Source of the DNA: Parabacteroides sp. | GTDB lineage: Bacteria; Bacteroidota; Bacteroidia; Bacteroidales; Tannerellaceae | Length of the DNA stretch: 57,947 nucleotides | Direction: 5' to 3' | Assembly: GCA_028707405.1 (NCBI GenBank) | Contig: JAQWBH010000004.1 | Span: 1-57,947 of the forward strand | Shown: positions 1-57,947 of the stretch, one piece after another | Position numbering within the stretch: position 1 is the first letter of the stretch | How the letters are laid out: the number at the start of each line of letters is the position of its first letter | Notes under the pieces: generated by a model | Database searches by the model: none | What the model was told of the DNA's origin: nothing | What the model saw: the letters and a program-made list of their open reading frames with translations, nothing else | Translations under genes and position numbers: made by a program

Positions 1-1664
1 CTGCTCAATCGCAAGCCCAAAATAACAACCGTTTTGAAGTAAGTAAGAATTTGGATATTCTCAACGCTATCGTGAAGGAAACGGAAATGTTTTATGTTGA
101 TTCACTGGATGTTGAAAAAACTGTACGCCGTGGTATTGATGCCATGCTGGAAGGATTGGATCCTTACACCGAATATTATCCTGAGTCGGAAATGGATAAG
201 TTGAAATTTATGACGACAGGCGAATATGGCGGCATCGGTTCGTATATTCGTGGACGTAAAGAGGGTGGTGTCTATATTGTTGAACCTTTTGAAGGTTCGC
301 CGGCAGCTCTTGCCGGAATAAAGCCTGGCGATCGCATTTTGGGTATCGACACGGTAGATGTCACAGATAAGTCGTCTGATGAGGTTAGTGCATTACTGAA
401 AGGAGCGCCAAACACGAAGGTTACACTAAAAATAAAGAGTCCGTATGATAAAAAGCCTCGCACAATCAATCTGATGCGTAAGCAAATTGAAGAAACGCAG
501 GTCATCTATTATGGCGTTCGCGGCAATGGTATCGGTTATATTTATTTAAAAGGATTCACCGATAAAAGTCCGGAGGAGGTGAAATCGGCTTATGATGACT
601 TACGGAAAAATCATCATATTAAAGCGCTTGTGTTTGATCTGCGTAATGATGGCGGAGGTGTTCTCGAAAGTGCCGCACAGATTGTAAGTATGTTTGTTCC
701 TAAAGGGAAGGAGGTAGTTACAACCAAAGGTAAGATGAAGCAATTGGACCGTACCTATCGTACTCCTAATGAGCCGATTGATACAGTGATGCCCATAGCT
801 GTTTTGGTAAACGGAAATACGGCTTCTGCAGCGGAGATAGTAGCAGGATCTCTACAAGATATGGATCGTGCCGTAATCATTGGTGAACGTTCGTTTGGCA
901 AAGGATTGGTTCAGTCACCACGTGAGCTGCCTTATAATGGAAGCTTAAAGATTACAACAAGCAAATATTATATTCCCAGCGGACGTTGCATTCAGCTTTT
1001 GGATTATTCGAAACGAAATGAAGATGGCAGTGTTGGAGCTATTCCCGATAGTCTGACTTCGATATTTTATACGTCCAAAGGACGCCCTGTAAGCGACGGC
1101 TGCGGTATTACACCGGATATTAAGATTGAAGAAGAAGAATCGCCTACGATGATGTATTATCTCGTATCCGATTTTACCTTGATAGACTTTATTGCCAAGT
1201 ATGCTTTGACGCATAAAACGATTCCGACTATCGATCAGTTTCAGGTGACGGACGAGGATTTTGAAGCATTCAAACAGTTTGCCAAAGAAAAAAATTTCAC
1301 GTATGACCGTCAGAGCGTCAGGCTTTTGAAAAATCTGAAAGAAGTGGCAAAGCTAGAAGGCTATCTTAAATCGGATTCAACTATTTTTAATGCACTTGAA
1401 GCAAAATTGACGCCGGATTTGAGCCGTGACTTCGATAACAATAAGGACAAGATTAAGAAACTGATGGCAACAGAGATCGCCCGTTACTATTATTTTCAGA
1501 AAGGAGTCCTGCTGGAAGGCTTGAAAAATGATAAAGTATTGGGAAAGGCTTTGGAGGTTTTGGATAATTCGGAGATGTATCATAAGATTCTGAGCACTCC
1601 TGAAAAATCAAAGACTGAATCTTCAAAAGCAAAAGCTCCTGCTTCGAAAAGTAAGAAGTCTTGA
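1..1664 (+). CDS. S41 family C-terminal processing peptidase (5' end outside the window)
   Basis: Serine endopeptidase of the CtpA/Prc type that cleaves periplasmic or envelope proteins near their C-termini. The reading frame is open from base 3 (AQSQAQNN...), so the TTG at 51 is not the start; the true start and signal peptide lie upstream of the window. A PDZ domain runs over about bases 215-410 and the S41 protease core over about 510-1130. The nucleophile serine is in the TASAAE motif (codon at 825) and the general-base lysine in SFGKG (codon at 900). About 170 residues follow the protease core, ending in a Lys/Ser-rich tail. It converges on the minus-strand metallophosphoesterase with only 16 bp between the stop codons. 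The family is clear; the substrate is unknown. Confidence 0.93.
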   Translation, partial: AQSQAQNNNRFEVSKNLDILNAIVKETEMFYVDSLDVEKTVRRGIDAMLEGLDPYTEYYPESEMDKLKFMTTGEYGGIGSYIRGRKEGGVYIVEPFEGSPAALAGIKPGDRILGIDTVDVTDKSSDEVSALLKGAPNTKVTLKIKSPYDKKPRTINLMRKQIEETQVIYYGVRGNGIGYIYLKGFTDKSPEEVKSAYDDLRKNHHIKALVFDLRNDGGGVLESAAQIVSMFVPKGKEVVTTKGKMKQLDRTYRTPNEPIDTVMPIAVLVNGNTASAAEIVAGSLQDMDRAVIIGERSFGKGLVQSPRELPYNGSLKITTSKYYIPSGRCIQLLDYSKRNEDGSVGAIPDSLTSIFYTSKGRPVSDGCGITPDIKIEEEESPTMMYYLVSDFTLIDFIAKYALTHKTIPTIDQFQVTDEDFEAFKQFAKEKNFTYDRQSVRLLKNLKEVAKLEGYLKSDSTIFNALEAKLTPDLSRDFDNNKDKIKKLMATEIARYYYFQKGVLLEGLKNDKVLGKALEVLDNSEMYHKILSTPEKSKTESSKAKAPASKSKKS

Positions 1665-1680
1665 ACGGAAGAAGAAGCCG

Positions 1681-2811
1681 TTAGTTTTTGAAGCGGATAT
1701 GAAGCACAACCAGTTCTGAAATGGTGCCGACACGATAAGGAGCGCCGGCGATTCCAATGCCGGAAGAAACGTAGAATTGGGTTGTGCCTTTTTTGTAATA
1801 GCCGTACGAACATTCGTAAACTAACCTGAGAAGCAGAGGATAAGGCCATAACTGACCGTTGTGAGTATGTCCGTAAAGTCCGAGATCAACATTGTTCATC
1901 GTTAGTTCATCGAATGACCATGGTTGGTGTTCCAGAACAATTGTCGGTTTATGTTTATCAACAGTTTTCATCAATGAATGGAGTGTTTTCCGCTTTGCAT
2001 AATTAATATAATCGTCTCGTCCGATAATCGTGAATGTTGAATCAGGCGAAACGACAGAATCAACAAGGAATGTGATTCCCGTTTTTGTAAACCAACGGAA
2101 TTTGGCAAAGCGGTTCGCTCTGTATTCATGATTACCGTAAATGCCATAAACACCTAATGGCGCTTTCAGTTGCTTGAGATCTTCTTCAATATGTGCATTT
2201 TCGGCAAAACGTGATTCATAGTCTATAACATCTCCTGCAATAACGACCATATCAGGATGTTGTTCATTACTCATTCTCACAAAACGTTGTACATTTTTTT
2301 TGCCTATCATCTCACCTATATGCAGATCACTCATCATCACTATCTTGAGACTGTCACGCGTACTGTTTTTCTTGGGTAGTGTAAGGTATACGTCGGTTAC
2401 TTTAGGGTACTGGACTGTTTCATATGCGTGTATTAGCAATACAGTCACACCCACAATAGTCATGATTAATAGTGTAATTTTTGTTTTCTCCCAATGGTTG
2501 GTTATCCATCGCGGAAACCAGAAAAATTTCTTGTTGGTGAATCGTAACAGCTCTAGCAGCAATAGGGTGAGTGTAATATATATGGTTGCGACATACCATG
2601 TTCCGCAGAAGTATTCGATTCCAATCATTAGCTTGTCGGGTATTTCTGAGTGGAAGAAGAATCCAAAGAAATAAACGGCCAGTTCTACTGCAAAAAACAG
2701 CAGATATAGCAGACGCATCCATTTCTTGTTAGGTAGAGCTTGAAATCCCCGCCAACACACGTAAGGTGTCAATGTCAACTGGAAAATTATGGATTGAAGA
2801 AATACGCGCAT
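1681..2811 (-). CDS. Membrane-anchored metallophosphoesterase (YkuE-like), copy 1
   Basis: Calcineurin-like phosphoesterase of 376 residues. The N-terminal ~130 residues hold about four hydrophobic segments (near 5-20, 33-53, 70-90 and 112-130), and the catalytic domain follows. The metal-binding motifs are all present: D162-x-H164, G193-D194, GNHE at 226-229, H295, and GHTH at 314-317. The family hydrolyses phosphomonoesters or diesters; YkuE-type members act on envelope lipids or polyprenyl phosphates in some bacteria, but the substrate here is not known. It lies 7 bp downstream of a paralogue with the same architecture, so the two are probably co-transcribed from the promoter at 3921-3928. 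Confidence 0.9.
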   Translation of the reverse strand: MRVFLQSIIFQLTLTPYVCWRGFQALPNKKWMRLLYLLFFAVELAVYFFGFFFHSEIPDKLMIGIEYFCGTWYVATIYITLTLLLLELLRFTNKKFFWFPRWITNHWEKTKITLLIMTIVGVTVLLIHAYETVQYPKVTDVYLTLPKKNSTRDSLKIVMMSDLHIGEMIGKKNVQRFVRMSNEQHPDMVVIAGDVIDYESRFAENAHIEEDLKQLKAPLGVYGIYGNHEYRANRFAKFRWFTKTGITFLVDSVVSPDSTFTIIGRDDYINYAKRKTLHSLMKTVDKHKPTIVLEHQPWSFDELTMNNVDLGLYGHTHNGQLWPYPLLLRLVYECSYGYYKKGTTQFYVSSGIGIAGAPYRVGTISELVVLHIRFKN

Positions 2812-2818
2812 AGATGGA

Positions 2819-3904
2819 TTATTTAATTAGAAACACTATCATTTCACTATCGGTTCCAATACGAAAAGGCGGTCCCCATAGTGAAATCCCTGAAGAAACA
2901 TAGATTTGACTTTTCCCCCATTTACGATATCCATAACTTTGTTCGAAAATTTTTTTTGTTATCATATTTAACGGCCATGCTTGTCCTTCGTGCGTATGTC
3001 CGCTAAATTGCAGATCGATGCCTGCCTCTTCTGTCTCAGCTAGTTTATAAGGCTGATGATCAATTAGGATCGTTGGTTTGGAAGCATCCGTTTGTATCAT
3101 CAGTTGCTTCAAATTTTTGCGTTTGGGATTACTCCTATCGTCACGTCCGATGATTTGAATTCCGTTCGGAAGAGTCACAACAGAATCCATGAGTAGTTGG
3201 ATCTTGGTTTGCTTGATGTATTCAATGCATTTCTGTATCCCGCTGTAATATTCATGGTTGCCAGGAACCATATAGATACCTAACGGCGCATTCAGTTGAT
3301 TCAATTCTTCTTTCATATTTTCTTTATAGAGTGGAACAACTGTGCCATCCACTAAATCACCGCCGATCAATATCAGATCGGGATTTTGAGAATTGATCAT
3401 CCGGACATATTTTTTCAGAAATGATTTTCCTGTTCCGTAACCAAGATGTATATCACTTATGGCAATTATCTTCAGAGGTTTCTGTGAATTTGTAGTGAAT
3501 TTGTCAATATGAAGATTGAATATTCGTGTGTTGGGATTCCGGTAATGAAGATATCCGATACTTAATATAATGATGGTCAGAATTGAAGAAATTACAAATC
3601 CGAATCTGAAGGATGGAAAGAATAATTTCATAATATCGCAACATAATAAAAGCATTACCATGTATAGGGTGACCATAAGCCAGCTTGTTCCGATTTCATG
3701 TATAGTATGCCCGATTGTATAAGACCATTTATTGTTTTGAGTAGCAAATCCGATGAGAATCAGATTTACACATATCCAGAACAATACAGCAAATATGATC
3801 TTGAATCCTATCGGAAGCAATGCTATAGCTTGTATTCCGCGAATGAATATATATGCGTTGCCGGCGAAATAGGCGCATATTATGATGATGAATATTAGTG
3901 GCAT
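2819..3904 (-). CDS. Membrane-anchored metallophosphoesterase (YkuE-like), copy 2
   Basis: Paralogue of the gene just downstream, 361 residues from the start chosen here. The frame stays open to 3937, but that start would lie inside a good -7 promoter element (3921-3928 minus), so the ATG at 3904 (MPLIFI) is preferred. About four membrane segments fill the first 120 residues. Catalytic motifs include D151-x-H153, G-D at 182-183, a GNHE block and GHTHEGQ near the C-terminus. The membrane halves of the two copies differ more than the catalytic halves, as expected for an old tandem duplication. Substrate unknown. Confidence 0.88.
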   Translation of the reverse strand: MPLIFIIIICAYFAGNAYIFIRGIQAIALLPIGFKIIFAVLFWICVNLILIGFATQNNKWSYTIGHTIHEIGTSWLMVTLYMVMLLLCCDIMKLFFPSFRFGFVISSILTIIILSIGYLHYRNPNTRIFNLHIDKFTTNSQKPLKIIAISDIHLGYGTGKSFLKKYVRMINSQNPDLILIGGDLVDGTVVPLYKENMKEELNQLNAPLGIYMVPGNHEYYSGIQKCIEYIKQTKIQLLMDSVVTLPNGIQIIGRDDRSNPKRKNLKQLMIQTDASKPTILIDHQPYKLAETEEAGIDLQFSGHTHEGQAWPLNMITKKIFEQSYGYRKWGKSQIYVSSGISLWGPPFRIGTDSEMIVFLIK

Positions 3905-3920
3905 AATCAATTTTTGGATA

Positions 3921-3928
3921 CAAAAATA
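3921..3928 (-). promoter_or_regulatory. -7 promoter element for the metallophosphoesterase pair
   Basis: On the minus strand this reads TATTTTTG, an exact match to the Bacteroidetes -7 consensus TAnnTTTG. The leader to the ATG at 3904 is about 10-12 nt. No convincing -33 TTTG is visible at the usual distance. Confidence 0.6.
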
Positions 3929-4006
3929 CAGAAACAAATTCAGTTAAGAGTGCGTTTGATAGTAAAAATGAAGAGTGATATCAAGGAATAAGTCGTCAGC
4001 TTAAGT

Positions 4007-4070
4007 AATAAATTTCACGGATTCACTTCAGCCTGTATAATCTGAAACTGCAGAATCCGTGAAATTTATT
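4007..4070 (-). terminator. Long hairpin downstream of the GH2 gene
   Basis: Perfect 18-bp inverted repeat (4007-4024 and 4053-4070) with a 28-nt loop that can itself form a small TTCAG/CTGAA stem. It sits 25 bp after the stop codon of the last gene of utilisation locus 1. There is no separate U-tract; the 3' arm ends in an AT-rich run (AAATTTATT). A terminator or mRNA 3'-end stabiliser is the simplest reading. Confidence 0.55.
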
Positions 4071-4095
4071 TGTATTCAAAAGATTACCTCGTTTG

Positions 4096-6792
4096 TTATT
4101 TTAAAGCAAACAACTGTCGTTTGATATTCCATCCTTTGACAACAAATGTGGGTAATTCGGGCATATCGCCCGTGGCCGTTTCAATTGTAACATGTTTACT
4201 TTCGCCTGGAAGCAGTGAGAAAAAGTTGTCTGTGTAGAACGACGGTCTGACTGGTTTTCCATTGGCATCGAGTAACTGCAGTTGAGTGAAAAAAGCAAGA
4301 GTTGAAGTCGGGTTCTTGATTTCTGCTTCAACATAATGGCGTCCTTCTTTAGTAAACGACTTGAAACGCAACTTCAGTTGTACCTGTTTCAGTTTAGAAA
4401 GATCCTCAAATCCGGAAGTAGTCGGTCCTGTCTTTGTTGTTTTGCCTTCGTATTTATCTTTTGAACGCCAGTAAAATGTGGAAGCGACTTCTTTGCCCTT
4501 TGCATCGAACAGATGGAGTTTGATGAAGTGTACTTGCGTGATGTTTGCCGGAAAATCGATGATAAAAGCATCATTTACAACACCATCTTCCGGAATATCA
4601 ATCGTTTTGCTGTGATTCCATACTTTACGACAGTTCAAGTCGTATACTTCGGCTGTTACTTTATAGTCTTTGAATGCCTGGTAATAATCGTTGTAGACGG
4701 AGACCGTATTTTTAAGATAGTCGAATTGCGCATGAAGCGGTTCCAGAGCGTGTTGTGTATAATATAGGGAAGCGTTCGGTTCGAGGGAATAATCCCACAA
4801 ATGTGAACTTACCTGACGCATCGGACTGTTGAAATACCAGAACAAAAGCCCGGAAGTATAACGATCTCCATAACCAAATTTGTTATAGTTCCAGACTTCC
4901 CACATCGTTGTAGCATCCATGGCATTGACTAATTGTCCTTTAGTTGCAAAATCTTCTATTGAATGGATTTCCCCATATTTTTCGGCCAGTTCTTTATAGA
5001 ATGAGGTCATTCCGTAGAATCCGCCGCCTTCATGATAATTCCACACTTCTTTATTGATTGGCCATAAGTCTTTCTTGTCCATCATTTCACTGAGACATTC
5101 GACTGTCGGAAGGTTCGAAAAACCATATTCAGGATTGAATCCATCGATTCTGCTTCCACGCGCAGAGGCCGTATTTTCGTAATATTGCATGGGATTGACC
5201 TGCACATACGGACTTCCGTCGTGTACGCCGTCACATTCTGATTCCATTTGATAGGCGCGTGTCCCGTCGAGTTTCATAAGCAAATCTTTTATACCCGGCA
5301 TTTCCGTACTTTCGTTTGAACATACATAATAAGCCAATGAAGGGTGATTGCGAAGACGCTTAACAGTGGCTGAAACATTGCTCAGATATAAATCGGCATC
5401 ATGTGGATGCTTAGTGTCACCGGTCATCCAGAATTCCTGCCAGACAAGGAATCCCATCTCATCGCACAGTTGGAATAAATAGTCGGAATCGGCAATACCA
5501 CCACCCCACATCCGGATAAGATTGACGCCTGCTTGATGAGCATAGCGCATTTCGGCGTAAGTCCTTGCGTCCGAAATGCGTAACATCGCCTCGGGAACCC
5601 AGTTTGCACCACGGATAAATATCTTTTTCCCGTTTACGAAGAACTGACGCGAATGGTCTGGTGTATTTTGGTCAGTTGTAATCTCTCTGATTCCAAAGCG
5701 CGATTTTGTTTCGGCCGATACGAAGCCATTGACAGATACACTCATTTTTAGTTCGTAGAGTTCAGGAGTGCCTTTGAACCGAGGCCACCACAGGCGTGGC
5801 TTTTTGATGATCAGTTGAGGATATTCTTCGGGAGTGAAGGTTACAATCTTCGTTTCGCCTCCGTAGAGTGCAATCTCTTTGGCAAAAGAAATGTCTTCTC
5901 CGGTAATTTCTCCTTTGACTGTGCATCTGACGCTGTCTTCCATTGGATTGGATACTTCGATGCTCGCCGTTTCTTTAGCCAGATCGTAGTATGGTTTTTG
6001 GAGTTCAGATTTGACGAACGGATAGCGTAGTGTTGCTTTGTCGGTTGCATAGAGCTGGATATCTTTCCAGATACCGGTATTACGGTCGCGGATACCATCC
6101 ATAAAGGTGAAGTCCCAGCCGGCGCTCATCAGCATGGTTACGTTAAGACCAATGTTCCCATCACCTCCGTTGTGAAACTCACCATTGGCAGCACCCCATT
6201 TTTTAGGCTTCACGGTACCTGGCATATCAATAGGGTAAACCTTAATGGCTAAAGCATTGTTTTGTCCGACCTTAGCAAAGTCAGTGATATTGATATAATC
6301 TGGCTTGAACATTCCTGCCATATTTCCGAGCAGATGTCCGTTAACCCAGATTTCGGCTCTGTAATTGATGCCGTTCACTTGCAACCAAATGATCTTGTTT
6401 TTATAATTTTCAGGAATATTGAATTCTGTCCGAAACCAATACGTATACGTATCGCGCCCGGATTGGGCTAAGTCTGGAATAAGATTTTTCTCTAGTTTAT
6501 TGTTCAGTCCGTAGTATGGCTCGGGATAGACTTTGTTATATACTAAAGAGTTTAAGACTGTTCCGGGGACGATCGCCGTCAACCATCGATCGGTTGAATA
6601 ATTAATCTTTGAAATTGTCTCTGCTTGTTCTTTGACATCGGTGGCCTTGCACATTTTCCATACAAAGGATCCACTATGTCCTTCCTTTGAATTCAGATAA
6701 ATGGAGTTCGAATTCAGATAGTAGTTAGGTACTTGTCCAAAGCAGAAACAAACGGAAGTGAAGAGTAACAGATTGATAAGTCTTATTTTCAT
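4096..6792 (-). CDS. Glycoside hydrolase family 2, beta-mannosidase / exo-beta-glucosaminidase type
   Basis: Exported retaining exo-glycosidase of 898 residues, with a signal peptide ending near residue 19 (CFCFGQ). The order is typical of GH2: sugar-binding domain (about 65-250), immunoglobulin-like domain (about 255-370), TIM barrel (about 375-690) and C-terminal beta domains. The motifs GANWVP (395-400) and RMWGGGI (427-433) are shared with beta-mannosidases and exo-glucosaminidases. The probable acid/base is E494 (SNE) and the probable nucleophile E555 (NPEYGF). It lies 11 bp after a GH130 gene and is the last gene of locus 1. Mannose specificity is inferred from that GH130 neighbour; beta-glucosaminidase or another exo-activity is possible. 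Confidence 0.88.
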   Translation of the reverse strand: MKIRLINLLLFTSVCFCFGQVPNYYLNSNSIYLNSKEGHSGSFVWKMCKATDVKEQAETISKINYSTDRWLTAIVPGTVLNSLVYNKVYPEPYYGLNNKLEKNLIPDLAQSGRDTYTYWFRTEFNIPENYKNKIIWLQVNGINYRAEIWVNGHLLGNMAGMFKPDYINITDFAKVGQNNALAIKVYPIDMPGTVKPKKWGAANGEFHNGGDGNIGLNVTMLMSAGWDFTFMDGIRDRNTGIWKDIQLYATDKATLRYPFVKSELQKPYYDLAKETASIEVSNPMEDSVRCTVKGEITGEDISFAKEIALYGGETKIVTFTPEEYPQLIIKKPRLWWPRFKGTPELYELKMSVSVNGFVSAETKSRFGIREITTDQNTPDHSRQFFVNGKKIFIRGANWVPEAMLRISDARTYAEMRYAHQAGVNLIRMWGGGIADSDYLFQLCDEMGFLVWQEFWMTGDTKHPHDADLYLSNVSATVKRLRNHPSLAYYVCSNESTEMPGIKDLLMKLDGTRAYQMESECDGVHDGSPYVQVNPMQYYENTASARGSRIDGFNPEYGFSNLPTVECLSEMMDKKDLWPINKEVWNYHEGGGFYGMTSFYKELAEKYGEIHSIEDFATKGQLVNAMDATTMWEVWNYNKFGYGDRYTSGLLFWYFNSPMRQVSSHLWDYSLEPNASLYYTQHALEPLHAQFDYLKNTVSVYNDYYQAFKDYKVTAEVYDLNCRKVWNHSKTIDIPEDGVVNDAFIIDFPANITQVHFIKLHLFDAKGKEVASTFYWRSKDKYEGKTTKTGPTTSGFEDLSKLKQVQLKLRFKSFTKEGRHYVEAEIKNPTSTLAFFTQLQLLDANGKPVRPSFYTDNFFSLLPGESKHVTIETATGDMPELPTFVVKGWNIKRQLFALK

Positions 6793-6803
6793 GATTTATT
6801 GAA

Positions 6804-7991
6804 TTATTTGTCGGGGAGTGCATCTCCTGGCGTTTTTGTAGCTGGGTCGTAAATAGCAACTCCAACTTTAGAGTCAGCACAACCATAGTAGAGGAACCAT
6901 TTATTTCTGAAAAATGTCAATCCTTCAATGAATACAGTTCCATCTATGTATTGACCACTTTTTTCGAAAGAGGCTATCGGACGAAAGAAAGGAACATCTA
7001 ACCTCTGCAAAGCTTTCATTGGATTTTTAGCATCGGTCAGCAATTGTCCGGCACAATAAGCTCCTGGTGTAAAACGGTTGTCACCTGTTTTGTCATTTTT
7101 GTTTTTACCATTGTATAGTAGAACAATTCCTTTATCTGTTAAGACGGAGGGTGGACCACATTCTGTCAACGCACTGTCAAAGAATCCATCACGAGGTTTG
7201 ATGACGGCTGCGAGTTTATTTTTATTATCCAATACGGGTATCCAGTTTACCATATCTTCAGATGTAGCTGCTGATACTTGATGTTCCCCCCAATACATGA
7301 AGTATTTGCCGTTGATTTTGGCTAGTACTTGTTTGCCGTTTTTAATTTTTGTCACCATTGATCCGGATTTGCAAGCCATATCTTTGAATCGGCCACTATA
7401 AGCTTTTGCGAAAGCCGGTCCGTGTTTCACCCATTTGATTAAATCGCGTGAGGTTGCGATGCACAGACGAGGCACTTTGCGGTTCCATGCCGTGTATGCC
7501 ATCACATATTGTCCGTCTTCCGTAGCAACGACGCGCGGATCTTCACATCCGCCCGGCCATTCGTATGCTTTCATATTGTCTTTGTCAGGATACATCACGG
7601 GTGTCGGACGACGTTGCATCGTAATTCCATCTTTTGATTCAGCGAGTCCGATACGTGAAGTACGTTTGCCAATTCCTGTTGCCGAATTATCTTCGGCACG
7701 ATAGAGAACATATATTTTTCCATTCTTGACTACTGCTGCCGGATTGAATACATCACTTTCTTCCCAACCTACTTTTTCGCCTCGCATCGGGCAATAGAAT
7801 TTGATGGTTGTATTGGGAGTAATGATCGGATTAACATTTTCTGGACGAACAAATCCGCCTAAAGTCCAGTCCGGTAAGATATTTTCCGCTGTAGCTACAG
7901 CTTTTATCTCTTGCGGTATCTGTTGAGCATTTGATTTGCAACAGACACATGTAATGATTATTAATACACTAATTATGATTTTACTATTCAT
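6804..7991 (-). CDS. GH130 family beta-mannoside hydrolase or phosphorylase
   Basis: Five-bladed beta-propeller enzyme of 395 residues with an N-terminal export signal; the signal region contains several cysteines, so lipidation is possible but the lipobox is poor. GH130 hallmarks are FNPAAV (82-87), YRAEDN (97-102), the GGCEDPR block (147-153, containing the conserved catalytic Asp) and SRDLIKWVKHGPAF (181-194). GH130 contains phosphorylases acting on beta-mannosides and, in Bacteroides, exported hydrolases acting on beta-1,2-mannosides. The export signal favours a hydrolase, since phosphorylases are normally cytoplasmic. It forms an operon with the GH2 gene and follows a terminator-like hairpin at 8005-8051. 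Confidence 0.88.
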   Translation of the reverse strand: MNSKIIISVLIIITCVCCKSNAQQIPQEIKAVATAENILPDWTLGGFVRPENVNPIITPNTTIKFYCPMRGEKVGWEESDVFNPAAVVKNGKIYVLYRAEDNSATGIGKRTSRIGLAESKDGITMQRRPTPVMYPDKDNMKAYEWPGGCEDPRVVATEDGQYVMAYTAWNRKVPRLCIATSRDLIKWVKHGPAFAKAYSGRFKDMACKSGSMVTKIKNGKQVLAKINGKYFMYWGEHQVSAATSEDMVNWIPVLDNKNKLAAVIKPRDGFFDSALTECGPPSVLTDKGIVLLYNGKNKNDKTGDNRFTPGAYCAGQLLTDAKNPMKALQRLDVPFFRPIASFEKSGQYIDGTVFIEGLTFFRNKWFLYYGCADSKVGVAIYDPATKTPGDALPDK

Positions 7992-8004
7992 GATATTTGG
8001 GTAT

Positions 8005-8051
8005 AAAAATACAGGCGTTTACCTTATTGGGTGTAGAACGTCTGTATTTTT
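8005..8051 (-). terminator. Terminator-like hairpin between the SusCD block and the GH130/GH2 genes
   Basis: A 15-nt stem with one mismatch (8005-8019 with 8037-8051) and a 17-nt loop. On the minus strand the 3' arm ends in CTGTATTTTT. It lies a few bases after the stop of the DUF3823 gene and 14 bp before the GH130 ATG. Partial termination here would give more SusCD mRNA than enzyme mRNA from one operon. Confidence 0.65.
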
Positions 8052-8055
8052 ATAT

Positions 8056-8751
8056 TTATTGTATTGTGACTGTTAGAATATCACTATAATTAATTACACC
8101 TTCTGTTTTAGCTGCTACACGAATATATATTTTGTTATCATTGGAATTGATCTTATATATATTCGAATTGAAATTTGGATTGCTAGTTAGATCAAAAGTG
8201 ATAGTGCCTTCTGTATTTTTTACTGTTTGTCTGTCGGCATAATTGGCGGCGCCATTATCTACTCCCGGAGCAAAATTCCAATACCCATAAACTTCTGAGA
8301 CATTATAATTACTGTTTGTCGGAGTTACTTTGTATGACACTGTGACCGTTTTGCCTGATACTTGTGCTGTTGCGCTAATACGTGCATATGGAGTCGCTTT
8401 GAGATCGAATGACGTTTGTCCGTTTACTGTAACCATTCCTTCGCAGGCAGAAACGAATGGACCATTCACGACAATCTTGTAATCGCAGTTGAATATTTTT
8501 GAGTTTTCATAAGTTCCATCCATTTTTGCATAAAAATCAACAGATTTTGTTGCATCTGTATTCTGTTCAAACATATTAATGATTACGCCTGTAGAGCCTT
8601 GTACCGGAAGAGGTATTGGTTTGTTTGTCTCGGCATCGTAAATAGTTCCTTTTATGCCACCGTTTGGAGCATCATAATTATCCAAGTCGTTGAGACAACT
8701 TGTTAAGCAAAGTAAACAGGCACTTGCTAGAAATAAATATATTTTTTTCAT
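8056..8751 (-). CDS. DUF3823 family surface lipoprotein of a SusCD locus
   Basis: Lipoprotein of 231 residues; the lipobox LTSC places the lipidated cysteine at residue 19. The sequence GGIKGTIYDAETNKPIPLP is typical of the carboxypeptidase-regulatory-like fold at the start of DUF3823 proteins, and a second beta-sandwich follows. These proteins are encoded directly after SusD in many Bacteroidetes loci and are thought to be accessory glycan-binding proteins, although ligands are known for few. It begins 20 bp after the susD stop and is the last gene before the hairpin at 8005-8051. Confidence 0.85.
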   Translation of the reverse strand: MKKIYLFLASACLLCLTSCLNDLDNYDAPNGGIKGTIYDAETNKPIPLPVQGSTGVIINMFEQNTDATKSVDFYAKMDGTYENSKIFNCDYKIVVNGPFVSACEGMVTVNGQTSFDLKATPYARISATAQVSGKTVTVSYKVTPTNSNYNVSEVYGYWNFAPGVDNGAANYADRQTVKNTEGTITFDLTSNPNFNSNIYKINSNDNKIYIRVAAKTEGVINYSDILTVTIQ

Positions 8752-8771
8752 ATTTGTCTGATGATTGTTTA

Positions 8772-10622
8772 TTAATTGGTATATCCAGGATTCTGAACCA
8801 GTTTTGAATTAGAGTTCATATCATCTGAATTGATTTTAGTATAATAATTCATTTTTAAGAAAATACGTTTTTGTTTTGGAGTATTGTAACCTCTTTCGAA
8901 AACATATTTGCCATCGCGGATGTCGTACCAGGGATATAATGCGGTCCCTCGAAATCCGTTAAGACCTCCGTTGGTTACATCTTGATCAGCAATTCTCCAG
9001 CGTTTTAGATCCCAAAAACGATGTCCTTCAAAAGCAAGTTCAATTTTACGCTCATGTCGTACTCTGTCCATCGTAATGGTCGAAAGTAATGCTATTCCTG
9101 CACGTTGGCGAATAGCGTTTACAGCTTCTAGCGCTTCAGACGGTTTATTTAATTCCATTGCTGCCTCAGCTAAGTTCAGATAGATTTCTCCTAATCTAAA
9201 GACTGGCCATGGAGTTTCGGATTTGCCCATATTCATATCAGTCAGAGTCTCATCAAAGAATTTCTTTTGATAGAATCCTGTTTTTGAGGCATCTCCTGCA
9301 TCAGCACCACCATCTTTACCTGATGTACTGTATACAACCCCATTTATTGTCACTTGATTTCCTCCGCCAGGTTGACTTGTCGCTACGTATTTTTCATTGT
9401 CGGATGCGATCACACCACGAATCCACTCTATAGTAGTCCCCTTACAAGATGAGCCGGGAAGATATATGGAAGCAAACAAACGTGGATCTTTATTAGCAAA
9501 TAAATCGTATGGATTTGAGAAACGTAAAGGTTTTCCATTTCCATCTTCCAATTTTAATGTACCATCTGAACCATCAACATATTCGTATGAATCAATCATT
9601 TCGAGAGTCGGAGCTATCCCGCATCCCCAACCTCCTCCTCTGTATGAGAAAGGAGCATTTCGTTTATCCCAACTATGGCCTTTTCCTCCTGCTACATTAT
9701 ATTGTTTTTGGAAAATGTATTCTCCGTTATCTCCATTTCCCTTTAGAAACATATCGCAATAATTTTGAGCTCTATTATCAGGTTTCTTATTGTAGAGTGC
9801 ATATATCCCAGAATTGAGAATTGCTTTTGAAGCTTCGTAAGAGGCCTGGAAAAATCGAGTTGCTTCCGATGCAGGAATGCCAACAAGACCTTCTGACTCT
9901 ACATCTCCGTATTTTGCAATCGAACCTGCATATAAAGCGGCTCTTGAACATAAAGATAAGGCGGCCCATTTGGTGGCGCGATATTTGGTAGAAGCATCAC
10001 GTGTTGATGGGAGTGCTTCTGCTGCCTCTTGGCATTCTTTTACAATAAAATCGTATACTTCAACTTCTTTATTCCGTGGCACCATCAATGATTCTACATG
10101 ATTAACATCATAAGTTTGTGATTCGTTTATTAGAGGAACGCCACCATATCTTTTAACTAAAGTAAAATAATGCATGGCGCGTAGGAACCGAACTTCTCCT
10201 AATAATGATTTTTTATCTGATTCAGATAGTGATGTAGCCTCGTTTAATTGCGCAATAAAATCATTGCAGTTTCGGATTAGCTTATAGCGATCAGAAAATT
10301 TCTGTTCAAACAACGCATCCTCATAAGTATAGGTTGCATTGCCATTCTCGAAAGCTGGAGCTTTTTGGAAGGACCCTTGCGCTTCATCGGACATTGATGA
10401 CAGATTCATTAATCTCCATGCATCGCTATACCAATAATCAAAATCTTCTAATTGCAAGCCATCATATAAATTTACCAATACACCATTAATCAGTTTAGGA
10501 TCTTTCCAGACCTGTTCAGGCGTTATAATATCAAATGATTCCTTATCAAGATAACTAGAGCAAGCTGTCATACCAAACAGAATCAAACTACAGCTAATAC
10601 TTTTTATAATTGTTGTTTTCAT
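8772..10622 (-). CDS. SusD/RagB-type glycan-binding lipoprotein (locus 1)
   Basis: Surface lipoprotein of 616 residues that caps its SusC partner and delivers oligosaccharides to it. The lipobox MTAC gives the lipidated cysteine at residue 21. Family features are LRAMHYFTLVKRYGGVPL in the TPR-like helical core, the late block FRLGEIYLNLAEAAMEL, and ERKIELAFEGHRFWDLKRW towards the C-terminus. It starts 16 bp after susC, the usual pairing. The ligand cannot be read from the sequence; the neighbouring GH130 and GH2 genes suggest a mannoside. Confidence 0.95.
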   Translation of the reverse strand: MKTTIIKSISCSLILFGMTACSSYLDKESFDIITPEQVWKDPKLINGVLVNLYDGLQLEDFDYWYSDAWRLMNLSSMSDEAQGSFQKAPAFENGNATYTYEDALFEQKFSDRYKLIRNCNDFIAQLNEATSLSESDKKSLLGEVRFLRAMHYFTLVKRYGGVPLINESQTYDVNHVESLMVPRNKEVEVYDFIVKECQEAAEALPSTRDASTKYRATKWAALSLCSRAALYAGSIAKYGDVESEGLVGIPASEATRFFQASYEASKAILNSGIYALYNKKPDNRAQNYCDMFLKGNGDNGEYIFQKQYNVAGGKGHSWDKRNAPFSYRGGGWGCGIAPTLEMIDSYEYVDGSDGTLKLEDGNGKPLRFSNPYDLFANKDPRLFASIYLPGSSCKGTTIEWIRGVIASDNEKYVATSQPGGGNQVTINGVVYSTSGKDGGADAGDASKTGFYQKKFFDETLTDMNMGKSETPWPVFRLGEIYLNLAEAAMELNKPSEALEAVNAIRQRAGIALLSTITMDRVRHERKIELAFEGHRFWDLKRWRIADQDVTNGGLNGFRGTALYPWYDIRDGKYVFERGYNTPKQKRIFLKMNYYTKINSDDMNSNSKLVQNPGYTN

Positions 10623-10638
10623 ATTGTTTGTAATTACA

Positions 10639-13600
10639 TTAAAAAGTTAGATTAACACCGAAATTGAATGTTTTCATTTGAGGATAGTACCTTAATGAAC
10701 TTTCACTGTTCTCAGGGTCCATATATTTCATGATTCCTTCTCTGCTTGTAAATGTTAGCATATTGAAGCTATTCAAATATATACGTAATTTGTCAATACC
10801 TAAATTGTCTATCCATTTTTTGGGGAAAGTATAACCTAATTCCAATGTTTTTAAACGTAGATAATTGGCTTTATGCATAGTCCAAGTATTATTACTTTCA
10901 TTTGCGGAAAATCCTGTTGGGCGGAGAGCTGGCATGTATCCGGGAATCCATTTACTATTCATGTCGGATGGGTTTTCTCTATGCCAACGATCCAACCAGA
11001 TGGCGAATCCATTTCCCAATCCCTGCTGAATAAAAGGAGCCATAACATCTCCACTGATAAATACTTCATGACCGGCTGCACCCTGGAAAAATATAGTCAA
11101 ATCAAAACCTTTATATTCACCAGATAAATTCAAACCATAATACATGCGTGGAGTATTTCCGTGTCCAATCGGTTTATTGTCTTTATCATCAATGATTCCG
11201 TCATTATTTACATCTTCAAATCGCAGATCGCCTGGCATTAATGATTTATTACCATTATTGTCTTGGATAGGCGCATTCAAAATTTCGTCGTAACTTTGAA
11301 ATTGTCCTATGACTTTCTTTCCCCACTGGATATTTTGATAACGATCATTGCTGTTGTTTCGCCAATCGTCGTACATATTTGATGAAGCAGCACGCTCAAT
11401 ATGTCTATTGTATATGCGCGTTGTTGAGAAATTCGTTTTAATGTCATAAGTGAAGTCATTGATTTTATTATGGTGTCCTAAAACGATTTCAAAACCTTTC
11501 GTTTTATCGGAGTTTAAGTTTTCTTGAGGTAAAGTTTGGCCGAAGGTCGTTGGCAATGAAAGTTGCCTTGTTGCTAATAAGCCATCGCGTTTACGAATGA
11601 AGTAATCGAATTCTGTTGTGATCAAACCGGAAATTAGCGATGCTTCAAAGCCTACATTTGCAGTGGTGGACTTGTACCAGGTCAGGTTTGTATTTGGCAT
11701 ACCTTTATCTTTAGCCCCGTTTGAAAGTCCACTTGAACCTAAGACATAATTACCTGATGGATACGTGTAGCCGGTTAAGTATTGATATGCAGCAAAATCC
11801 CCCTCATCACCGACTTTACCATAAGAACCTCTTATTTTGAAATTGCTGAACATGGGCAGTGCTTCCTTAAAGAAATCTTCTTCAGAAATACGCCAGCCTA
11901 ATGAAGCAGCAGGAAAAAATCCCCATCGTTTATCCGGATCAAATTTGTAAGAACCATCGTAACGAAAACTAAATTCAGCTAGGTATTTGTTTGCATAAGC
12001 GTAGTTTATACGACCAACCAGGCCTTCATGGGCTGATACAGATGCGTTTCCATCGTTACTGATATTTGTCTTATCGCCAGCTCCCATTTGATCTATCGCG
12101 CCAACAGTAAATTGACGATAAGCTTTAACCCAATCTGTTCGATCATTATAAAATTCCCATAAAGCTAATACACCAATATCGTGCTTTCCGAAAGTGTTTT
12201 TGTAGTTGAGAGAAATTTGTCCATTAGGCTTGAAATAGTTGTCTGACTGAGTAGTTAACTCTGAAATAGTATGACTTCCTGTAACGTTGTAAGCCTCTGT
12301 AGATTGGTTATAAGCATATTCATAATACTCTTTATACCACTGACGTGTATATTGGTTATTGTAATCGTATGCAAGTAAGGTTTTTGCAGACAGACCCTTT
12401 AACCAGGGTATTTCCCAATTGAAGGTTATAGAACCATTAAATTCTCTTCTATCTCTACGATCATAACCAATATTATCTATGTTTGATAATTGAACCGGAT
12501 TCCCTTTATCCCCCGGATTCGACCAATAGTTTTCATTATTATTAGCGTATATTGCATTTACTGGTTTTGCCATTTGTATACTACGTGTTATTGGATCTGC
12601 TTCATACGGCTTATTACGAGTGTCAAGTCGACCGCTTAATTGTAAATCAACAGTAAATCCTTTTACTATTTCAGCACTTATGTTGGAACGAACATTATAT
12701 TTCTTGAAAGAATAATCTTTTGATTTATAAATACCCTCCTGATCAGTATATCCAAGTGAGAAATAGTACTTTATTTTTTCCGCTCCGCCGGAAATGCTTA
12801 GATTATGATACATATTCGGAGATGTTTTACGAATAACTTCTTCATACCAGTCCGTGGTTCCGATTCCTTGTTTGAAACGGTCTAAATCTTCGTTTGAATA
12901 AGGGGCTGTTATACCAACATTTTGCTGGGCTTCGTTATATAAAGTTGCATATTCGTATCCATTTAGTAGTTCGGGATATCTGGTAATATTTTGAATTCCG
13001 ACATATCCGTTATAGTCAATTTTCGGCTTGCCGATCTGGCCTTTTTTGGTCGTAACCAAAATAACACCATTGGCTCCTTTAAATCCATATACTGCTGCGG
13101 ATGCATCTTTTAATATGCTGATAGATTCAATGTCGTTGGCATCCAGTTGCTTAAAATCGCGTTCAACGCCATCTACAATCACTAAGGCACTGCCGAAACC
13201 TCTGATATCTATTGAGGCCGCATCATCTCCAGGAGCACCACTTCTTTGAACAGCTCTGAGACCAGGTAATTTCCCCGCTAAAGTATTGGTTACATTTGCC
13301 GTTTTAACGGTTGTGATATCTTTTGCTTGTATTGAAGCTACAGAACCCGTAACAGATGCTCGTTTTTGAACACCGTAACCGACCACTACTACTTCACTCA
13401 ATGTTTCTGTGTCTTCAGATAATTTTATATTTATTGAAGAGACGTTACCGACAACAAATTCTTTTGTTTTGTATCCGATAAATGAAATGATTAGAGTGGC
13501 ATTATTCTTTATTTCTAAAGTGAAATGACCGTCAGCATCTGAAATAGTTCCATTTTGTGTCCCTTTTTCGATGATGTTTGCTCCAATAATAGGCTCTCCG

Positions 13601-13992
13601 CTTTCATCTGCAATGATGCCCTTAATTATTTTAGTTGTTTGCAGGCTGCTGTTTTTCTCCATTGTTTTAGGAGAAAGAACAATATAAGATCCTTCGACCT
13701 TGTATGAGACTGTATTTCCAAATAAGCGATATAAAACATCTTCTAGTGAAGTATTTTTCACCCTTAAGGAAACCATTTTATCCACATTTACTCCCTTGTT
13801 GTAAATGAATAACATCTTTGTCTGGCTTTCAATGTCGCTTAAGACATTTTCAAGCTTAACATTGTTTCTGTTTAATGTAATTCGCATGTTCTGTGCATTC
13901 ACTACTTCTGCTTCTATATATATGCTGCAAGCGAAAAAAAGAATAGCGGTAGTTTTTAAAATGCGAGATACACGCAGTAATTTTTTTTTCAT
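10639..13992 (-). CDS. SusC/RagA-type TonB-dependent transporter with STN domain (locus 1)
   Basis: Outer-membrane importer of 1117 residues. A signal peptide (about 1-33) is followed by an STN signalling domain (about 38-105), a carboxypeptidase-like beta domain (about 124-200), a plug with the SusC signature beginning EVVVVGYGVQKR (about 200-320), and the 22-strand barrel ending in a C-terminal phenylalanine (FGVNLTF). The STN domain is the part that contacts a FecR anti-sigma factor, and such a gene lies immediately upstream. Together with SusD it should import oligosaccharides using TonB energy and also report their presence. Confidence 0.96.
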   Translation of the reverse strand: MKKKLLRVSRILKTTAILFFACSIYIEAEVVNAQNMRITLNRNNVKLENVLSDIESQTKMLFIYNKGVNVDKMVSLRVKNTSLEDVLYRLFGNTVSYKVEGSYIVLSPKTMEKNSSLQTTKIIKGIIADESGEPIIGANIIEKGTQNGTISDADGHFTLEIKNNATLIISFIGYKTKEFVVGNVSSINIKLSEDTETLSEVVVVGYGVQKRASVTGSVASIQAKDITTVKTANVTNTLAGKLPGLRAVQRSGAPGDDAASIDIRGFGSALVIVDGVERDFKQLDANDIESISILKDASAAVYGFKGANGVILVTTKKGQIGKPKIDYNGYVGIQNITRYPELLNGYEYATLYNEAQQNVGITAPYSNEDLDRFKQGIGTTDWYEEVIRKTSPNMYHNLSISGGAEKIKYYFSLGYTDQEGIYKSKDYSFKKYNVRSNISAEIVKGFTVDLQLSGRLDTRNKPYEADPITRSIQMAKPVNAIYANNNENYWSNPGDKGNPVQLSNIDNIGYDRRDRREFNGSITFNWEIPWLKGLSAKTLLAYDYNNQYTRQWYKEYYEYAYNQSTEAYNVTGSHTISELTTQSDNYFKPNGQISLNYKNTFGKHDIGVLALWEFYNDRTDWVKAYRQFTVGAIDQMGAGDKTNISNDGNASVSAHEGLVGRINYAYANKYLAEFSFRYDGSYKFDPDKRWGFFPAASLGWRISEEDFFKEALPMFSNFKIRGSYGKVGDEGDFAAYQYLTGYTYPSGNYVLGSSGLSNGAKDKGMPNTNLTWYKSTTANVGFEASLISGLITTEFDYFIRKRDGLLATRQLSLPTTFGQTLPQENLNSDKTKGFEIVLGHHNKINDFTYDIKTNFSTTRIYNRHIERAASSNMYDDWRNNSNDRYQNIQWGKKVIGQFQSYDEILNAPIQDNNGNKSLMPGDLRFEDVNNDGIIDDKDNKPIGHGNTPRMYYGLNLSGEYKGFDLTIFFQGAAGHEVFISGDVMAPFIQQGLGNGFAIWLDRWHRENPSDMNSKWIPGYMPALRPTGFSANESNNTWTMHKANYLRLKTLELGYTFPKKWIDNLGIDKLRIYLNSFNMLTFTSREGIMKYMDPENSESSLRYYPQMKTFNFGVNLTF

Positions 13993-14074
13993 GATCTCAA
14001 TAACTTAATTTATTTAATATTAGACTGAATAATAATATATTATCACTTCATCTGTGCAAATTGATCTTTGTTGT

Positions 14075-14998
14075 TTACCAGATATGTATTTCATTCCCAT
14101 TTTCACGCTCATAGGTAAAATGTGCATCTTGTTGGAGCGCTTTTAATATTTCTTCTATTCCATCAGAGATGCGGAATTTTCCACTACACTCGTAATGATC
14201 TAATTTGGAATTTTCAATGACAATAGTTAAACCATAGTTTTTCTCTATTTTTTTCATCAGATCTCTAAAGCTGATATTTTTGAAAGCAATCAAACCATCT
14301 TTCCAACTATAAGGATTGAAATCTGTGATAGGAGAAACAACTAATTCATCATTAGTTAGATTAACTAAATTGTTTGGCTTTAGCAAAACGTATTTGTCCG
14401 GATGCCTATTATCGGTGACTTTTACACTACCTCGCATTAATGCTGTCGAAAAGCTATTATTTTTATAGGCGTCCACATTGAATAATGTCCCTAATACCTC
14501 AATATCACAATGTCCGGCATGGACTATAAACTTTTTGTTTTTTTCTTTTGCTACATCAAAAAGTGCTTCACCTTCCAAAAATACTTCTCGTTTTTTTCCA
14601 TTGAAAGATAGAGGATACGACATTTTTGATAAGGCATTTAACCAAACATGAGTTCCATCGGTTAATTGTATTTCAACTCTCTGGCCTGCTGGAACAGCCA
14701 CAGTATTGTAGGCAATAGATGGTGTTATATTTTCTTTTTTTAGATAGGATATGCTGTAAAGAATGAATAGGGTAATGATTGCTGCTGCAACACTTCCAAT
14801 GATAGTTCTGAATGAGATTTTTTGGGGGTGTAAAATGTCTTTTGTAGAATCGCTGAATTGTATTGCATCGAAAATTTTTCGTTCATTAAAGAGAATAATT
14901 CTATTGTGCTCGTCTTCATTAACCCATTTCCGTATTTGGGTTATGTCTTGATCAGTTGCACGACCTTCAAACATTTTGTATAGTACTTTCTTGTTCAT
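14075..14998 (-). CDS. FecR family anti-sigma factor (locus 1)
   Basis: Inner-membrane signal transducer of 307 residues. The frame is open to 15049, but the ATG at 14998 (MNKKVLYKMF) matches the usual N-terminus of the family and is chosen. A cytoplasmic sigma-binding segment (about 1-60) is followed by one membrane helix (about 64-85), the FecR domain (about 100-195; motifs LTDGTHVWLN, FLEGEALFDV) and a DUF4974 C-terminal domain (about 225-300). It sits between the ECF sigma gene and susC, the classic order for a trans-envelope relay: glycan-loaded SusC, FecR, sigma release, operon induction. Confidence 0.93.
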   Translation of the reverse strand: MNKKVLYKMFEGRATDQDITQIRKWVNEDEHNRIILFNERKIFDAIQFSDSTKDILHPQKISFRTIIGSVAAAIITLFILYSISYLKKENITPSIAYNTVAVPAGQRVEIQLTDGTHVWLNALSKMSYPLSFNGKKREVFLEGEALFDVAKEKNKKFIVHAGHCDIEVLGTLFNVDAYKNNSFSTALMRGSVKVTDNRHPDKYVLLKPNNLVNLTNDELVVSPITDFNPYSWKDGLIAFKNISFRDLMKKIEKNYGLTIVIENSKLDHYECSGKFRISDGIEEILKALQQDAHFTYERENGNEIHIW

Positions 14999-15114
14999 AT
15001 TTTTTGTTTCTATTATAAGGGTAGATGAAAGAAGGCTTACCCTAAACAAAAAGTAAGGTTTTTGGGATTTCTCATAATTAGGCCTTGGTTTGCAATAAGG
15101 AAGGGCACCAGAAT

Positions 15115-15687
15115 TTACGAATAAAAGAAATCAAATACAAATAGTAAACAAGGTAAGTAATCTTTTAGGTTTTTGCGAAGTGCTTCAAGAGCATTGCTAA
15201 TGTGGTATTCCACGCTTTTAACAGACAAGCCCATTTCTTGAGCTATTGTTTGGTAATTTTTCCCTTCGTATCGATTCATGATGAATATTTGGCTGGTTTT
15301 TGAAGGGAGCTGATCTAAGGTTTTTTTTATTAAGTCTTGTATTTCTTCACTAAATAAATCTTCGGGATTGCATTCTTCCAAACTTGAAATCCGGGTCTGT
15401 AATTCCCATTCCTTGTTTGATAGCATATTTTCAGCTATACTATTCCATGTACGTTGTCTTTGTAAGTATGCCAAACATTTGTTCTTAATGATTACTAAAA
15501 TATAGAGAGGTACATTTTTTACATCTTGAAGCTTTTCACGGTTTTCCCAATAATAGATGAGGCTTTCTGCAACAATATCCTCAGCATCTTCATTATTATA
15601 TATGTAAGATGACGCAAATCGGATATATCTATTTTGATAGTCAGAATAAATGCGGTTAAATAACTCTATGTAATTCTTTTCATTCAT
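15115..15687 (-). CDS. ECF RNA polymerase sigma-70 factor (locus 1)
   Basis: Sigma factor of 190 residues with region 2 (about 10-75, DAEDIVAESLIYYWENR) and region 4 (about 125-175, NYQTIAQEMGLSVKSVEYHISNALEALRK). It belongs to the Bacteroidetes FecI-like group whose activity is held by FecR proteins. It heads locus 1, 116 bp upstream of fecR, and its probable targets are its own operon and susC. No good TAnnTTTG box was found directly in front of it, so autoregulation through an ECF-type promoter is possible. Confidence 0.93.
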   Translation of the reverse strand: MNEKNYIELFNRIYSDYQNRYIRFASSYIYNNEDAEDIVAESLIYYWENREKLQDVKNVPLYILVIIKNKCLAYLQRQRTWNSIAENMLSNKEWELQTRISSLEECNPEDLFSEEIQDLIKKTLDQLPSKTSQIFIMNRYEGKNYQTIAQEMGLSVKSVEYHISNALEALRKNLKDYLPCLLFVFDFFYS

Positions 15688-15771
15688 TTATTTTGTAGTA
15701 TTCATACATATGATTTTTTATTGAAATACATTTTATCTAACTATGATTGCGATTTTCAATTGATAAAAAAT

Positions 15772-15804
15772 AACGATAAAAGAAGGTTGCCTTCTTTTAT
15801 CGTT
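15772..15804 (-). terminator. Intrinsic terminator of the nitroreductase gene
   Basis: Perfect 15-bp stem (15772-15786 with 15790-15804), 3-nt loop. On the minus strand it is followed by ATTTTTTATC. It begins 10 bp after the nitroreductase stop codon. The plus-strand side also has a T-run, so it may work in both directions. Confidence 0.85.
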
Positions 15805-15814
15805 TGTCGTTTTT

Positions 15815-16450
15815 TTACTTTTGGGGGTATCCAACTGGATTGTTCATAATGAGAATCTGGTTGTCGGTCAGCTTTAGTGATTGCTTTAAGGCCTCTTTTT
15901 CCATGCTGGCTCGAGGAACTGTTATGAGGCCCGTTGCAGCACAGAAAAGGTTGATGTTTTGACAAACCGTACCAACATCGACTGCTCCCATAATTGTATT
16001 CATCTCTTTACTCGCCATTGAACCAAATCGAGAAATGTCTGATACCAAAACCAAACTTACAGGCGCCGCTTTTACAAAGTCTTGCCCGCCTGCAACGTCG
16101 CCGCGAAGATCTTTGGAAACTACAGGCTTTAATGCCTGGTTTTTCGCGTCGTACAAATAAGCACCGCTTTTCATGATTACATAAATATCGACATCCTGTT
16201 TGTTCATAGCAGAAGGTGCTGTTCGTTTACCATCACTACGGTTAATTCCATTTGCAGCCCATAACAAGTCAGATAAGTCCTGAAGACTTAACTCTTTGGA
16301 AGAAAAATCGCGAACGGAATGTCGCTCGGACAACGCTTTCATGACTGTTGTACCACGGCTCTTATTAGGAGCATTCAGTTTAATTTGTTTTTGTGCATTC
16401 ATACTCATAATTAGAAATAATGAACATACGATAAATAATAACTTCTTCAT
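15815..16450 (-). CDS. Exported SagB/ThcOx-like nitroreductase family protein
   Basis: FMN-dependent oxidoreductase fold of 211 residues, with an N-terminal signal peptide ending near residue 19 (MSMNAQ). Nitroreductase features are ERHSVRDFSSKEL (43-55), LSDLLWAANGINR (59-71) and the late segment VDVGTVCQNINLFCAATGL. Family members oxidise or reduce small molecules with flavin, and the SagB branch includes azoline dehydrogenases. Most nitroreductases are cytoplasmic; an exported one would need flavin outside the cytoplasm. It stands alone, with its own promoter and terminator. Its substrate is unknown. Confidence 0.85.
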   Translation of the reverse strand: MKKLLFIVCSLFLIMSMNAQKQIKLNAPNKSRGTTVMKALSERHSVRDFSSKELSLQDLSDLLWAANGINRSDGKRTAPSAMNKQDVDIYVIMKSGAYLYDAKNQALKPVVSKDLRGDVAGGQDFVKAAPVSLVLVSDISRFGSMASKEMNTIMGAVDVGTVCQNINLFCAATGLITVPRASMEKEALKQSLKLTDNQILIMNNPVGYPQK

Positions 16451-16472
16451 AGGAATTACATTTAAATTGTTA

Positions 16473-16508
16473 CAAATATAGCCAAAACCTTATGAATGAT
16501 ACAGCAAA
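16473..16508 (-). promoter_or_regulatory. Promoter of the nitroreductase gene
   Basis: The minus strand reads TATATTTG at 16480-16473, an exact -7 consensus match, with a TTTG at 16508-16505 as a -33 box (24-nt spacing, slightly long). The leader to the ATG is about 15 nt. Confidence 0.65.
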
Positions 16509-16718
16509 ATACATTTTTTATAAATCTTTATGCGAGTATAAATACGTCACTTTCGTAATTATGAATTATTTTTGCCCCGGTTAATAAGTGAGGAAACTTT
16601 TCTGAGTTATTGTTTTTCGTTTTACATCCATGATTTTTCTTTTTCATGAATAAAAACGAAAATGGGAAAGGATTATCATCATCTTTGCCAAATATTTATT
16701 TAACAAATAATAAATTCC

Positions 16719-19238
16719 ATGAGAAGAGAGTTTTGTTTCATTCTACTGTTGTTTCTATCTGTGTTCACCCAAGCACAAACCGGTAGTTCCGGATTTACTA
16801 TTAAAGGGCAGGTTGTCGATTCTTTATCAAATGAATCCGTTCCCTACGTTACGTTGAGAATTTCAGTCGCTTCAGCACCGGCGAAGGTAATAAAGCTATT
16901 AGCCTGTGATGAGGATGGGAGGTTTACGGCATCCATGGCTGCCGGGAAATATATTATGAAAATGGAATCTATAGGGAAGCTCCCTGCAGTAAAGCGCTTT
17001 ACTCTTTCTGGAAATAATAAAGTGCTTGATTTGGGGAAGTTATTGATGAACGATGATACACAGCACTTGAATGAAGTGACGGTAACGGCTCAAAAACCAT
17101 TGGTGAAAGTGGAAGTTGATAAACTGACATACAGCCTGGAAGATGACCCGGAGTCCGTAACCAGTAACGCTCTTGATATGTTTCGCAAAGTACCGATGCT
17201 TACGGTCGATGGCGATGATAACATACAACTGAAAGGTTCCTCCAACTATAAAATATATATGAATGGTAAACCTTCTAATCTACTGAGCGGTAGCAATGCG
17301 TCTCAGGTCTTGAAAAGTATGCCGGCCAGTTCAATAAAAAACATTGAGGTTATCACGGATCCTGGATCCAAATATGATGCCGAAGGAGTGGGAGGTATTA
17401 TTAATATTGTGACAGCAAAAAATGCCATTCAAGGTTATACAGGAAGTGTTCGTGCTAACGTCAGCACACTAGGCCGAATAGGCGGTGGCGGCTATCTTTC
17501 TCTTAAAGCCGGCAAGCTGGGCTTGACAGCTAATTATGGTTATAACCGACAAAACTCTCCTTGGAATGATTCTTATTCTGAACGTATCACCGACAATGAT
17601 ATGCTCACACATACGAAGTCTATTTTGAAAGAGGCAGGACGAAGCAAAAATAAGGGACCGTTTAATTTCGGTAATCTTGAGGCTAGTTATGAGTTCGATA
17701 CATTGAATTTGGTATCGGTTGGTGCCAATCTTTTCAATGGAAATATGAGGAGTATATCGGAACTGCAGGCCGCATTGAATACAATGAATGGTAATGCCAT
17801 ATCTACAATTCCGTTTTACAACTATAATCGTTATAGTAATACAAAAGAAACATTCGGTTCAACAGATATAAATGTGGATTATCAACATTCTACTCATAAA
17901 AAGGATGAGATGCTGACTTTATCATATCGCTTTAGTCATATGCCTAATAATAGCGACGGACATACTGACTTGTCCGATGTAAACAATTACTATCTGGCAA
18001 GTACTTATCCGAAATGGAATGTGAATGATGCTGCCACCAACGAACATACAGCTCAGGTTGATTATACCACACCTACGCTTAAGGATCAGACCTTTGAAAC
18101 CGGTGTAAAGTATATTTATCGTCAAAGCAAGAGCAATACATTGGAGCAGATTTATAACGATTCGACAAAGAGGTGGGAAGATCATTCGCGCGATAACAGT
18201 GACTTCCGTCATACACAGCATATTTATTCGGCTTATTTGGGCTATCTGATCAAAGTAAGCAAGTTTGGCTTTAAGGCAGGTGTTCGTGCAGAGGGTACAA
18301 GTCTTAATGCTAAGTTTGCAAGGAACGCTGGGATGAATTTCAACACCAATTATTTTGATATTGTACCCAATGCGACGTTGACATATCAGCTTGATATGTC
18401 AACGCAACTTCGTTTGGGTTACAACATGCGTATTCAGCGTCCGGGAATCTGGTATCTGAATCCGTATATTGACGACACGAACCCTCAGAATGTTTCTCAA
18501 GGCAATCCTAAGCTGGATTCAGAAAAAAGTAACAATGTCAATTTTAATTTCAGCAAGTTCGCTCAAAAGTTTAGCATTAACGCCAGTCTGACTTATTCAT
18601 TCCTAAACAACTCTATTGAACGGTACAGCGAAGTAGCCAACTTCCCGTCTACCGATCCTCGTTCCAAGTATAATGGCGCTATTTGGAATACTTATGGCAA
18701 CATCGGCAAGAAGCATCAGGTAGGTATGTTCCTTTATGGAAACTGGAACCCTATTCCTCTGTTCCGTATTTATTTGAATGGGGGTATCGATTATTCCAAT
18801 ATCAAGAGTGTCTCAATGAATATGAGCAACGATGGTTTTAGTGAGCGTATTTTTGCTGGGACACAGTTTAATCTTCCCAAAGATTTCCGTATAGATTTGC
18901 AGGGGGGAGCCTTTAGTCCGGGAATTCAATTACAGAGTAAACGTTCGGCCTTTTATTTTGCCGGTGTCAATGTGAACAAAGACTTTTTTAAAAAGAAACT
19001 GACAATTTCAGTCAGTGCTCAGAATCCATTCTGGAAAACGATGAAAATGAAGAATACAACAACCGGAACAGGTTTTGAAAGCACTTCAACGACATGGCGC
19101 AATTCACGTGATTTTCGATTTAGCATCTCTTATCGCTTTGGTACGATGAAGGGACAAATTAAGAAGATACGTCGCGGTATCTCTAATGATGATATGAAAA
19201 GTACCGGTAACAACGAAAGTTCGGGACAGTCTATGTAA
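16719..19238 (+). CDS. Outer-membrane beta-barrel receptor (TonB-dependent receptor-like, OMP_b-brl_3 type)
   Basis: Protein of 839 residues with a signal peptide ending near residue 20 (FTQAQT). A carboxypeptidase-regulatory-like domain (about 27-115) is followed by a plug domain (about 120-230; VTVTAQKPLVKVE, KYDAEGVGGIINI) and a barrel with the long, unsignatured repeats of the OMP_b-brl_3 family. After the barrel there is a basic, Asn/Ser-rich tail of about 35 residues instead of a terminal aromatic residue, which is common in this family. It is not a SusC: there is no SusC plug signature and no SusD partner. The ligand is unknown; such receptors are often linked to metal, peptide or small-molecule uptake. 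Confidence 0.88.
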   Translation: MRREFCFILLLFLSVFTQAQTGSSGFTIKGQVVDSLSNESVPYVTLRISVASAPAKVIKLLACDEDGRFTASMAAGKYIMKMESIGKLPAVKRFTLSGNNKVLDLGKLLMNDDTQHLNEVTVTAQKPLVKVEVDKLTYSLEDDPESVTSNALDMFRKVPMLTVDGDDNIQLKGSSNYKIYMNGKPSNLLSGSNASQVLKSMPASSIKNIEVITDPGSKYDAEGVGGIINIVTAKNAIQGYTGSVRANVSTLGRIGGGGYLSLKAGKLGLTANYGYNRQNSPWNDSYSERITDNDMLTHTKSILKEAGRSKNKGPFNFGNLEASYEFDTLNLVSVGANLFNGNMRSISELQAALNTMNGNAISTIPFYNYNRYSNTKETFGSTDINVDYQHSTHKKDEMLTLSYRFSHMPNNSDGHTDLSDVNNYYLASTYPKWNVNDAATNEHTAQVDYTTPTLKDQTFETGVKYIYRQSKSNTLEQIYNDSTKRWEDHSRDNSDFRHTQHIYSAYLGYLIKVSKFGFKAGVRAEGTSLNAKFARNAGMNFNTNYFDIVPNATLTYQLDMSTQLRLGYNMRIQRPGIWYLNPYIDDTNPQNVSQGNPKLDSEKSNNVNFNFSKFAQKFSINASLTYSFLNNSIERYSEVANFPSTDPRSKYNGAIWNTYGNIGKKHQVGMFLYGNWNPIPLFRIYLNGGIDYSNIKSVSMNMSNDGFSERIFAGTQFNLPKDFRIDLQGGAFSPGIQLQSKRSAFYFAGVNVNKDFFKKKLTISVSAQNPFWKTMKMKNTTTGTGFESTSTTWRNSRDFRFSISYRFGTMKGQIKKIRRGISNDDMKSTGNNESSGQSM

Positions 19239-19266
19239 TAGTAGAAAATACTATAGGTTATTATGG

Positions 19267-19297
19267 AGTCGATTCTTGTGAATCGACTTTGTTTTTA
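19267..19297 (+). terminator. Intrinsic terminator of the barrel receptor gene
   Basis: 9-bp stem (19267-19275 with 19280-19288), 4-nt loop TTGT, followed by TTGTTTTT. It lies about 30 bp after the stop codon. Confidence 0.85.
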
Positions 19298-19305
19298 TGG
19301 AGGTC

Positions 19306-19336
19306 TTTGATTCTTTGAATAAAAACCTTACTTTTG
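19306..19336 (+). promoter_or_regulatory. Promoter of the exported phosphodiesterase gene
   Basis: TTTG at 19306-19309, 19-nt spacing, and TACTTTTG at 19329-19336. Both boxes and the spacing fit the Bacteroidetes housekeeping promoter. It begins just after the preceding terminator and gives a leader of about 60 nt. Confidence 0.75.
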
Positions 19337-19402
19337 TTGATGTAAAAAATGTATCAGAACGGATGCATCATGTTTCGAGCAATTTGTAAATGGAAAACAT
19401 AC

Positions 19403-20305
19403 ATGAAAACAAGTAAATTGATTTGGGTACTGGCGATATTAGTTCTATGCTCAAGCAGTATGTACGGCGGTGGTTGGAAAGCCAAACACGTAGTATTAAT
19501 AGGTCTGGACGGTTGGGGCGCTTATAGTGTAAAGAAAGCCAACATGCCTAATGTAAAGAGACTAATGGCTGAAGGGTCTTATACACTTAAGAAACGTTCG
19601 GTACTTCCTTCGTCGAGTGCTGTAAACTGGGGTTCAATGTATATGGGTGCCGGTCCGGAGCTTCATGGATACACTGAATGGGGTTCGAAAGTGCCAGAGC
19701 TACCTTCGCGCGTAACGGATGAAGATGGTATTTTTCCGACGATTTTCGGACTATTGCATCGTGCTTATCCAAAGGCCGAAATCGGCTGTATCTGCGAGTG
19801 GGATGGAATCCGCTATGTTGTCGATACATTGGCTTTGAACTTTGATAAGCATGTTGAGAATGCTTTGGATAATCCAACTGAAACGGCTCGCGTTGCCGTG
19901 GAATATATTAAGAGAGCTAAACCGACCTTGGTAAATATTGTATACGACGAACCCGATCATGTTGGTCACAAGATAGGTCATGACACCCCTGCCTATTACG
20001 ACAAGATGGCTGAACTCGACGGTTATATTGGACAAATTATTCAGGCCGTAAAAGAGGCCGGTATCTATGATGAGACTATCTTTATCGTCACAGCAGATCA
20101 TGGTGGAATCAACAAAGGGCATGGTGGAAAAACTATGCTTGAGATGGAAACCCCGTTTATCATCTGTGGCAAGAATGTCAAGAAAGGCTATGAGTTCACC
20201 GAAAGCATGATGCAGTTTGATTGTGCTTCAACAATTGCTTATATCTTTGGATTGAAGCAGCCACAAGTATGGATCGGCCGTCCGATGACACAGGTATTTA
20301 AATGA
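19403..20305 (+). CDS. Exported type I phosphodiesterase / nucleotide pyrophosphatase family protein
   Basis: Alkaline-phosphatase-superfamily hydrolase of 300 residues. The start at 19403 (MKTSKLIWVL) gives a proper signal peptide; the frame is open to 19349 but the extra residues are not signal-like. Zinc-binding and catalytic elements are LIGLDGWG, PSSSAVNWGSM (the central serine region carries the nucleophile), DEPDHVGH, TADHGG and GHGG. At about 280 mature residues it is a compact member of the family. It should release phosphate or nucleoside monophosphates from phosphodiesters in the periplasm. It sits between an outer-membrane receptor and a POT-family importer, so a small nutrient-scavenging group is plausible. 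Confidence 0.9.
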   Translation: MKTSKLIWVLAILVLCSSSMYGGGWKAKHVVLIGLDGWGAYSVKKANMPNVKRLMAEGSYTLKKRSVLPSSSAVNWGSMYMGAGPELHGYTEWGSKVPELPSRVTDEDGIFPTIFGLLHRAYPKAEIGCICEWDGIRYVVDTLALNFDKHVENALDNPTETARVAVEYIKRAKPTLVNIVYDEPDHVGHKIGHDTPAYYDKMAELDGYIGQIIQAVKEAGIYDETIFIVTADHGGINKGHGGKTMLEMETPFIICGKNVKKGYEFTESMMQFDCASTIAYIFGLKQPQVWIGRPMTQVFK

Positions 20306-20351
20306 GTTCCTTTCTGAAAAAGTATTTCTTTTTTGGAAAAACAGTAAAAAG

Positions 20352-20403
20352 TACATTTATTTCTATCAAAAAGTAGCAGAATGATAGAAATAAATGTATT
20401 TTT
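20352..20403 (+). terminator. Strong hairpin terminator after the phosphodiesterase gene
   Basis: Perfect 17-bp stem (20352-20368 with 20382-20398), 13-nt loop, followed by TTTTT. It separates the phosphodiesterase gene from the transporter gene, so the latter needs its own promoter. Confidence 0.8.
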
Positions 20404-20431
20404 ACATCAGATATGAAAAACAAATGAGGAT

Positions 20432-21865
20432 ATGAGTATGTTGAAGAGTTTTCCTAGAACTTTTTGGGTCGCCAATGGAATAGAGTTGTTTGAACGCTGG
20501 GCATGGTACGGCTTTTTTATGCTGTTTGCAAACTATCTGACTGGTTCGTCCGATGCTGGTGGTCTTGAATTTTCACAAGCACAAAAAGGAATACTGATGG
20601 GTGTAGGTACGGGGATCCTGTATTTTCTGCCAGTGCTTACGGGAGCCATTGCTGACCGCTATGGATATAAGAAGGTGCTTTTTCTTGCTTTCCTCGTTTA
20701 TATTTCTGCATTTATTCTCCTTCCGATGTTTTCTACATTCACCGGTGTATTCTTGATGTATCTTTATCTGGCTGTCGGTGCGGCGCTTTTCAAGCCGATT
20801 GTTTCTGCTACAGTCTCTAAGGTTACAAATGAAAGTAATTCGTCTATCGGTTTTGGTATTTATTATATGATGGTGAATGTCGGAGCTTTTCTCGGGCCAT
20901 TGGTGACATTGCTTTTTAAAAGTTCTTCGTATCTCATTTTTTATGTTTCGGCCGGATTTATTGCGATGAACTTCATCCTTCTGTTCTTTTACAAGGAACC
21001 TGGCAGGAGGGAACGTCAGGATGCAGAAAATTTGATGTCTACTTTTGCTGCGATCTTTCGGAATATGGGAAGCATTCTGAAGGATACCAAGTTTCTGATT
21101 TTTCTGCTTATTATTGCAGGCTTTTGGACGATGTATAACCAGCTGTTTTTTACATTACCTGTTTTTATTTCGCAGTGGGTTGATACGAGCATGCTTTATT
21201 ATTTTTTTCATCAGTATGCACCGTTTATCAGTAAGAACTATAGTCTGTCGCCTGGAGTAATGGATCCTGAGTTTATTACTAATATGGACTCTATGTTTAT
21301 CATCCTCTTTCAGGTCTTGGTATCGAGTATAGTGATGCGACTAAAACCACTTCGTTCAATGATGTCAGGTTTTTTGGTTTGTGCCATTGGTATGTCATTG
21401 ACATTGGCGTTTAATAATGTGTTTTATACGATAACCGCTCTGTTCTTCTTTTCGTTTGGAGAGATGGCAGGTTCTCCTAAAATTACTGAGTATATCGGCA
21501 GCATTGCGCCTTCCGACAAGAAAGCACTTTATATGGGTTATTCGTTTATTCCGATGTGTCTAGGAAATGTGATGGCCGGGATTATTTCAGGCACCGTTTA
21601 TCAGCATCTTTCCGACAAAGTATCTATGGTTCGTGAGTTGGCAGTCGATAAAGGGCTTCAGATTACCGACGGGCTGTCCAATAACGCCTATTTTGAAGAG
21701 GTTGCCAAGCAATTGAATATGACACCCGACGCACTAACCCAAATGCTTTGGCAGCAATATCATCCGTCGCGCATCTGGATTGTCGTACTTTCGATAGGTG
21801 TTGGCGCCGCTTTGTTACTGTATGTCTATGACCGTCTCACTTCACGGATGAAGTCCCAGAAGTAA
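20432..21865 (+). CDS. POT/PTR-family (MFS) peptide transporter
   Basis: Proton-coupled oligopeptide transporter of 477 residues with about 12-14 membrane helices. Family signatures are the ERWAWYGFFMLFANYL segment near the N-terminus (about 20-35; the family consensus is ExxxYYG), ADRYGYKK in the first cytoplasmic loop, and GIYYMMVNVGAFLGP (about 142-156), the PTR motif. Substrate is probably di- or tripeptides. The start could also be the ATG two codons downstream. No clear TAnnTTTG box is seen between the preceding terminator and the start. Confidence 0.88.
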   Translation: MSMLKSFPRTFWVANGIELFERWAWYGFFMLFANYLTGSSDAGGLEFSQAQKGILMGVGTGILYFLPVLTGAIADRYGYKKVLFLAFLVYISAFILLPMFSTFTGVFLMYLYLAVGAALFKPIVSATVSKVTNESNSSIGFGIYYMMVNVGAFLGPLVTLLFKSSSYLIFYVSAGFIAMNFILLFFYKEPGRRERQDAENLMSTFAAIFRNMGSILKDTKFLIFLLIIAGFWTMYNQLFFTLPVFISQWVDTSMLYYFFHQYAPFISKNYSLSPGVMDPEFITNMDSMFIILFQVLVSSIVMRLKPLRSMMSGFLVCAIGMSLTLAFNNVFYTITALFFFSFGEMAGSPKITEYIGSIAPSDKKALYMGYSFIPMCLGNVMAGIISGTVYQHLSDKVSMVRELAVDKGLQITDGLSNNAYFEEVAKQLNMTPDALTQMLWQQYHPSRIWIVVLSIGVGAALLLYVYDRLTSRMKSQK

Positions 21866-21910
21866 CTATTATTTATTGTATGGATATGACTTATTTTTTA
21901 GTTTGTCAGT

Positions 21911-22183
21911 TTATAAGGAAAATCCAAGCCATAAAGAAATCATAAAAGTATGGTCGTTATCAGTTTTGTTTTTGAACATATGCCTCAATGTAGACAGATA
22001 GCTGGAAGCGCTATCTATTAGGTAGTGATTTAAATGATAGTTTATGCCGACAGTTGTTTTTAATGAGTAATTCATCTGCTTCACTCGGTCGTAGTCGGTG
22101 ATCTCGTTATTGCCAACATTGATGGTCAGTTGTGGTCCGATTCATCCATAAATAGTTACTCTAGGAAGATCATGTTGTACGAT
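21911..22183 (-). pseudogene. Degraded C-terminal fragment of an outer-membrane beta-barrel gene
   Basis: The minus strand carries a reading frame ending at 21911-21913 that translates to an outer-membrane-like C-terminus: IGPQLTINVGNNEI, then TTVGINYHLNHYLI, ending in LWLGFSL before TAA. The alternating polar/hydrophobic pattern and terminal strand fit a barrel. The same frame continues upstream for about 13 codons past an in-frame TGA at 22142-22144 (context VTIYG*IGPQL, probably a former Trp) and then reaches another stop at 22184-22186. No start codon or signal peptide is present. It fills most of the 322-bp gap between the transporter and fucosidase genes and looks like a decaying remnant. 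Confidence 0.65.
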
Positions 22184-22246
22184 TCACTTGTTGGTTATTA
22201 ATTGCAAAATAATTGATCTGTGTGCGGTACAAACGTCAATAATGCT

Positions 22247-22254
22247 TACATTTG
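22247..22254 (+). promoter_or_regulatory. -7 promoter element of the alpha-fucosidase gene
   Basis: TACATTTG, an exact -7 consensus match, 29 bp before the ATG at 22284. No clear -33 TTTG is seen at the usual distance. Confidence 0.6.
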
Positions 22255-22283
22255 TCCATCATAATATTAAAATAATCTGTTTC

Positions 22284-23636
22284 ATGAGAACATTTAAATC
22301 AATTTTGCTGACAGCGATTGCCACAACAATGTTTGTAGGTTCGATGCAGGCACAACTTCCGAAAGAAACGGAGGTACAGAAAACCGAACGTTTGCAATGG
22401 TGGACCGATGCACGTTTCGGGATGTTTATTCACTGGGGTTTGTATGCGCTTCCGGCTCGCCATGAGTGGGTAAAGAATCAGGAACGTATTACTACTGAAG
22501 ATTATCAGAAGTATTTTGATCATTTCAATCCCGATATGTTCGATCCGAAAGCATGGGCAAAGATGGCTAAGGAGGCGGGAATGAAATATGTAGTTATCAC
22601 ATCAAAACATCATGAAGGATTCTGCCTCTGGGATTCAAAATACACCGATTATAAGGCGACTAATACGCCTATAAAGAAAGACTTGCTCAAGGAATATGTG
22701 GATGCTTTCCGTGCTGAAGGTCTGAAGGTCGGTTTTTACTATTCATTATTGGATTGGCATCATCCTGATTTTACGATCGATCGGAATCACCCGCAGCGCT
22801 TGGGCGAAGAGGCAACAGAGGCCGACTATGCTAAGCTGAACAAAGGAAAAGATATGGCCAAATATCGTCAGTATATGAAGGATCAGGTTACCGAGCTGCT
22901 CACGAACTATGGTAAGATCAGCATCATCTGGTTTGATTTTTCTTATCCTGGCAAGAATGGTAAAGGACACAAAGACTGGGATTCGGAAGAGTTATTGAAA
23001 CTGGCTCGTAAACTGCAGCCGGGCATCATCGTCGACGATCGTTTGGACTTGAAAGACGTCGAAGGTGGTTGGGATTTTACAACGCCAGAGCAGTATAAGG
23101 CTGACAAATGGCCGGAATATAATGGCAAACGCGTACCATGGGAAACCTGTCAAACTTTTTCCGGTTCGTGGGGATATTATCGTGATGAGCATACTTGGAA
23201 AAGCCCGGCTCAGCTGCTCGAATTATTGATTGAATCAGTTAGCAAGGGTGGAAACCTGTTGCTCAATGTAGGCCCTACAGCACGCGGTGTTTTTGATCAA
23301 CGAGCTCAAGACCGCTTGAAAGCTATGGGCGATTGGATGAAGTTCAACAACCGTTCTATTTATGAATGTACCGAAGCACCGGCCGAGTTTAAAGCGCCGG
23401 CTAATACTCTGCTTACTTACAATCCGAAAACAAACAGACTGTATATTCACTTGCTCGACTATCCTATGGGCAGTATGAGCGTTGCTTTTGGTGATAAGAT
23501 TGATTATGTACAGTTCCTGCATGATGCTTCCGAAATTAAGATGAAGAAGAATGGTGACGGTTCATGTATTCTTTTGCTTCCGATAGAGAAACCGAATACT
23601 GAGATCCCGGTTTTGGAAGTGTTCCTGAAAAAATAA
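22284..23636 (+). CDS. GH29 alpha-L-fucosidase
   Basis: Exported retaining alpha-L-fucosidase of 450 residues. The start at 22284 gives the signal peptide MRTFKSILLT...SMQAQ; the longer frame from 22188 would begin upstream of the promoter. GH29 hallmarks are WWTDARFGMFIHWG (39-52), TSKHHEGFCLWDS (106-118) and IIWFDFSYPG (214-223), in which D218 is the probable nucleophile. A short beta-sandwich domain ends the protein. It removes terminal fucose from host or plant glycans. It is monocistronic, between its own -7 box and a bidirectional terminator. Confidence 0.95.
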   Translation: MRTFKSILLTAIATTMFVGSMQAQLPKETEVQKTERLQWWTDARFGMFIHWGLYALPARHEWVKNQERITTEDYQKYFDHFNPDMFDPKAWAKMAKEAGMKYVVITSKHHEGFCLWDSKYTDYKATNTPIKKDLLKEYVDAFRAEGLKVGFYYSLLDWHHPDFTIDRNHPQRLGEEATEADYAKLNKGKDMAKYRQYMKDQVTELLTNYGKISIIWFDFSYPGKNGKGHKDWDSEELLKLARKLQPGIIVDDRLDLKDVEGGWDFTTPEQYKADKWPEYNGKRVPWETCQTFSGSWGYYRDEHTWKSPAQLLELLIESVSKGGNLLLNVGPTARGVFDQRAQDRLKAMGDWMKFNNRSIYECTEAPAEFKAPANTLLTYNPKTNRLYIHLLDYPMGSMSVAFGDKIDYVQFLHDASEIKMKKNGDGSCILLLPIEKPNTEIPVLEVFLKK

Positions 23637-23653
23637 GTTTTCTACAATAGAAT

Positions 23654-23714
23654 AAAAGCCTTCTCTTCAGATTGCCAATTTCCGATTGACAGTTGAAAAG
23701 AGTAGGCTTTTTTT
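23654..23714. terminator. Bidirectional terminator between the fucosidase and LytTR genes
   Basis: 14-nt arms with one mismatch (23654-23667 with 23698-23711), T-run on the plus strand and TTTTATT on the minus strand. It lies between convergent genes and overlaps the stop codon of the LytTR gene. Confidence 0.8.
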
Positions 23715-24558
23715 AATGAGTGATGAACCAGCTCGTCACCTTTTCGCTGTATGTTCTTGAGATAGGAATATCCGACACCCCTTCGATGCCGAAATCGATG
23801 TAAGCACCATCTTTTTCTCTGCGGATCATCTTTACCTGGTCGAAATTTACCATGAATGAACGGTGGCAGCGTAGTACGTTTGTGTTTTCCAATGATTCTT
23901 CAATAGCCTTCAGCGTATTACGGAGCATAAACTTTGTCAAGACGCCTTTATTCAGGTACCAGACGCATACGTAGTTGTCCGCCGATTCCAGATAAAGCAG
24001 ATTCGTCCCTTTGATGGAAAGGCGCAGTTCGTTTTTTTCGTCGTAGAAAGAGAATACATCTTGTTTACCTGCTGCTTCAATCTTTTCTTCTGCAAGTAGC
24101 GACAATTGACGTTCTTTTTCCTTATAAGAAAAATATAGATGTAGCGCTGAATAGGGCAAGAGTAGCACCAAGCTGGTATTGATGGCCGATTCTTTAAAAG
24201 CGGCCATGTATTCGCGTTCGGGATTAAGTGAAATGGTGTAGATGGTGTAAAATAGGGACATGAAGAAAATTTCCAGAAAAATCCACAAAGCATAACCACT
24301 ATAAGTGATGTCGTGTTTTCGTCCCCAGTAATACATAATGATACGACTGATGACAACTACCAATACGCCGGTCAGAATAATCAGGCTCGAAAAGATGAAG
24401 AATTTGAATTCTGATACGTTGTACCATGCTAATGAGCTGAACGGTTTATAAATGTTGATGAATACCAGAGCAAATAATGCTGTTAACAGAATAAGGCGAA
24501 TAATATTCTGTTTTTCGTAGATGTAGGATGGTATCTTTTTATGATCTTGATAGTTCAT
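23713..24558 (-). CDS. Membrane-bound LytTR-family transcriptional regulator
   Basis: Regulator of 281 residues. About four membrane helices lie in the first 160 residues, a short coiled segment (EKERQLSLLAEEKIEAAG) follows, and a LytTR DNA-binding domain occupies the last ~100 residues (NLLYLESADNYVCVWYLNKG, LRCHRSFMVNFDQV). No receiver domain is present, so a signal is probably sensed by the membrane part itself. The frame runs to 24612, but the -7 box at 24580-24587 lies inside that stretch, so the ATG at 24558 is chosen. It is divergent from an alpha/beta-hydrolase-like gene, a likely target. Confidence 0.87.
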   Translation of the reverse strand: MNYQDHKKIPSYIYEKQNIIRLILLTALFALVFINIYKPFSSLAWYNVSEFKFFIFSSLIILTGVLVVVISRIIMYYWGRKHDITYSGYALWIFLEIFFMSLFYTIYTISLNPEREYMAAFKESAINTSLVLLLPYSALHLYFSYKEKERQLSLLAEEKIEAAGKQDVFSFYDEKNELRLSIKGTNLLYLESADNYVCVWYLNKGVLTKFMLRNTLKAIEESLENTNVLRCHRSFMVNFDQVKMIRREKDGAYIDFGIEGVSDIPISRTYSEKVTSWFITH

Positions 24559-24579
24559 GAAATGCATTTTTATTGGAAA

Positions 24580-24587
24580 CAAATGTA
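24580..24587 (-). promoter_or_regulatory. -7 promoter element of the LytTR gene
   Basis: The minus strand reads TACATTTG, an exact TAnnTTTG match, 21 bp before the chosen ATG. No TTTG lies at the usual -33 distance, which may point to activator dependence. Confidence 0.55.
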
Positions 24588-24678
24588 CGATATTTCTTTG
24601 AACGTTCGCCACGCATTTGAATATTTCATCCCTAAATGCGACTTTATGTCCCTAAAAAAGGGTGTATATACCTTTTAT

Positions 24679-24709
24679 TTTGAAGCTTCATTATTGTGTT
24701 GTTTTTTTG
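24679..24709 (+). promoter_or_regulatory. Promoter of the alpha/beta-hydrolase-like gene
   Basis: TTTG at 24679-24682, 19-nt spacing, and TTTTTTTG at 24702-24709 (one mismatch to TAnnTTTG). The ATG at 24717 is only 8 bp downstream, so the message would be nearly leaderless unless the ATG at 24729 is used. Confidence 0.5.
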
Positions 24710-24716
24710 CAGAAAA

Positions 24717-25874
24717 ATGAATGATATAATGAATATTTCAGTTCGTACAAAACAATTGAGCCGCCTGTTTTCTTTCGAGAAAAAGGTGCTTTTGGATGAT
24801 TCGCCTGTTGAAATGCTTCCGTTTCATTTTACAGAGATGTTGGGGTTGTCTGAGATTGATACATTTCAGCAGGATCTTGCCATAACAGGATTCTGTAGCG
24901 ACAAAGATAATATGATCAAGGAAAATAAATCTTTCTCTTATGTTATTTTTGCACCGTCAGGGTGCGAGAAATTTAACAAGGCCATCATTTTATTACACGG
25001 ATTGAACGAACGTAGTTGGGAAAAGTATCTGGCATGGGCCGAGTATTTGGTCAGACAGACAGGCAAACCGGTTATTTTATTTCCCATATCTTTTCATATG
25101 AATCGTACACCGATGGGATGGTGCAACCCGCGCGAAACACTCAAGTGGGTTAATGTGCGTAAAGAAAAAGAGGAGCAACTGAGTAATGCTACTTTTGCAA
25201 ATGTTGTATTAAGCAGTCGTGTAACAATTGATCCGTTGCGTTTTTATGCTTCCGGCAGACAGTTTATTTATAATATTCTTCAATTGGTACGCACAATAAA
25301 GAATGGTATTCATCCATTGTTTGTTGAAGATACATCTATTAGTTTTTTTGCTTATTCTATTGGGGCAATGTTATCGCAGATTCTGTTTATTGCAAACCCG
25401 GATCAGTTGTTTGGCAATATGCGGTTGTTTATGTTCTGTGGAGGCTCTATTTTTAGCGAGATGAATGGTAATGCACGCGATATAATGGATAATGTGGCAT
25501 TTGGTAAGTTACTTCAATATTATCATCATGATTTTATTGAAAGGCGTCCATTACCCCCTTCATTTAAAAATGATAATCTGGAACAGGCTTTTAAGGCGAT
25601 GATTTGTCCTGAAGTAATGAAAAGCAAGCGCGAAGATTTCTTTAACAGTGCCGCAGACCGAATTCGTATCATTTCTTTGAAAAATGATGTCGTAATGCCC
25701 ACATTTGGAATTATTGATGCATTGGGAAAGTGCTCTGATGTAATATTGGAGGAGAAGGATTTTCCATTTCCATATTCTCATCAATGGCCGTTTCCGCTCT
25801 ATTCAAAGACTGACCCGGAAGTGATTGAACAATGTTTTAAAAGTGTTTTTGATAAAGTGGCAGCATTCCTTTGA
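24717..25874 (+). CDS. Alpha/beta-hydrolase-fold protein, probably DUF6051 family
   Basis: Protein of 385 residues without a signal peptide. The alpha/beta-hydrolase pattern is visible: a strand plus oxyanion loop AIILLHGLNERSWEKYL (about 89-105), and a nucleophile-elbow-like FFAYSIGAML with serine near residue 214 (Ala in place of the first Gly of GxSxG). A late His-containing segment, FPYSHQWPF, could complete a triad. I believe this matches DUF6051, a Bacteroidetes family of unknown function; the family name is from memory. The start may be 24717 or 24729. It is divergent from a LytTR regulator. Confidence 0.75.
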   Translation: MNDIMNISVRTKQLSRLFSFEKKVLLDDSPVEMLPFHFTEMLGLSEIDTFQQDLAITGFCSDKDNMIKENKSFSYVIFAPSGCEKFNKAIILLHGLNERSWEKYLAWAEYLVRQTGKPVILFPISFHMNRTPMGWCNPRETLKWVNVRKEKEEQLSNATFANVVLSSRVTIDPLRFYASGRQFIYNILQLVRTIKNGIHPLFVEDTSISFFAYSIGAMLSQILFIANPDQLFGNMRLFMFCGGSIFSEMNGNARDIMDNVAFGKLLQYYHHDFIERRPLPPSFKNDNLEQAFKAMICPEVMKSKREDFFNSAADRIRIISLKNDVVMPTFGIIDALGKCSDVILEEKDFPFPYSHQWPFPLYSKTDPEVIEQCFKSVFDKVAAFL

Positions 25875-25886
25875 CAATCAATAAAA

Positions 25887-25926
25887 CAGACATGGACTAC
25901 ATATACTGGGTCTGTGTCCATGTCTG
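25887..25926 (-). terminator. Intrinsic terminator of the esterase gene
   Basis: Perfect 11-bp stem (25887-25897 with 25916-25926). On the minus strand it is followed by TTTTATTGATTG. It lies between convergent genes, 57 bp beyond the esterase stop. Confidence 0.75.
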
Positions 25927-25982
25927 AATAATTTGCTCAATATGCAATCGTACTATTGTAGCGTGATCGTATTCTTTATATT

Positions 25983-27251
<1,269 letters not shown>

Positions 27252-27284
27252 TTATACGACCCTGCTTGTCGTATTGAGTTTATG

Positions 27285-27292
27285 CAAAGATA
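27285..27292 (-). promoter_or_regulatory. -7 promoter element of the esterase gene
   Basis: The minus strand reads TATCTTTG. It directly follows the U-tract of the upstream terminator, so its -33 region falls inside the terminator stem. No TTTG is seen there. The leader to the ATG at 27176 is about 105 nt. Confidence 0.6.
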
Positions 27293-27323
27293 AAAAAAGG
27301 ACGTGTAATTAGCACGCCCTTTC
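27292..27323 (-). terminator. Intrinsic terminator of the hexuronate-type transporter gene
   Basis: Stem 27299-27305 with 27313-27319 (one internal mismatch), extended by A/T pairs, and followed on the minus strand by TTTTTTTA. It begins about 10 bp after the transporter stop. Confidence 0.75.
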
Positions 27324-27333
27324 TTTATTTTAT

Positions 27334-28773
27334 TTACTTTAAAACGATAACTTTATAGCGCGGAACTAAAAGTTTCATGATGATCCATCCCAACAGGTAA
27401 GCAAAAGCACAGATGCAGAATATAACGAAGTAGCCTGCCGGTTTGCCAACGAATCCCATAAATGTCATTTGCGTGTGATCGGCATAAACGAACAGGTTCC
27501 CTGCCGTCTTTTGCATGATCATTGAACCTATACCTCCAGCCATGCCGCCGATGCCGGTTATACTTGCGATGGCACATTTAGGGAACATGTCGCCGACAGT
27601 TGAGAAGATATTGGCTGACCATGACTGATGCGCTGCACAGCCAATGCCGATCAAAATTACAGGGAACCAAGGTGAAATGGTTCCTAATGGTTGAGCTAGA
27701 AGGACGCAAAGCGGAAAGAATGCAAAGATGAGCATTGCCTTCATACGTGCAGCATAAGGATTCATTCCGTTACGATTAATAAAGACTGTAGGTAGTTTTC
27801 CTCCATAAATGGAGAGCATCGTAATGGCATACAAAGTGAATATCAAGGCCATGCCCAGCGAATCGGTCGTTTTGATACCAAACTGTGAGTTCAGATATGA
27901 TGGGGTCCAGAAGAGGAAAAACCACCAAACACCATCGGTCATAAATTTTCCGGCAATAAAAGCCCAGGTTTGTTTATACGCGAAGCATTGCCAGAAACCA
28001 ATCTTTTGGTCGTCGCGATCTTGTTGAGCCGCTTCAGCTTCATGTTTATCTTGTCCGATATAATCCAGCTCGGCTTTGTTGACATGTTTGCTCTGACTGG
28101 GCTTTGTATATAAGAATACCCACAATGCCATCCAGATAAAGCCTAAAGCACCGATGGCGATAAATGCCATTTCCCATCCCAGAGATTTTGCTAGCAGCGG
28201 AATAGTCAGTGGAGCGATCAATGCGCCGATAGATGCCCCGGCATTGAAAATGGAGGTAGCGAACGCGCGATCTTTCTTTGGAAAATATTCAGCAGTAACC
28301 TTGATAGCTGCCGGAAAGTTCCCTGCTTCACCGAGTGCTAGAATACATCTGGCAGCAAGGAAGAAATAGGTGCTGACTGTTGCCAGTATAACAACTACAT
28401 CACCTGTCGCCGACATTAATTCGGCTGCACTATGCAACCCTACATAATGTTCGGTGGCAACGCCGCAGAATGCATGTAGACAGGCTCCTATTGACCAAAC
28501 CCCAATCGACCACAGATAGCCTTTCTTTGTGCCCATCCAATCAATGAAGCGCCCTGCAAAAAGCATACACAGTGCATATACAAGTGAGAAGACCGATGTG
28601 ATTGTCCCGTAATGCGATTCATCCCAATGAAATTCGGGCTTTATAAATTCATCCCACGTTAATGACAGAACCTGCCGGTCTAAATAATTGACTGTTGTCG
28701 CGAAAAACAGCATCGCACAGATTGTCCATCTGTATTGAGTCATCTTTTCGCCTGCTTGTTGCAATGTGCTCAT
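27334..28773 (-). CDS. MFS transporter, hexuronate (ExuT-like) / anion:cation symporter family
   Basis: Inner-membrane carrier of 479 residues with about 12 helices. The family signature is NYLDRQVLSL (29-38); GRFIDWMGTKKGY gives the MFS loop 2-3 motif. The central loop (about 226-250) is highly charged. ExuT-type carriers import galacturonate, glucuronate or related sugar acids with protons. This fits import of monomers released by secreted enzymes; the esterase downstream could act on the same pectin- or glucuronoxylan-derived material, but this is only a neighbourhood inference. Confidence 0.88.
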   Translation of the reverse strand: MSTLQQAGEKMTQYRWTICAMLFFATTVNYLDRQVLSLTWDEFIKPEFHWDESHYGTITSVFSLVYALCMLFAGRFIDWMGTKKGYLWSIGVWSIGACLHAFCGVATEHYVGLHSAAELMSATGDVVVILATVSTYFFLAARCILALGEAGNFPAAIKVTAEYFPKKDRAFATSIFNAGASIGALIAPLTIPLLAKSLGWEMAFIAIGALGFIWMALWVFLYTKPSQSKHVNKAELDYIGQDKHEAEAAQQDRDDQKIGFWQCFAYKQTWAFIAGKFMTDGVWWFFLFWTPSYLNSQFGIKTTDSLGMALIFTLYAITMLSIYGGKLPTVFINRNGMNPYAARMKAMLIFAFFPLCVLLAQPLGTISPWFPVILIGIGCAAHQSWSANIFSTVGDMFPKCAIASITGIGGMAGGIGSMIMQKTAGNLFVYADHTQMTFMGFVGKPAGYFVIFCICAFAYLLGWIIMKLLVPRYKVIVLK

Positions 28774-28808
28774 GATACTTCTATTCTTTTATCTTTGCTT
28801 ATTTGTTG

Positions 28809-28839
28809 CAAAGATAAATTGTTTTTTTAGAGTTGCAAC
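28809..28839 (-). promoter_or_regulatory. Promoter of the hexuronate-type transporter gene
   Basis: The minus strand has a GTTG -33 box (28839-28836), 19-nt spacing, and TATCTTTG (28816-28809). It lies 36 bp before the ATG. Confidence 0.7.
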
Positions 28840-28860
28840 ACAAATATGTGTGCGATTACA

Positions 28861-30126
28861 CTATTTTTCTAATTCGGCTCTGTAAAAAGCTTCAACGTCG
28901 TTCCAATGATAATAAGGAGCGCAATTGGTTTTTACAGGGATTGAAGTCTCATGTTCATTAAGAAGAAACTTAACCAGAATATCCTGACTGTTTGCTTTCT
29001 TATAAAAGATGAGTTGAATATTCCCGCCCATCGGAATGATTTTGAAGTTCGTCCAATATTTATAAAGGTTATCCAGATCTTCGGGGACGTTGTCGCAGTC
29101 TTTTAGATGCAGAATGTAAGCCAAAGGGGAAACCACACTGTCATGTCCAAAGCGTAGCGTAACGGCATTTCTTCCTTCACGAATAATCTGGTCGGCTGTG
29201 TCGAGTATATTGCGTAACAGATTGTAATGAGCTTTATATCTTGGCGTCGATGACTTGAAGAATCCATTGCCAAAACACCAGCCGGCATTGTCGCATTGCC
29301 AAATATCGAACAGTTCTTCTTTGGTAAACAGATCATAGAATGACAGATTAAGCTCCGGCTGACACTGCATATCTTCGGCAATATTGAAAAGATCGCTCAT
29401 CATCTTGTTTTGGTCTATCTCTTTCTCCACGAAATTCTTGTCGGAGAATAACAAGCCCATTAACCGCGCGGGATGATACATTTTCTGGCGGAAGTCGTGT
29501 AGTTGGTTGCGCATGATTGTGTCCGATTCAACTTTTGGAATACTATCGTCGTCATTGGCAATATACCACATATCGCGTTTGCTCGAGTCCATTGAAATTT
29601 GTAGTTTCGGATTAAGTGCGCGCAGTTGCTGGCAGAAGTACGACATGCTTAACGAGCAACGCATAACATAGGATGCATGTGCATCCACCTTGATAGGTTG
29701 CGAGAGTACTTCGGGGAAATTCTGATACATCCTTTGTGCGATGGCCTGATGCTGTCGTCCGCCCAGCTTCGATAAGTCGCCTCCTCGGTTATAGGCATCC
29801 TGATAAGCAACGTTCAGTTTTTTTAATGTCTCTTTACCTGTAGTTGTCAGAGTATTTTTTTTCTCAGCCAGGTTCATTTTTTCGAGGACATAATCGAAAG
29901 GGCGGTTGGATACCATGTATCTGGATCCATGTCTCCCATAATGACTGATATAAAATGGTTTATATCCTTTGGGTGCAGGCGTTAGTTTTTGTGTCGGCGT
30001 TGGATAGCTGTAATAGGTTCCACCTGCTTGAAGGATGTTTGCCATCACTTCTTCTTTTGTCGTTTGTGCCTGTAATACTACTACAAACGGGGCAAACAAC
30101 AATACAATACATGTTTTAAGTTTCAT
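28861..30126 (-). CDS. Exported histidine-type (acid) phosphatase
   Basis: Histidine-acid-phosphatase superfamily, branch 2, 421 residues with a signal peptide ending near residue 20 (VVLQAQ). The phosphate pocket RHGSRY is at 65-70 (H66 forms the phosphohistidine), and the proton-donor motif H328-D329 (FGHDSV) is present. Gut Bacteroides have related exported enzymes that dephosphorylate phytate (MINPP type), but those carry HAE in place of HD, so this one may be a glucose-1-phosphatase/AppA-like or general phosphatase. It starts 117 bp after the GH29-like gene and may be co-transcribed with it. Confidence 0.87.
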   Translation of the reverse strand: MKLKTCIVLLFAPFVVVLQAQTTKEEVMANILQAGGTYYSYPTPTQKLTPAPKGYKPFYISHYGRHGSRYMVSNRPFDYVLEKMNLAEKKNTLTTTGKETLKKLNVAYQDAYNRGGDLSKLGGRQHQAIAQRMYQNFPEVLSQPIKVDAHASYVMRCSLSMSYFCQQLRALNPKLQISMDSSKRDMWYIANDDDSIPKVESDTIMRNQLHDFRQKMYHPARLMGLLFSDKNFVEKEIDQNKMMSDLFNIAEDMQCQPELNLSFYDLFTKEELFDIWQCDNAGWCFGNGFFKSSTPRYKAHYNLLRNILDTADQIIREGRNAVTLRFGHDSVVSPLAYILHLKDCDNVPEDLDNLYKYWTNFKIIPMGGNIQLIFYKKANSQDILVKFLLNEHETSIPVKTNCAPYYHWNDVEAFYRAELEK

Positions 30127-30243
30127 ATAAAGATATTTTTATGATAGGTTTACTTTTTGCTCTGTAAAACGAGTGTTTTAATCTTAGATTCAGTACTGAG
30201 AGGTTGTATTTTGCCGGGAGTAAGCCATATCTATTTTGCGATC

Positions 30244-31248
30244 TTACTGTCCGATCATTTCTATGATATGTCGCATTTGTTCGATTTGGCTTTTCTCTAT
30301 CAGTCCTACTGGTCCTTTTTCCGGATCGTAGTTCACGCCCATATCTATTGAGACGACACCTCCTTTTGAAGTGAATCCTTTGATCCATGTGATCCAGTCG
30401 TTATCTTCAAATCGTAGATTATGTCTTCCCCAGGTGTCACCCATATAAGTTAAGATGTGCGCCTGAGAACCTTTTATCCAACGGTCGGATATTTTCTCTG
30501 TCAGCGGGTCATTGATCTCTCCTGCCGTATAATCTTCGGCAGAGGTCGCTCTTTTCAGACTCACACCGGGATTGAAAGTGACAATGGAATTTTTGTTCCC
30601 CGCTTTAGCTGCTTTGGCATACAATATTGCAATGTCTGCATCGAAACGACACCATTGATATCCGCCGTCGAACCACCATCCTGAAACCAGTTTTCCGTAG
30701 TGTTTTGACCAGTATGCAATCACTTTAGCCCAGTTTTTTGTTCCCTGTTGCGTCATTTCACGGTCTTTATTGATGGGTTCAGCTGGGAACCCCATGTTTT
30801 TGATTGCCTTTAAATCCTGATCTGGCGTCTGGCACGGAAGATACAACATGAAGCGGATGCCTTTTTTCTTTAAGGCTTTGCCCAGTTCCATTGGAATATC
30901 CCGCTTGGAGCAACGTTCGCCGGCTTTGTATCCGGCAAGCTTGTCGTAAACAGGATTCGGGGCGTTATAGTATCCACTGTTTTGTCCTAATGTAAATATG
31001 AAATAGCCGACTTTCGCATTGCTTAGTTGTTCAACGAGTCCTTCTACATCAAATTGATTAATTGTATTGAAGTTGTTTTTATCACAAAGAAAGTGTGTGA
31101 ATGCACCTATTTTTGCTTTTGAGAACCATTCGGTAGCCGGATTTTTCCACGTACTGTTTTGTGGTGAAAAAGAGTTGCCAATTTCAGCATACAGATATAG
31201 CGATGAAAGCAACAAGCAGATTAGTATGAATGATATTTTTTGTTTCAA
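30244..31248 (-). CDS. Small exported GH29-like (alpha-fucosidase-like) protein
   Basis: Protein of 334 residues with a signal peptide (about 1-21). The TIM-barrel pattern resembles GH29: WFSKAKIGAFTHF (41-53) corresponds to the RFGMFIHWG region, and VSGWWFDGG (188-196) to the strand bearing the nucleophile, with D194. Compared with the fucosidase at 22284 it lacks the C-terminal beta-sandwich and the KHHEGF histidines; FTLGQNSGYY stands at that place. It may therefore have a different specificity or be inactive. A histidine phosphatase gene follows. Confidence 0.75.
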   Translation of the reverse strand: MKQKISFILICLLLSSLYLYAEIGNSFSPQNSTWKNPATEWFSKAKIGAFTHFLCDKNNFNTINQFDVEGLVEQLSNAKVGYFIFTLGQNSGYYNAPNPVYDKLAGYKAGERCSKRDIPMELGKALKKKGIRFMLYLPCQTPDQDLKAIKNMGFPAEPINKDREMTQQGTKNWAKVIAYWSKHYGKLVSGWWFDGGYQWCRFDADIAILYAKAAKAGNKNSIVTFNPGVSLKRATSAEDYTAGEINDPLTEKISDRWIKGSQAHILTYMGDTWGRHNLRFEDNDWITWIKGFTSKGGVVSIDMGVNYDPEKGPVGLIEKSQIEQMRHIIEMIGQ

Positions 31249-31331
31249 AATATTTTGTATTTATTTTTTCTTAGTGCAATGTTCGTCATTTTTTTTGTCA
31301 TTTACAAGCCCTTCGTTGATAATTATATCTC

Positions 31332-31360
31332 TTTGTATTCAATAAAAATAATTATCTTTG
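31332..31360 (+). promoter_or_regulatory. Upstream promoter candidate for the response-regulator gene
   Basis: TATCTTTG at 31353-31360 with TTTG at 31332-31335; the spacing is 17 nt, two short of the usual 19. It lies 77 bp upstream of a better promoter. If used, the leader would be about 180 nt. Apart from these promoters and the palindrome at 31486-31497, the 296-bp gap 31249-31544 shows no gene. Confidence 0.4.
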
Positions 31361-31413
31361 TTTCAAAAAGCAAGAGAGGCCACACTATGGAAATACAAAA
31401 CAAATGAGTTTGC

Positions 31414-31444
31414 TTTGTACTGTATCTGGTTTGCACTATCTTTG
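31414..31444 (+). promoter_or_regulatory. Main promoter candidate for the response-regulator gene
   Basis: TTTG at 31414-31417, 19-nt spacing, and TATCTTTG at 31437-31444: an ideal Bacteroidetes promoter. The leader to the ATG at 31545 is about 95 nt and contains a 12-bp perfect palindrome (31486-31497). Confidence 0.75.
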
Positions 31445-31544
31445 CTCCAAATAAGTAAAAGTAGGCTGCATTTTGGCATAACTTCCAAGCTAGCTTGAAG
31501 AATCTGCAATTGCTTTTCACTATTTTATGAAATGAATTGAGCAT

Positions 31545-32873
31545 ATGGTATCATTATTAATCATAGATGACGAACCGATTATTCGTAAGTTGCTGTCGCG
31601 TATGATGGAACTGGAAGGTTATGAAGTCTTTCAGGCGGATAGTTGTGCGACGGGTATTAAGCAATTGAAATTGCATCATCCCCAAGTGATCCTATGTGAT
31701 GTCATTCTTCCTGACGGTAACGGAGTGGAACTGATCCCTGAAATGAAAAATCAATTGCCTGATAGCGAAGTGATAATGTTGACTGCTCACGGCAATATTG
31801 CGGATGGAGTACAAGCTATTAAGTATGGGGCATTCGACTATATTATAAAAGGGGACGATAACAATAAAATTATCCCGATCATAAGTCGCGCGGTAGACAA
31901 GGTGCAGCAAGGAAAAAAATTGAAAACAGAAAGGATGACTGCCTATACTTTTGATTCAATCATAGGTAATTCTCCTCTTTTGAAAAAGGCTATTGGATTG
32001 GCACAAAAAGTAGCTTCTACGGATGTGACAGTACTTTTGACGGGTGAGACCGGAACTGGAAAGGAAATATTTGCGCAGGCCATTCATCATGCCGGTCGAA
32101 GAAATCAAAAGAGTTTTGTTGCTATCAATTGTTCGGCTTTTAGTAAAGATCTGTTGGAAAGTGAGTTGTTCGGTCATAAAGCTGGAGCGTTTACAGGGGC
32201 ACTGAAAGAGAAAAAAGGATTGTTTGAGGTAGCTCACGAAGGTACGATCTTTTTAGATGAGATAGGAGAAATGTCATTCGAACTGCAGGCCAAGTTATTA
32301 CGGGTACTTGAAACGGGCGATTTTATGAAAGTTGGTGATACTCAGCCTATTCACACGGATGTACGTATTATTTCAGCTACTAACCGGAATTTGAAAAAAG
32401 AGATTGAAGAAGGTCTTTTCCGTGAAGATCTTTATTATCGGTTATCAGTCTTCCAGATTCAGCTTCCCCCTTTGCGTGAACGTAAGGGGGATGTTCGTCT
32501 TTTGGCCGAGTCTTTTCTGAAGTATTATTCGACAAAACTTGGTAAGACAATTAAGGCTATTAATAATGATTTTCTGTCAGCTTTGGAACGTGCCGAGTGG
32601 AGGGGAAATATCCGGGAATTGAAAAATGTGATGGAGCGGAGTATTATCGTGTGCGATTCGACACTGACTTTGCAGGATCTGCCACTAGAACTGCAATATC
32701 CTGAAAATAATAGAGATAATGATTCTAAATCAGACTTTGATTTGTCTACAATTGAGCGTAAGCATATTGCCAAAGTATTGCAGTATACGCAGGGTAATAA
32801 GACGGAAGCTGCACGACTGTTGAAAATAGGATTGACTACCCTTTATCGGAAAATAGAAGAGTATAATATGTAA
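31545..32873 (+). CDS. Sigma-54-dependent response regulator (NtrC family)
   Basis: Regulator of 442 residues with three domains: receiver (1-120) with phospho-acceptor D52, AAA+ sigma-54 activation domain (about 138-370) with Walker A GETGTGKE (167-174), the sigma-54 contact loop GAFTGA (214-219) and Walker B GTIFLDEIG (233-241), and a Fis-type helix-turn-helix (about 405-440). All residues needed for phosphorylation, ATP hydrolysis and sigma-54 contact are intact. It is followed by trkH and then by a histidine kinase, its likely partner. A sigma-54-like promoter lies directly in front of trkH. Confidence 0.95.
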   Translation: MVSLLIIDDEPIIRKLLSRMMELEGYEVFQADSCATGIKQLKLHHPQVILCDVILPDGNGVELIPEMKNQLPDSEVIMLTAHGNIADGVQAIKYGAFDYIIKGDDNNKIIPIISRAVDKVQQGKKLKTERMTAYTFDSIIGNSPLLKKAIGLAQKVASTDVTVLLTGETGTGKEIFAQAIHHAGRRNQKSFVAINCSAFSKDLLESELFGHKAGAFTGALKEKKGLFEVAHEGTIFLDEIGEMSFELQAKLLRVLETGDFMKVGDTQPIHTDVRIISATNRNLKKEIEEGLFREDLYYRLSVFQIQLPPLRERKGDVRLLAESFLKYYSTKLGKTIKAINNDFLSALERAEWRGNIRELKNVMERSIIVCDSTLTLQDLPLELQYPENNRDNDSKSDFDLSTIERKHIAKVLQYTQGNKTEAARLLKIGLTTLYRKIEEYNM

Positions 32874-32911
32874 CGATTGGCAATCGAAGCTAGTTTTATC
32901 AAAACGGAAGG

Positions 32912-32951
32912 GATACCCTTTCAAAATGGAAGGGTATCTTTGTTGTTTTTC
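32912..32951 (+). terminator. Intrinsic terminator of the response-regulator gene
   Basis: 9-bp stem (32912-32920 with 32930-32938) followed by TTTGTTGTTTTT. It makes trkH a separate transcription unit. Confidence 0.8.
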
Positions 32952-33009
32952 GTGGATATAATAACTGTAATATGCAGTTTAATAAATTCTTATGTTCGCT
33001 TTCTTTCTA

Positions 33010-33026
33010 TTGGCATAGTTTTTGAC
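33010..33026 (+). promoter_or_regulatory. Candidate sigma-54 promoter of trkH
   Basis: The sequence TTGGCATAGTTTTTGAC matches the -24/-12 consensus TGGCACG-N4-TTGCW with correct GG-to-G spacing; -12 has GA in place of GC. Transcription would start near 33036, 34 nt before the ATG. An alternative reading is a relaxed -7 box (TAGTTTTTG, one extra base), but no -33 TTTG accompanies it. The NtrC-type activator encoded next door supports the sigma-54 reading. Confidence 0.55.
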
Positions 33027-33069
33027 TTTTCTATTAGGTGAAGTTTAAACAATAAGGAAGTTCAATAAT

Positions 33070-34572
33070 ATGAATGATTTTGATTTTCTTTCTCCTTCGA
33101 CGAATCAACATAATCAGGGCGTTATAAATTGGAAAGTTATTTTTCGTGTGTTGGCTATCTTGCTTTTTATTGAAGCAGGATTGTTATTGACATGTATCGG
33201 TATTAGTTGGGCTTATGGTGAAAAAGAGACAATCTATTTTTTTTATACTATTTTGATAAATACGGGTGTAGGAGGTATATTATATATGATTGGCAAAAAT
33301 GCTGATCCTACGCTTACACGTCGTGATGCTTATTGTATTGTTTCATTTGCTTGGATCCTGTTTACTTTGTTTGGGATGCTTCCGTTTTGGTTAAGTGGCA
33401 AGATTCCGTCCGTCACAGATGCTTTTTTCGAAACGATGTCAGGTTTTACGACTACAGGTGCCTCTGTGTTGAATAATATCGAATCATTGCCTCACAGTAT
33501 GTTGTTTTGGCGTAGTTTGATACAGTGGATTGGTGGTTTGGGCATCGTTTTCTTTACGATTGCACTTCTTCCTTTTGCTAGTGGAGGCAGTTCAAATCTT
33601 TATTTTGCTGAGGCTACAGGTGTAAAGCATGATAAGATAAAACCCAAAATTAATGTAATGGCCAAATGGATATGGATGGTTTATATTATATTGACTGTTG
33701 CGGAGACTATCTTGCTTATGTTCGGCGGAATGAATTTGTTTGATGCAGTTTGTCATGCTTTTACAACTACTGCTACAGGAGGATTTTCTACCAAGCAGAA
33801 TAGTATATCCTATTGGAAATCACCTTATATCGAGTATGTGGTGTCAATTTTTATGATATTATCGGGGGTAAACTTTTCTCTTTATTTTTTGTGTTTGAAA
33901 GGACATGCTAAGCGATTGTTTAAAGATGACGAGTTTCATTGGTTTCTTAAATCAGTTATAACGTTGACTCTGATAATTACTGTAGCACTTGTTTTTTATA
34001 ATCATTATGATATTGAAAAGGCTTTTCGTAAAGCACTGTTCCAGGTAGCTACTGCACATACTTCCTGCGGTTTTATTACAGACGACTATAATTTGTGGCC
34101 TCCTTTTACCTGGTTATTGCTCATCTATGCAATGATTTCTGGTGGGTGTACAGGCTCTACCAGTGGTGGACTGAAAGATATGCGCGTGATGATTGTGGCT
34201 CAGTGTATTAAAAATCAGTTCAAGCGAGCCTTGCATCCTAAGGCTGTGTTGCCTGTTCGTGTTAATAATGAGCCTATTGATCCGTCAACAGTAACGGCAG
34301 TACATACGTTTGTTATCTTTTATTTGTTATGTGTGTTTGTGGGGTGGCTGTTACTGATGGCTTTTGGTGTTGGATTACCTGAATCGTTGTGCACGGTTGT
34401 ATCAAGTATAGGTAATGTAGGTCCCGGACTGGGTGCTTTTGGACCAATTTATTCGTGGGCGGCTTTGCCTGATGCAGCTAAATGGGTATTATCGTTTCTG
34501 ATGTTTATCGGAAGGTTGGAGTTGTACGGTGTGTTACTTTTGTTTTCACGAGTCTTCTGGACGAATAATTAG
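33070..34572 (+). CDS. trkH: TrkH/KtrB-family potassium uptake channel subunit
   Basis: Inner-membrane cation transporter of 500 residues. The four pore-loop repeats are visible, each around a conserved filter glycine: TMSGFTTTGAS, TTTATGGFSTKQN, TSCGFITDDYN, and SSIGNVGPGLG. Family members move potassium inward together with a cytoplasmic NAD-binding TrkA/KtrA protein, which is not encoded in this window. The gene lies between an NtrC-type regulator and a sensor kinase, an unusual position suggesting dedicated control of potassium uptake. Confidence 0.92.
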   Translation: MNDFDFLSPSTNQHNQGVINWKVIFRVLAILLFIEAGLLLTCIGISWAYGEKETIYFFYTILINTGVGGILYMIGKNADPTLTRRDAYCIVSFAWILFTLFGMLPFWLSGKIPSVTDAFFETMSGFTTTGASVLNNIESLPHSMLFWRSLIQWIGGLGIVFFTIALLPFASGGSSNLYFAEATGVKHDKIKPKINVMAKWIWMVYIILTVAETILLMFGGMNLFDAVCHAFTTTATGGFSTKQNSISYWKSPYIEYVVSIFMILSGVNFSLYFLCLKGHAKRLFKDDEFHWFLKSVITLTLIITVALVFYNHYDIEKAFRKALFQVATAHTSCGFITDDYNLWPPFTWLLLIYAMISGGCTGSTSGGLKDMRVMIVAQCIKNQFKRALHPKAVLPVRVNNEPIDPSTVTAVHTFVIFYLLCVFVGWLLLMAFGVGLPESLCTVVSSIGNVGPGLGAFGPIYSWAALPDAAKWVLSFLMFIGRLELYGVLLLFSRVFWTNN

Positions 34573-34638
34573 TGTATAAGATTCAAGCATTTTCGTATTG
34601 GGATAGCAGAAAATACATCCTCGTTTATGAAAAACGGA

Positions 34639-34646
34639 TAGATTTG
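34639..34646 (+). promoter_or_regulatory. -7 promoter element of the sensor kinase gene
   Basis: TAGATTTG, an exact TAnnTTTG match, 36 bp before the ATG. No clear -33 TTTG. Confidence 0.5.
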
Positions 34647-34682
34647 ATTATCATTGCATAACATTATTAATGTATAAAATAT

Positions 34683-36146
34683 ATGAACATTAAATCGAAA
34701 CTGACTTTTGCTATTGGGATTCTGGTAGCTATGATCGTTTTATTAGTCGTGCTGTCTGTTGCTAATCTGCAAATACTTACAGCTACGGAGCCTGACAGTC
34801 CGGCAGCCGGACCCGGACTTGAGCGCGCACTGATCTGGATTATAGTGATTGGAGCCGTATGTATATGTATAGGTGTTGGTATGTTATTTAAATTACCGGC
34901 TTCTATTAATCGTCCCATAAAGCAGTTAACGGATGGAATTCTTGAAATCGCCAATCATCATTACGAGGTATCTCTTAATCTGACTGACAGTGAAGAGCTG
35001 ATGGAGGTTTCTAAGAATTTTAACCGGATGGCTCGCCGCTTGAGTGATTACCACAATAGTACATTGTCGGAATTATTGGCTTCCAAACGTTATATGGAAA
35101 CGATTATTAATTCTATCAATGAACCTATTATCGGTTTGGATAACGATCGACGTATATTGTTTATTAATGATGAGGCATTAAATATTTTAGGTTTGAAACG
35201 AGAGCAGACTATTAAGCAGCTGGCCGAAGAAGTTTCGATGACAAATGATTTGTTACGGCGTTTGGTTCGTGGACTGCTTGAAAAGGGGAAAAACAATGAG
35301 GTCGGAGGGAAAAAGGAACCATTGAAGATTTATGCCAATAATAAAGAATGCTATTTCCAGGTAAAATATGTGGAAATCACAATGAAGGCAACGGATGGTA
35401 TCACTATGGAAAAGGGCGGCGATGTTATTATGCTGAAAAACATTACGGAGTTCCGGGAACTGGATACAGCAAAGACGACTTTCATTTCAACAATCAGCCA
35501 TGAACTTAAAACTCCTATTTCCGCCATACTGATGAGTCTGCAGTTGCTGAACGATAAACGGATAGGCAAATTAAACGAGGAACAGGCGGATTTGTCGCAG
35601 AGTATTAAGGAAAACAGCGAGCGGCTGCTTAATATCACAGGCGAGTTGCTGAATATGACACAGGTTGAAAGCGGAAAACTTCAACTCAAGCCCAAAATCA
35701 CCAAACCTATTGAATTGATTGAGTATGCCATAAAAGCCAATCGGGTACAAGCAGAGAAATTCGGTATACAGATTGAGGTGGAGTATCCTGAAGATGGCAA
35801 GATTGGAAAACTGTTTGTCGACAGTGAAAAGATTGCCTGGGTATTGACTAATCTGTTAAGTAATGCCATTCGCTATTCGGCTGAAAACGGCAGAGTAATT
35901 ATCAGTGCCCGTCAGGTGGACGAAAAGCATATCGAAATGTCTGTTCAGGATTTTGGTAAAGGCATTGATCCTCGTTATCACAAGAGCATTTTCGATCATT
36001 ATTTTCGTGTCCCCGGAACGAAAGTACAAGGTAGTGGACTGGGCTTGTCAATCTCACGCGATTTTGTAGAAGCTCATAACGGAACCCTTAATGTGCAAAG
36101 CGAACTGGGCAAAGGAAGCATATTCACTATTCGACTTAACTCCTGA
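34683..36146 (+). CDS. Membrane sensor histidine kinase (HAMP-PAS-HisKA-HATPase)
   Basis: Kinase of 487 residues. Two membrane helices (about 7-28 and 50-69) enclose a very short outer loop of about 20 residues. A HAMP domain (about 70-125), a PAS domain (about 135-255), a HisKA dimerisation domain with phosphorylated H273 (ISHELKTP) and an HATPase domain (about 365-487; NLLSNAIRYS, GSGLGLSISRDF) follow. With so short an outer loop, the stimulus is probably sensed in the membrane or by the cytoplasmic PAS. The layout resembles KinB-type partners of NtrC-family regulators. The likely partner is the regulator at 31545, with trkH between them. Confidence 0.93.
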   Translation: MNIKSKLTFAIGILVAMIVLLVVLSVANLQILTATEPDSPAAGPGLERALIWIIVIGAVCICIGVGMLFKLPASINRPIKQLTDGILEIANHHYEVSLNLTDSEELMEVSKNFNRMARRLSDYHNSTLSELLASKRYMETIINSINEPIIGLDNDRRILFINDEALNILGLKREQTIKQLAEEVSMTNDLLRRLVRGLLEKGKNNEVGGKKEPLKIYANNKECYFQVKYVEITMKATDGITMEKGGDVIMLKNITEFRELDTAKTTFISTISHELKTPISAILMSLQLLNDKRIGKLNEEQADLSQSIKENSERLLNITGELLNMTQVESGKLQLKPKITKPIELIEYAIKANRVQAEKFGIQIEVEYPEDGKIGKLFVDSEKIAWVLTNLLSNAIRYSAENGRVIISARQVDEKHIEMSVQDFGKGIDPRYHKSIFDHYFRVPGTKVQGSGLGLSISRDFVEAHNGTLNVQSELGKGSIFTIRLNS

Positions 36147-36534
36147 TCATAAAATGGCCTTGTATTTGATTTGTATTGAGGCGGTGTTTTGAATTTTCTG
36201 AATATGAATCAATATTATTGCTGGGCTGTATGCTTCCTTAAATAAAGAACATCCTGATGAAAACATAAAAGGATATTGATGAAAAGAGATAGAGATGAGG
36301 ATGTATTTCTTAAATACTGACAGTGGGTAATTATTTACAGTCAGTAAATAAGTATTTCCTATCAATATATACTTATTTACTGTCGCGAAATAAGAAATAG
36401 TTTTTGGACAAACGAACTTTACTTCTATATGAACAACATAATTCATATGATGATCATATATAATATCTTAAATGCAAACGATAAGTATATCTTTTTATTA
36501 AAGATCTTATTAACCAGTTAATTCTTCCAGCGGA
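36147..36534. other. Non-coding AT-rich stretch
   Basis: No convincing gene is seen between the kinase stop and the promoter of the XRE gene. A 99-codon open frame on the minus strand (36147-36446) has no family resemblance, and its upper half overlaps the inverted repeats. The notable content is the repeat cluster at 36331-36383. Confidence 0.6.
36331..36383. repeat. Cluster of three alternating TTATTTAC inverted repeats
   Basis: TTATTTACAGT (36331-36341), its inverse CAGTAAATAA (36342-36351), and TTATTTACTGT (36373-36383). The second and third form a perfect 14-bp inverted repeat (36342-36355 with 36369-36382, 13-nt loop); the first and second form an 8-bp one. There is no T-tract beyond, and the cluster is about 185 bp after the kinase stop, so an operator or a structured element is as likely as a terminator. 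Confidence 0.7.
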
Positions 36535-36567
36535 TTGACTATATTATAATTGTTTTTTTTACCTTTG
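36535..36567 (+). promoter_or_regulatory. Promoter candidate of the XRE regulator gene
   Basis: TTG at 36535-36537, 22-nt spacing, and TACCTTTG at 36560-36567 (exact -7 match). The leader to the ATG at 36684 is about 110 nt. Confidence 0.5.
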
Positions 36568-36683
36568 GAAATAATTGCAGGTGGTGTTTCTTCAACTGGC
36601 GTTCTCCCCTTCATAAGCATATAAATGCAAATAGGTATTTCCTGGTAATATTTAATGATAAAATGTAATCTATTGAAAACGCG

Positions 36684-37229
36684 ATGAATAAATTATGGCA
36701 ACTTAGGGAACTATTAAATCTGACTCAGGAGGAATTATCCCAAAAATCGGGTATTTCTGTAAGAACGATACAAAGGATAGAATCCGGACAAATTCCGAAG
36801 GGCTATACACTTAAAGCTCTTTCAAGGGCTTTGGGAGTTGAAGAAACTTATTTTGTTAATAACGAAAATGATACTGAAAACAATCGGGATGAAATAAGAT
36901 GGAGTAAAATATTAAATTTTGTCACACTCCCTTTTATCTTATTGCCGCCACTAAATATATTTGTTCCCTTAGCCATTATGTTTTATAAAAAGCAAAACAA
37001 TGCCATAAACCTGAACCTTATCTCCATTCAAATTATTGAGACTTTAATCGCTCTATTATTTTTGATCATTGTGTTAATTTTGAACGATTGGTTTCTAGTG
37101 AAAAGCGAGCTCAAAATGTTGATTCCAATTGTCTGGATACTGGCAAATGCAATTGTCGTTGTCAGAAATGCGATCGAATTAAACAAAAACCGATATCCTT
37201 CCATCTTTCCTAATATCAATATTTTATGA
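36684..37229 (+). CDS. Membrane-bound XRE-family transcriptional regulator
   Basis: Protein of 181 residues. A helix-turn-helix of the Cro/CI type fills residues 1-60 (LTQEELSQKSGISVRTIQRI), and the remainder carries about three hydrophobic helices (near 75-104, 108-130 and 140-160). DNA-binding domains fused to membrane segments of this kind occur in Bacteroidetes, but their signals are mostly unknown. An exported retropepsin-like protein is encoded 126 bp downstream on the same strand, so the two may form one transcription unit. The region looks more AT-rich than its neighbours. Confidence 0.85.
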   Translation: MNKLWQLRELLNLTQEELSQKSGISVRTIQRIESGQIPKGYTLKALSRALGVEETYFVNNENDTENNRDEIRWSKILNFVTLPFILLPPLNIFVPLAIMFYKKQNNAINLNLISIQIIETLIALLFLIIVLILNDWFLVKSELKMLIPIVWILANAIVVVRNAIELNKNRYPSIFPNINIL

Positions 37230-37355
37230 TCGTTGTCAGCTCTTTGGCGGGTTCTTGTCGTGTTATTGACAGGCCTTAAATTCTAATTTTCGTCAGGAAT
37301 GCCTTTCCTTTGTTTCGAATTTTAAAAGTAGTGTCAATCAAAAAAAATTAAAACA

Positions 37356-38555
37356 ATGCAGATCCGAAAATTATTAATTTGTTCGTTAACATTCTTTCTT
37401 TTTGTAGGTATAAACATTGCCGTTTATGCTCAGAATAAAATACCTGTGATAAAAGCAACTTCTGAAAAGGTTCTCATTAAGGATGGCGAATATTATCAGA
37501 TGAATTGGCAGCTGGAGCCGGCCATAAAACCAGATATCTATTATGTAAATATTCCGGCTAAAAAAAGCGTAGTCCAATTAACAACGGATAAAGAACAATT
37601 GACTATTCGTACTCAACCGGGTAAAACCTATAACCTTATTGTTTTGCTAAACAAAAAAGATTCCTGTCATATACAAATTTTTTCTACGCTTCCACCGGAT
37701 TTACCTAAAATGAAGACATCTATTGATTCTCCCATCCATTTTCCGTTCAAATTGATTGGTTCTAAAATCTTTTTTGACGGTCGGATTAATGGGAAAAATG
37801 TAGTAATTGAATTTGATTTGGGAGCTGGGACCAGCGTTGTAAACAGGAATGTTCTGGATAAGTTGGATTTAGCATTTGCTTTCCACAAAGTCATAAGTAA
37901 TACGGATGGAGTTAGCAGAGAAAGGACAAGTATAGACAACAAACTAACCATAAACTCGATGGAGTGGAGCAATGTTTCATTGACTGAAGTCGGTAACATG
38001 AAACCTTTTGAAGATATAATTATAGGGAATGGTTTTTTTCGAAATCAAATTATTGAGATAGATTATGATACAAAAGAATTTGTCATCCATAAAACGTTAC
38101 CTGTCAAAACTGGAAGTTATAAGAAACTACCCGTCTTTTATGAGCAAGATCGTCCAAAATTTAGGGCTGAATTTATTCAGAATAATAAAAAATATGAATT
38201 TTGGTTTCTATTTGATACAGGACGTGACGGGACGATGCTTATTGGCGAGGATTTCACTTCCATTGGCAATCATTGGGAAGAATTACAACCTCTTGCTGTT
38301 ATCAATGAACGTAAAATTGTTCGTCTAGATGCTTCCATAGCAGGAATTCAATTTAAAGACATTGTTACCAATGCCTCAAATCCATCCAAACCAAATGGAA
38401 GACCAAGTTTGTTTGGAAATCAAATTTTAAATCATTTCAATGTTATAATTGATAACAAAAACGGATTTATTTATCTAAAAACCAACCATAAAATCAATGA
38501 ACCTTATTTTAATTATGAAGGCTATTTGAAAGAAATCTCAAAAAAAGAACAATGA
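37356..38555 (+). CDS. Exported retropepsin-like aspartyl protease family protein
   Basis: Protein of 399 residues with a signal peptide ending near residue 25 (AVYAQN). It has two retropepsin-like half-domains: one around 135-245 with FDLGAGTSVV (153-162), the other around 255-390 with LFDTGRDGTM (285-294). The second has the canonical D-T-G; the first has D154-L-G instead of D-T/S-G. Related exported proteins in Bacteroidetes are annotated as aspartyl proteases but few have been tested. The N-terminal ~120 residues are a separate beta-rich domain. It may be co-expressed with the XRE regulator upstream. Substrate unknown. Confidence 0.82.
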   Translation: MQIRKLLICSLTFFLFVGINIAVYAQNKIPVIKATSEKVLIKDGEYYQMNWQLEPAIKPDIYYVNIPAKKSVVQLTTDKEQLTIRTQPGKTYNLIVLLNKKDSCHIQIFSTLPPDLPKMKTSIDSPIHFPFKLIGSKIFFDGRINGKNVVIEFDLGAGTSVVNRNVLDKLDLAFAFHKVISNTDGVSRERTSIDNKLTINSMEWSNVSLTEVGNMKPFEDIIIGNGFFRNQIIEIDYDTKEFVIHKTLPVKTGSYKKLPVFYEQDRPKFRAEFIQNNKKYEFWFLFDTGRDGTMLIGEDFTSIGNHWEELQPLAVINERKIVRLDASIAGIQFKDIVTNASNPSKPNGRPSLFGNQILNHFNVIIDNKNGFIYLKTNHKINEPYFNYEGYLKEISKKEQ

Positions 38556-38617
38556 TAGTGTAATATGCAACCTGATTTCACAAACCGGTTAGTTCAACAA
38601 TCTATTCTGAATGTTAT

Positions 38618-40897
38618 TCAGTTAAGGGTTGTTTGCTTCCGGGTTGGAATAAATTCGATCACACAAGTACTTCGGGCAGCTATCGGGAGGTTTATAATTA
38701 CCGCTTCATCATTGTACTTTTTCAAGAAAGTGCGTCCTTTGTCGGTTATCACATATATGTCTCCTGTTTTATGTAGATTGTATTCCGAAGTGCTTAATGT
38801 AAAAGAAACGGTATTCAATTTGTTGTTAATATTTGCCAAAGCAATACCCAAGCAACCGTCTGATGACTTCCATGCGCTTGAGTATATAGTTGGAACGGTT
38901 GTTCGATAGTTGGTTACCGTATTCCCTTCTCGTCCGGCATAAATTGAGATTTTAGAAATATCAATAGCTATCTTGTGCGAATGAATTTCAGGGCAACGAT
39001 AATAAACGCCATATAATAAATACTTGAGCGCTCTATTTCGGGTTTTAGCTAAATCAATTAAAAAATCAATTTCAGCTTTTTTATTTTGCGTCAGGAATGA
39101 ATGATAGTTGGCAATGGTTGGTTGCATGCCCCATACGAAAGCGCGTGCCTGTTCCATTAAATACTGTGAGTTGAAATGGTCAGGGAGGATTGTTTCTTGG
39201 TTCGCCGGACTATATTTGGCCGGCCACAACTCATCATAAGGAGGATAAACCAGAGAAGAATAACTCCCGTATGTGATGGCATAGTCATGATATACGGCCT
39301 GAAATAATGGGATCGGTTCGGAATTGCCTACACCGGCATATCTTTCGCGACTTGGGTCTAGTGTCATAAAGAGATCCAGGTGTGCCATCCAATCTTCACC
39401 GGAACCTTCGCCTGCAAGAATCGGCTCGGTCTGATTGGATATTTTACTTCTGATCAGGGATGTCAGATTTTTGAACCCGTCAACCCAATAATTTCCACCA
39501 CCGATTTCATGACCGTGAGACGAATCGTAACATCTGTAGTTAAGGCAAGCCTGATCCATATATACTCCATTAGTATGGTAATTATTTATAACTGTATCAC
39601 ATAGCGTTGAGTACTTGTTCTGCCAAAATTCCGTTGCCATACACATGGGTGTAAGCGGTTTGTTAGTGAAGATGTTGTAAATGTGCGAATAATTGCCGCC
39701 ATCAATTGTTTTGACTGAGTATGGTTCGGCATTTTCTTTTGTCCAGCTGTTAGTCGAATTGCCCCACTGGAAGGAGTTCATGTATACGATACAATGGACC
39801 CCTTTATTATGCGCATCCGAGACGGCCTTAATGAAGGATTCCCGCCCTTCGCGCGGGGGAATATATTCCGGAAAACCATCGTCATACGAACAGTTATGCC
39901 ACCAATGCCAATAGGCATTTACAGGAAGACCTAATCGTTGCTTCAGATCAATAGCTTCAGATAACACATTAGAAGAGCGACCTCTGTTCCATATCCATAC
40001 GGCTGTCTTTGGAAGCCAGTCGGCAATCTTTCCATTCTTGAAACGACTTTCGCGGCACCATTTTTGACGAATACCCCACTCTCGGTACATTTTTGCAGCT
40101 GAAATCCAGTCGCCGTCAAAAGATCCTATGATTGCCTGATAAGAGGGAGAATAGGTATCTATTTGGTTATTGTAAGGCAATATATTGGTAATATTGTATT
40201 TAGAATATTCTGTATCGAATGTCATTGAAAAGTCTTTTGTATAGGAAAGTGTATCATTACAGGCAAGATAGAGTCCATCCGATTTTTTCTGACTGTTGTA
40301 CAAGGCAATTAATTGCATGGAAAGCTCTCCTGGCTGGTTCCATGTGAAAGTACGCGGAGTCATTCCTTTTTTTAGATTTTGTCTGGGATTATGAATGAGG
40401 TTGCCTAACCAGGAAGAAACGGCCAGATCTTCTTTTCCTAAATCTTTTATTCCATATAAGATAGGAAACTGTATATTTTCAATATGACAGTTTCCTATCT
40501 TGTTTATTTTGATACTCCAATAAGACAGGGCTTTTTCTTTATCAAGAGAAATATAAACAATGACCTCCGGCCCGGTTGTGTTGTCCGCCTGTTCCCATTT
40601 GATTTCTACGGCTAAAGGATTAACTTTTGCGATTCTTACTCGGGTAGGTAATGAATGAATCGACGGTTGACTTTGGGCTGTATTTATTTTCCACGGGACA
40701 GATTCGACAATGGCCGGGTTTATATACTCGTAAGAGGTCTTTACATTCTGGAAAGAAACCAGTCTTCCGGTTGATTGTTCAAAACTCAATTTCAATTTTC
40801 CATTATCTATAGATATTGTTGAACAGTCCGGATTACTGCATATCCCATGATATGTATTCAGTAAAATAAAAGCTATGAATAATATTACTTTTCTCAT
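38618..40897 (-). CDS. DUF6259 glycosidase-like protein (locus 2)
   Basis: Exported protein of 759 residues, signal peptide about 1-20. An N-terminal beta-sandwich (about 25-260) is followed by a TIM-barrel region (about 295-650) and a short C-terminal beta domain. The barrel resembles the GH36/GH31-type clan: NAYWHWWHNCSYDDG (327-341), NGVYMDQACLNYRC (443-456) with candidate catalytic D448, and LAGEGSGED (494-502) with acidic residues E497 and E501. I recognise it as DUF6259, which to my knowledge has no assigned activity. It ends locus 2, 19 bp after an exported flavoprotein gene with which it is surely co-transcribed. Confidence 0.82.
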   Translation of the reverse strand: MRKVILFIAFILLNTYHGICSNPDCSTISIDNGKLKLSFEQSTGRLVSFQNVKTSYEYINPAIVESVPWKINTAQSQPSIHSLPTRVRIAKVNPLAVEIKWEQADNTTGPEVIVYISLDKEKALSYWSIKINKIGNCHIENIQFPILYGIKDLGKEDLAVSSWLGNLIHNPRQNLKKGMTPRTFTWNQPGELSMQLIALYNSQKKSDGLYLACNDTLSYTKDFSMTFDTEYSKYNITNILPYNNQIDTYSPSYQAIIGSFDGDWISAAKMYREWGIRQKWCRESRFKNGKIADWLPKTAVWIWNRGRSSNVLSEAIDLKQRLGLPVNAYWHWWHNCSYDDGFPEYIPPREGRESFIKAVSDAHNKGVHCIVYMNSFQWGNSTNSWTKENAEPYSVKTIDGGNYSHIYNIFTNKPLTPMCMATEFWQNKYSTLCDTVINNYHTNGVYMDQACLNYRCYDSSHGHEIGGGNYWVDGFKNLTSLIRSKISNQTEPILAGEGSGEDWMAHLDLFMTLDPSRERYAGVGNSEPIPLFQAVYHDYAITYGSYSSLVYPPYDELWPAKYSPANQETILPDHFNSQYLMEQARAFVWGMQPTIANYHSFLTQNKKAEIDFLIDLAKTRNRALKYLLYGVYYRCPEIHSHKIAIDISKISIYAGREGNTVTNYRTTVPTIYSSAWKSSDGCLGIALANINNKLNTVSFTLSTSEYNLHKTGDIYVITDKGRTFLKKYNDEAVIINLPIAARSTCVIEFIPTRKQTTLN

Positions 40898-40916
40898 CCT
40901 GTCTTATTGGAATAGT

Positions 40917-42626
40917 TTACTTCCAGATGATTTCCAATCCTTGTTTTTGAATGCGTTGTTGAAAATCCAACAATAAGTCTTTTTGCGCCCGAATTGCTCG
41001 TGGAAGCACTTTCTTTTCTTCTGCATAAGCGACAATCATTCCGACAGCTTCGCCGATGCTCCACTCTGCAGGATGAACGCGATAACATCCATTGGTGATA
41101 TGCGTGGTTCCGATATTTTTGCACGCCGGGAGCAAATTGTTTATTCGTTGAGGCAGCAAAGCTCCTAAAGGAATCTGGAATGGCATTGAGCTTATATCAA
41201 CAGAATTATCCCCTTGACATGTTGGATGAAGGTCCAGACGATAATAACCGATACCTACGCTGTCATCAAACTTTGCTGCAGTCGTTTCTCCAGATACGAG
41301 CTTTCGGTTTTCTGTGCCGACATGCTCTTCCAGAATGGTGAATTCGGCTTTTATTCGCCGTGATTCTCTGATGTAGGGATATTTGGCCATACCATCATTT
41401 GTGCCTAATATGTCGCCGCGCAAGCGAAGTCCGGGCCATCCTACACCTCCGTCGGGTCGTGGTGCTTCAGTCTGAAGCCAGTAGAATAGGGATAAATTCA
41501 ATTGTTTGGCTGCTTCAACATGCATTTTGATTTTTTCTTTTGAGGCATCAATGATATTTCCTAAAAAGTAATCGTTTTGCGGCCAGTTTACAATGGTAAT
41601 GTCACCTTTATAGGTCCCGGCAGTAAAATTGTTTTTGTTTATGATTTTTCGATAATTCCATAAATTGAAACCTTTGACCTCTTTCCCTGTCGGCTCGAAA
41701 GATGCTTTTATTGATTGCAGGGTACTGGGATTGGCGTAAGTCAGATCAAGCAATCGTCCTGACCAGGCAGGGGTTAATTGAGGAACATAGTCATGCCAAA
41801 ATGCATAATTTTCAGGCTTATCTATTGTCAGGTTTTCACCTGGTACATAATCCATGGCAAAGCAAACGGTAAAAGATTGATTATTATTCGGATTTGCTTT
41901 GTCGGCGGCATGAAGCTCCTTCGTTTCCGCTTTTGATTCTGCCCCGGTTACGTATTCTGTTTTTGTTAGGGGCAACAGATCTCCACATTCGGTAGCATCT
42001 ACAAAGTATGGTGCTATAAGTGTTATATCATGTTGACTGATTTGATTCTGCACGGTTACAGAGACAACATCATCTCTGTTTACTTCAGCTTTTGTTGCTT
42101 TGTATTCCAATAGAATTTGTAACTGTCCGGTACTGATGTACGGCATAAACATTTCCATTAATACGGCAACAGAAACCATCGGTTCATGACATAAGCGAGA
42201 AACATTGCCATCTCCCGGATTCAAAAATTCCCGGTTCAGGGCTTCCGGAGTTAAAGGATAATTGCGTTTGTAGTAATTGCGCACATTGTTTCTGAAAGTA
42301 CGATAAGCCGTAGGTGCTCCATGTGTTTCAATCCATGGATGTTCATCTGGCGGAACACCTTGCTGAGACAATTGTCCTCCTATCCAGTCGGTCTCTTCAA
42401 CCAATATGACTTGCAGACCATTGCGGCATGAGGCAAGAGCTGCAGCGCAACCGCCTACTCCACCACCAATGATAACCACATCGGCTTTCATTTCATTTGC
42501 TTTACTTTTTGATTTTAGTTTCGATGGAACTTTGTTTATATGATTATTCACAGCTGAAACATAAGGAAGAAGAAGGGTACTGCTTCCTGCTAGAGTTGTA
42601 AATGTTAAGAAATCTCTTCTTTTCAT
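40917..42626 (-). CDS. Exported FAD-dependent oxidoreductase (FAD_oxidored / PF12831 type, locus 2)
   Basis: Flavoprotein of 569 residues. The dinucleotide-binding motif VVIIGGGVGGCAAALA (50-65) follows a leader of about 45 residues that starts MKRRDFLTF...LAGSSTLLLP, which resembles a twin-arginine signal. The blocks VEETDWIGGQLSQQGVPPDE (76-95) and PYFVDATECGD (roughly 205-215) are typical of the FAD-dependent oxidoreductases often annotated beside polysaccharide-degrading enzymes in Bacteroidetes. The reaction is unknown; oxidation of a sugar hydroxyl is plausible from its position in a SusCD locus. It has its own promoter and is co-transcribed with the DUF6259 gene. Confidence 0.87.
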   Translation of the reverse strand: MKRRDFLTFTTLAGSSTLLLPYVSAVNNHINKVPSKLKSKSKANEMKADVVIIGGGVGGCAAALASCRNGLQVILVEETDWIGGQLSQQGVPPDEHPWIETHGAPTAYRTFRNNVRNYYKRNYPLTPEALNREFLNPGDGNVSRLCHEPMVSVAVLMEMFMPYISTGQLQILLEYKATKAEVNRDDVVSVTVQNQISQHDITLIAPYFVDATECGDLLPLTKTEYVTGAESKAETKELHAADKANPNNNQSFTVCFAMDYVPGENLTIDKPENYAFWHDYVPQLTPAWSGRLLDLTYANPSTLQSIKASFEPTGKEVKGFNLWNYRKIINKNNFTAGTYKGDITIVNWPQNDYFLGNIIDASKEKIKMHVEAAKQLNLSLFYWLQTEAPRPDGGVGWPGLRLRGDILGTNDGMAKYPYIRESRRIKAEFTILEEHVGTENRKLVSGETTAAKFDDSVGIGYYRLDLHPTCQGDNSVDISSMPFQIPLGALLPQRINNLLPACKNIGTTHITNGCYRVHPAEWSIGEAVGMIVAYAEEKKVLPRAIRAQKDLLLDFQQRIQKQGLEIIWK

Positions 42627-42690
42627 GATTGATAAATTGAAGTTAATACTGTAAGTAATTTATTATTTCTGATTGCATTTTTAATGTATC

Positions 42691-42721
42691 CAAAAATAGG
42701 AATATTAATTATAAAGCCAAA
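42691..42721 (-). promoter_or_regulatory. Promoter of the flavoprotein/DUF6259 operon
   Basis: On the minus strand TTTG (42721-42718), 19-nt spacing, and TATTTTTG (42698-42691): a consensus Bacteroidetes promoter. The -33 box is formed by the U-tract of the susCD terminator. The leader is about 60 nt. Confidence 0.8.
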
Positions 42722-42750
42722 AGAGAGTGTACTTTTTTAGTACACTCTCT
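42722..42750 (-). terminator. Intrinsic terminator of the susCD genes of locus 2
   Basis: Perfect 12-bp stem (42722-42733 with 42739-42750), 5-nt loop, followed on the minus strand by TTTGGCTTT. It lies 11 bp after the susD stop. Confidence 0.85.
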
Positions 42751-42760
42751 CTGATTATTA

Positions 42761-44533
42761 TTAATAACCATCGTTTTGAGTCAAATTGGAATCCCGGTTC
42801 CTTTCTTGTTGCGGAATAGGCCACAATTCAAATTTTTTATCCCAAAAACGGTTTAAGTCGCGTACCTTTAATTTGTTTTTATAGGCATCATAATTAGGAA
42901 TATCATTTAGATTACTACGTTCACTTGTTTTGAAATTAGGGATATCCGTTGCAGATAAACCTTCATAGCGGACGTCAGCTTTAGGTAGTCCATAGGAGGG
43001 CTGGCCATTTTCCAAATCGCCGATGCCCCATCTTCTCATATCAATAACATGTAATCCTTCTAATGCAAATTCAACTTTCCGTTCACGTCTTACTAATTGA
43101 CGCATCTTATTTTGATTGCCGATGCGATCGTTTGATACATTTGGCATTCCTGCTCTGTTTCTTACTTGATTAATGGCATCATATACGGATTGATCAAGTG
43201 CGTTCAATTCTATTTTAGCTTCGGCATAATTCAGCAATACTTCAGCATATCTCATGATCGGGACATCAACACTTGCACTACTGATATTTTCACTTGTCTC
43301 TTTACTATATTTAGCCCAGATATATCCTGCTCCGGAATTACAGAAACTTGCCCATGCCGCAGCACTTTTTATATCGTCGTTGTTTCTGAGTTTCCAGACT
43401 TTTTTTGTGTAGTCGTATGTCCAGCATGAATCTTTGTAAGCTTCCAGGACGATGGTATTTAAAGAACCATTATTGGTGGTACATGTATCGCCATGCATCC
43501 AAAGTGTGGCATGGAATCGCGGATCCCTGTTACGCTGAGGATGTTGAGGATCATATAATGGTGATTCATCGATACGCTTACCATCAATACATTCGTAGGT
43601 GTCGGCTAACATCATTGACGGATGACGTCCGGTTTGTCCTTGAATTCTGGATACTTGTCCAAAGGCAATCACGTTAATTTGCATAACACTGCTCGTATTG
43701 CTGTACGGTAGTTCAAATAGGAATTCATTACGAACATCAGCTCTTTTTTGTCCTGTGATATTCCACATATCTTCAAAGTTCTGAGCTAATCCTCTTTGTC
43801 CGAAAACTTTTTTCGCGGCTTCTGCTGCAGTTTTGAAGTATTGGGTACCTTTACCACCATAGTTCAAACTGCCTCCCAACAATGCGGCACGTGATATCAG
43901 GCCATATGCAAAAGCTCTGCTTACACGACCGGTTTCTGTTTGTGTCCAAGGCAAATAGTCGGCAACATCATTGATATCTTTAATGATAAAATCTAATATT
44001 TCAGCTTTTGAAGTACGAGGAACTGTATATTGTTCGACTCCAACCGGAGTATCAAAAAATGGCACATCCCCCCATAATCCGATTAGATTGTAGTAGCAAT
44101 AGGCTCTTAAAACATGCGCTTCGGCCAGATATTGTTTTGCTTTATCGTTAAAAGTATTCATGTATGGTGCCGCACCGGAGATAAGTGAATTTGAGCGTGC
44201 AATAACGGTATATAAATCCGCCCAATATGTTTGTATAACTGAATTGTCGGCATTGAGACCACCGCCGGCTCCGATCGTCGTATTTTGATTTCTTTCCAAT
44301 GCAAGGCCGGTAAAGTGATCTAGAGAAATAACATGCGGAATATTGTAGGAAAGATTCATATACATGCCAGCGTATATGCCCGTTACACCATCTTTTAAAG
44401 AAATCTCGCTATTAAAGAAGCCGTTACTAGTATAACTAGTATTACTGTCTTCTCTATCCAGAAAATCGCTGCATGACATTGAACTGAGTCCAAATGCTGC
44501 AAGAATGAATGTATATAATATTGTTTTTTTCAT
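42761..44533 (-). CDS. SusD/RagB-type glycan-binding lipoprotein (locus 2)
   Basis: Surface lipoprotein of 590 residues; the lipobox SMSC gives the lipidated cysteine at residue 21. Family features are AEAHVLRAYCYYNLIGLWGD, the late block PIMRYAEVLLNYAEAKIEL, and RRERKVEFALEGLHVIDMRRW. It starts 12 bp after susC and should bind and hand over oligosaccharides to it. The two SusD proteins in this window share only family-level motifs, so the two loci are not recent duplicates and probably serve different glycans. Confidence 0.95.
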   Translation of the reverse strand: MKKTILYTFILAAFGLSSMSCSDFLDREDSNTSYTSNGFFNSEISLKDGVTGIYAGMYMNLSYNIPHVISLDHFTGLALERNQNTTIGAGGGLNADNSVIQTYWADLYTVIARSNSLISGAAPYMNTFNDKAKQYLAEAHVLRAYCYYNLIGLWGDVPFFDTPVGVEQYTVPRTSKAEILDFIIKDINDVADYLPWTQTETGRVSRAFAYGLISRAALLGGSLNYGGKGTQYFKTAAEAAKKVFGQRGLAQNFEDMWNITGQKRADVRNEFLFELPYSNTSSVMQINVIAFGQVSRIQGQTGRHPSMMLADTYECIDGKRIDESPLYDPQHPQRNRDPRFHATLWMHGDTCTTNNGSLNTIVLEAYKDSCWTYDYTKKVWKLRNNDDIKSAAAWASFCNSGAGYIWAKYSKETSENISSASVDVPIMRYAEVLLNYAEAKIELNALDQSVYDAINQVRNRAGMPNVSNDRIGNQNKMRQLVRRERKVEFALEGLHVIDMRRWGIGDLENGQPSYGLPKADVRYEGLSATDIPNFKTSERSNLNDIPNYDAYKNKLKVRDLNRFWDKKFELWPIPQQERNRDSNLTQNDGY

Positions 44534-44545
44534 GACTGAAATGTG

Positions 44546-47500
44546 TTAAAATCTTAAATCAACGCCGAATGAATATATACGCATAACAGGATAAAATCCA
44601 GATATTGAACTTTCAGGATCATAGCCCGGATAAGCATTACTGACTGTAAATAGATTTTGACCACTTATGTATAGGCGCAAATTGTTTATCTTTATTTTAT
44701 TAAGTACGCTTTTTGGTAAAGTATACCCTAAAGTAACATTTTTTAAACGCATATAAGCACCACTTTTCACCCAGAAGGAAGAAGGAATATTATTCATATT
44801 TGTTCCGGTACCATCTATAAGTAACAGCGGATATTTGGCATTTCTATTGGTTTCAGACCATGAGTCTAGTTGTTCACGATATACGGTACGTCCGATATAG
44901 AATGGTCTGACCCCGTAACCATCAGCATAAATGTCTCTTTTCCCTATACCCTGAAAGAATACCGAAAAATCAAAGTTTTTCCAGTCTGCACCCAGATTCA
45001 GGCTGAATAAATAGCGGGATTGAGGATCTCCGATTACTGTCCGGTCATAATCATTGATTACACCATCCGGTACTCCATTGGGACCACTTATATCTTTATA
45101 TTTAATGTATCCCGGTTTGACATTGACTTTATTGCCTCCGTATACAGGTTGATTTTCGTTTGCAATTTCTTCTTTTGATTGGAAATAACCATCAGCAACA
45201 TATCCGTACCATGAATAGATTGGATATCCTTCCTGGGTTGTATTATTGCTATTGATATATTTGTTTCCATATAGATTTGTTACTTTATTCTTTACATCCG
45301 ATAGGATAGCAGATACATTATAGTTGACATCGCCGATTTTGTCTTTCCACGAGATCGATAGATCCCATCCGTTATTCCGCATTTTCCCTCCATTCTGCCA
45401 GGAAGACGATAATCCGACAAATATAGGAATTGGAAATTTTTGTAGCATATCTGAAATGTTTCTGATATAATAATCGAAGGTGACGTTCAGCCTGGAGTTC
45501 AAGGTCGTTGCATCTATTCCCAAGTTCATTTGTGTTGATTTTTCCCATGTGATGCTCTGATTCGACATTGTTGATGAATATATACCTGTTGTATAACTAT
45601 CATTAAACCAATATGCCGCGCCTGAGCTTAATGTTGCTGCATAGGGATAATATCCACTAATTTCCTGGTTGCCCAATGTACCGTAAGAAGCCCTTAATTT
45701 CAGGTTGCTTATTTTTGTTTTCAGGCTTTCAAAGAATGGTTCTTCCGAAATTCTCCATCCCACAGATGCTGCCGGAAAGAAACCCCATCGATTATCTTTA
45801 GTGAAACGGGAAGATCCGTCATAACGTCCTGTTAATTCAATTAAATATCTATCAGCGAAAGCATAATTGAAACGAGCAATATAGGACATCATTGCAAATT
45901 CTGATTTACTGCCTGTGGCAGTTGCCGAAGAGGCATCACCGTTATCTAACTCCTCGTAACCTTTGTAATAGAAACTTTTGCGTCCGGCTCCCATATTTTT
46001 GTTTAGGGTTTCTTCCGTTTGGATTCCCAAAAATCCTTTGAAGTAATGTTTCTTATTAAATGTATTCTCGTATGTGATTTGAGCATTAAGCTGATTGTTT
46101 ATCATCCGAAGCCATGATTCGCTCCTGGCCGTTCCCGTTGTGGGGTATGTCATGATATAACTACCGGCTTCATAGGTATCGTATGTTCCTTGATAAGTGT
46201 CCGTTTTATTTTCATATTTTCGCGAAGCATAACTGACTAATAGTTCAAGCCCTTTCAGTGGGTTCGCCTTTAAGGATCCCATAACGCTCAAATCATTATT
46301 ATCACTGATGCTTTTTCCACCTTCTCGTGCCAAAGCTATAGGATTGTAACCATTTTGACCGTTTCCCCATGTGCCGTCTGAATTTATGCCACCAAAAACC
46401 GGTGTGTAAGTTAATGCGCAGTTTATAAGATCTGCCGCACCGGCGGTCGGATTAGTAAATACAGTTCTGCGTATGTCTAAGTTTAAACCGGCCGACAACC
46501 AATCATTGATTTTTGCATCCGTATTAGATCTCAGCGCTTTTCTGTTGTAATCATTGTTTGGTAATAAGCCGTCTTCATAATTGTAGGATGCATTTATGAA
46601 AGTCCTTACCTGTTCAGAGCCACCACTTATACTAAGTGAATGGTTATGTGTCAATGTTGTGTTGTCAAATAGCAGGTCTTTCCAGCGGGTGTCATAATTA
46701 TGGACATTGTCGGCTCCTTGAGTTTTATAAGTATTAATCTGTTCTTGGGAGTATTGCGCATCCATATCCTGATTTGCACGAGCTGCATTTACAGCTTCCA
46801 TATATTCAACGGCATTTGTTGGATTTGGCATAGATGTAGGAGTTCTCATTCCTACGTATCCATTATATGATAAACTAACTCCATTGCTATTTGCACGCTT
46901 GGTAGTGACCAGAATTACACCATTGGAAGCTTTTGAACCGTAAATAGCAGCTGAGGCTGCATCTTTTAATATGGAAATAGACTCAATGGCATTCATATCT
47001 ACAGAGTTCATATCACCTTCAACTCCATCAATTAAAATCAAAGGAGTTGTTGCTGAGTTAATTGAACCCGTACCACGTACCTGAATAGAGGCTGCTGTGC
47101 CTGGAGCTCCTGAACTTTGACTTACAGCAACACCTGGTATTAAGCCTTCCAGAGCTTGAGAAGAGTTTGCTACATTTCGTTTAATCAAATCTTTATTTGA
47201 TACACTTTGTACAGCCCCCGTTAGGTTTACTTTCTTTTGAGTACCATAACCAACTACAACAACTTCGTCTAAAGCTTGCGTGTTTTCTCTTAATTCAACT
47301 TTCAAAGAAGACTCTCCTGTACAGCGTATGTTTTGGGTCGTATATCCTAAAAATGATATTTCAATAATGTCTCCTTTTTTTATATCAGGAAGACTGAATT
47401 TACCATCGACGTCGGTAATGGTCCCCATATTTGTCCCTTTAATAACGACATTGGCTCCAATAATAGGCTCTCCTTTTGAATCAGTGACAATACCCGTGAT

Positions 47501-47914
47501 TTTAATTTTCACTTGATTCGTACTATTAACGGATGCTTCAGTCGTTGTTAAAATAATATCTTTATCGATAACCTTATATGAAACATTCGTCCCGTTAAAT
47601 AATACTTTTAAGATATCAAACACATTTTTATTACTTGCTTTTATTGAAACGATACGATTGGAATCAATTAACTTGCTGTTGTAATAAAAATGGAAATTGC
47701 TTTGCTGCTCCACAGCTTCCAAGACTTGTGAAACAGTTTTTTCATTCAGATTGATAAATAGGGATGTCTTTTGGGCATAACTGTCTTCTGCAAAGATCAT
47801 GCTTGCGGATAAAAAGAACATCAGAAGTGTCAATTTCATAATTCGATAAATATTATTCCAAAGCATTGAGGAAGAATAACTACCCAAGTCTTGGGAGGAT
47901 TTTTTTTTATTCAT
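44546..47914 (-). CDS. SusC/RagA-type TonB-dependent transporter with STN domain (locus 2)
   Basis: Outer-membrane importer of 1122 residues. A long leader with the hydrophobic core near residues 26-43 ends at DSYAQK. STN domain about 50-125, carboxypeptidase-like beta domain about 139-210, plug with EVVVVGYGTQKKVNLTGAVQ (about 218-237), then the barrel ending in a terminal phenylalanine (FGVDLRF). The STN domain couples it to a FecR protein, whose gene lies immediately upstream. An internal Met at residue 26 is an alternative start, but the long leader is usual in this family. Confidence 0.95.
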   Translation of the reverse strand: MNKKKSSQDLGSYSSSMLWNNIYRIMKLTLLMFFLSASMIFAEDSYAQKTSLFINLNEKTVSQVLEAVEQQSNFHFYYNSKLIDSNRIVSIKASNKNVFDILKVLFNGTNVSYKVIDKDIILTTTEASVNSTNQVKIKITGIVTDSKGEPIIGANVVIKGTNMGTITDVDGKFSLPDIKKGDIIEISFLGYTTQNIRCTGESSLKVELRENTQALDEVVVVGYGTQKKVNLTGAVQSVSNKDLIKRNVANSSQALEGLIPGVAVSQSSGAPGTAASIQVRGTGSINSATTPLILIDGVEGDMNSVDMNAIESISILKDAASAAIYGSKASNGVILVTTKRANSNGVSLSYNGYVGMRTPTSMPNPTNAVEYMEAVNAARANQDMDAQYSQEQINTYKTQGADNVHNYDTRWKDLLFDNTTLTHNHSLSISGGSEQVRTFINASYNYEDGLLPNNDYNRKALRSNTDAKINDWLSAGLNLDIRRTVFTNPTAGAADLINCALTYTPVFGGINSDGTWGNGQNGYNPIALAREGGKSISDNNDLSVMGSLKANPLKGLELLVSYASRKYENKTDTYQGTYDTYEAGSYIMTYPTTGTARSESWLRMINNQLNAQITYENTFNKKHYFKGFLGIQTEETLNKNMGAGRKSFYYKGYEELDNGDASSATATGSKSEFAMMSYIARFNYAFADRYLIELTGRYDGSSRFTKDNRWGFFPAASVGWRISEEPFFESLKTKISNLKLRASYGTLGNQEISGYYPYAATLSSGAAYWFNDSYTTGIYSSTMSNQSITWEKSTQMNLGIDATTLNSRLNVTFDYYIRNISDMLQKFPIPIFVGLSSSWQNGGKMRNNGWDLSISWKDKIGDVNYNVSAILSDVKNKVTNLYGNKYINSNNTTQEGYPIYSWYGYVADGYFQSKEEIANENQPVYGGNKVNVKPGYIKYKDISGPNGVPDGVINDYDRTVIGDPQSRYLFSLNLGADWKNFDFSVFFQGIGKRDIYADGYGVRPFYIGRTVYREQLDSWSETNRNAKYPLLLIDGTGTNMNNIPSSFWVKSGAYMRLKNVTLGYTLPKSVLNKIKINNLRLYISGQNLFTVSNAYPGYDPESSISGFYPVMRIYSFGVDLRF

Positions 47915-47987
47915 ACTTTTGTCTTGTTTTTAGATTAAAAATGTTTGAATAGCTCTTGAGTTTTAAGACTGTATTTTGAGCATTTTA

Positions 47988-48018
47988 TGCGAAAAGATGT
48001 TACCAGCGTCTTTTCGCA
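47988..48018. repeat. Hairpin between fecR and susC of locus 2
   Basis: 10-bp perfect stem (47988-47997 with 48009-48018), 11-nt loop. T-run (TTTTTT) only on the plus-strand side; on the minus strand, the direction of both flanking genes, the following bases are TAAAATG. It may act as a weak attenuator between fecR and susC or stop antisense transcription. Confidence 0.6.
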
Positions 48019-48052
48019 TTTTTTCAGTCTTTAGTGTTTTCCAGTTCATTTA

Positions 48053-49159
48053 TCATTCTCTCATAGGCATTATATTTTTTTTGTTAGATATATTGTGACT
48101 ATATTTTTTTTTAAATAAGACAATGTTTGTGTAATTCATGCGATCATGATCATCTTGCGTTGCCTGTTGGATTTTGTAATCCATAGATGAGGATATTTTC
48201 AGGTAGTCGAGTATCTGGGATAACTCTCTGTTGTTAAAATCTCCTGTAAACGAATAACTGTAGATAATAGGATCTTGAACAGTAAATTTCACATTATAGA
48301 AATGCGTTAATTTTTCTAGCATTTCAGGAAGAGGACTGTTCTTGAATACCAGACGTCCTTCACGCCACGCAGATTCGTTTTTAGCATCTACAGAATCAAT
48401 AGATATTTTTTCATTTAAAAGATTATAACTTACTCTTTGAGGTCTTACTAGCTGTGTGTATTTGTTTTGATTATTCCTTTTTTTCATTAGTAAAATGATA
48501 GATCCATTCACAAGTGTAACGCGAACGTTATTCTCTTTACTATAAGCTTGAACATTAAATTCTGTACCCGTAGCCCGGATATTTATATTGTTATGATTAA
48601 CACTTACTATAAATGGAAGTCTGTCGTTATGCTTCACTTTAAAATAACCTTCTCCCTCTAGAAATATTCGACGTTCGTGATCTTTGTTTGTAAAATGAAG
48701 TGAATAAGAAAGCGAACTCCCCGAGTTCAGATAAGCTATAGATCCGTCGGGCAGGGTAAAAGTTGAACGCATTCCAGAATTGGAAAAGACTGTAACTCTT
48801 TCGTTTCTGTTATTGGGCTGCCTGATGGACGCTTCATAAATGTAAGAGAATATAATAGACATGATAATGATCCCTGTGAAACATGCGGCGGCGAAGAGGT
48901 AATGCTTTATACTCTGAAAATGTCGTCTTTTGTCAAGTCGTCGCTTTACGAGATTATAGGCATTTAAAGAATCACGTGATGAAATGCGTTCTTCAATTTC
49001 TTGGGCATAGTAAATGCGGGCTAGTTCTAATAGTATTTTTTTATTTGTACTATTATCATTTATCCATTGCTCTATATTACTTGTTTCTTCAGGAGACGTT
49101 TCTCCTCGCAAATAATTTATTAGCATGATACCATTTGGTCCTTTTGTCATGTTTTTCAT
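48053..49159 (-). CDS. FecR family anti-sigma factor (locus 2)
   Basis: Inner-membrane protein of 368 residues: a sigma-binding cytoplasmic segment (about 1-85), one membrane helix (about 86-108), a FecR domain (about 125-230; TLPDGSIAYLNSGSSL, FLEGEGYFKV) and a DUF4974 domain (about 265-345). Its C-terminus is longer and more basic than usual (KKKYSHNISNKKN). It probably receives the signal from the STN domain of the SusC encoded next. Unlike in locus 1, the cognate sigma gene is not upstream on the same strand but divergent, at 49282. Confidence 0.92.
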   Translation of the reverse strand: MKNMTKGPNGIMLINYLRGETSPEETSNIEQWINDNSTNKKILLELARIYYAQEIEERISSRDSLNAYNLVKRRLDKRRHFQSIKHYLFAAACFTGIIIMSIIFSYIYEASIRQPNNRNERVTVFSNSGMRSTFTLPDGSIAYLNSGSSLSYSLHFTNKDHERRIFLEGEGYFKVKHNDRLPFIVSVNHNNINIRATGTEFNVQAYSKENNVRVTLVNGSIILLMKKRNNQNKYTQLVRPQRVSYNLLNEKISIDSVDAKNESAWREGRLVFKNSPLPEMLEKLTHFYNVKFTVQDPIIYSYSFTGDFNNRELSQILDYLKISSSMDYKIQQATQDDHDRMNYTNIVLFKKKYSHNISNKKNIMPMRE

Positions 49160-49264
49160 TTTTATTATTAATATGACACTTATTATAGGTCGTAACCCTT
49201 AATGAATGGAATGATTTAACAAATAATTTTATCAAAAGAAGAGAATATAAAATAAAAAGTATTG

Positions 49265-49272
49265 TATATTTG
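49265..49272 (+). promoter_or_regulatory. -7 promoter element of the divergent ECF sigma gene
   Basis: TATATTTG, an exact TAnnTTTG match, 9 bp before the ATG, which gives an extremely short leader. No -33 TTTG is seen at the usual distance. Confidence 0.55.
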
Positions 49273-49281
49273 TAATTTCTA

Positions 49282-49833
49282 ATGGACGAGGATATTTATA
49301 TTATAGAAGATTTGCGTAGCGGCGATGAAGAGGCTTATAAAAAGTTGTTTTTAAAGTATTATTCACCACTAGTTGAATACGCTTCTCAATTTCTTTCCGA
49401 CATTGATGCCGAAGAGGTTGTTCAAGATTTTATGATATTCTTATGGGAGCATCGGGAGCATTTGCTTATTACTTCTTCGTTAAAATCTTTTCTTTTTATT
49501 TCTGTCAAAAACCGTTCGCTTAATGCAATCAGGCACGAGGAGTTTATTCAGCGGCTTCATAGTAAAATTTATGAGCAGCTAAAGAATCAATTTGATGATC
49601 CCGACTATTATATGGTTAATGATTTGGCTGAACAAATAAAGAAGGCGATAGATTCCCTGCCTGTTATCTATCGCGATACATTCAAAATGAGTCGTTTTGG
49701 AGAAAAAAGCAATGTGGAAATTGCGCATGAATTAGGCATTTCGGTTAAGACCGTGGAAGGACATATCACACAGTCTCTTAAAATGCTCAGAGTTAAGCTT
49801 AGTGATTATCTATATTTTTTATTGGTTATCTAA
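49282..49833 (+). CDS. ECF RNA polymerase sigma-70 factor (locus 2, divergent)
   Basis: Sigma factor of 183 residues with region 2 (about 15-80; [18 protein letters not shown]) and region 4 (about 118-172; [27 protein letters not shown]). It is divergent from its presumed FecR partner across 122 bp, so one intergenic region would hold both control points. Its 3' end runs almost directly into the mnmA promoter. Confidence 0.92.
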
Positions 49834-49854
49834 GACGAAAACTTACTATCTTTG
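49822..49854 (+). promoter_or_regulatory. Promoter of mnmA
   Basis: TTGG at 49822, about 22-nt spacing, and TATCTTTG at 49847-49854 (exact -7 match). The -33 region overlaps the end of the sigma-factor gene. The leader is about 10 nt. Confidence 0.6.
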
Positions 49855-49870
49855 TCGTCAAAATCACAAT

Positions 49871-50950
49871 ATGATGGAAATAGCTGCATTGGTATCGGGT
49901 GGCGTAGATAGTTCGGTCGTGGTTTATCTGTTGAAAGAGATGGGTTACGATCCAACAATCTTTTATATCCGTATAGGAATGGAAGATAAGGACGGATATA
50001 TTGAATGTCCGGCCGAGGAAGATATAGAAATTACTTCGTATATTGCTAAAAAATATGGATGCCGTTTCGAAATAGTTTCATTGCATGATGAATATTGGGA
50101 TCGTGTGGTGAGTTATACGATTGATTCGGTGAAGCGTGGATTGACACCAAATCCGGATATGATGTGTAATAAATTTATCAAATTTGGCTGCTTTGAAGAT
50201 AAGTGGGGAAAGGATTTTGATAAAATTGCTACCGGTCATTATGCTACAACAACTGAAATGAATGGAAAGGTTTGGCTTTCGACAGCTAAAGATCCGGTGA
50301 AAGATCAGACTGATTTTTTGGGACAAATCACACGGCTACAGATTCAGAAACTAATGTTTCCCATTGGTCATTTGATGAAGAGCGAAGTGCGGGCTATTGC
50401 TCTTGAACAGAAGTTGCCTAGTGCACAGCGTAAGGACAGTCAGGGAATTTGTTTCCTTGGTAAAATTAACTACAACGACTTTATTGGGCGTTATCTGGGA
50501 AAACGCCCTGGAAAGATAGTGGAACTGGAAACGGGCAAGGTACTTGGCAGGCACGATGGTTATTGGTTCCATACTATCGGTCAGCGCAAGGGTTTGGGAT
50601 TGAGTGGGGGACCGTGGTTTGTGGTTAAGAAGGATGTGAAACGCAATATAATATATGTGTCGCAAGGCTATGATCCGCAAACACAATATGGTAAGGTGAT
50701 TAACATGCACGGTTTTGATTACATTACGGAGGATCCCTGGGGAGAGTTTGATGATGCGAAAGATATAACCTTTAAGATTCGCCATACACCAGAGTTTACA
50801 AGTGGAAGATTGCGTCGCATCGGCGATGTGTATCGTATTGAGTCTGATAAAAAAATTCAGGGCATTGCTCCCGGGCAATATGGCGTGGTGTATGACAAGG
50901 ATCATCATCTATGCTTTGGCAGTGGAATGATTATTGATGAAAACAAATAA
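49871..50950 (+). CDS. mnmA: tRNA 2-thiouridine(34) synthase MnmA
   Basis: Transfers sulfur to uridine 34 of tRNAs for Lys, Glu and Gln. Protein of 359 residues from the ATG at 49871 (49874 is equally possible); the frame is open to 49802 but that lies upstream of the promoter. The PP-loop SGGVDSSV (9-16) activates uridine with ATP, and the catalytic cysteines are in NPDMMCNKF (near residue 101) and SQGICFLG. The C-terminal beta-barrel domain (about 285-359) is present. Its stop is only 3 bp from an ABC-importer permease gene, so the three genes 49871-52991 form one operon, an unexpected partnership. Confidence 0.93.
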
Positions 50951-50953
50951 GGC

Positions 50954-51988
50954 ATGAATAGGCAGGCCCTGATTTATTATCCATTGCTCTTATGCTTATT
51001 GCTGGTTCTATTTGCCGGTGGTCTGGTTTTTGGATCTGTACATATACCTCTGGATAGTGTGATACGAATATTATCTGGCAATGAAATGGAGCGTCTTGCG
51101 TGGCAGAACATCGTACTGCAGTCGCGTTTACCTCAGGTCATAACCGCACTAATGGCTGGTGCATCTTTAGCTGTAAGCGGTTTACTGTTGCAGACGCTAT
51201 TCCGTAATCCTTTAGCTGGGCCTTCTATTTTGGGTATTAGTGACGGTGCGAATCTTGGAGTAGCTACTATTCTCCTTTATTTTGGCGGATCGATGAACAT
51301 GACTGCGGCATTACCTTTTAGTGGGTATGTAGCTTTGATATTTGCCTCTTTAATTGGTGCCGGATGTGTCCTTGCTTTGATTATCTATTTCTCTACGAAG
51401 GTAAAAAGCAATGTGATGTTGCTAATTATTGGCATTATGATTGGCTATCTGGCTTCATCGCTCATTTCTGTGCTTAATTATTATGCCTCTTCCGATCGGA
51501 TTCATGCTTTTGTAATGTGGGGATTAGGTAATTTCTCGGGTGTTTCAATGCATCAATTGCCTTATTATGGTGGTGTAGCTTTTGTCGGTTTATTGATGGC
51601 AATCCTTCTGATAAAACCCTTGAATGCATTGTTATTGGGCGAAATGTATGCAGCTAACTTGGGTGTTAAAATTAAGCGTACGCGTATATTAATCCTGTTT
51701 TGTACAGGATTGCTTACGGCAGCAACTACAGCTTTTTGTGGGCCAATTTCATTTATTGGTCTGGCTGTTCCACATGTGGCCCGTCTGATGCTGGGTTCTT
51801 CAAATCATAAGATGCTTTTGCCTGTGACGCTGCTTAGTGGAGCCTGTTTTGCACTGCTTTGTAATTTATTGATGGTATTGCCGGAAATGAATAATATGTT
51901 ACCTCTAAATGCTGTTACACCAATGCTGGGTGCACCGGTAATTATATATGTCATTGTGAATCGAAAAAATATTCAATATTTTGATTAA
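50954..51988 (+). CDS. FecCD/BtuC-type ABC transporter permease
   Basis: Inner-membrane permease of 344 residues with about nine to ten helices, of the family that imports iron-siderophore, haem or cobalamin. Typical motifs are SRLPQVITALMAGASLAVSG, QTLFRNPLAGPSILGI and the late GPISFIGLAVPHVARLM. It sits 3 bp after mnmA and its stop codon lies 4 bp before the ATPase ATG. No substrate-binding protein or TonB receptor is encoded next to it, so the ligand cannot be assigned. Confidence 0.93.
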   Translation: MNRQALIYYPLLLCLLLVLFAGGLVFGSVHIPLDSVIRILSGNEMERLAWQNIVLQSRLPQVITALMAGASLAVSGLLLQTLFRNPLAGPSILGISDGANLGVATILLYFGGSMNMTAALPFSGYVALIFASLIGAGCVLALIIYFSTKVKSNVMLLIIGIMIGYLASSLISVLNYYASSDRIHAFVMWGLGNFSGVSMHQLPYYGGVAFVGLLMAILLIKPLNALLLGEMYAANLGVKIKRTRILILFCTGLLTAATTAFCGPISFIGLAVPHVARLMLGSSNHKMLLPVTLLSGACFALLCNLLMVLPEMNNMLPLNAVTPMLGAPVIIYVIVNRKNIQYFD

Positions 51989-51992
51989 CCTT

Positions 51993-52991
51993 ATGACACA
52001 AGCTTCGGTGATAGAAACAAAAAATCTCAGTATCGGTTATTTCCTTAGGGGAAGACGACGAAAGGTTGTACATGACGGACTCGATTTGCAGCTTTTCCCC
52101 GGGGAGGTGACTTGTCTGCTTGGATTGAATGGTGCAGGAAAGTCAACACTATTGCGAACGCTTTGTGGTTTCCAGCCTCCACTTGGAGGGGAGATCCTTT
52201 TAATGGGGAAACCCTTATCGGAATATTCGCAATTGGATTTTGCCCTCACCGTTGGTGTTGTGTTAACGGAGAAGACAAATGCCGGAGGAATAACAGTGTA
52301 TGAGTTGGTTTCGTTAGGCAGGCATCCCTATACTGGATTCTTTGGACAATTGAAAAAGCAAGATCGTGATATTATAGAGCAATCGCTTGAAAAAACAGGT
52401 ATTGCTCATAAAGCTGACAATTACGTTTCCGAGCTGAGTGACGGAGAACGGCAGAAAGCTATGATTGCAAAAGCGCTCGCTCAACAGTGTCCTATCATAT
52501 TGCTTGATGAACCGACGGCGTTTTTGGATGTGACAAGTCGTATCGAAACGATGGTTTTACTTCATAAACTGGCTGTAGAACAACAAAAGGCTATTCTACT
52601 TTCAACGCATGATCTTGATTTGGCTATACAGATGGGCGATTGCTTATGGCTGGAGGAAAAATCGAGGCCGATGAATTGTGGAACACCTGAAGATTTGATA
52701 TTGAGTGGCGCTTTTGAGTCGTTCTTTGGAAAGAAAGACATTGTTTTCGATTCGTCGACGGGTAAACTGAATGCAAAGGCTCCAACACGATTGATGGGAG
52801 TGGATGGCGATTTTCTTGCTTCTTACTGGGTTGGAAATGCATTGATCCGTAACGGTTATCGTCCTTCTGTTGTAAAAAAAGATCAAATGAGCATCCATTG
52901 TATTAGTAAAGATTATTTTTTGTTGACTTTGCCTGACGGAAGCACAAAGGAGTTTCATGACGTAGCCGATTTGCTTAAAGCGATAAAATGA
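51993..52991 (+). CDS. FecE/BtuD-type ABC transporter ATPase with C-terminal extension
   Basis: ATPase of 332 residues; the ATG at 51993 is chosen over an upstream TTG at 51981 that would overlap the permease gene. Walker A GLNGAGKST (44-52), signature LSDGERQK (148-155), Walker B IILLDEP (168-174), and switch His in STHDLD. The ATPase core ends near residue 245; the last ~85 residues form an extra domain (GDFLASYWVGNALIRNGY, TLPDGSTKEFHDV) absent from the usual ~260-residue FecE/BtuD proteins. Partner of the permease immediately upstream. Confidence 0.92.
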   Translation: MTQASVIETKNLSIGYFLRGRRRKVVHDGLDLQLFPGEVTCLLGLNGAGKSTLLRTLCGFQPPLGGEILLMGKPLSEYSQLDFALTVGVVLTEKTNAGGITVYELVSLGRHPYTGFFGQLKKQDRDIIEQSLEKTGIAHKADNYVSELSDGERQKAMIAKALAQQCPIILLDEPTAFLDVTSRIETMVLLHKLAVEQQKAILLSTHDLDLAIQMGDCLWLEEKSRPMNCGTPEDLILSGAFESFFGKKDIVFDSSTGKLNAKAPTRLMGVDGDFLASYWVGNALIRNGYRPSVVKKDQMSIHCISKDYFLLTLPDGSTKEFHDVADLLKAIK

Positions 52992-53010
52992 ACAGCGACA
53001 TTATCTTCGT

Positions 53011-53036
53011 GCAATAAAAGTTATTGCTTTTATTGC
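53011..53036. terminator. Hairpin between convergent genes
   Basis: Perfect 10-bp stem (53011-53020 with 53027-53036), 6-nt loop, 20 bp after the ABC ATPase stop and 9 bp beyond the phosphatase-fusion stop. No long U-tract on either strand, so termination is inferred mainly from position. Confidence 0.45.
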
Positions 53037-53044
53037 AGGGTTGA

Positions 53045-55492
53045 TCAATCGTCGTCGTCTTTAATGGAATAGGATAGAAATGCTGAGCGACGGATAGGAG
53101 GATATTTTATGCTGTCGCCTTTCAATCCATGCCATAGTACTTGGTTAAATTCAACATCAGGTACATTGTCTTCTTTTGTAAAGTCATACTGTTCACACAT
53201 CGTTTGCCATTTGTCATGTTTTATGTTGACGTCGTTCAGATCAATTTCTGCAGGAAGACATTTGTAAGGGGTTATATCTGCTGTTTTATTGAAGCAACGC
53301 CACATGGAACGGGCACTCGAATCATATTGTGTCATGGGTGGAATTCGGAGAATTAGCTCCATTGTACGAAGCATGGAAGTCGTAGTATAAGGTGTGTGGT
53401 CAACAAACCCTCGTTTGACAAACCCTCCAGCAAGATAGGCTGTGCTGCGATGAGCATCCACATGATCGGCACCATTCTGGGCATCATCTTCGATAATAAA
53501 AACAGCCGTTTCTTTCCATATTGGTGAATGACTCAGATATTCAACGAATTCGCCAACAGCTAGGTCGTTATCGGCTGCATGTGCATAAGGTGTCATTCGC
53601 CCGACAGTCATTCCTTCGGTATGATCACCTCCAAAACGTACGGTGCAGAACTGAGGCACAGCGTTGATGCTAAGCAGTGAGTCAAAGTCTATTTTCCATT
53701 GGCTGAATCGTGTCGTATCGCGAACACTTAGATCCCATGGTTCAAAAGTAGTACAATAATGGTCGGCGAGAACGGGAATATTAGGCTTGATAAATCGTCC
53801 TTTTTTCCTTTCAACAAACTCGCCGTAGGAGCGGAAACTGACATTTGCTTTTTTGCATGCGTCCCAAAAGAAACCACTTTTGTTGTTACCCATTGGATGG
53901 CCGCCCTCGCCGGCATAAAAGTCACCACGCCCGCTGTAGTTGCTGGGCCAGGTTTTCTCAAGGTAATCGTTAGCGTATCCTCCCATTGTCCAGTTATGAC
54001 CATCGCAACTCACTTCTGCATTGACATAAAAATTATCAAGAAGAACAAACTTGCGGGCTATATTATGTAAGTTTGGAGTGACATGTTCGCCGAAAAGCAC
54101 CAAACTTGAATCGCCATTGCCTTCTTTCATATCTCCTAATACCTGATCGTACGTACGGTTCTCTTTAATCACATAAAATACATGTTTGATCGGACTTTCG
54201 TCTCCAATCTTTGCTGGAATGGGATTGCCCGGTTCGCTCTCGGCTATATTCTCTTTGTTCTTTTGGTAAGGTGTGTTATTGTAAACCTGATCGGTGTAGT
54301 GCTTTAAAGCAGGCTGGTCGGGGATATCAATAATTGACAATGCGCCGAGAAACAGTCCTGCAATGTATTCAACACCTTGTGTGTGGTTGATATCGCCGGT
54401 ATGATGTCCGAAGTTTTCGTGTACGTCAACCGGTTCAGGTCCAAAAGGATTGGGTGCCGATTTAAGTCCTTTGCCATTGGTTACCCAGAACTTGTTGCCC
54501 AGACATTTTACATTTGTAGGATACCAGCCTGTAGGAATGAATCCCAAAGCATGGCTTTCACCTGAATTAGAAATATCGAACAAGGTCAGACAGTTGTTGT
54601 CGGCATTGGCTATGGCTAGCATCTTGCCGTTTTGAGTGACAGCAAGTCCGTTCGTAGTGCTACCGGAAAGTGTACTTTGGAAAGGCGCTGCGTTCAACGT
54701 CTCTTCAATCGTTTCGTTTTGGAGGTTGATAACCGAGACAGTATTGTCTTCTGCGTTAGCAACAAAAAGGCGCTTGCCTTGTTTGTCCAGACACATCTCG
54801 TTTGGATGACTGCCAACTATGATCTCTTTTTTCCATTGCTGATTGGTTATATCCCATATTTTTATTTTTTCGCATCCCCAGCAAGAGATATAGGCTTTTG
54901 TTTTGTCTTTCGATAGAATAATGTCGTAGGCTTCACCGCCAATAGGTTCTTTCCGTATCTGATGATTGTCTTTCAGATCATAAATGTATAGGCTGTTGTC
55001 AAACCGAGTGACTACAAGAAGCTGATTTTGCATTGGAGCGACAGCTATGCCTGAAGGTGAAATCTTGGTGGGCCAACGCTTACCCATAACGATACTGTCG
55101 ATTTGAGCCAGTTTTCCATTCGGACTTATCGAATAGATGTGAATCTTGTTTTCATTACCGCCTGATGCGTACATCTTTTTATTGTCAGGCGAGAAGCAAA
55201 GCCCATACCAACTCATCCGAATTTCGATGTCGTCGGTCATTTTTTCTTTTTTAGTGTCGAATATTTGTATGCATTGTCTACCATATCCGTTGTTAGTCAC
55301 AGCCAGCCAGTGCTTGTTTGGTGAGACAGCCATATTCAAAGGAAGGTCGCCTAATGGAAACTGTTTGCCGGCGGGCGTCAGTTGCCAACCGTTTGGAAGC
55401 AGTACGGAATCTGCTGTTTCTTGTGATTGCAGAGTCGGGCAGAACAAGAGCATCATCGTTACTGCAAACAAAAATATGGATTGTGCATTCAT
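53045..55492 (-). CDS. YncE-like beta-propeller fused to phosphoesterase (alkaline-phosphatase superfamily)
   Basis: Exported protein of 815 residues, signal peptide about 1-24 (LQSQET). The first ~390 residues form a seven-bladed propeller of YncE type with repeated motifs such as LAVTNNGYGRQCIQIFD, FSPDNKKMYASGGN and LFVANAEDNTVSVI. The remainder is a phosphoesterase of the acid-phosphatase/phospholipase C-like group: FYVIKENRTYDQVLGDM, NFYVNAEVSCDGHNW, RFGGDHTEGM, and IIEDDAQNGADHVDAHRS carrying metal ligands. This bifunctional architecture is known in Bacteroidetes, but the substrate is not. It is monocistronic with its own -7 box. Confidence 0.9.
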   Translation of the reverse strand: MNAQSIFLFAVTMMLLFCPTLQSQETADSVLLPNGWQLTPAGKQFPLGDLPLNMAVSPNKHWLAVTNNGYGRQCIQIFDTKKEKMTDDIEIRMSWYGLCFSPDNKKMYASGGNENKIHIYSISPNGKLAQIDSIVMGKRWPTKISPSGIAVAPMQNQLLVVTRFDNSLYIYDLKDNHQIRKEPIGGEAYDIILSKDKTKAYISCWGCEKIKIWDITNQQWKKEIIVGSHPNEMCLDKQGKRLFVANAEDNTVSVINLQNETIEETLNAAPFQSTLSGSTTNGLAVTQNGKMLAIANADNNCLTLFDISNSGESHALGFIPTGWYPTNVKCLGNKFWVTNGKGLKSAPNPFGPEPVDVHENFGHHTGDINHTQGVEYIAGLFLGALSIIDIPDQPALKHYTDQVYNNTPYQKNKENIAESEPGNPIPAKIGDESPIKHVFYVIKENRTYDQVLGDMKEGNGDSSLVLFGEHVTPNLHNIARKFVLLDNFYVNAEVSCDGHNWTMGGYANDYLEKTWPSNYSGRGDFYAGEGGHPMGNNKSGFFWDACKKANVSFRSYGEFVERKKGRFIKPNIPVLADHYCTTFEPWDLSVRDTTRFSQWKIDFDSLLSINAVPQFCTVRFGGDHTEGMTVGRMTPYAHAADNDLAVGEFVEYLSHSPIWKETAVFIIEDDAQNGADHVDAHRSTAYLAGGFVKRGFVDHTPYTTTSMLRTMELILRIPPMTQYDSSARSMWRCFNKTADITPYKCLPAEIDLNDVNIKHDKWQTMCEQYDFTKEDNVPDVEFNQVLWHGLKGDSIKYPPIRRSAFLSYSIKDDDD

Positions 55493-55521
55493 TGTGTGTT
55501 ACTATGAAGTTTATCGGTGAA

Positions 55522-55529
55522 CAAATATA
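55522..55529 (-). promoter_or_regulatory. -7 promoter element of the YncE/phosphatase gene
   Basis: The minus strand reads TATATTTG, an exact consensus match, 29 bp before the ATG. No TTTG is visible at the usual -33 distance. Confidence 0.6.
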
Positions 55530-55652
55530 GATAATAATTTGTAATCTGTATTATTATCTTTATAGAATAGTCTTTAGTTTTTATTTCAGAAATGCTATTG
55601 AACATTCATTCTTACCCTTTGGTTATTATAATATTAATATTGATTATAGAAT

Positions 55653-55659
55653 AAGGAGG
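55653..55659 (+). promoter_or_regulatory. Strong Shine-Dalgarno sequence
   Basis: AAGGAGG, 6 nt before the ATG at 55666. Such a site is uncommon in this group, where AT-rich leaders dominate; it fixes the start codon of the DUF4251 gene. Confidence 0.7.
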
Positions 55660-55665
55660 CAAAAG

Positions 55666-56238
55666 ATGAAAAGAATAATGTTAATGTTACTCATTCTTGC
55701 TACTGGTTCGGGAGCAATGATGGGGCAAACGACGAAAGCAGATGCAGACTCAGTAAAAAAGGTTGAGAAGGCAGCAAAAAAAGCCGCTGATGCTGCCGAG
55801 CAGATGGCATTGTATAACGAAGCGATGGAGGCAATTAATGCCAAAGACTTTGTGTTGGAAGCCGAACGTATTGATTTTAAGCGGGGAAATTATGTCTATG
55901 TAAATTCTAATGTAAATTTTGTCTCGATGAAAGATAATAAAGCTACGATACAGTTGGCCTTTAATTTTGCTCCTTCTGGCCCTAACGGTATTGGTGGAAT
56001 TACAGTAGAAGGCATTGTATCAAATCCAGTAATAAAGACGAACAAGAAAGGCGAAGTATCTTTAAGTATGATGGTTCAGGGTGTTGCTGTGTCGGCAAAT
56101 GTGACAATCAGGATGTTTAGAGGGTCAAATAAATGCACGGCTACTGTGACACCAAACTTTAACGGGAACCGCATCTCATTTGTCGGCAATCTGTATCAGA
56201 CAGAGGCCTCAAATGTTTTTAAAGGACGTTCGATTTAA
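55666..56238 (+). CDS. DUF4251 domain exported protein
   Basis: Protein of 190 residues with a signal peptide ending near residue 20 (AMMGQT). A charged, alanine-rich helical stretch (about 24-55) precedes the DUF4251 beta domain (FVLEAERIDF...VNFVSMKDNKATIQLAF). The family is common in Bacteroidetes and of unknown function; lipocalin- or lipoprotein-like folds have been suggested. Translation starts from a strong ribosome-binding site. The gene is followed by its own terminator. Confidence 0.87.
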   Translation: MKRIMLMLLILATGSGAMMGQTTKADADSVKKVEKAAKKAADAAEQMALYNEAMEAINAKDFVLEAERIDFKRGNYVYVNSNVNFVSMKDNKATIQLAFNFAPSGPNGIGGITVEGIVSNPVIKTNKKGEVSLSMMVQGVAVSANVTIRMFRGSNKCTATVTPNFNGNRISFVGNLYQTEASNVFKGRSI

Positions 56239-56261
56239 TGTGTTTCATATGTGTTTTATAG

Positions 56262-56296
56262 GAAAAGGGGGCATGAGTGCCTGCCTTTTCTTTTTT
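56262..56296 (+). terminator. Intrinsic terminator of the DUF4251 gene
   Basis: Stem GAAAAGG (56262-56268) with CCTTTTC (56284-56290) and an inner GCA/TGC stem, followed by TTTTTT. It lies 24 bp after the stop codon. Confidence 0.8.
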
Positions 56297-56301
56297 ATGT
56301 G

Positions 56302-56309
56302 TATTTTTG
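56302..56309 (+). promoter_or_regulatory. -7 promoter element of the GroES-like gene
   Basis: TATTTTTG, an exact TAnnTTTG match, directly behind the preceding terminator and 28 bp before the ATG at 56338. Confidence 0.6.
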
Positions 56310-56337
56310 TACGTTCATTTATAAACTGGAAACAGAT

Positions 56338-56721
56338 ATGCAATTGTCAATTGATAAAAAAGATATCGAAAAGTTCTTGATGGTGGGTGATAAGGTTCTG
56401 ATTAAGGCAAAAAACCCGCAGAGTCAGACTAAATCTGGACTGTATTTGCCGCCAACGGTGCAGCAGGAGCGGATACAGAGTGGATACATTATTAAAGTAG
56501 GTCCAGGTTTTCCTCTTCCGGCACAGAGCGAAGAGCATGAGGTATGGGAGAAAGAAAAGGAGGGTGAAGTCCATTATCTACCACTTCAGGCACATGAAGG
56601 GGACTTGGCTGTTTTCCTTCAGAGCGCTTCGTACGAAATCAATTTCAATGAGGAGAAGTTTCTCATTGTACCTCATTCCGCCATTTTGATGCTGATTCGT
56701 GACGAAGGACTGTTTGAATAG
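56338..56721 (+). CDS. GroES (Cpn10)-like protein without a GroEL neighbour
   Basis: Protein of 127 residues from the ATG at 56338; the frame is open to 56251 but the promoter lies at 56302-56309. The GroES-type beta-barrel is recognisable: VGDKVLIKAKNPQSQTKSGLYLPPT at the start, QSGYIIKVGPGFPLP and EGDLAVFL in the middle. It is longer than GroES (about 97 residues) owing to an acidic/charged insert (EEHEVWEKEKEGEV) and lacks a typical mobile loop. The role is unknown. It may be co-transcribed with nfnA, 44 bp downstream. Confidence 0.8.
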   Translation: MQLSIDKKDIEKFLMVGDKVLIKAKNPQSQTKSGLYLPPTVQQERIQSGYIIKVGPGFPLPAQSEEHEVWEKEKEGEVHYLPLQAHEGDLAVFLQSASYEINFNEEKFLIVPHSAILMLIRDEGLFE

Positions 56722-56765
56722 GAATTGTTTTCATAAGCTGATAAAGACGATATAAAAATAATAGA

Positions 56766-57560
56766 ATGAATAAGATTGTAAGTAAGGAATGCTTCTCTGC
56801 CAATGTAGTGAAGTTTGAGGTGGAAGCTCCGCTGATTGCTCGTGCACGCAAGGCAGGGCATTTTGTCATTGTAAGAGTTGGCGAGAAGGGCGAGCGCGTC
56901 CCGTACACAATTGCTGATGCTGATACAAAAAAAGGCACGATCACATTGGTGGTACAAATGGTAGGTCATTCTTCGCGAAAGTTGGGCGAGTTGAATGTGG
57001 GCGATTATATTACCGACGTGGTAGGTCCGCTTGGACAGGCTACGCATATAGAGAAAGTCGGCACCGTTGTTTGTGCCGGGGGAGGTGTAGGAGTCGCTCC
57101 ATTGCTGCCTATAGTTAAAGCGTTTCATGAAGCAGGTAATCGGGTAATTGTGGTGCTTGCTGCACGTACAAAAGATTTGATTATCCTTGAGGACCAAATG
57201 CGTGTGCATTCGGATAAGGTGATTATCATGACTGATGATGGCTCGTATGGTACGAAGGGTTTAGTGACAAATGGTGTGGAGAGTGTTATTAAGCGTGAAA
57301 AAGTGGATAAGTGCATAACAATTGGTCCGGCTATCATGATGAAGTTCGTATCGGCACTAACAAAGAAGTACAACATTCCGACTGTCGCATCCCTAAATAC
57401 GATTATGGTGGATGGTACGGGCATGTGTGGAGCTTGTCGTGTTACAGTTGGAGGAAAAACGAAGTTTGTCTGTGTCGATGGACCGGAATTCGATGCTCAT
57501 CAGGTAGATTTTGACGAGATGCTTATGCGTCTTGGCGCTTATAAAGATATTAACAAGTAA
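56766..57560 (+). CDS. nfnA: Ferredoxin:NADP+ oxidoreductase subunit alpha (NfnA-like), FAD/NAD-binding
   Basis: Protein of 264 residues related to dihydroorotate dehydrogenase electron-transfer subunits. The FAD-binding barrel covers about 1-98 (RVPYTIAD), and the NAD-binding domain has VVCAGGGVGVAPLLP (101-115). The C-terminal [2Fe-2S] site has C221, C224 and C236 with nearby D243. With NfnB, encoded 23 bp downstream, it forms a flavin-based electron-bifurcating complex that links NADH, NADPH and ferredoxin in anaerobes. Annotation pipelines often call it a sulfide/dihydroorotate dehydrogenase-like protein. Confidence 0.9.
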   Translation: MNKIVSKECFSANVVKFEVEAPLIARARKAGHFVIVRVGEKGERVPYTIADADTKKGTITLVVQMVGHSSRKLGELNVGDYITDVVGPLGQATHIEKVGTVVCAGGGVGVAPLLPIVKAFHEAGNRVIVVLAARTKDLIILEDQMRVHSDKVIIMTDDGSYGTKGLVTNGVESVIKREKVDKCITIGPAIMMKFVSALTKKYNIPTVASLNTIMVDGTGMCGACRVTVGGKTKFVCVDGPEFDAHQVDFDEMLMRLGAYKDINK

Positions 57561-57583
57561 TCGTTTCAATATAGCATATAAAC

Positions 57584-57947
57584 ATGACAACAGAAGAATT
57601 GATAGTTGCCCGGCGTGCTGAGCCTTGGCGTGAGGCATTACGCAAGAGCATGAAGAATAAAGAACGTACGGAGATATCGCGTGTAAAGATGAATGAACTG
57701 GACCCTCAATACCGCAGCCATACGCGTCTGGAAGAGGTGAATTTAGGTTTGACTAAAGAGCAGGCAATGCATGAGGCAAAACGCTGCCTTGACTGTGTTA
57801 ATCCTACATGTATGACGGGCTGTCCAGTAAGCATCAATATTCCTACTTTTATTAAAAATATTGAGCGCGGTGAGATTTTAGAAGCTGCACGTGTATTAAA
57901 AGAAACGAGTGCTCTACCTGCAGTATGTGGTCGTGTATGTCCGCAGG
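57584..57947 (+). CDS. nfnB: NfnB / NADPH-dependent glutamate-synthase-like subunit (3' end outside the window)
   Basis: The first 121 codons are present. The N-terminal domain has the ferredoxin-like cluster motif CLDCVNPTCMTGC and then GRVCPQ at the window edge, typical of the glutamate synthase small-subunit family that includes NfnB. The start ATG at 57584 gives MTTEELIVARRAEPW. The nfnA gene directly upstream makes NfnB more likely than a true glutamate synthase subunit; no large GltB-like subunit is seen here. Confidence 0.88.
   Translation, partial: MTTEELIVARRAEPWREALRKSMKNKERTEISRVKMNELDPQYRSHTRLEEVNLGLTKEQAMHEAKRCLDCVNPTCMTGCPVSINIPTFIKNIERGEILEAARVLKETSALPAVCGRVCPQ

Follow-up and report, generated by a model that had tools for sequence, protein, structure and literature searches.

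Organization of the locus

The stretch of DNA analysed here, called the window, is 57,947 nucleotides long and is the whole of contig C620 in a Parabacteroides sp. assembly of 5.5 Mb (620 contigs, 5.96% contamination). Within it, an ECF sigma factor gene on the plus strand (49282..49833; TIGR02985, 152.5 bits against a cut-off of 126.4) diverges from five genes on the minus strand. These encode a FecR anti-sigma factor (48053..49159; PF04773, PF16344), a SusC-type TonB-dependent transporter with an STN domain (44546..47914; PF07660), a SusD-type outer-membrane binding protein (42761..44533; PF07980, PF14322), a PF12831 FAD-dependent oxidoreductase of 569 aa (40917..42626) and a DUF6259 (PF19773) glycosidase-like enzyme of 759 aa with an N-terminal signal-like helix (38618..40897). 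Pfam and NCBIfam confirmed the positions and families that a sequence-only reading had given for all six genes. The limits of the locus also stand as placed by that reading, because the flanking genes are an aspartic-protease-like gene on the strand opposite to DUF6259 (37356-38555) and, at the other end, mnmA (49802-50950). Open reading frames were called mechanically, and family labels of loci were transferred by phmmer/HMM from representatives, most of which were named by Pfam/NCBIfam.

The susC and susD genes lie 12 bp apart and, with scores of 985.8 bits (TIGR04056) and 177.7 bits (PF07980), form a SusC/RagA plus SusD pair. Elsewhere in the window (8772-15687, minus strand), SusC and SusD occur as a pair once more, again with FecR and ECF genes. 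The flavoprotein and DUF6259 genes had been described as a two-gene operon. This is a fair reading, since only 19 bp separate them, while 134 bp and a strong hairpin separate them from susD. The hairpin, with a 12-bp stem (42722..42750, minus strand), lies between the susD stop and the flavoprotein start and is terminator- or attenuator-like (spacer RNA z -4.79), so the transporter and enzyme genes may differ in expression. Scans for sigma-70 promoters and terminators gave counts no better than shuffles. As had been noted, Pfam placed no locus gene in a classical glycoside hydrolase family, nor in any known GH or PL class; the DUF6259 protein is glycosidase-like by its fold only. Neither DUF1080 nor Gfo/Idh/MocA gave a Pfam match in any of the six genes or in the two that flank them.

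Predicted fold and candidate active site of the DUF6259 protein

The DUF6259 protein matched the PF19773 profile over its full length (424.2 bits against a cut-off of 28.7, positions 1-300 of 300). This was its sole Pfam match at an E-value of 0.001. Pfam includes a GH129 model, which the protein did not match. The AlphaFold2 model had a pLDDT of 91.1 and a pTM of 0.91, and a structure search showed its fold to be of the GH129/GH101/GH36 type. The structure prediction suggested in the sequence-only reading was thereby carried out, with GH36 among the structural relatives beside GH129 and GH101, and the modelled fold agrees with the glycosidase-like character proposed there. The structural matches mostly shared 8-14% identity with the protein, and the top GH129-type entries had Foldseek TM-scores of only about 0.54-0.58 by query length; this VIA/Foldseek comparison covers the listed families. 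DUF6259 is a credible glycosidase. The fold family spans enzymes for galactose, anhydrogalactose, GalNAc and starch, which counts against calling a substrate from it.

The window protein shares its fold with GH129 and GH129-like enzymes, represented by the α-N-acetylgalactosaminidase NagBb and the Zobellia 3,6-anhydro-D-galactosidase DagB. However, it is only 12-14% identical to GH129, is assigned by Pfam to DUF6259 alone and has conserved D448-Q449 and H461-x-H463 motifs of its own. GH129 is not the only family to which the fold points, because GH36 and GH101 are also structural relatives. DagB itself keeps only the Asp of the NagBb pair and may belong to a separate family (PMC5698469).

D448 and E497 were invariant in 34 aligned DUF6259 sequences, and they end barrel strands 444-448 and 493-497 of the model. 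In a profile alignment E497 aligned with Glu517 of DagB, and D448 was matched to Asp486 of DagB in the model by strand position only. The sequence-only reading had named D448 and E497/E501 as candidate catalytic residues. D448 and E497 stood, as candidate nucleophile and candidate acid/base, respectively, whereas E501, invariant in the same 34 sequences, is lost in the more distant protein of locus L037. DUF6259 is predicted to retain an ordinary active site with two acids. The protein had no match in plasmids, and the term DUF6259 was absent from the open literature library searched.

DUF6259 relatives and cell-wall-sugar genes

A scan by sequence pattern across 84,980 species genomes, which reached only loci with one of two short peptide patterns, recovered 43 DUF6259 loci, of which 34 are close (36-66% identity) and 9 are distant. 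L035 was added, giving 35 close loci. Locus counts overstate independent events, because some of the loci form nearly identical pairs (L049/L050, L051/L052, L053/L054). Among the 35 close loci, NamZ occurred in 13, MurQ in 12, MurK in 4 and any of these in 15; SusC was found in 14 and SSF in 12. The distant loci contained no mur-type genes, and 4 of the 9 had SusC. At all 15 mur-type loci, DUF6259 had a NamZ, symporter or MurQ gene on its own strand at a distance of no more than 110 bp. The other 20 close loci had no NamZ, MurK or MurQ in the available DNA, and several of them end at contig ends. Neither MurQ, MurK nor NamZ was present in 31 control loci with similar flanks, all of them PF12831 loci rather than random loci.

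The mur-type operons occurred mainly in Flavobacteriaceae and Bacteroidales. L035 has the order NagX-like, SusC, SusD, NamZ, symporter, DUF6259, MurQ, GH3, GH18, NamZ and FAD-linked 2-hydroxyacid-dehydrogenase-like, and L061 repeats it minus the first NamZ; the NagX and dehydrogenase matches were below NCBIfam cut-offs. L054 and L055 run SusC, SusD, phosphatase-like, NamZ, DUF6259, symporter, kinase, MurQ. The MurQ of L059 scored 337 bits, above the TIGR00274 cut-off of 302, and that of L053 fell just below it (300.4). The L050 kinase matched solved sugar kinases, including 8ow9, a "putative novel MurNAc kinase", and N-acetylglucosamine kinase entries. Tf_MurT is described as a sodium symporter encoded in a murTKQ operon (PMC5790795), and from family and matching position we infer that the symporter of the mur-type loci is MurT. 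Close DUF6259 relatives are found inside operons of the MurNAc scavenging type (NamZ, MurT, MurK, MurQ) of Tannerella and its relatives, and have a cell-wall-sugar context. The window differs from such loci, as NamZ, MurT, MurK, MurQ and a symporter all gave no match among its 40 open reading frames. Elsewhere in the source genome, NamZ genes lie on contigs C338 and C325 and MurQ on C325.

In a tree, three Parabacteroides DUF6259 proteins grouped together with weak support (81/71), beside six Bacteroidales MAG proteins (87/100), three of which have adjoining mur-type genes; many of the aligned sequences differ in composition. The nearest relatives, L048 in P. bouchesdurhonensis and L080 in P. 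chinchillae, have a class II tRNA-synthetase gene on one side and a Gfo gene on the other, the latter encoding a twin-arginine Gfo/Idh/MocA protein. The L048 Gfo protein is related to 8tdf, 8tdh and 8tdi, the last named glucuronide-3-dehydrogenase. An exported oxidoreductase is thus found near DUF6259 in three Parabacteroides species, the flavoprotein in the window and Gfo in the other two, which could hint at redox coupling. The Gfo adjacency was rejected as proof of such coupling; it is not specific, because the L048 Gfo protein occurs in 34 of 38 genus genomes.

The flavoprotein and its neighborhoods

The flavoprotein matched PF12831 with 320 bits over positions 1-410 of 416. It begins with MKRRDFLT, a twin-arginine start whose RR was kept in all 10 aligned subfamily members, and TatC is encoded in the source genome. 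These features support the earlier proposal that the flavoprotein is exported, and it is credible as an exported oxidoreductase encoded at glycan loci. The subfamily is tight (56-69% identity to 9 aligned others) and sparse, being present in 6/38 genus genomes (E 1e-60) and 3/295 order genomes. A class search of 395 genomes gave members above 60% identity in at least six genomes, the source included, among the matches listed. A single-sequence structure model reached a pLDDT of 32. When the flavoprotein profile was run against viral contigs, 20 pattern matches were obtained and 0 were confirmed. Like the GMC glycoside 3-oxidases of AA3, it would be an FAD enzyme acting on sugars, but no GMC domain was among its six Pfam hits.

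Eleven other loci of the subfamily were read. L157 has ECF/FecR, a SusCD orthologous to that of the window (65/64%), the flavoprotein and a GDSL esterase, with no glycosidase recognised (Pfam was applied to the esterase alone). L156 pairs the flavoprotein with a GDSL protein (Pfam), and L134 has the same arrangement by ORF length and place. The flavoprotein stands alone in L158 and at a contig end in L144. L159, from another genus member, has Gfo, a TIM xylose-isomerase-like gene and a flavoprotein split in two frames (8961-10327), and L045, in the source genome, has the TIM gene, flavoprotein, a GlcNAc-2-epimerase-like gene and SusCD. L135 combines SusCD, DUF4855 and the flavoprotein, which adjoins a sorbosone-dehydrogenase/cytochrome c protein. 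L136 and L137 each have a second flavoprotein, the flavoprotein and a large ORF, which in L137 is GH20 (Pfam), and L160 has SusD, GHL10, a symporter, DUF4434 and the flavoprotein.

SusC or SusD was found within 6 kb on the same strand at 5 of 6 other strong PF12831 loci of the source genome, so that PF12831 beside SusCD is not singular to the window locus there. By the same rule, SusC/SusD accompanied PF12831 at 4/11 subfamily loci and 9/22 wider loci; the rule includes L136, which has opposite-strand genes before SusC, and misses L160, where SusD is farther off. On source contig C305 (7.9 kb), SusC-SusD-PF12831 are accompanied only by ORFs of at most 209 aa.

The two enzymes do not look like a conserved pair

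The sequence-only reading had proposed an oxidative system, in which the flavoprotein oxidises a hydroxyl, for example to give a keto-sugar, and the glycan so modified becomes the substrate that DUF6259 cuts, together with a survey of whether the two families co-occur beside SusCD. Forty loci were scanned for DUF6259, namely 38 with PF12831 and the 2 NamZ loci of the source genome. PF12831 was found in 0/44 other DUF6259 loci and DUF6259 in 0/38 other PF12831 loci, and a conserved pair was rejected on these counts. Two weak flavoprotein-profile matches in DUF6259 loci (L048, 1204-3147, 2.7e-7; L070, 14672-16255, 0.0012) lie several kb from DUF6259 and were not counted as PF12831; judged from its neighbours, the L048 match looks like a succinate-dehydrogenase flavoprotein. 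In P. bouchesdurhonensis about 816 kb lie between the two genes, and in P. chinchillae they are on different contigs. The oxidative system does not hold up on co-occurrence, the outcome that the sequence-only reading had itself named as a refutation. The source genome is the only one in which the two enzymes were seen together; the relatives' loci have no such flavoprotein, and the predicted two-acid site of DUF6259 is a normal one.

The type of SusCD gave a further comparison. The closest orthologue of the window pair is in P. chinchillae L178 (75/78%, the latter for SusD), where the genes that come next encode a pair of different PF12831 proteins, DUF4434 and a sugar transporter; in L157, SusD is 64% identical. 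Related SusCD pairs in L084 and L085 (SusD 59% and 53%) are accompanied by a PF19773 protein. This SusCD type therefore occurs with PF12831 in the window, L157 and L178, and with a DUF6259-domain enzyme in the window, L084 and L085. The window is the sole place seen where it has both. When SusD was searched against 295 class genomes at E 1e-80, the window was its sole match, the other four loci having been found by other routes.

Proposed function and alternatives

Our preferred reading, to which we give slightly less than an even chance, is an ECF/FecR-regulated SusCD glycan-uptake locus in which DUF6259 is an ordinary glycosidase and the flavoprotein a separate oxidoreductase, the two forming no obligate pair. 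The substrate would most likely be a glycan that contains amino sugars, for example fragments of cell wall or of mucin type. SusCD at the outer membrane would bring oligosaccharides into the periplasm, where DUF6259 is probably a retaining exo-glycosidase of the ordinary kind, with probable alpha specificity, that would not require prior oxidation. D448 would serve as nucleophile and E497 as acid/base, in keeping with general features of the GH36/GH101 mechanism. The Tat-exported flavoprotein would be a separate periplasmic oxidoreductase belonging with this SusCD type, and would most likely oxidise a hydroxyl of the imported sugar or of the released product. The amino-sugar link is indirect, because the window has no NamZ, MurK, MurQ or symporter and 20/35 close loci likewise have none of the first three.

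A broader interpretation, which we consider rather unlikely, is that Bacteroidota have a class of SusCD systems centred on a Tat-exported PF12831 flavoprotein. Oxidation in the periplasm would then open the imported glycan to breakdown with no classical hydrolase, and flavin would take the part that NAD plays in the keto-glycoside route. To such a system the window would add DUF6259, a so far undescribed glycosidase family, for amino-sugar glycans. Such a class is suggested by L157, because it has SusCD, the flavoprotein and an esterase and no recognised glycosidase. The 3-keto-glycoside pathway, reportedly treated in Nasseri 2024, is approached by the TIM genes of L045 and L159 and the Gfo gene of L159, a set that presumably resembles this route. 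DUF1080 hydrolases and BT2157 are described in this pathway (PMC9007349). The window likewise places an exported oxidoreductase in a glycan-uptake setting, but its enzyme is of the FAD-type PF12831 and not of the NAD-type Gfo/Idh/MocA, and the link of the locus to the route is circumstantial.

Two alternatives seem to us equally improbable, somewhat more so than the broader class. The flavoprotein could itself break the glycan by redox-assisted elimination, like the NAD-dependent keto-glycoside enzymes, leaving DUF6259 as an add-on that trims another linkage. L157, with a GDSL esterase and no recognised glycosidase, the flavoprotein-GDSL arrangement of L156 and L134, C305 with little else, and the cytochrome c neighbour in L135 agree with this; however, no PF12831 member in the material examined has been shown to do so, and other loci do have glycosidases (GH20 in L137, GH18 in L164). 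Alternatively, recent recombination may have inserted DUF6259 behind the SusCD-flavoprotein genes, so that regulation but not substrate is common. The sister locus L157 has no DUF6259 at the same place, its genome (76% complete) has no match, and the nearest relatives, L048 and L080, sit elsewhere. Against this, this SusCD type and DUF6259-domain enzymes meet repeatedly, because L084 and L085 also carry a PF19773 protein. The keto-sugar-then-cleavage scheme is the least probable: it could draw on the 19-bp unit downstream of SusCD, the twin-arginine start with TatC, the TIM genes of L045 and L159 with the Gfo gene of L159, and the presence of the flavoprotein subfamily (6/38) in 3/3 genus members with a close DUF6259 (35 searched; uncorrected for shared ancestry), but the co-occurrence counts, the distant genes in P. 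bouchesdurhonensis and P. chinchillae and the normal two-acid site all oppose it.

The confident model, the candidate catalytic pair and the repeated operon link to NamZ, MurT, MurK and MurQ mark DUF6259 as a candidate family of glycosidases for the sugars of bacterial cell walls that can be put to the test, a matter relevant to peptidoglycan scavenging by gut and marine Bacteroidota. A separate lead, to glycan processing by flavin enzymes, comes from the recurrence of PF12831 with SusCD.

Further neighborhoods of the two families

DUF4434 recurs with wider PF12831 loci (L160, L167 twice, L178), and GlcNAc-2-epimerase-like genes occur at 5/31 of them; the recurring loci are L160, L167, L178, L163, L172, L173 and L147. 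L167 also has a DHDPS-family gene, an arrangement that we take to resemble sialic-acid catabolism. Phosphodiester glycosidase (NAGPA) and Exo_endo_phos genes were found in DUF6259 loci (L085, 5125-6819; L053, 7822-8682), hinting at phosphodiester-linked glycans, for example teichoic-acid linkage units. In three other genus genomes a distant DUF6259 paralogue lies beside a KDPG-aldolase-like gene (L138, 9236-13027; L139, 9228-13865; L140, 8247-11079), and L138 and L139 also have a PfkB kinase-like gene (Pfam for the L138 genes, the start of the sequence for the others). Through this branch an oxidised or uronic sugar may enter the KDG route.
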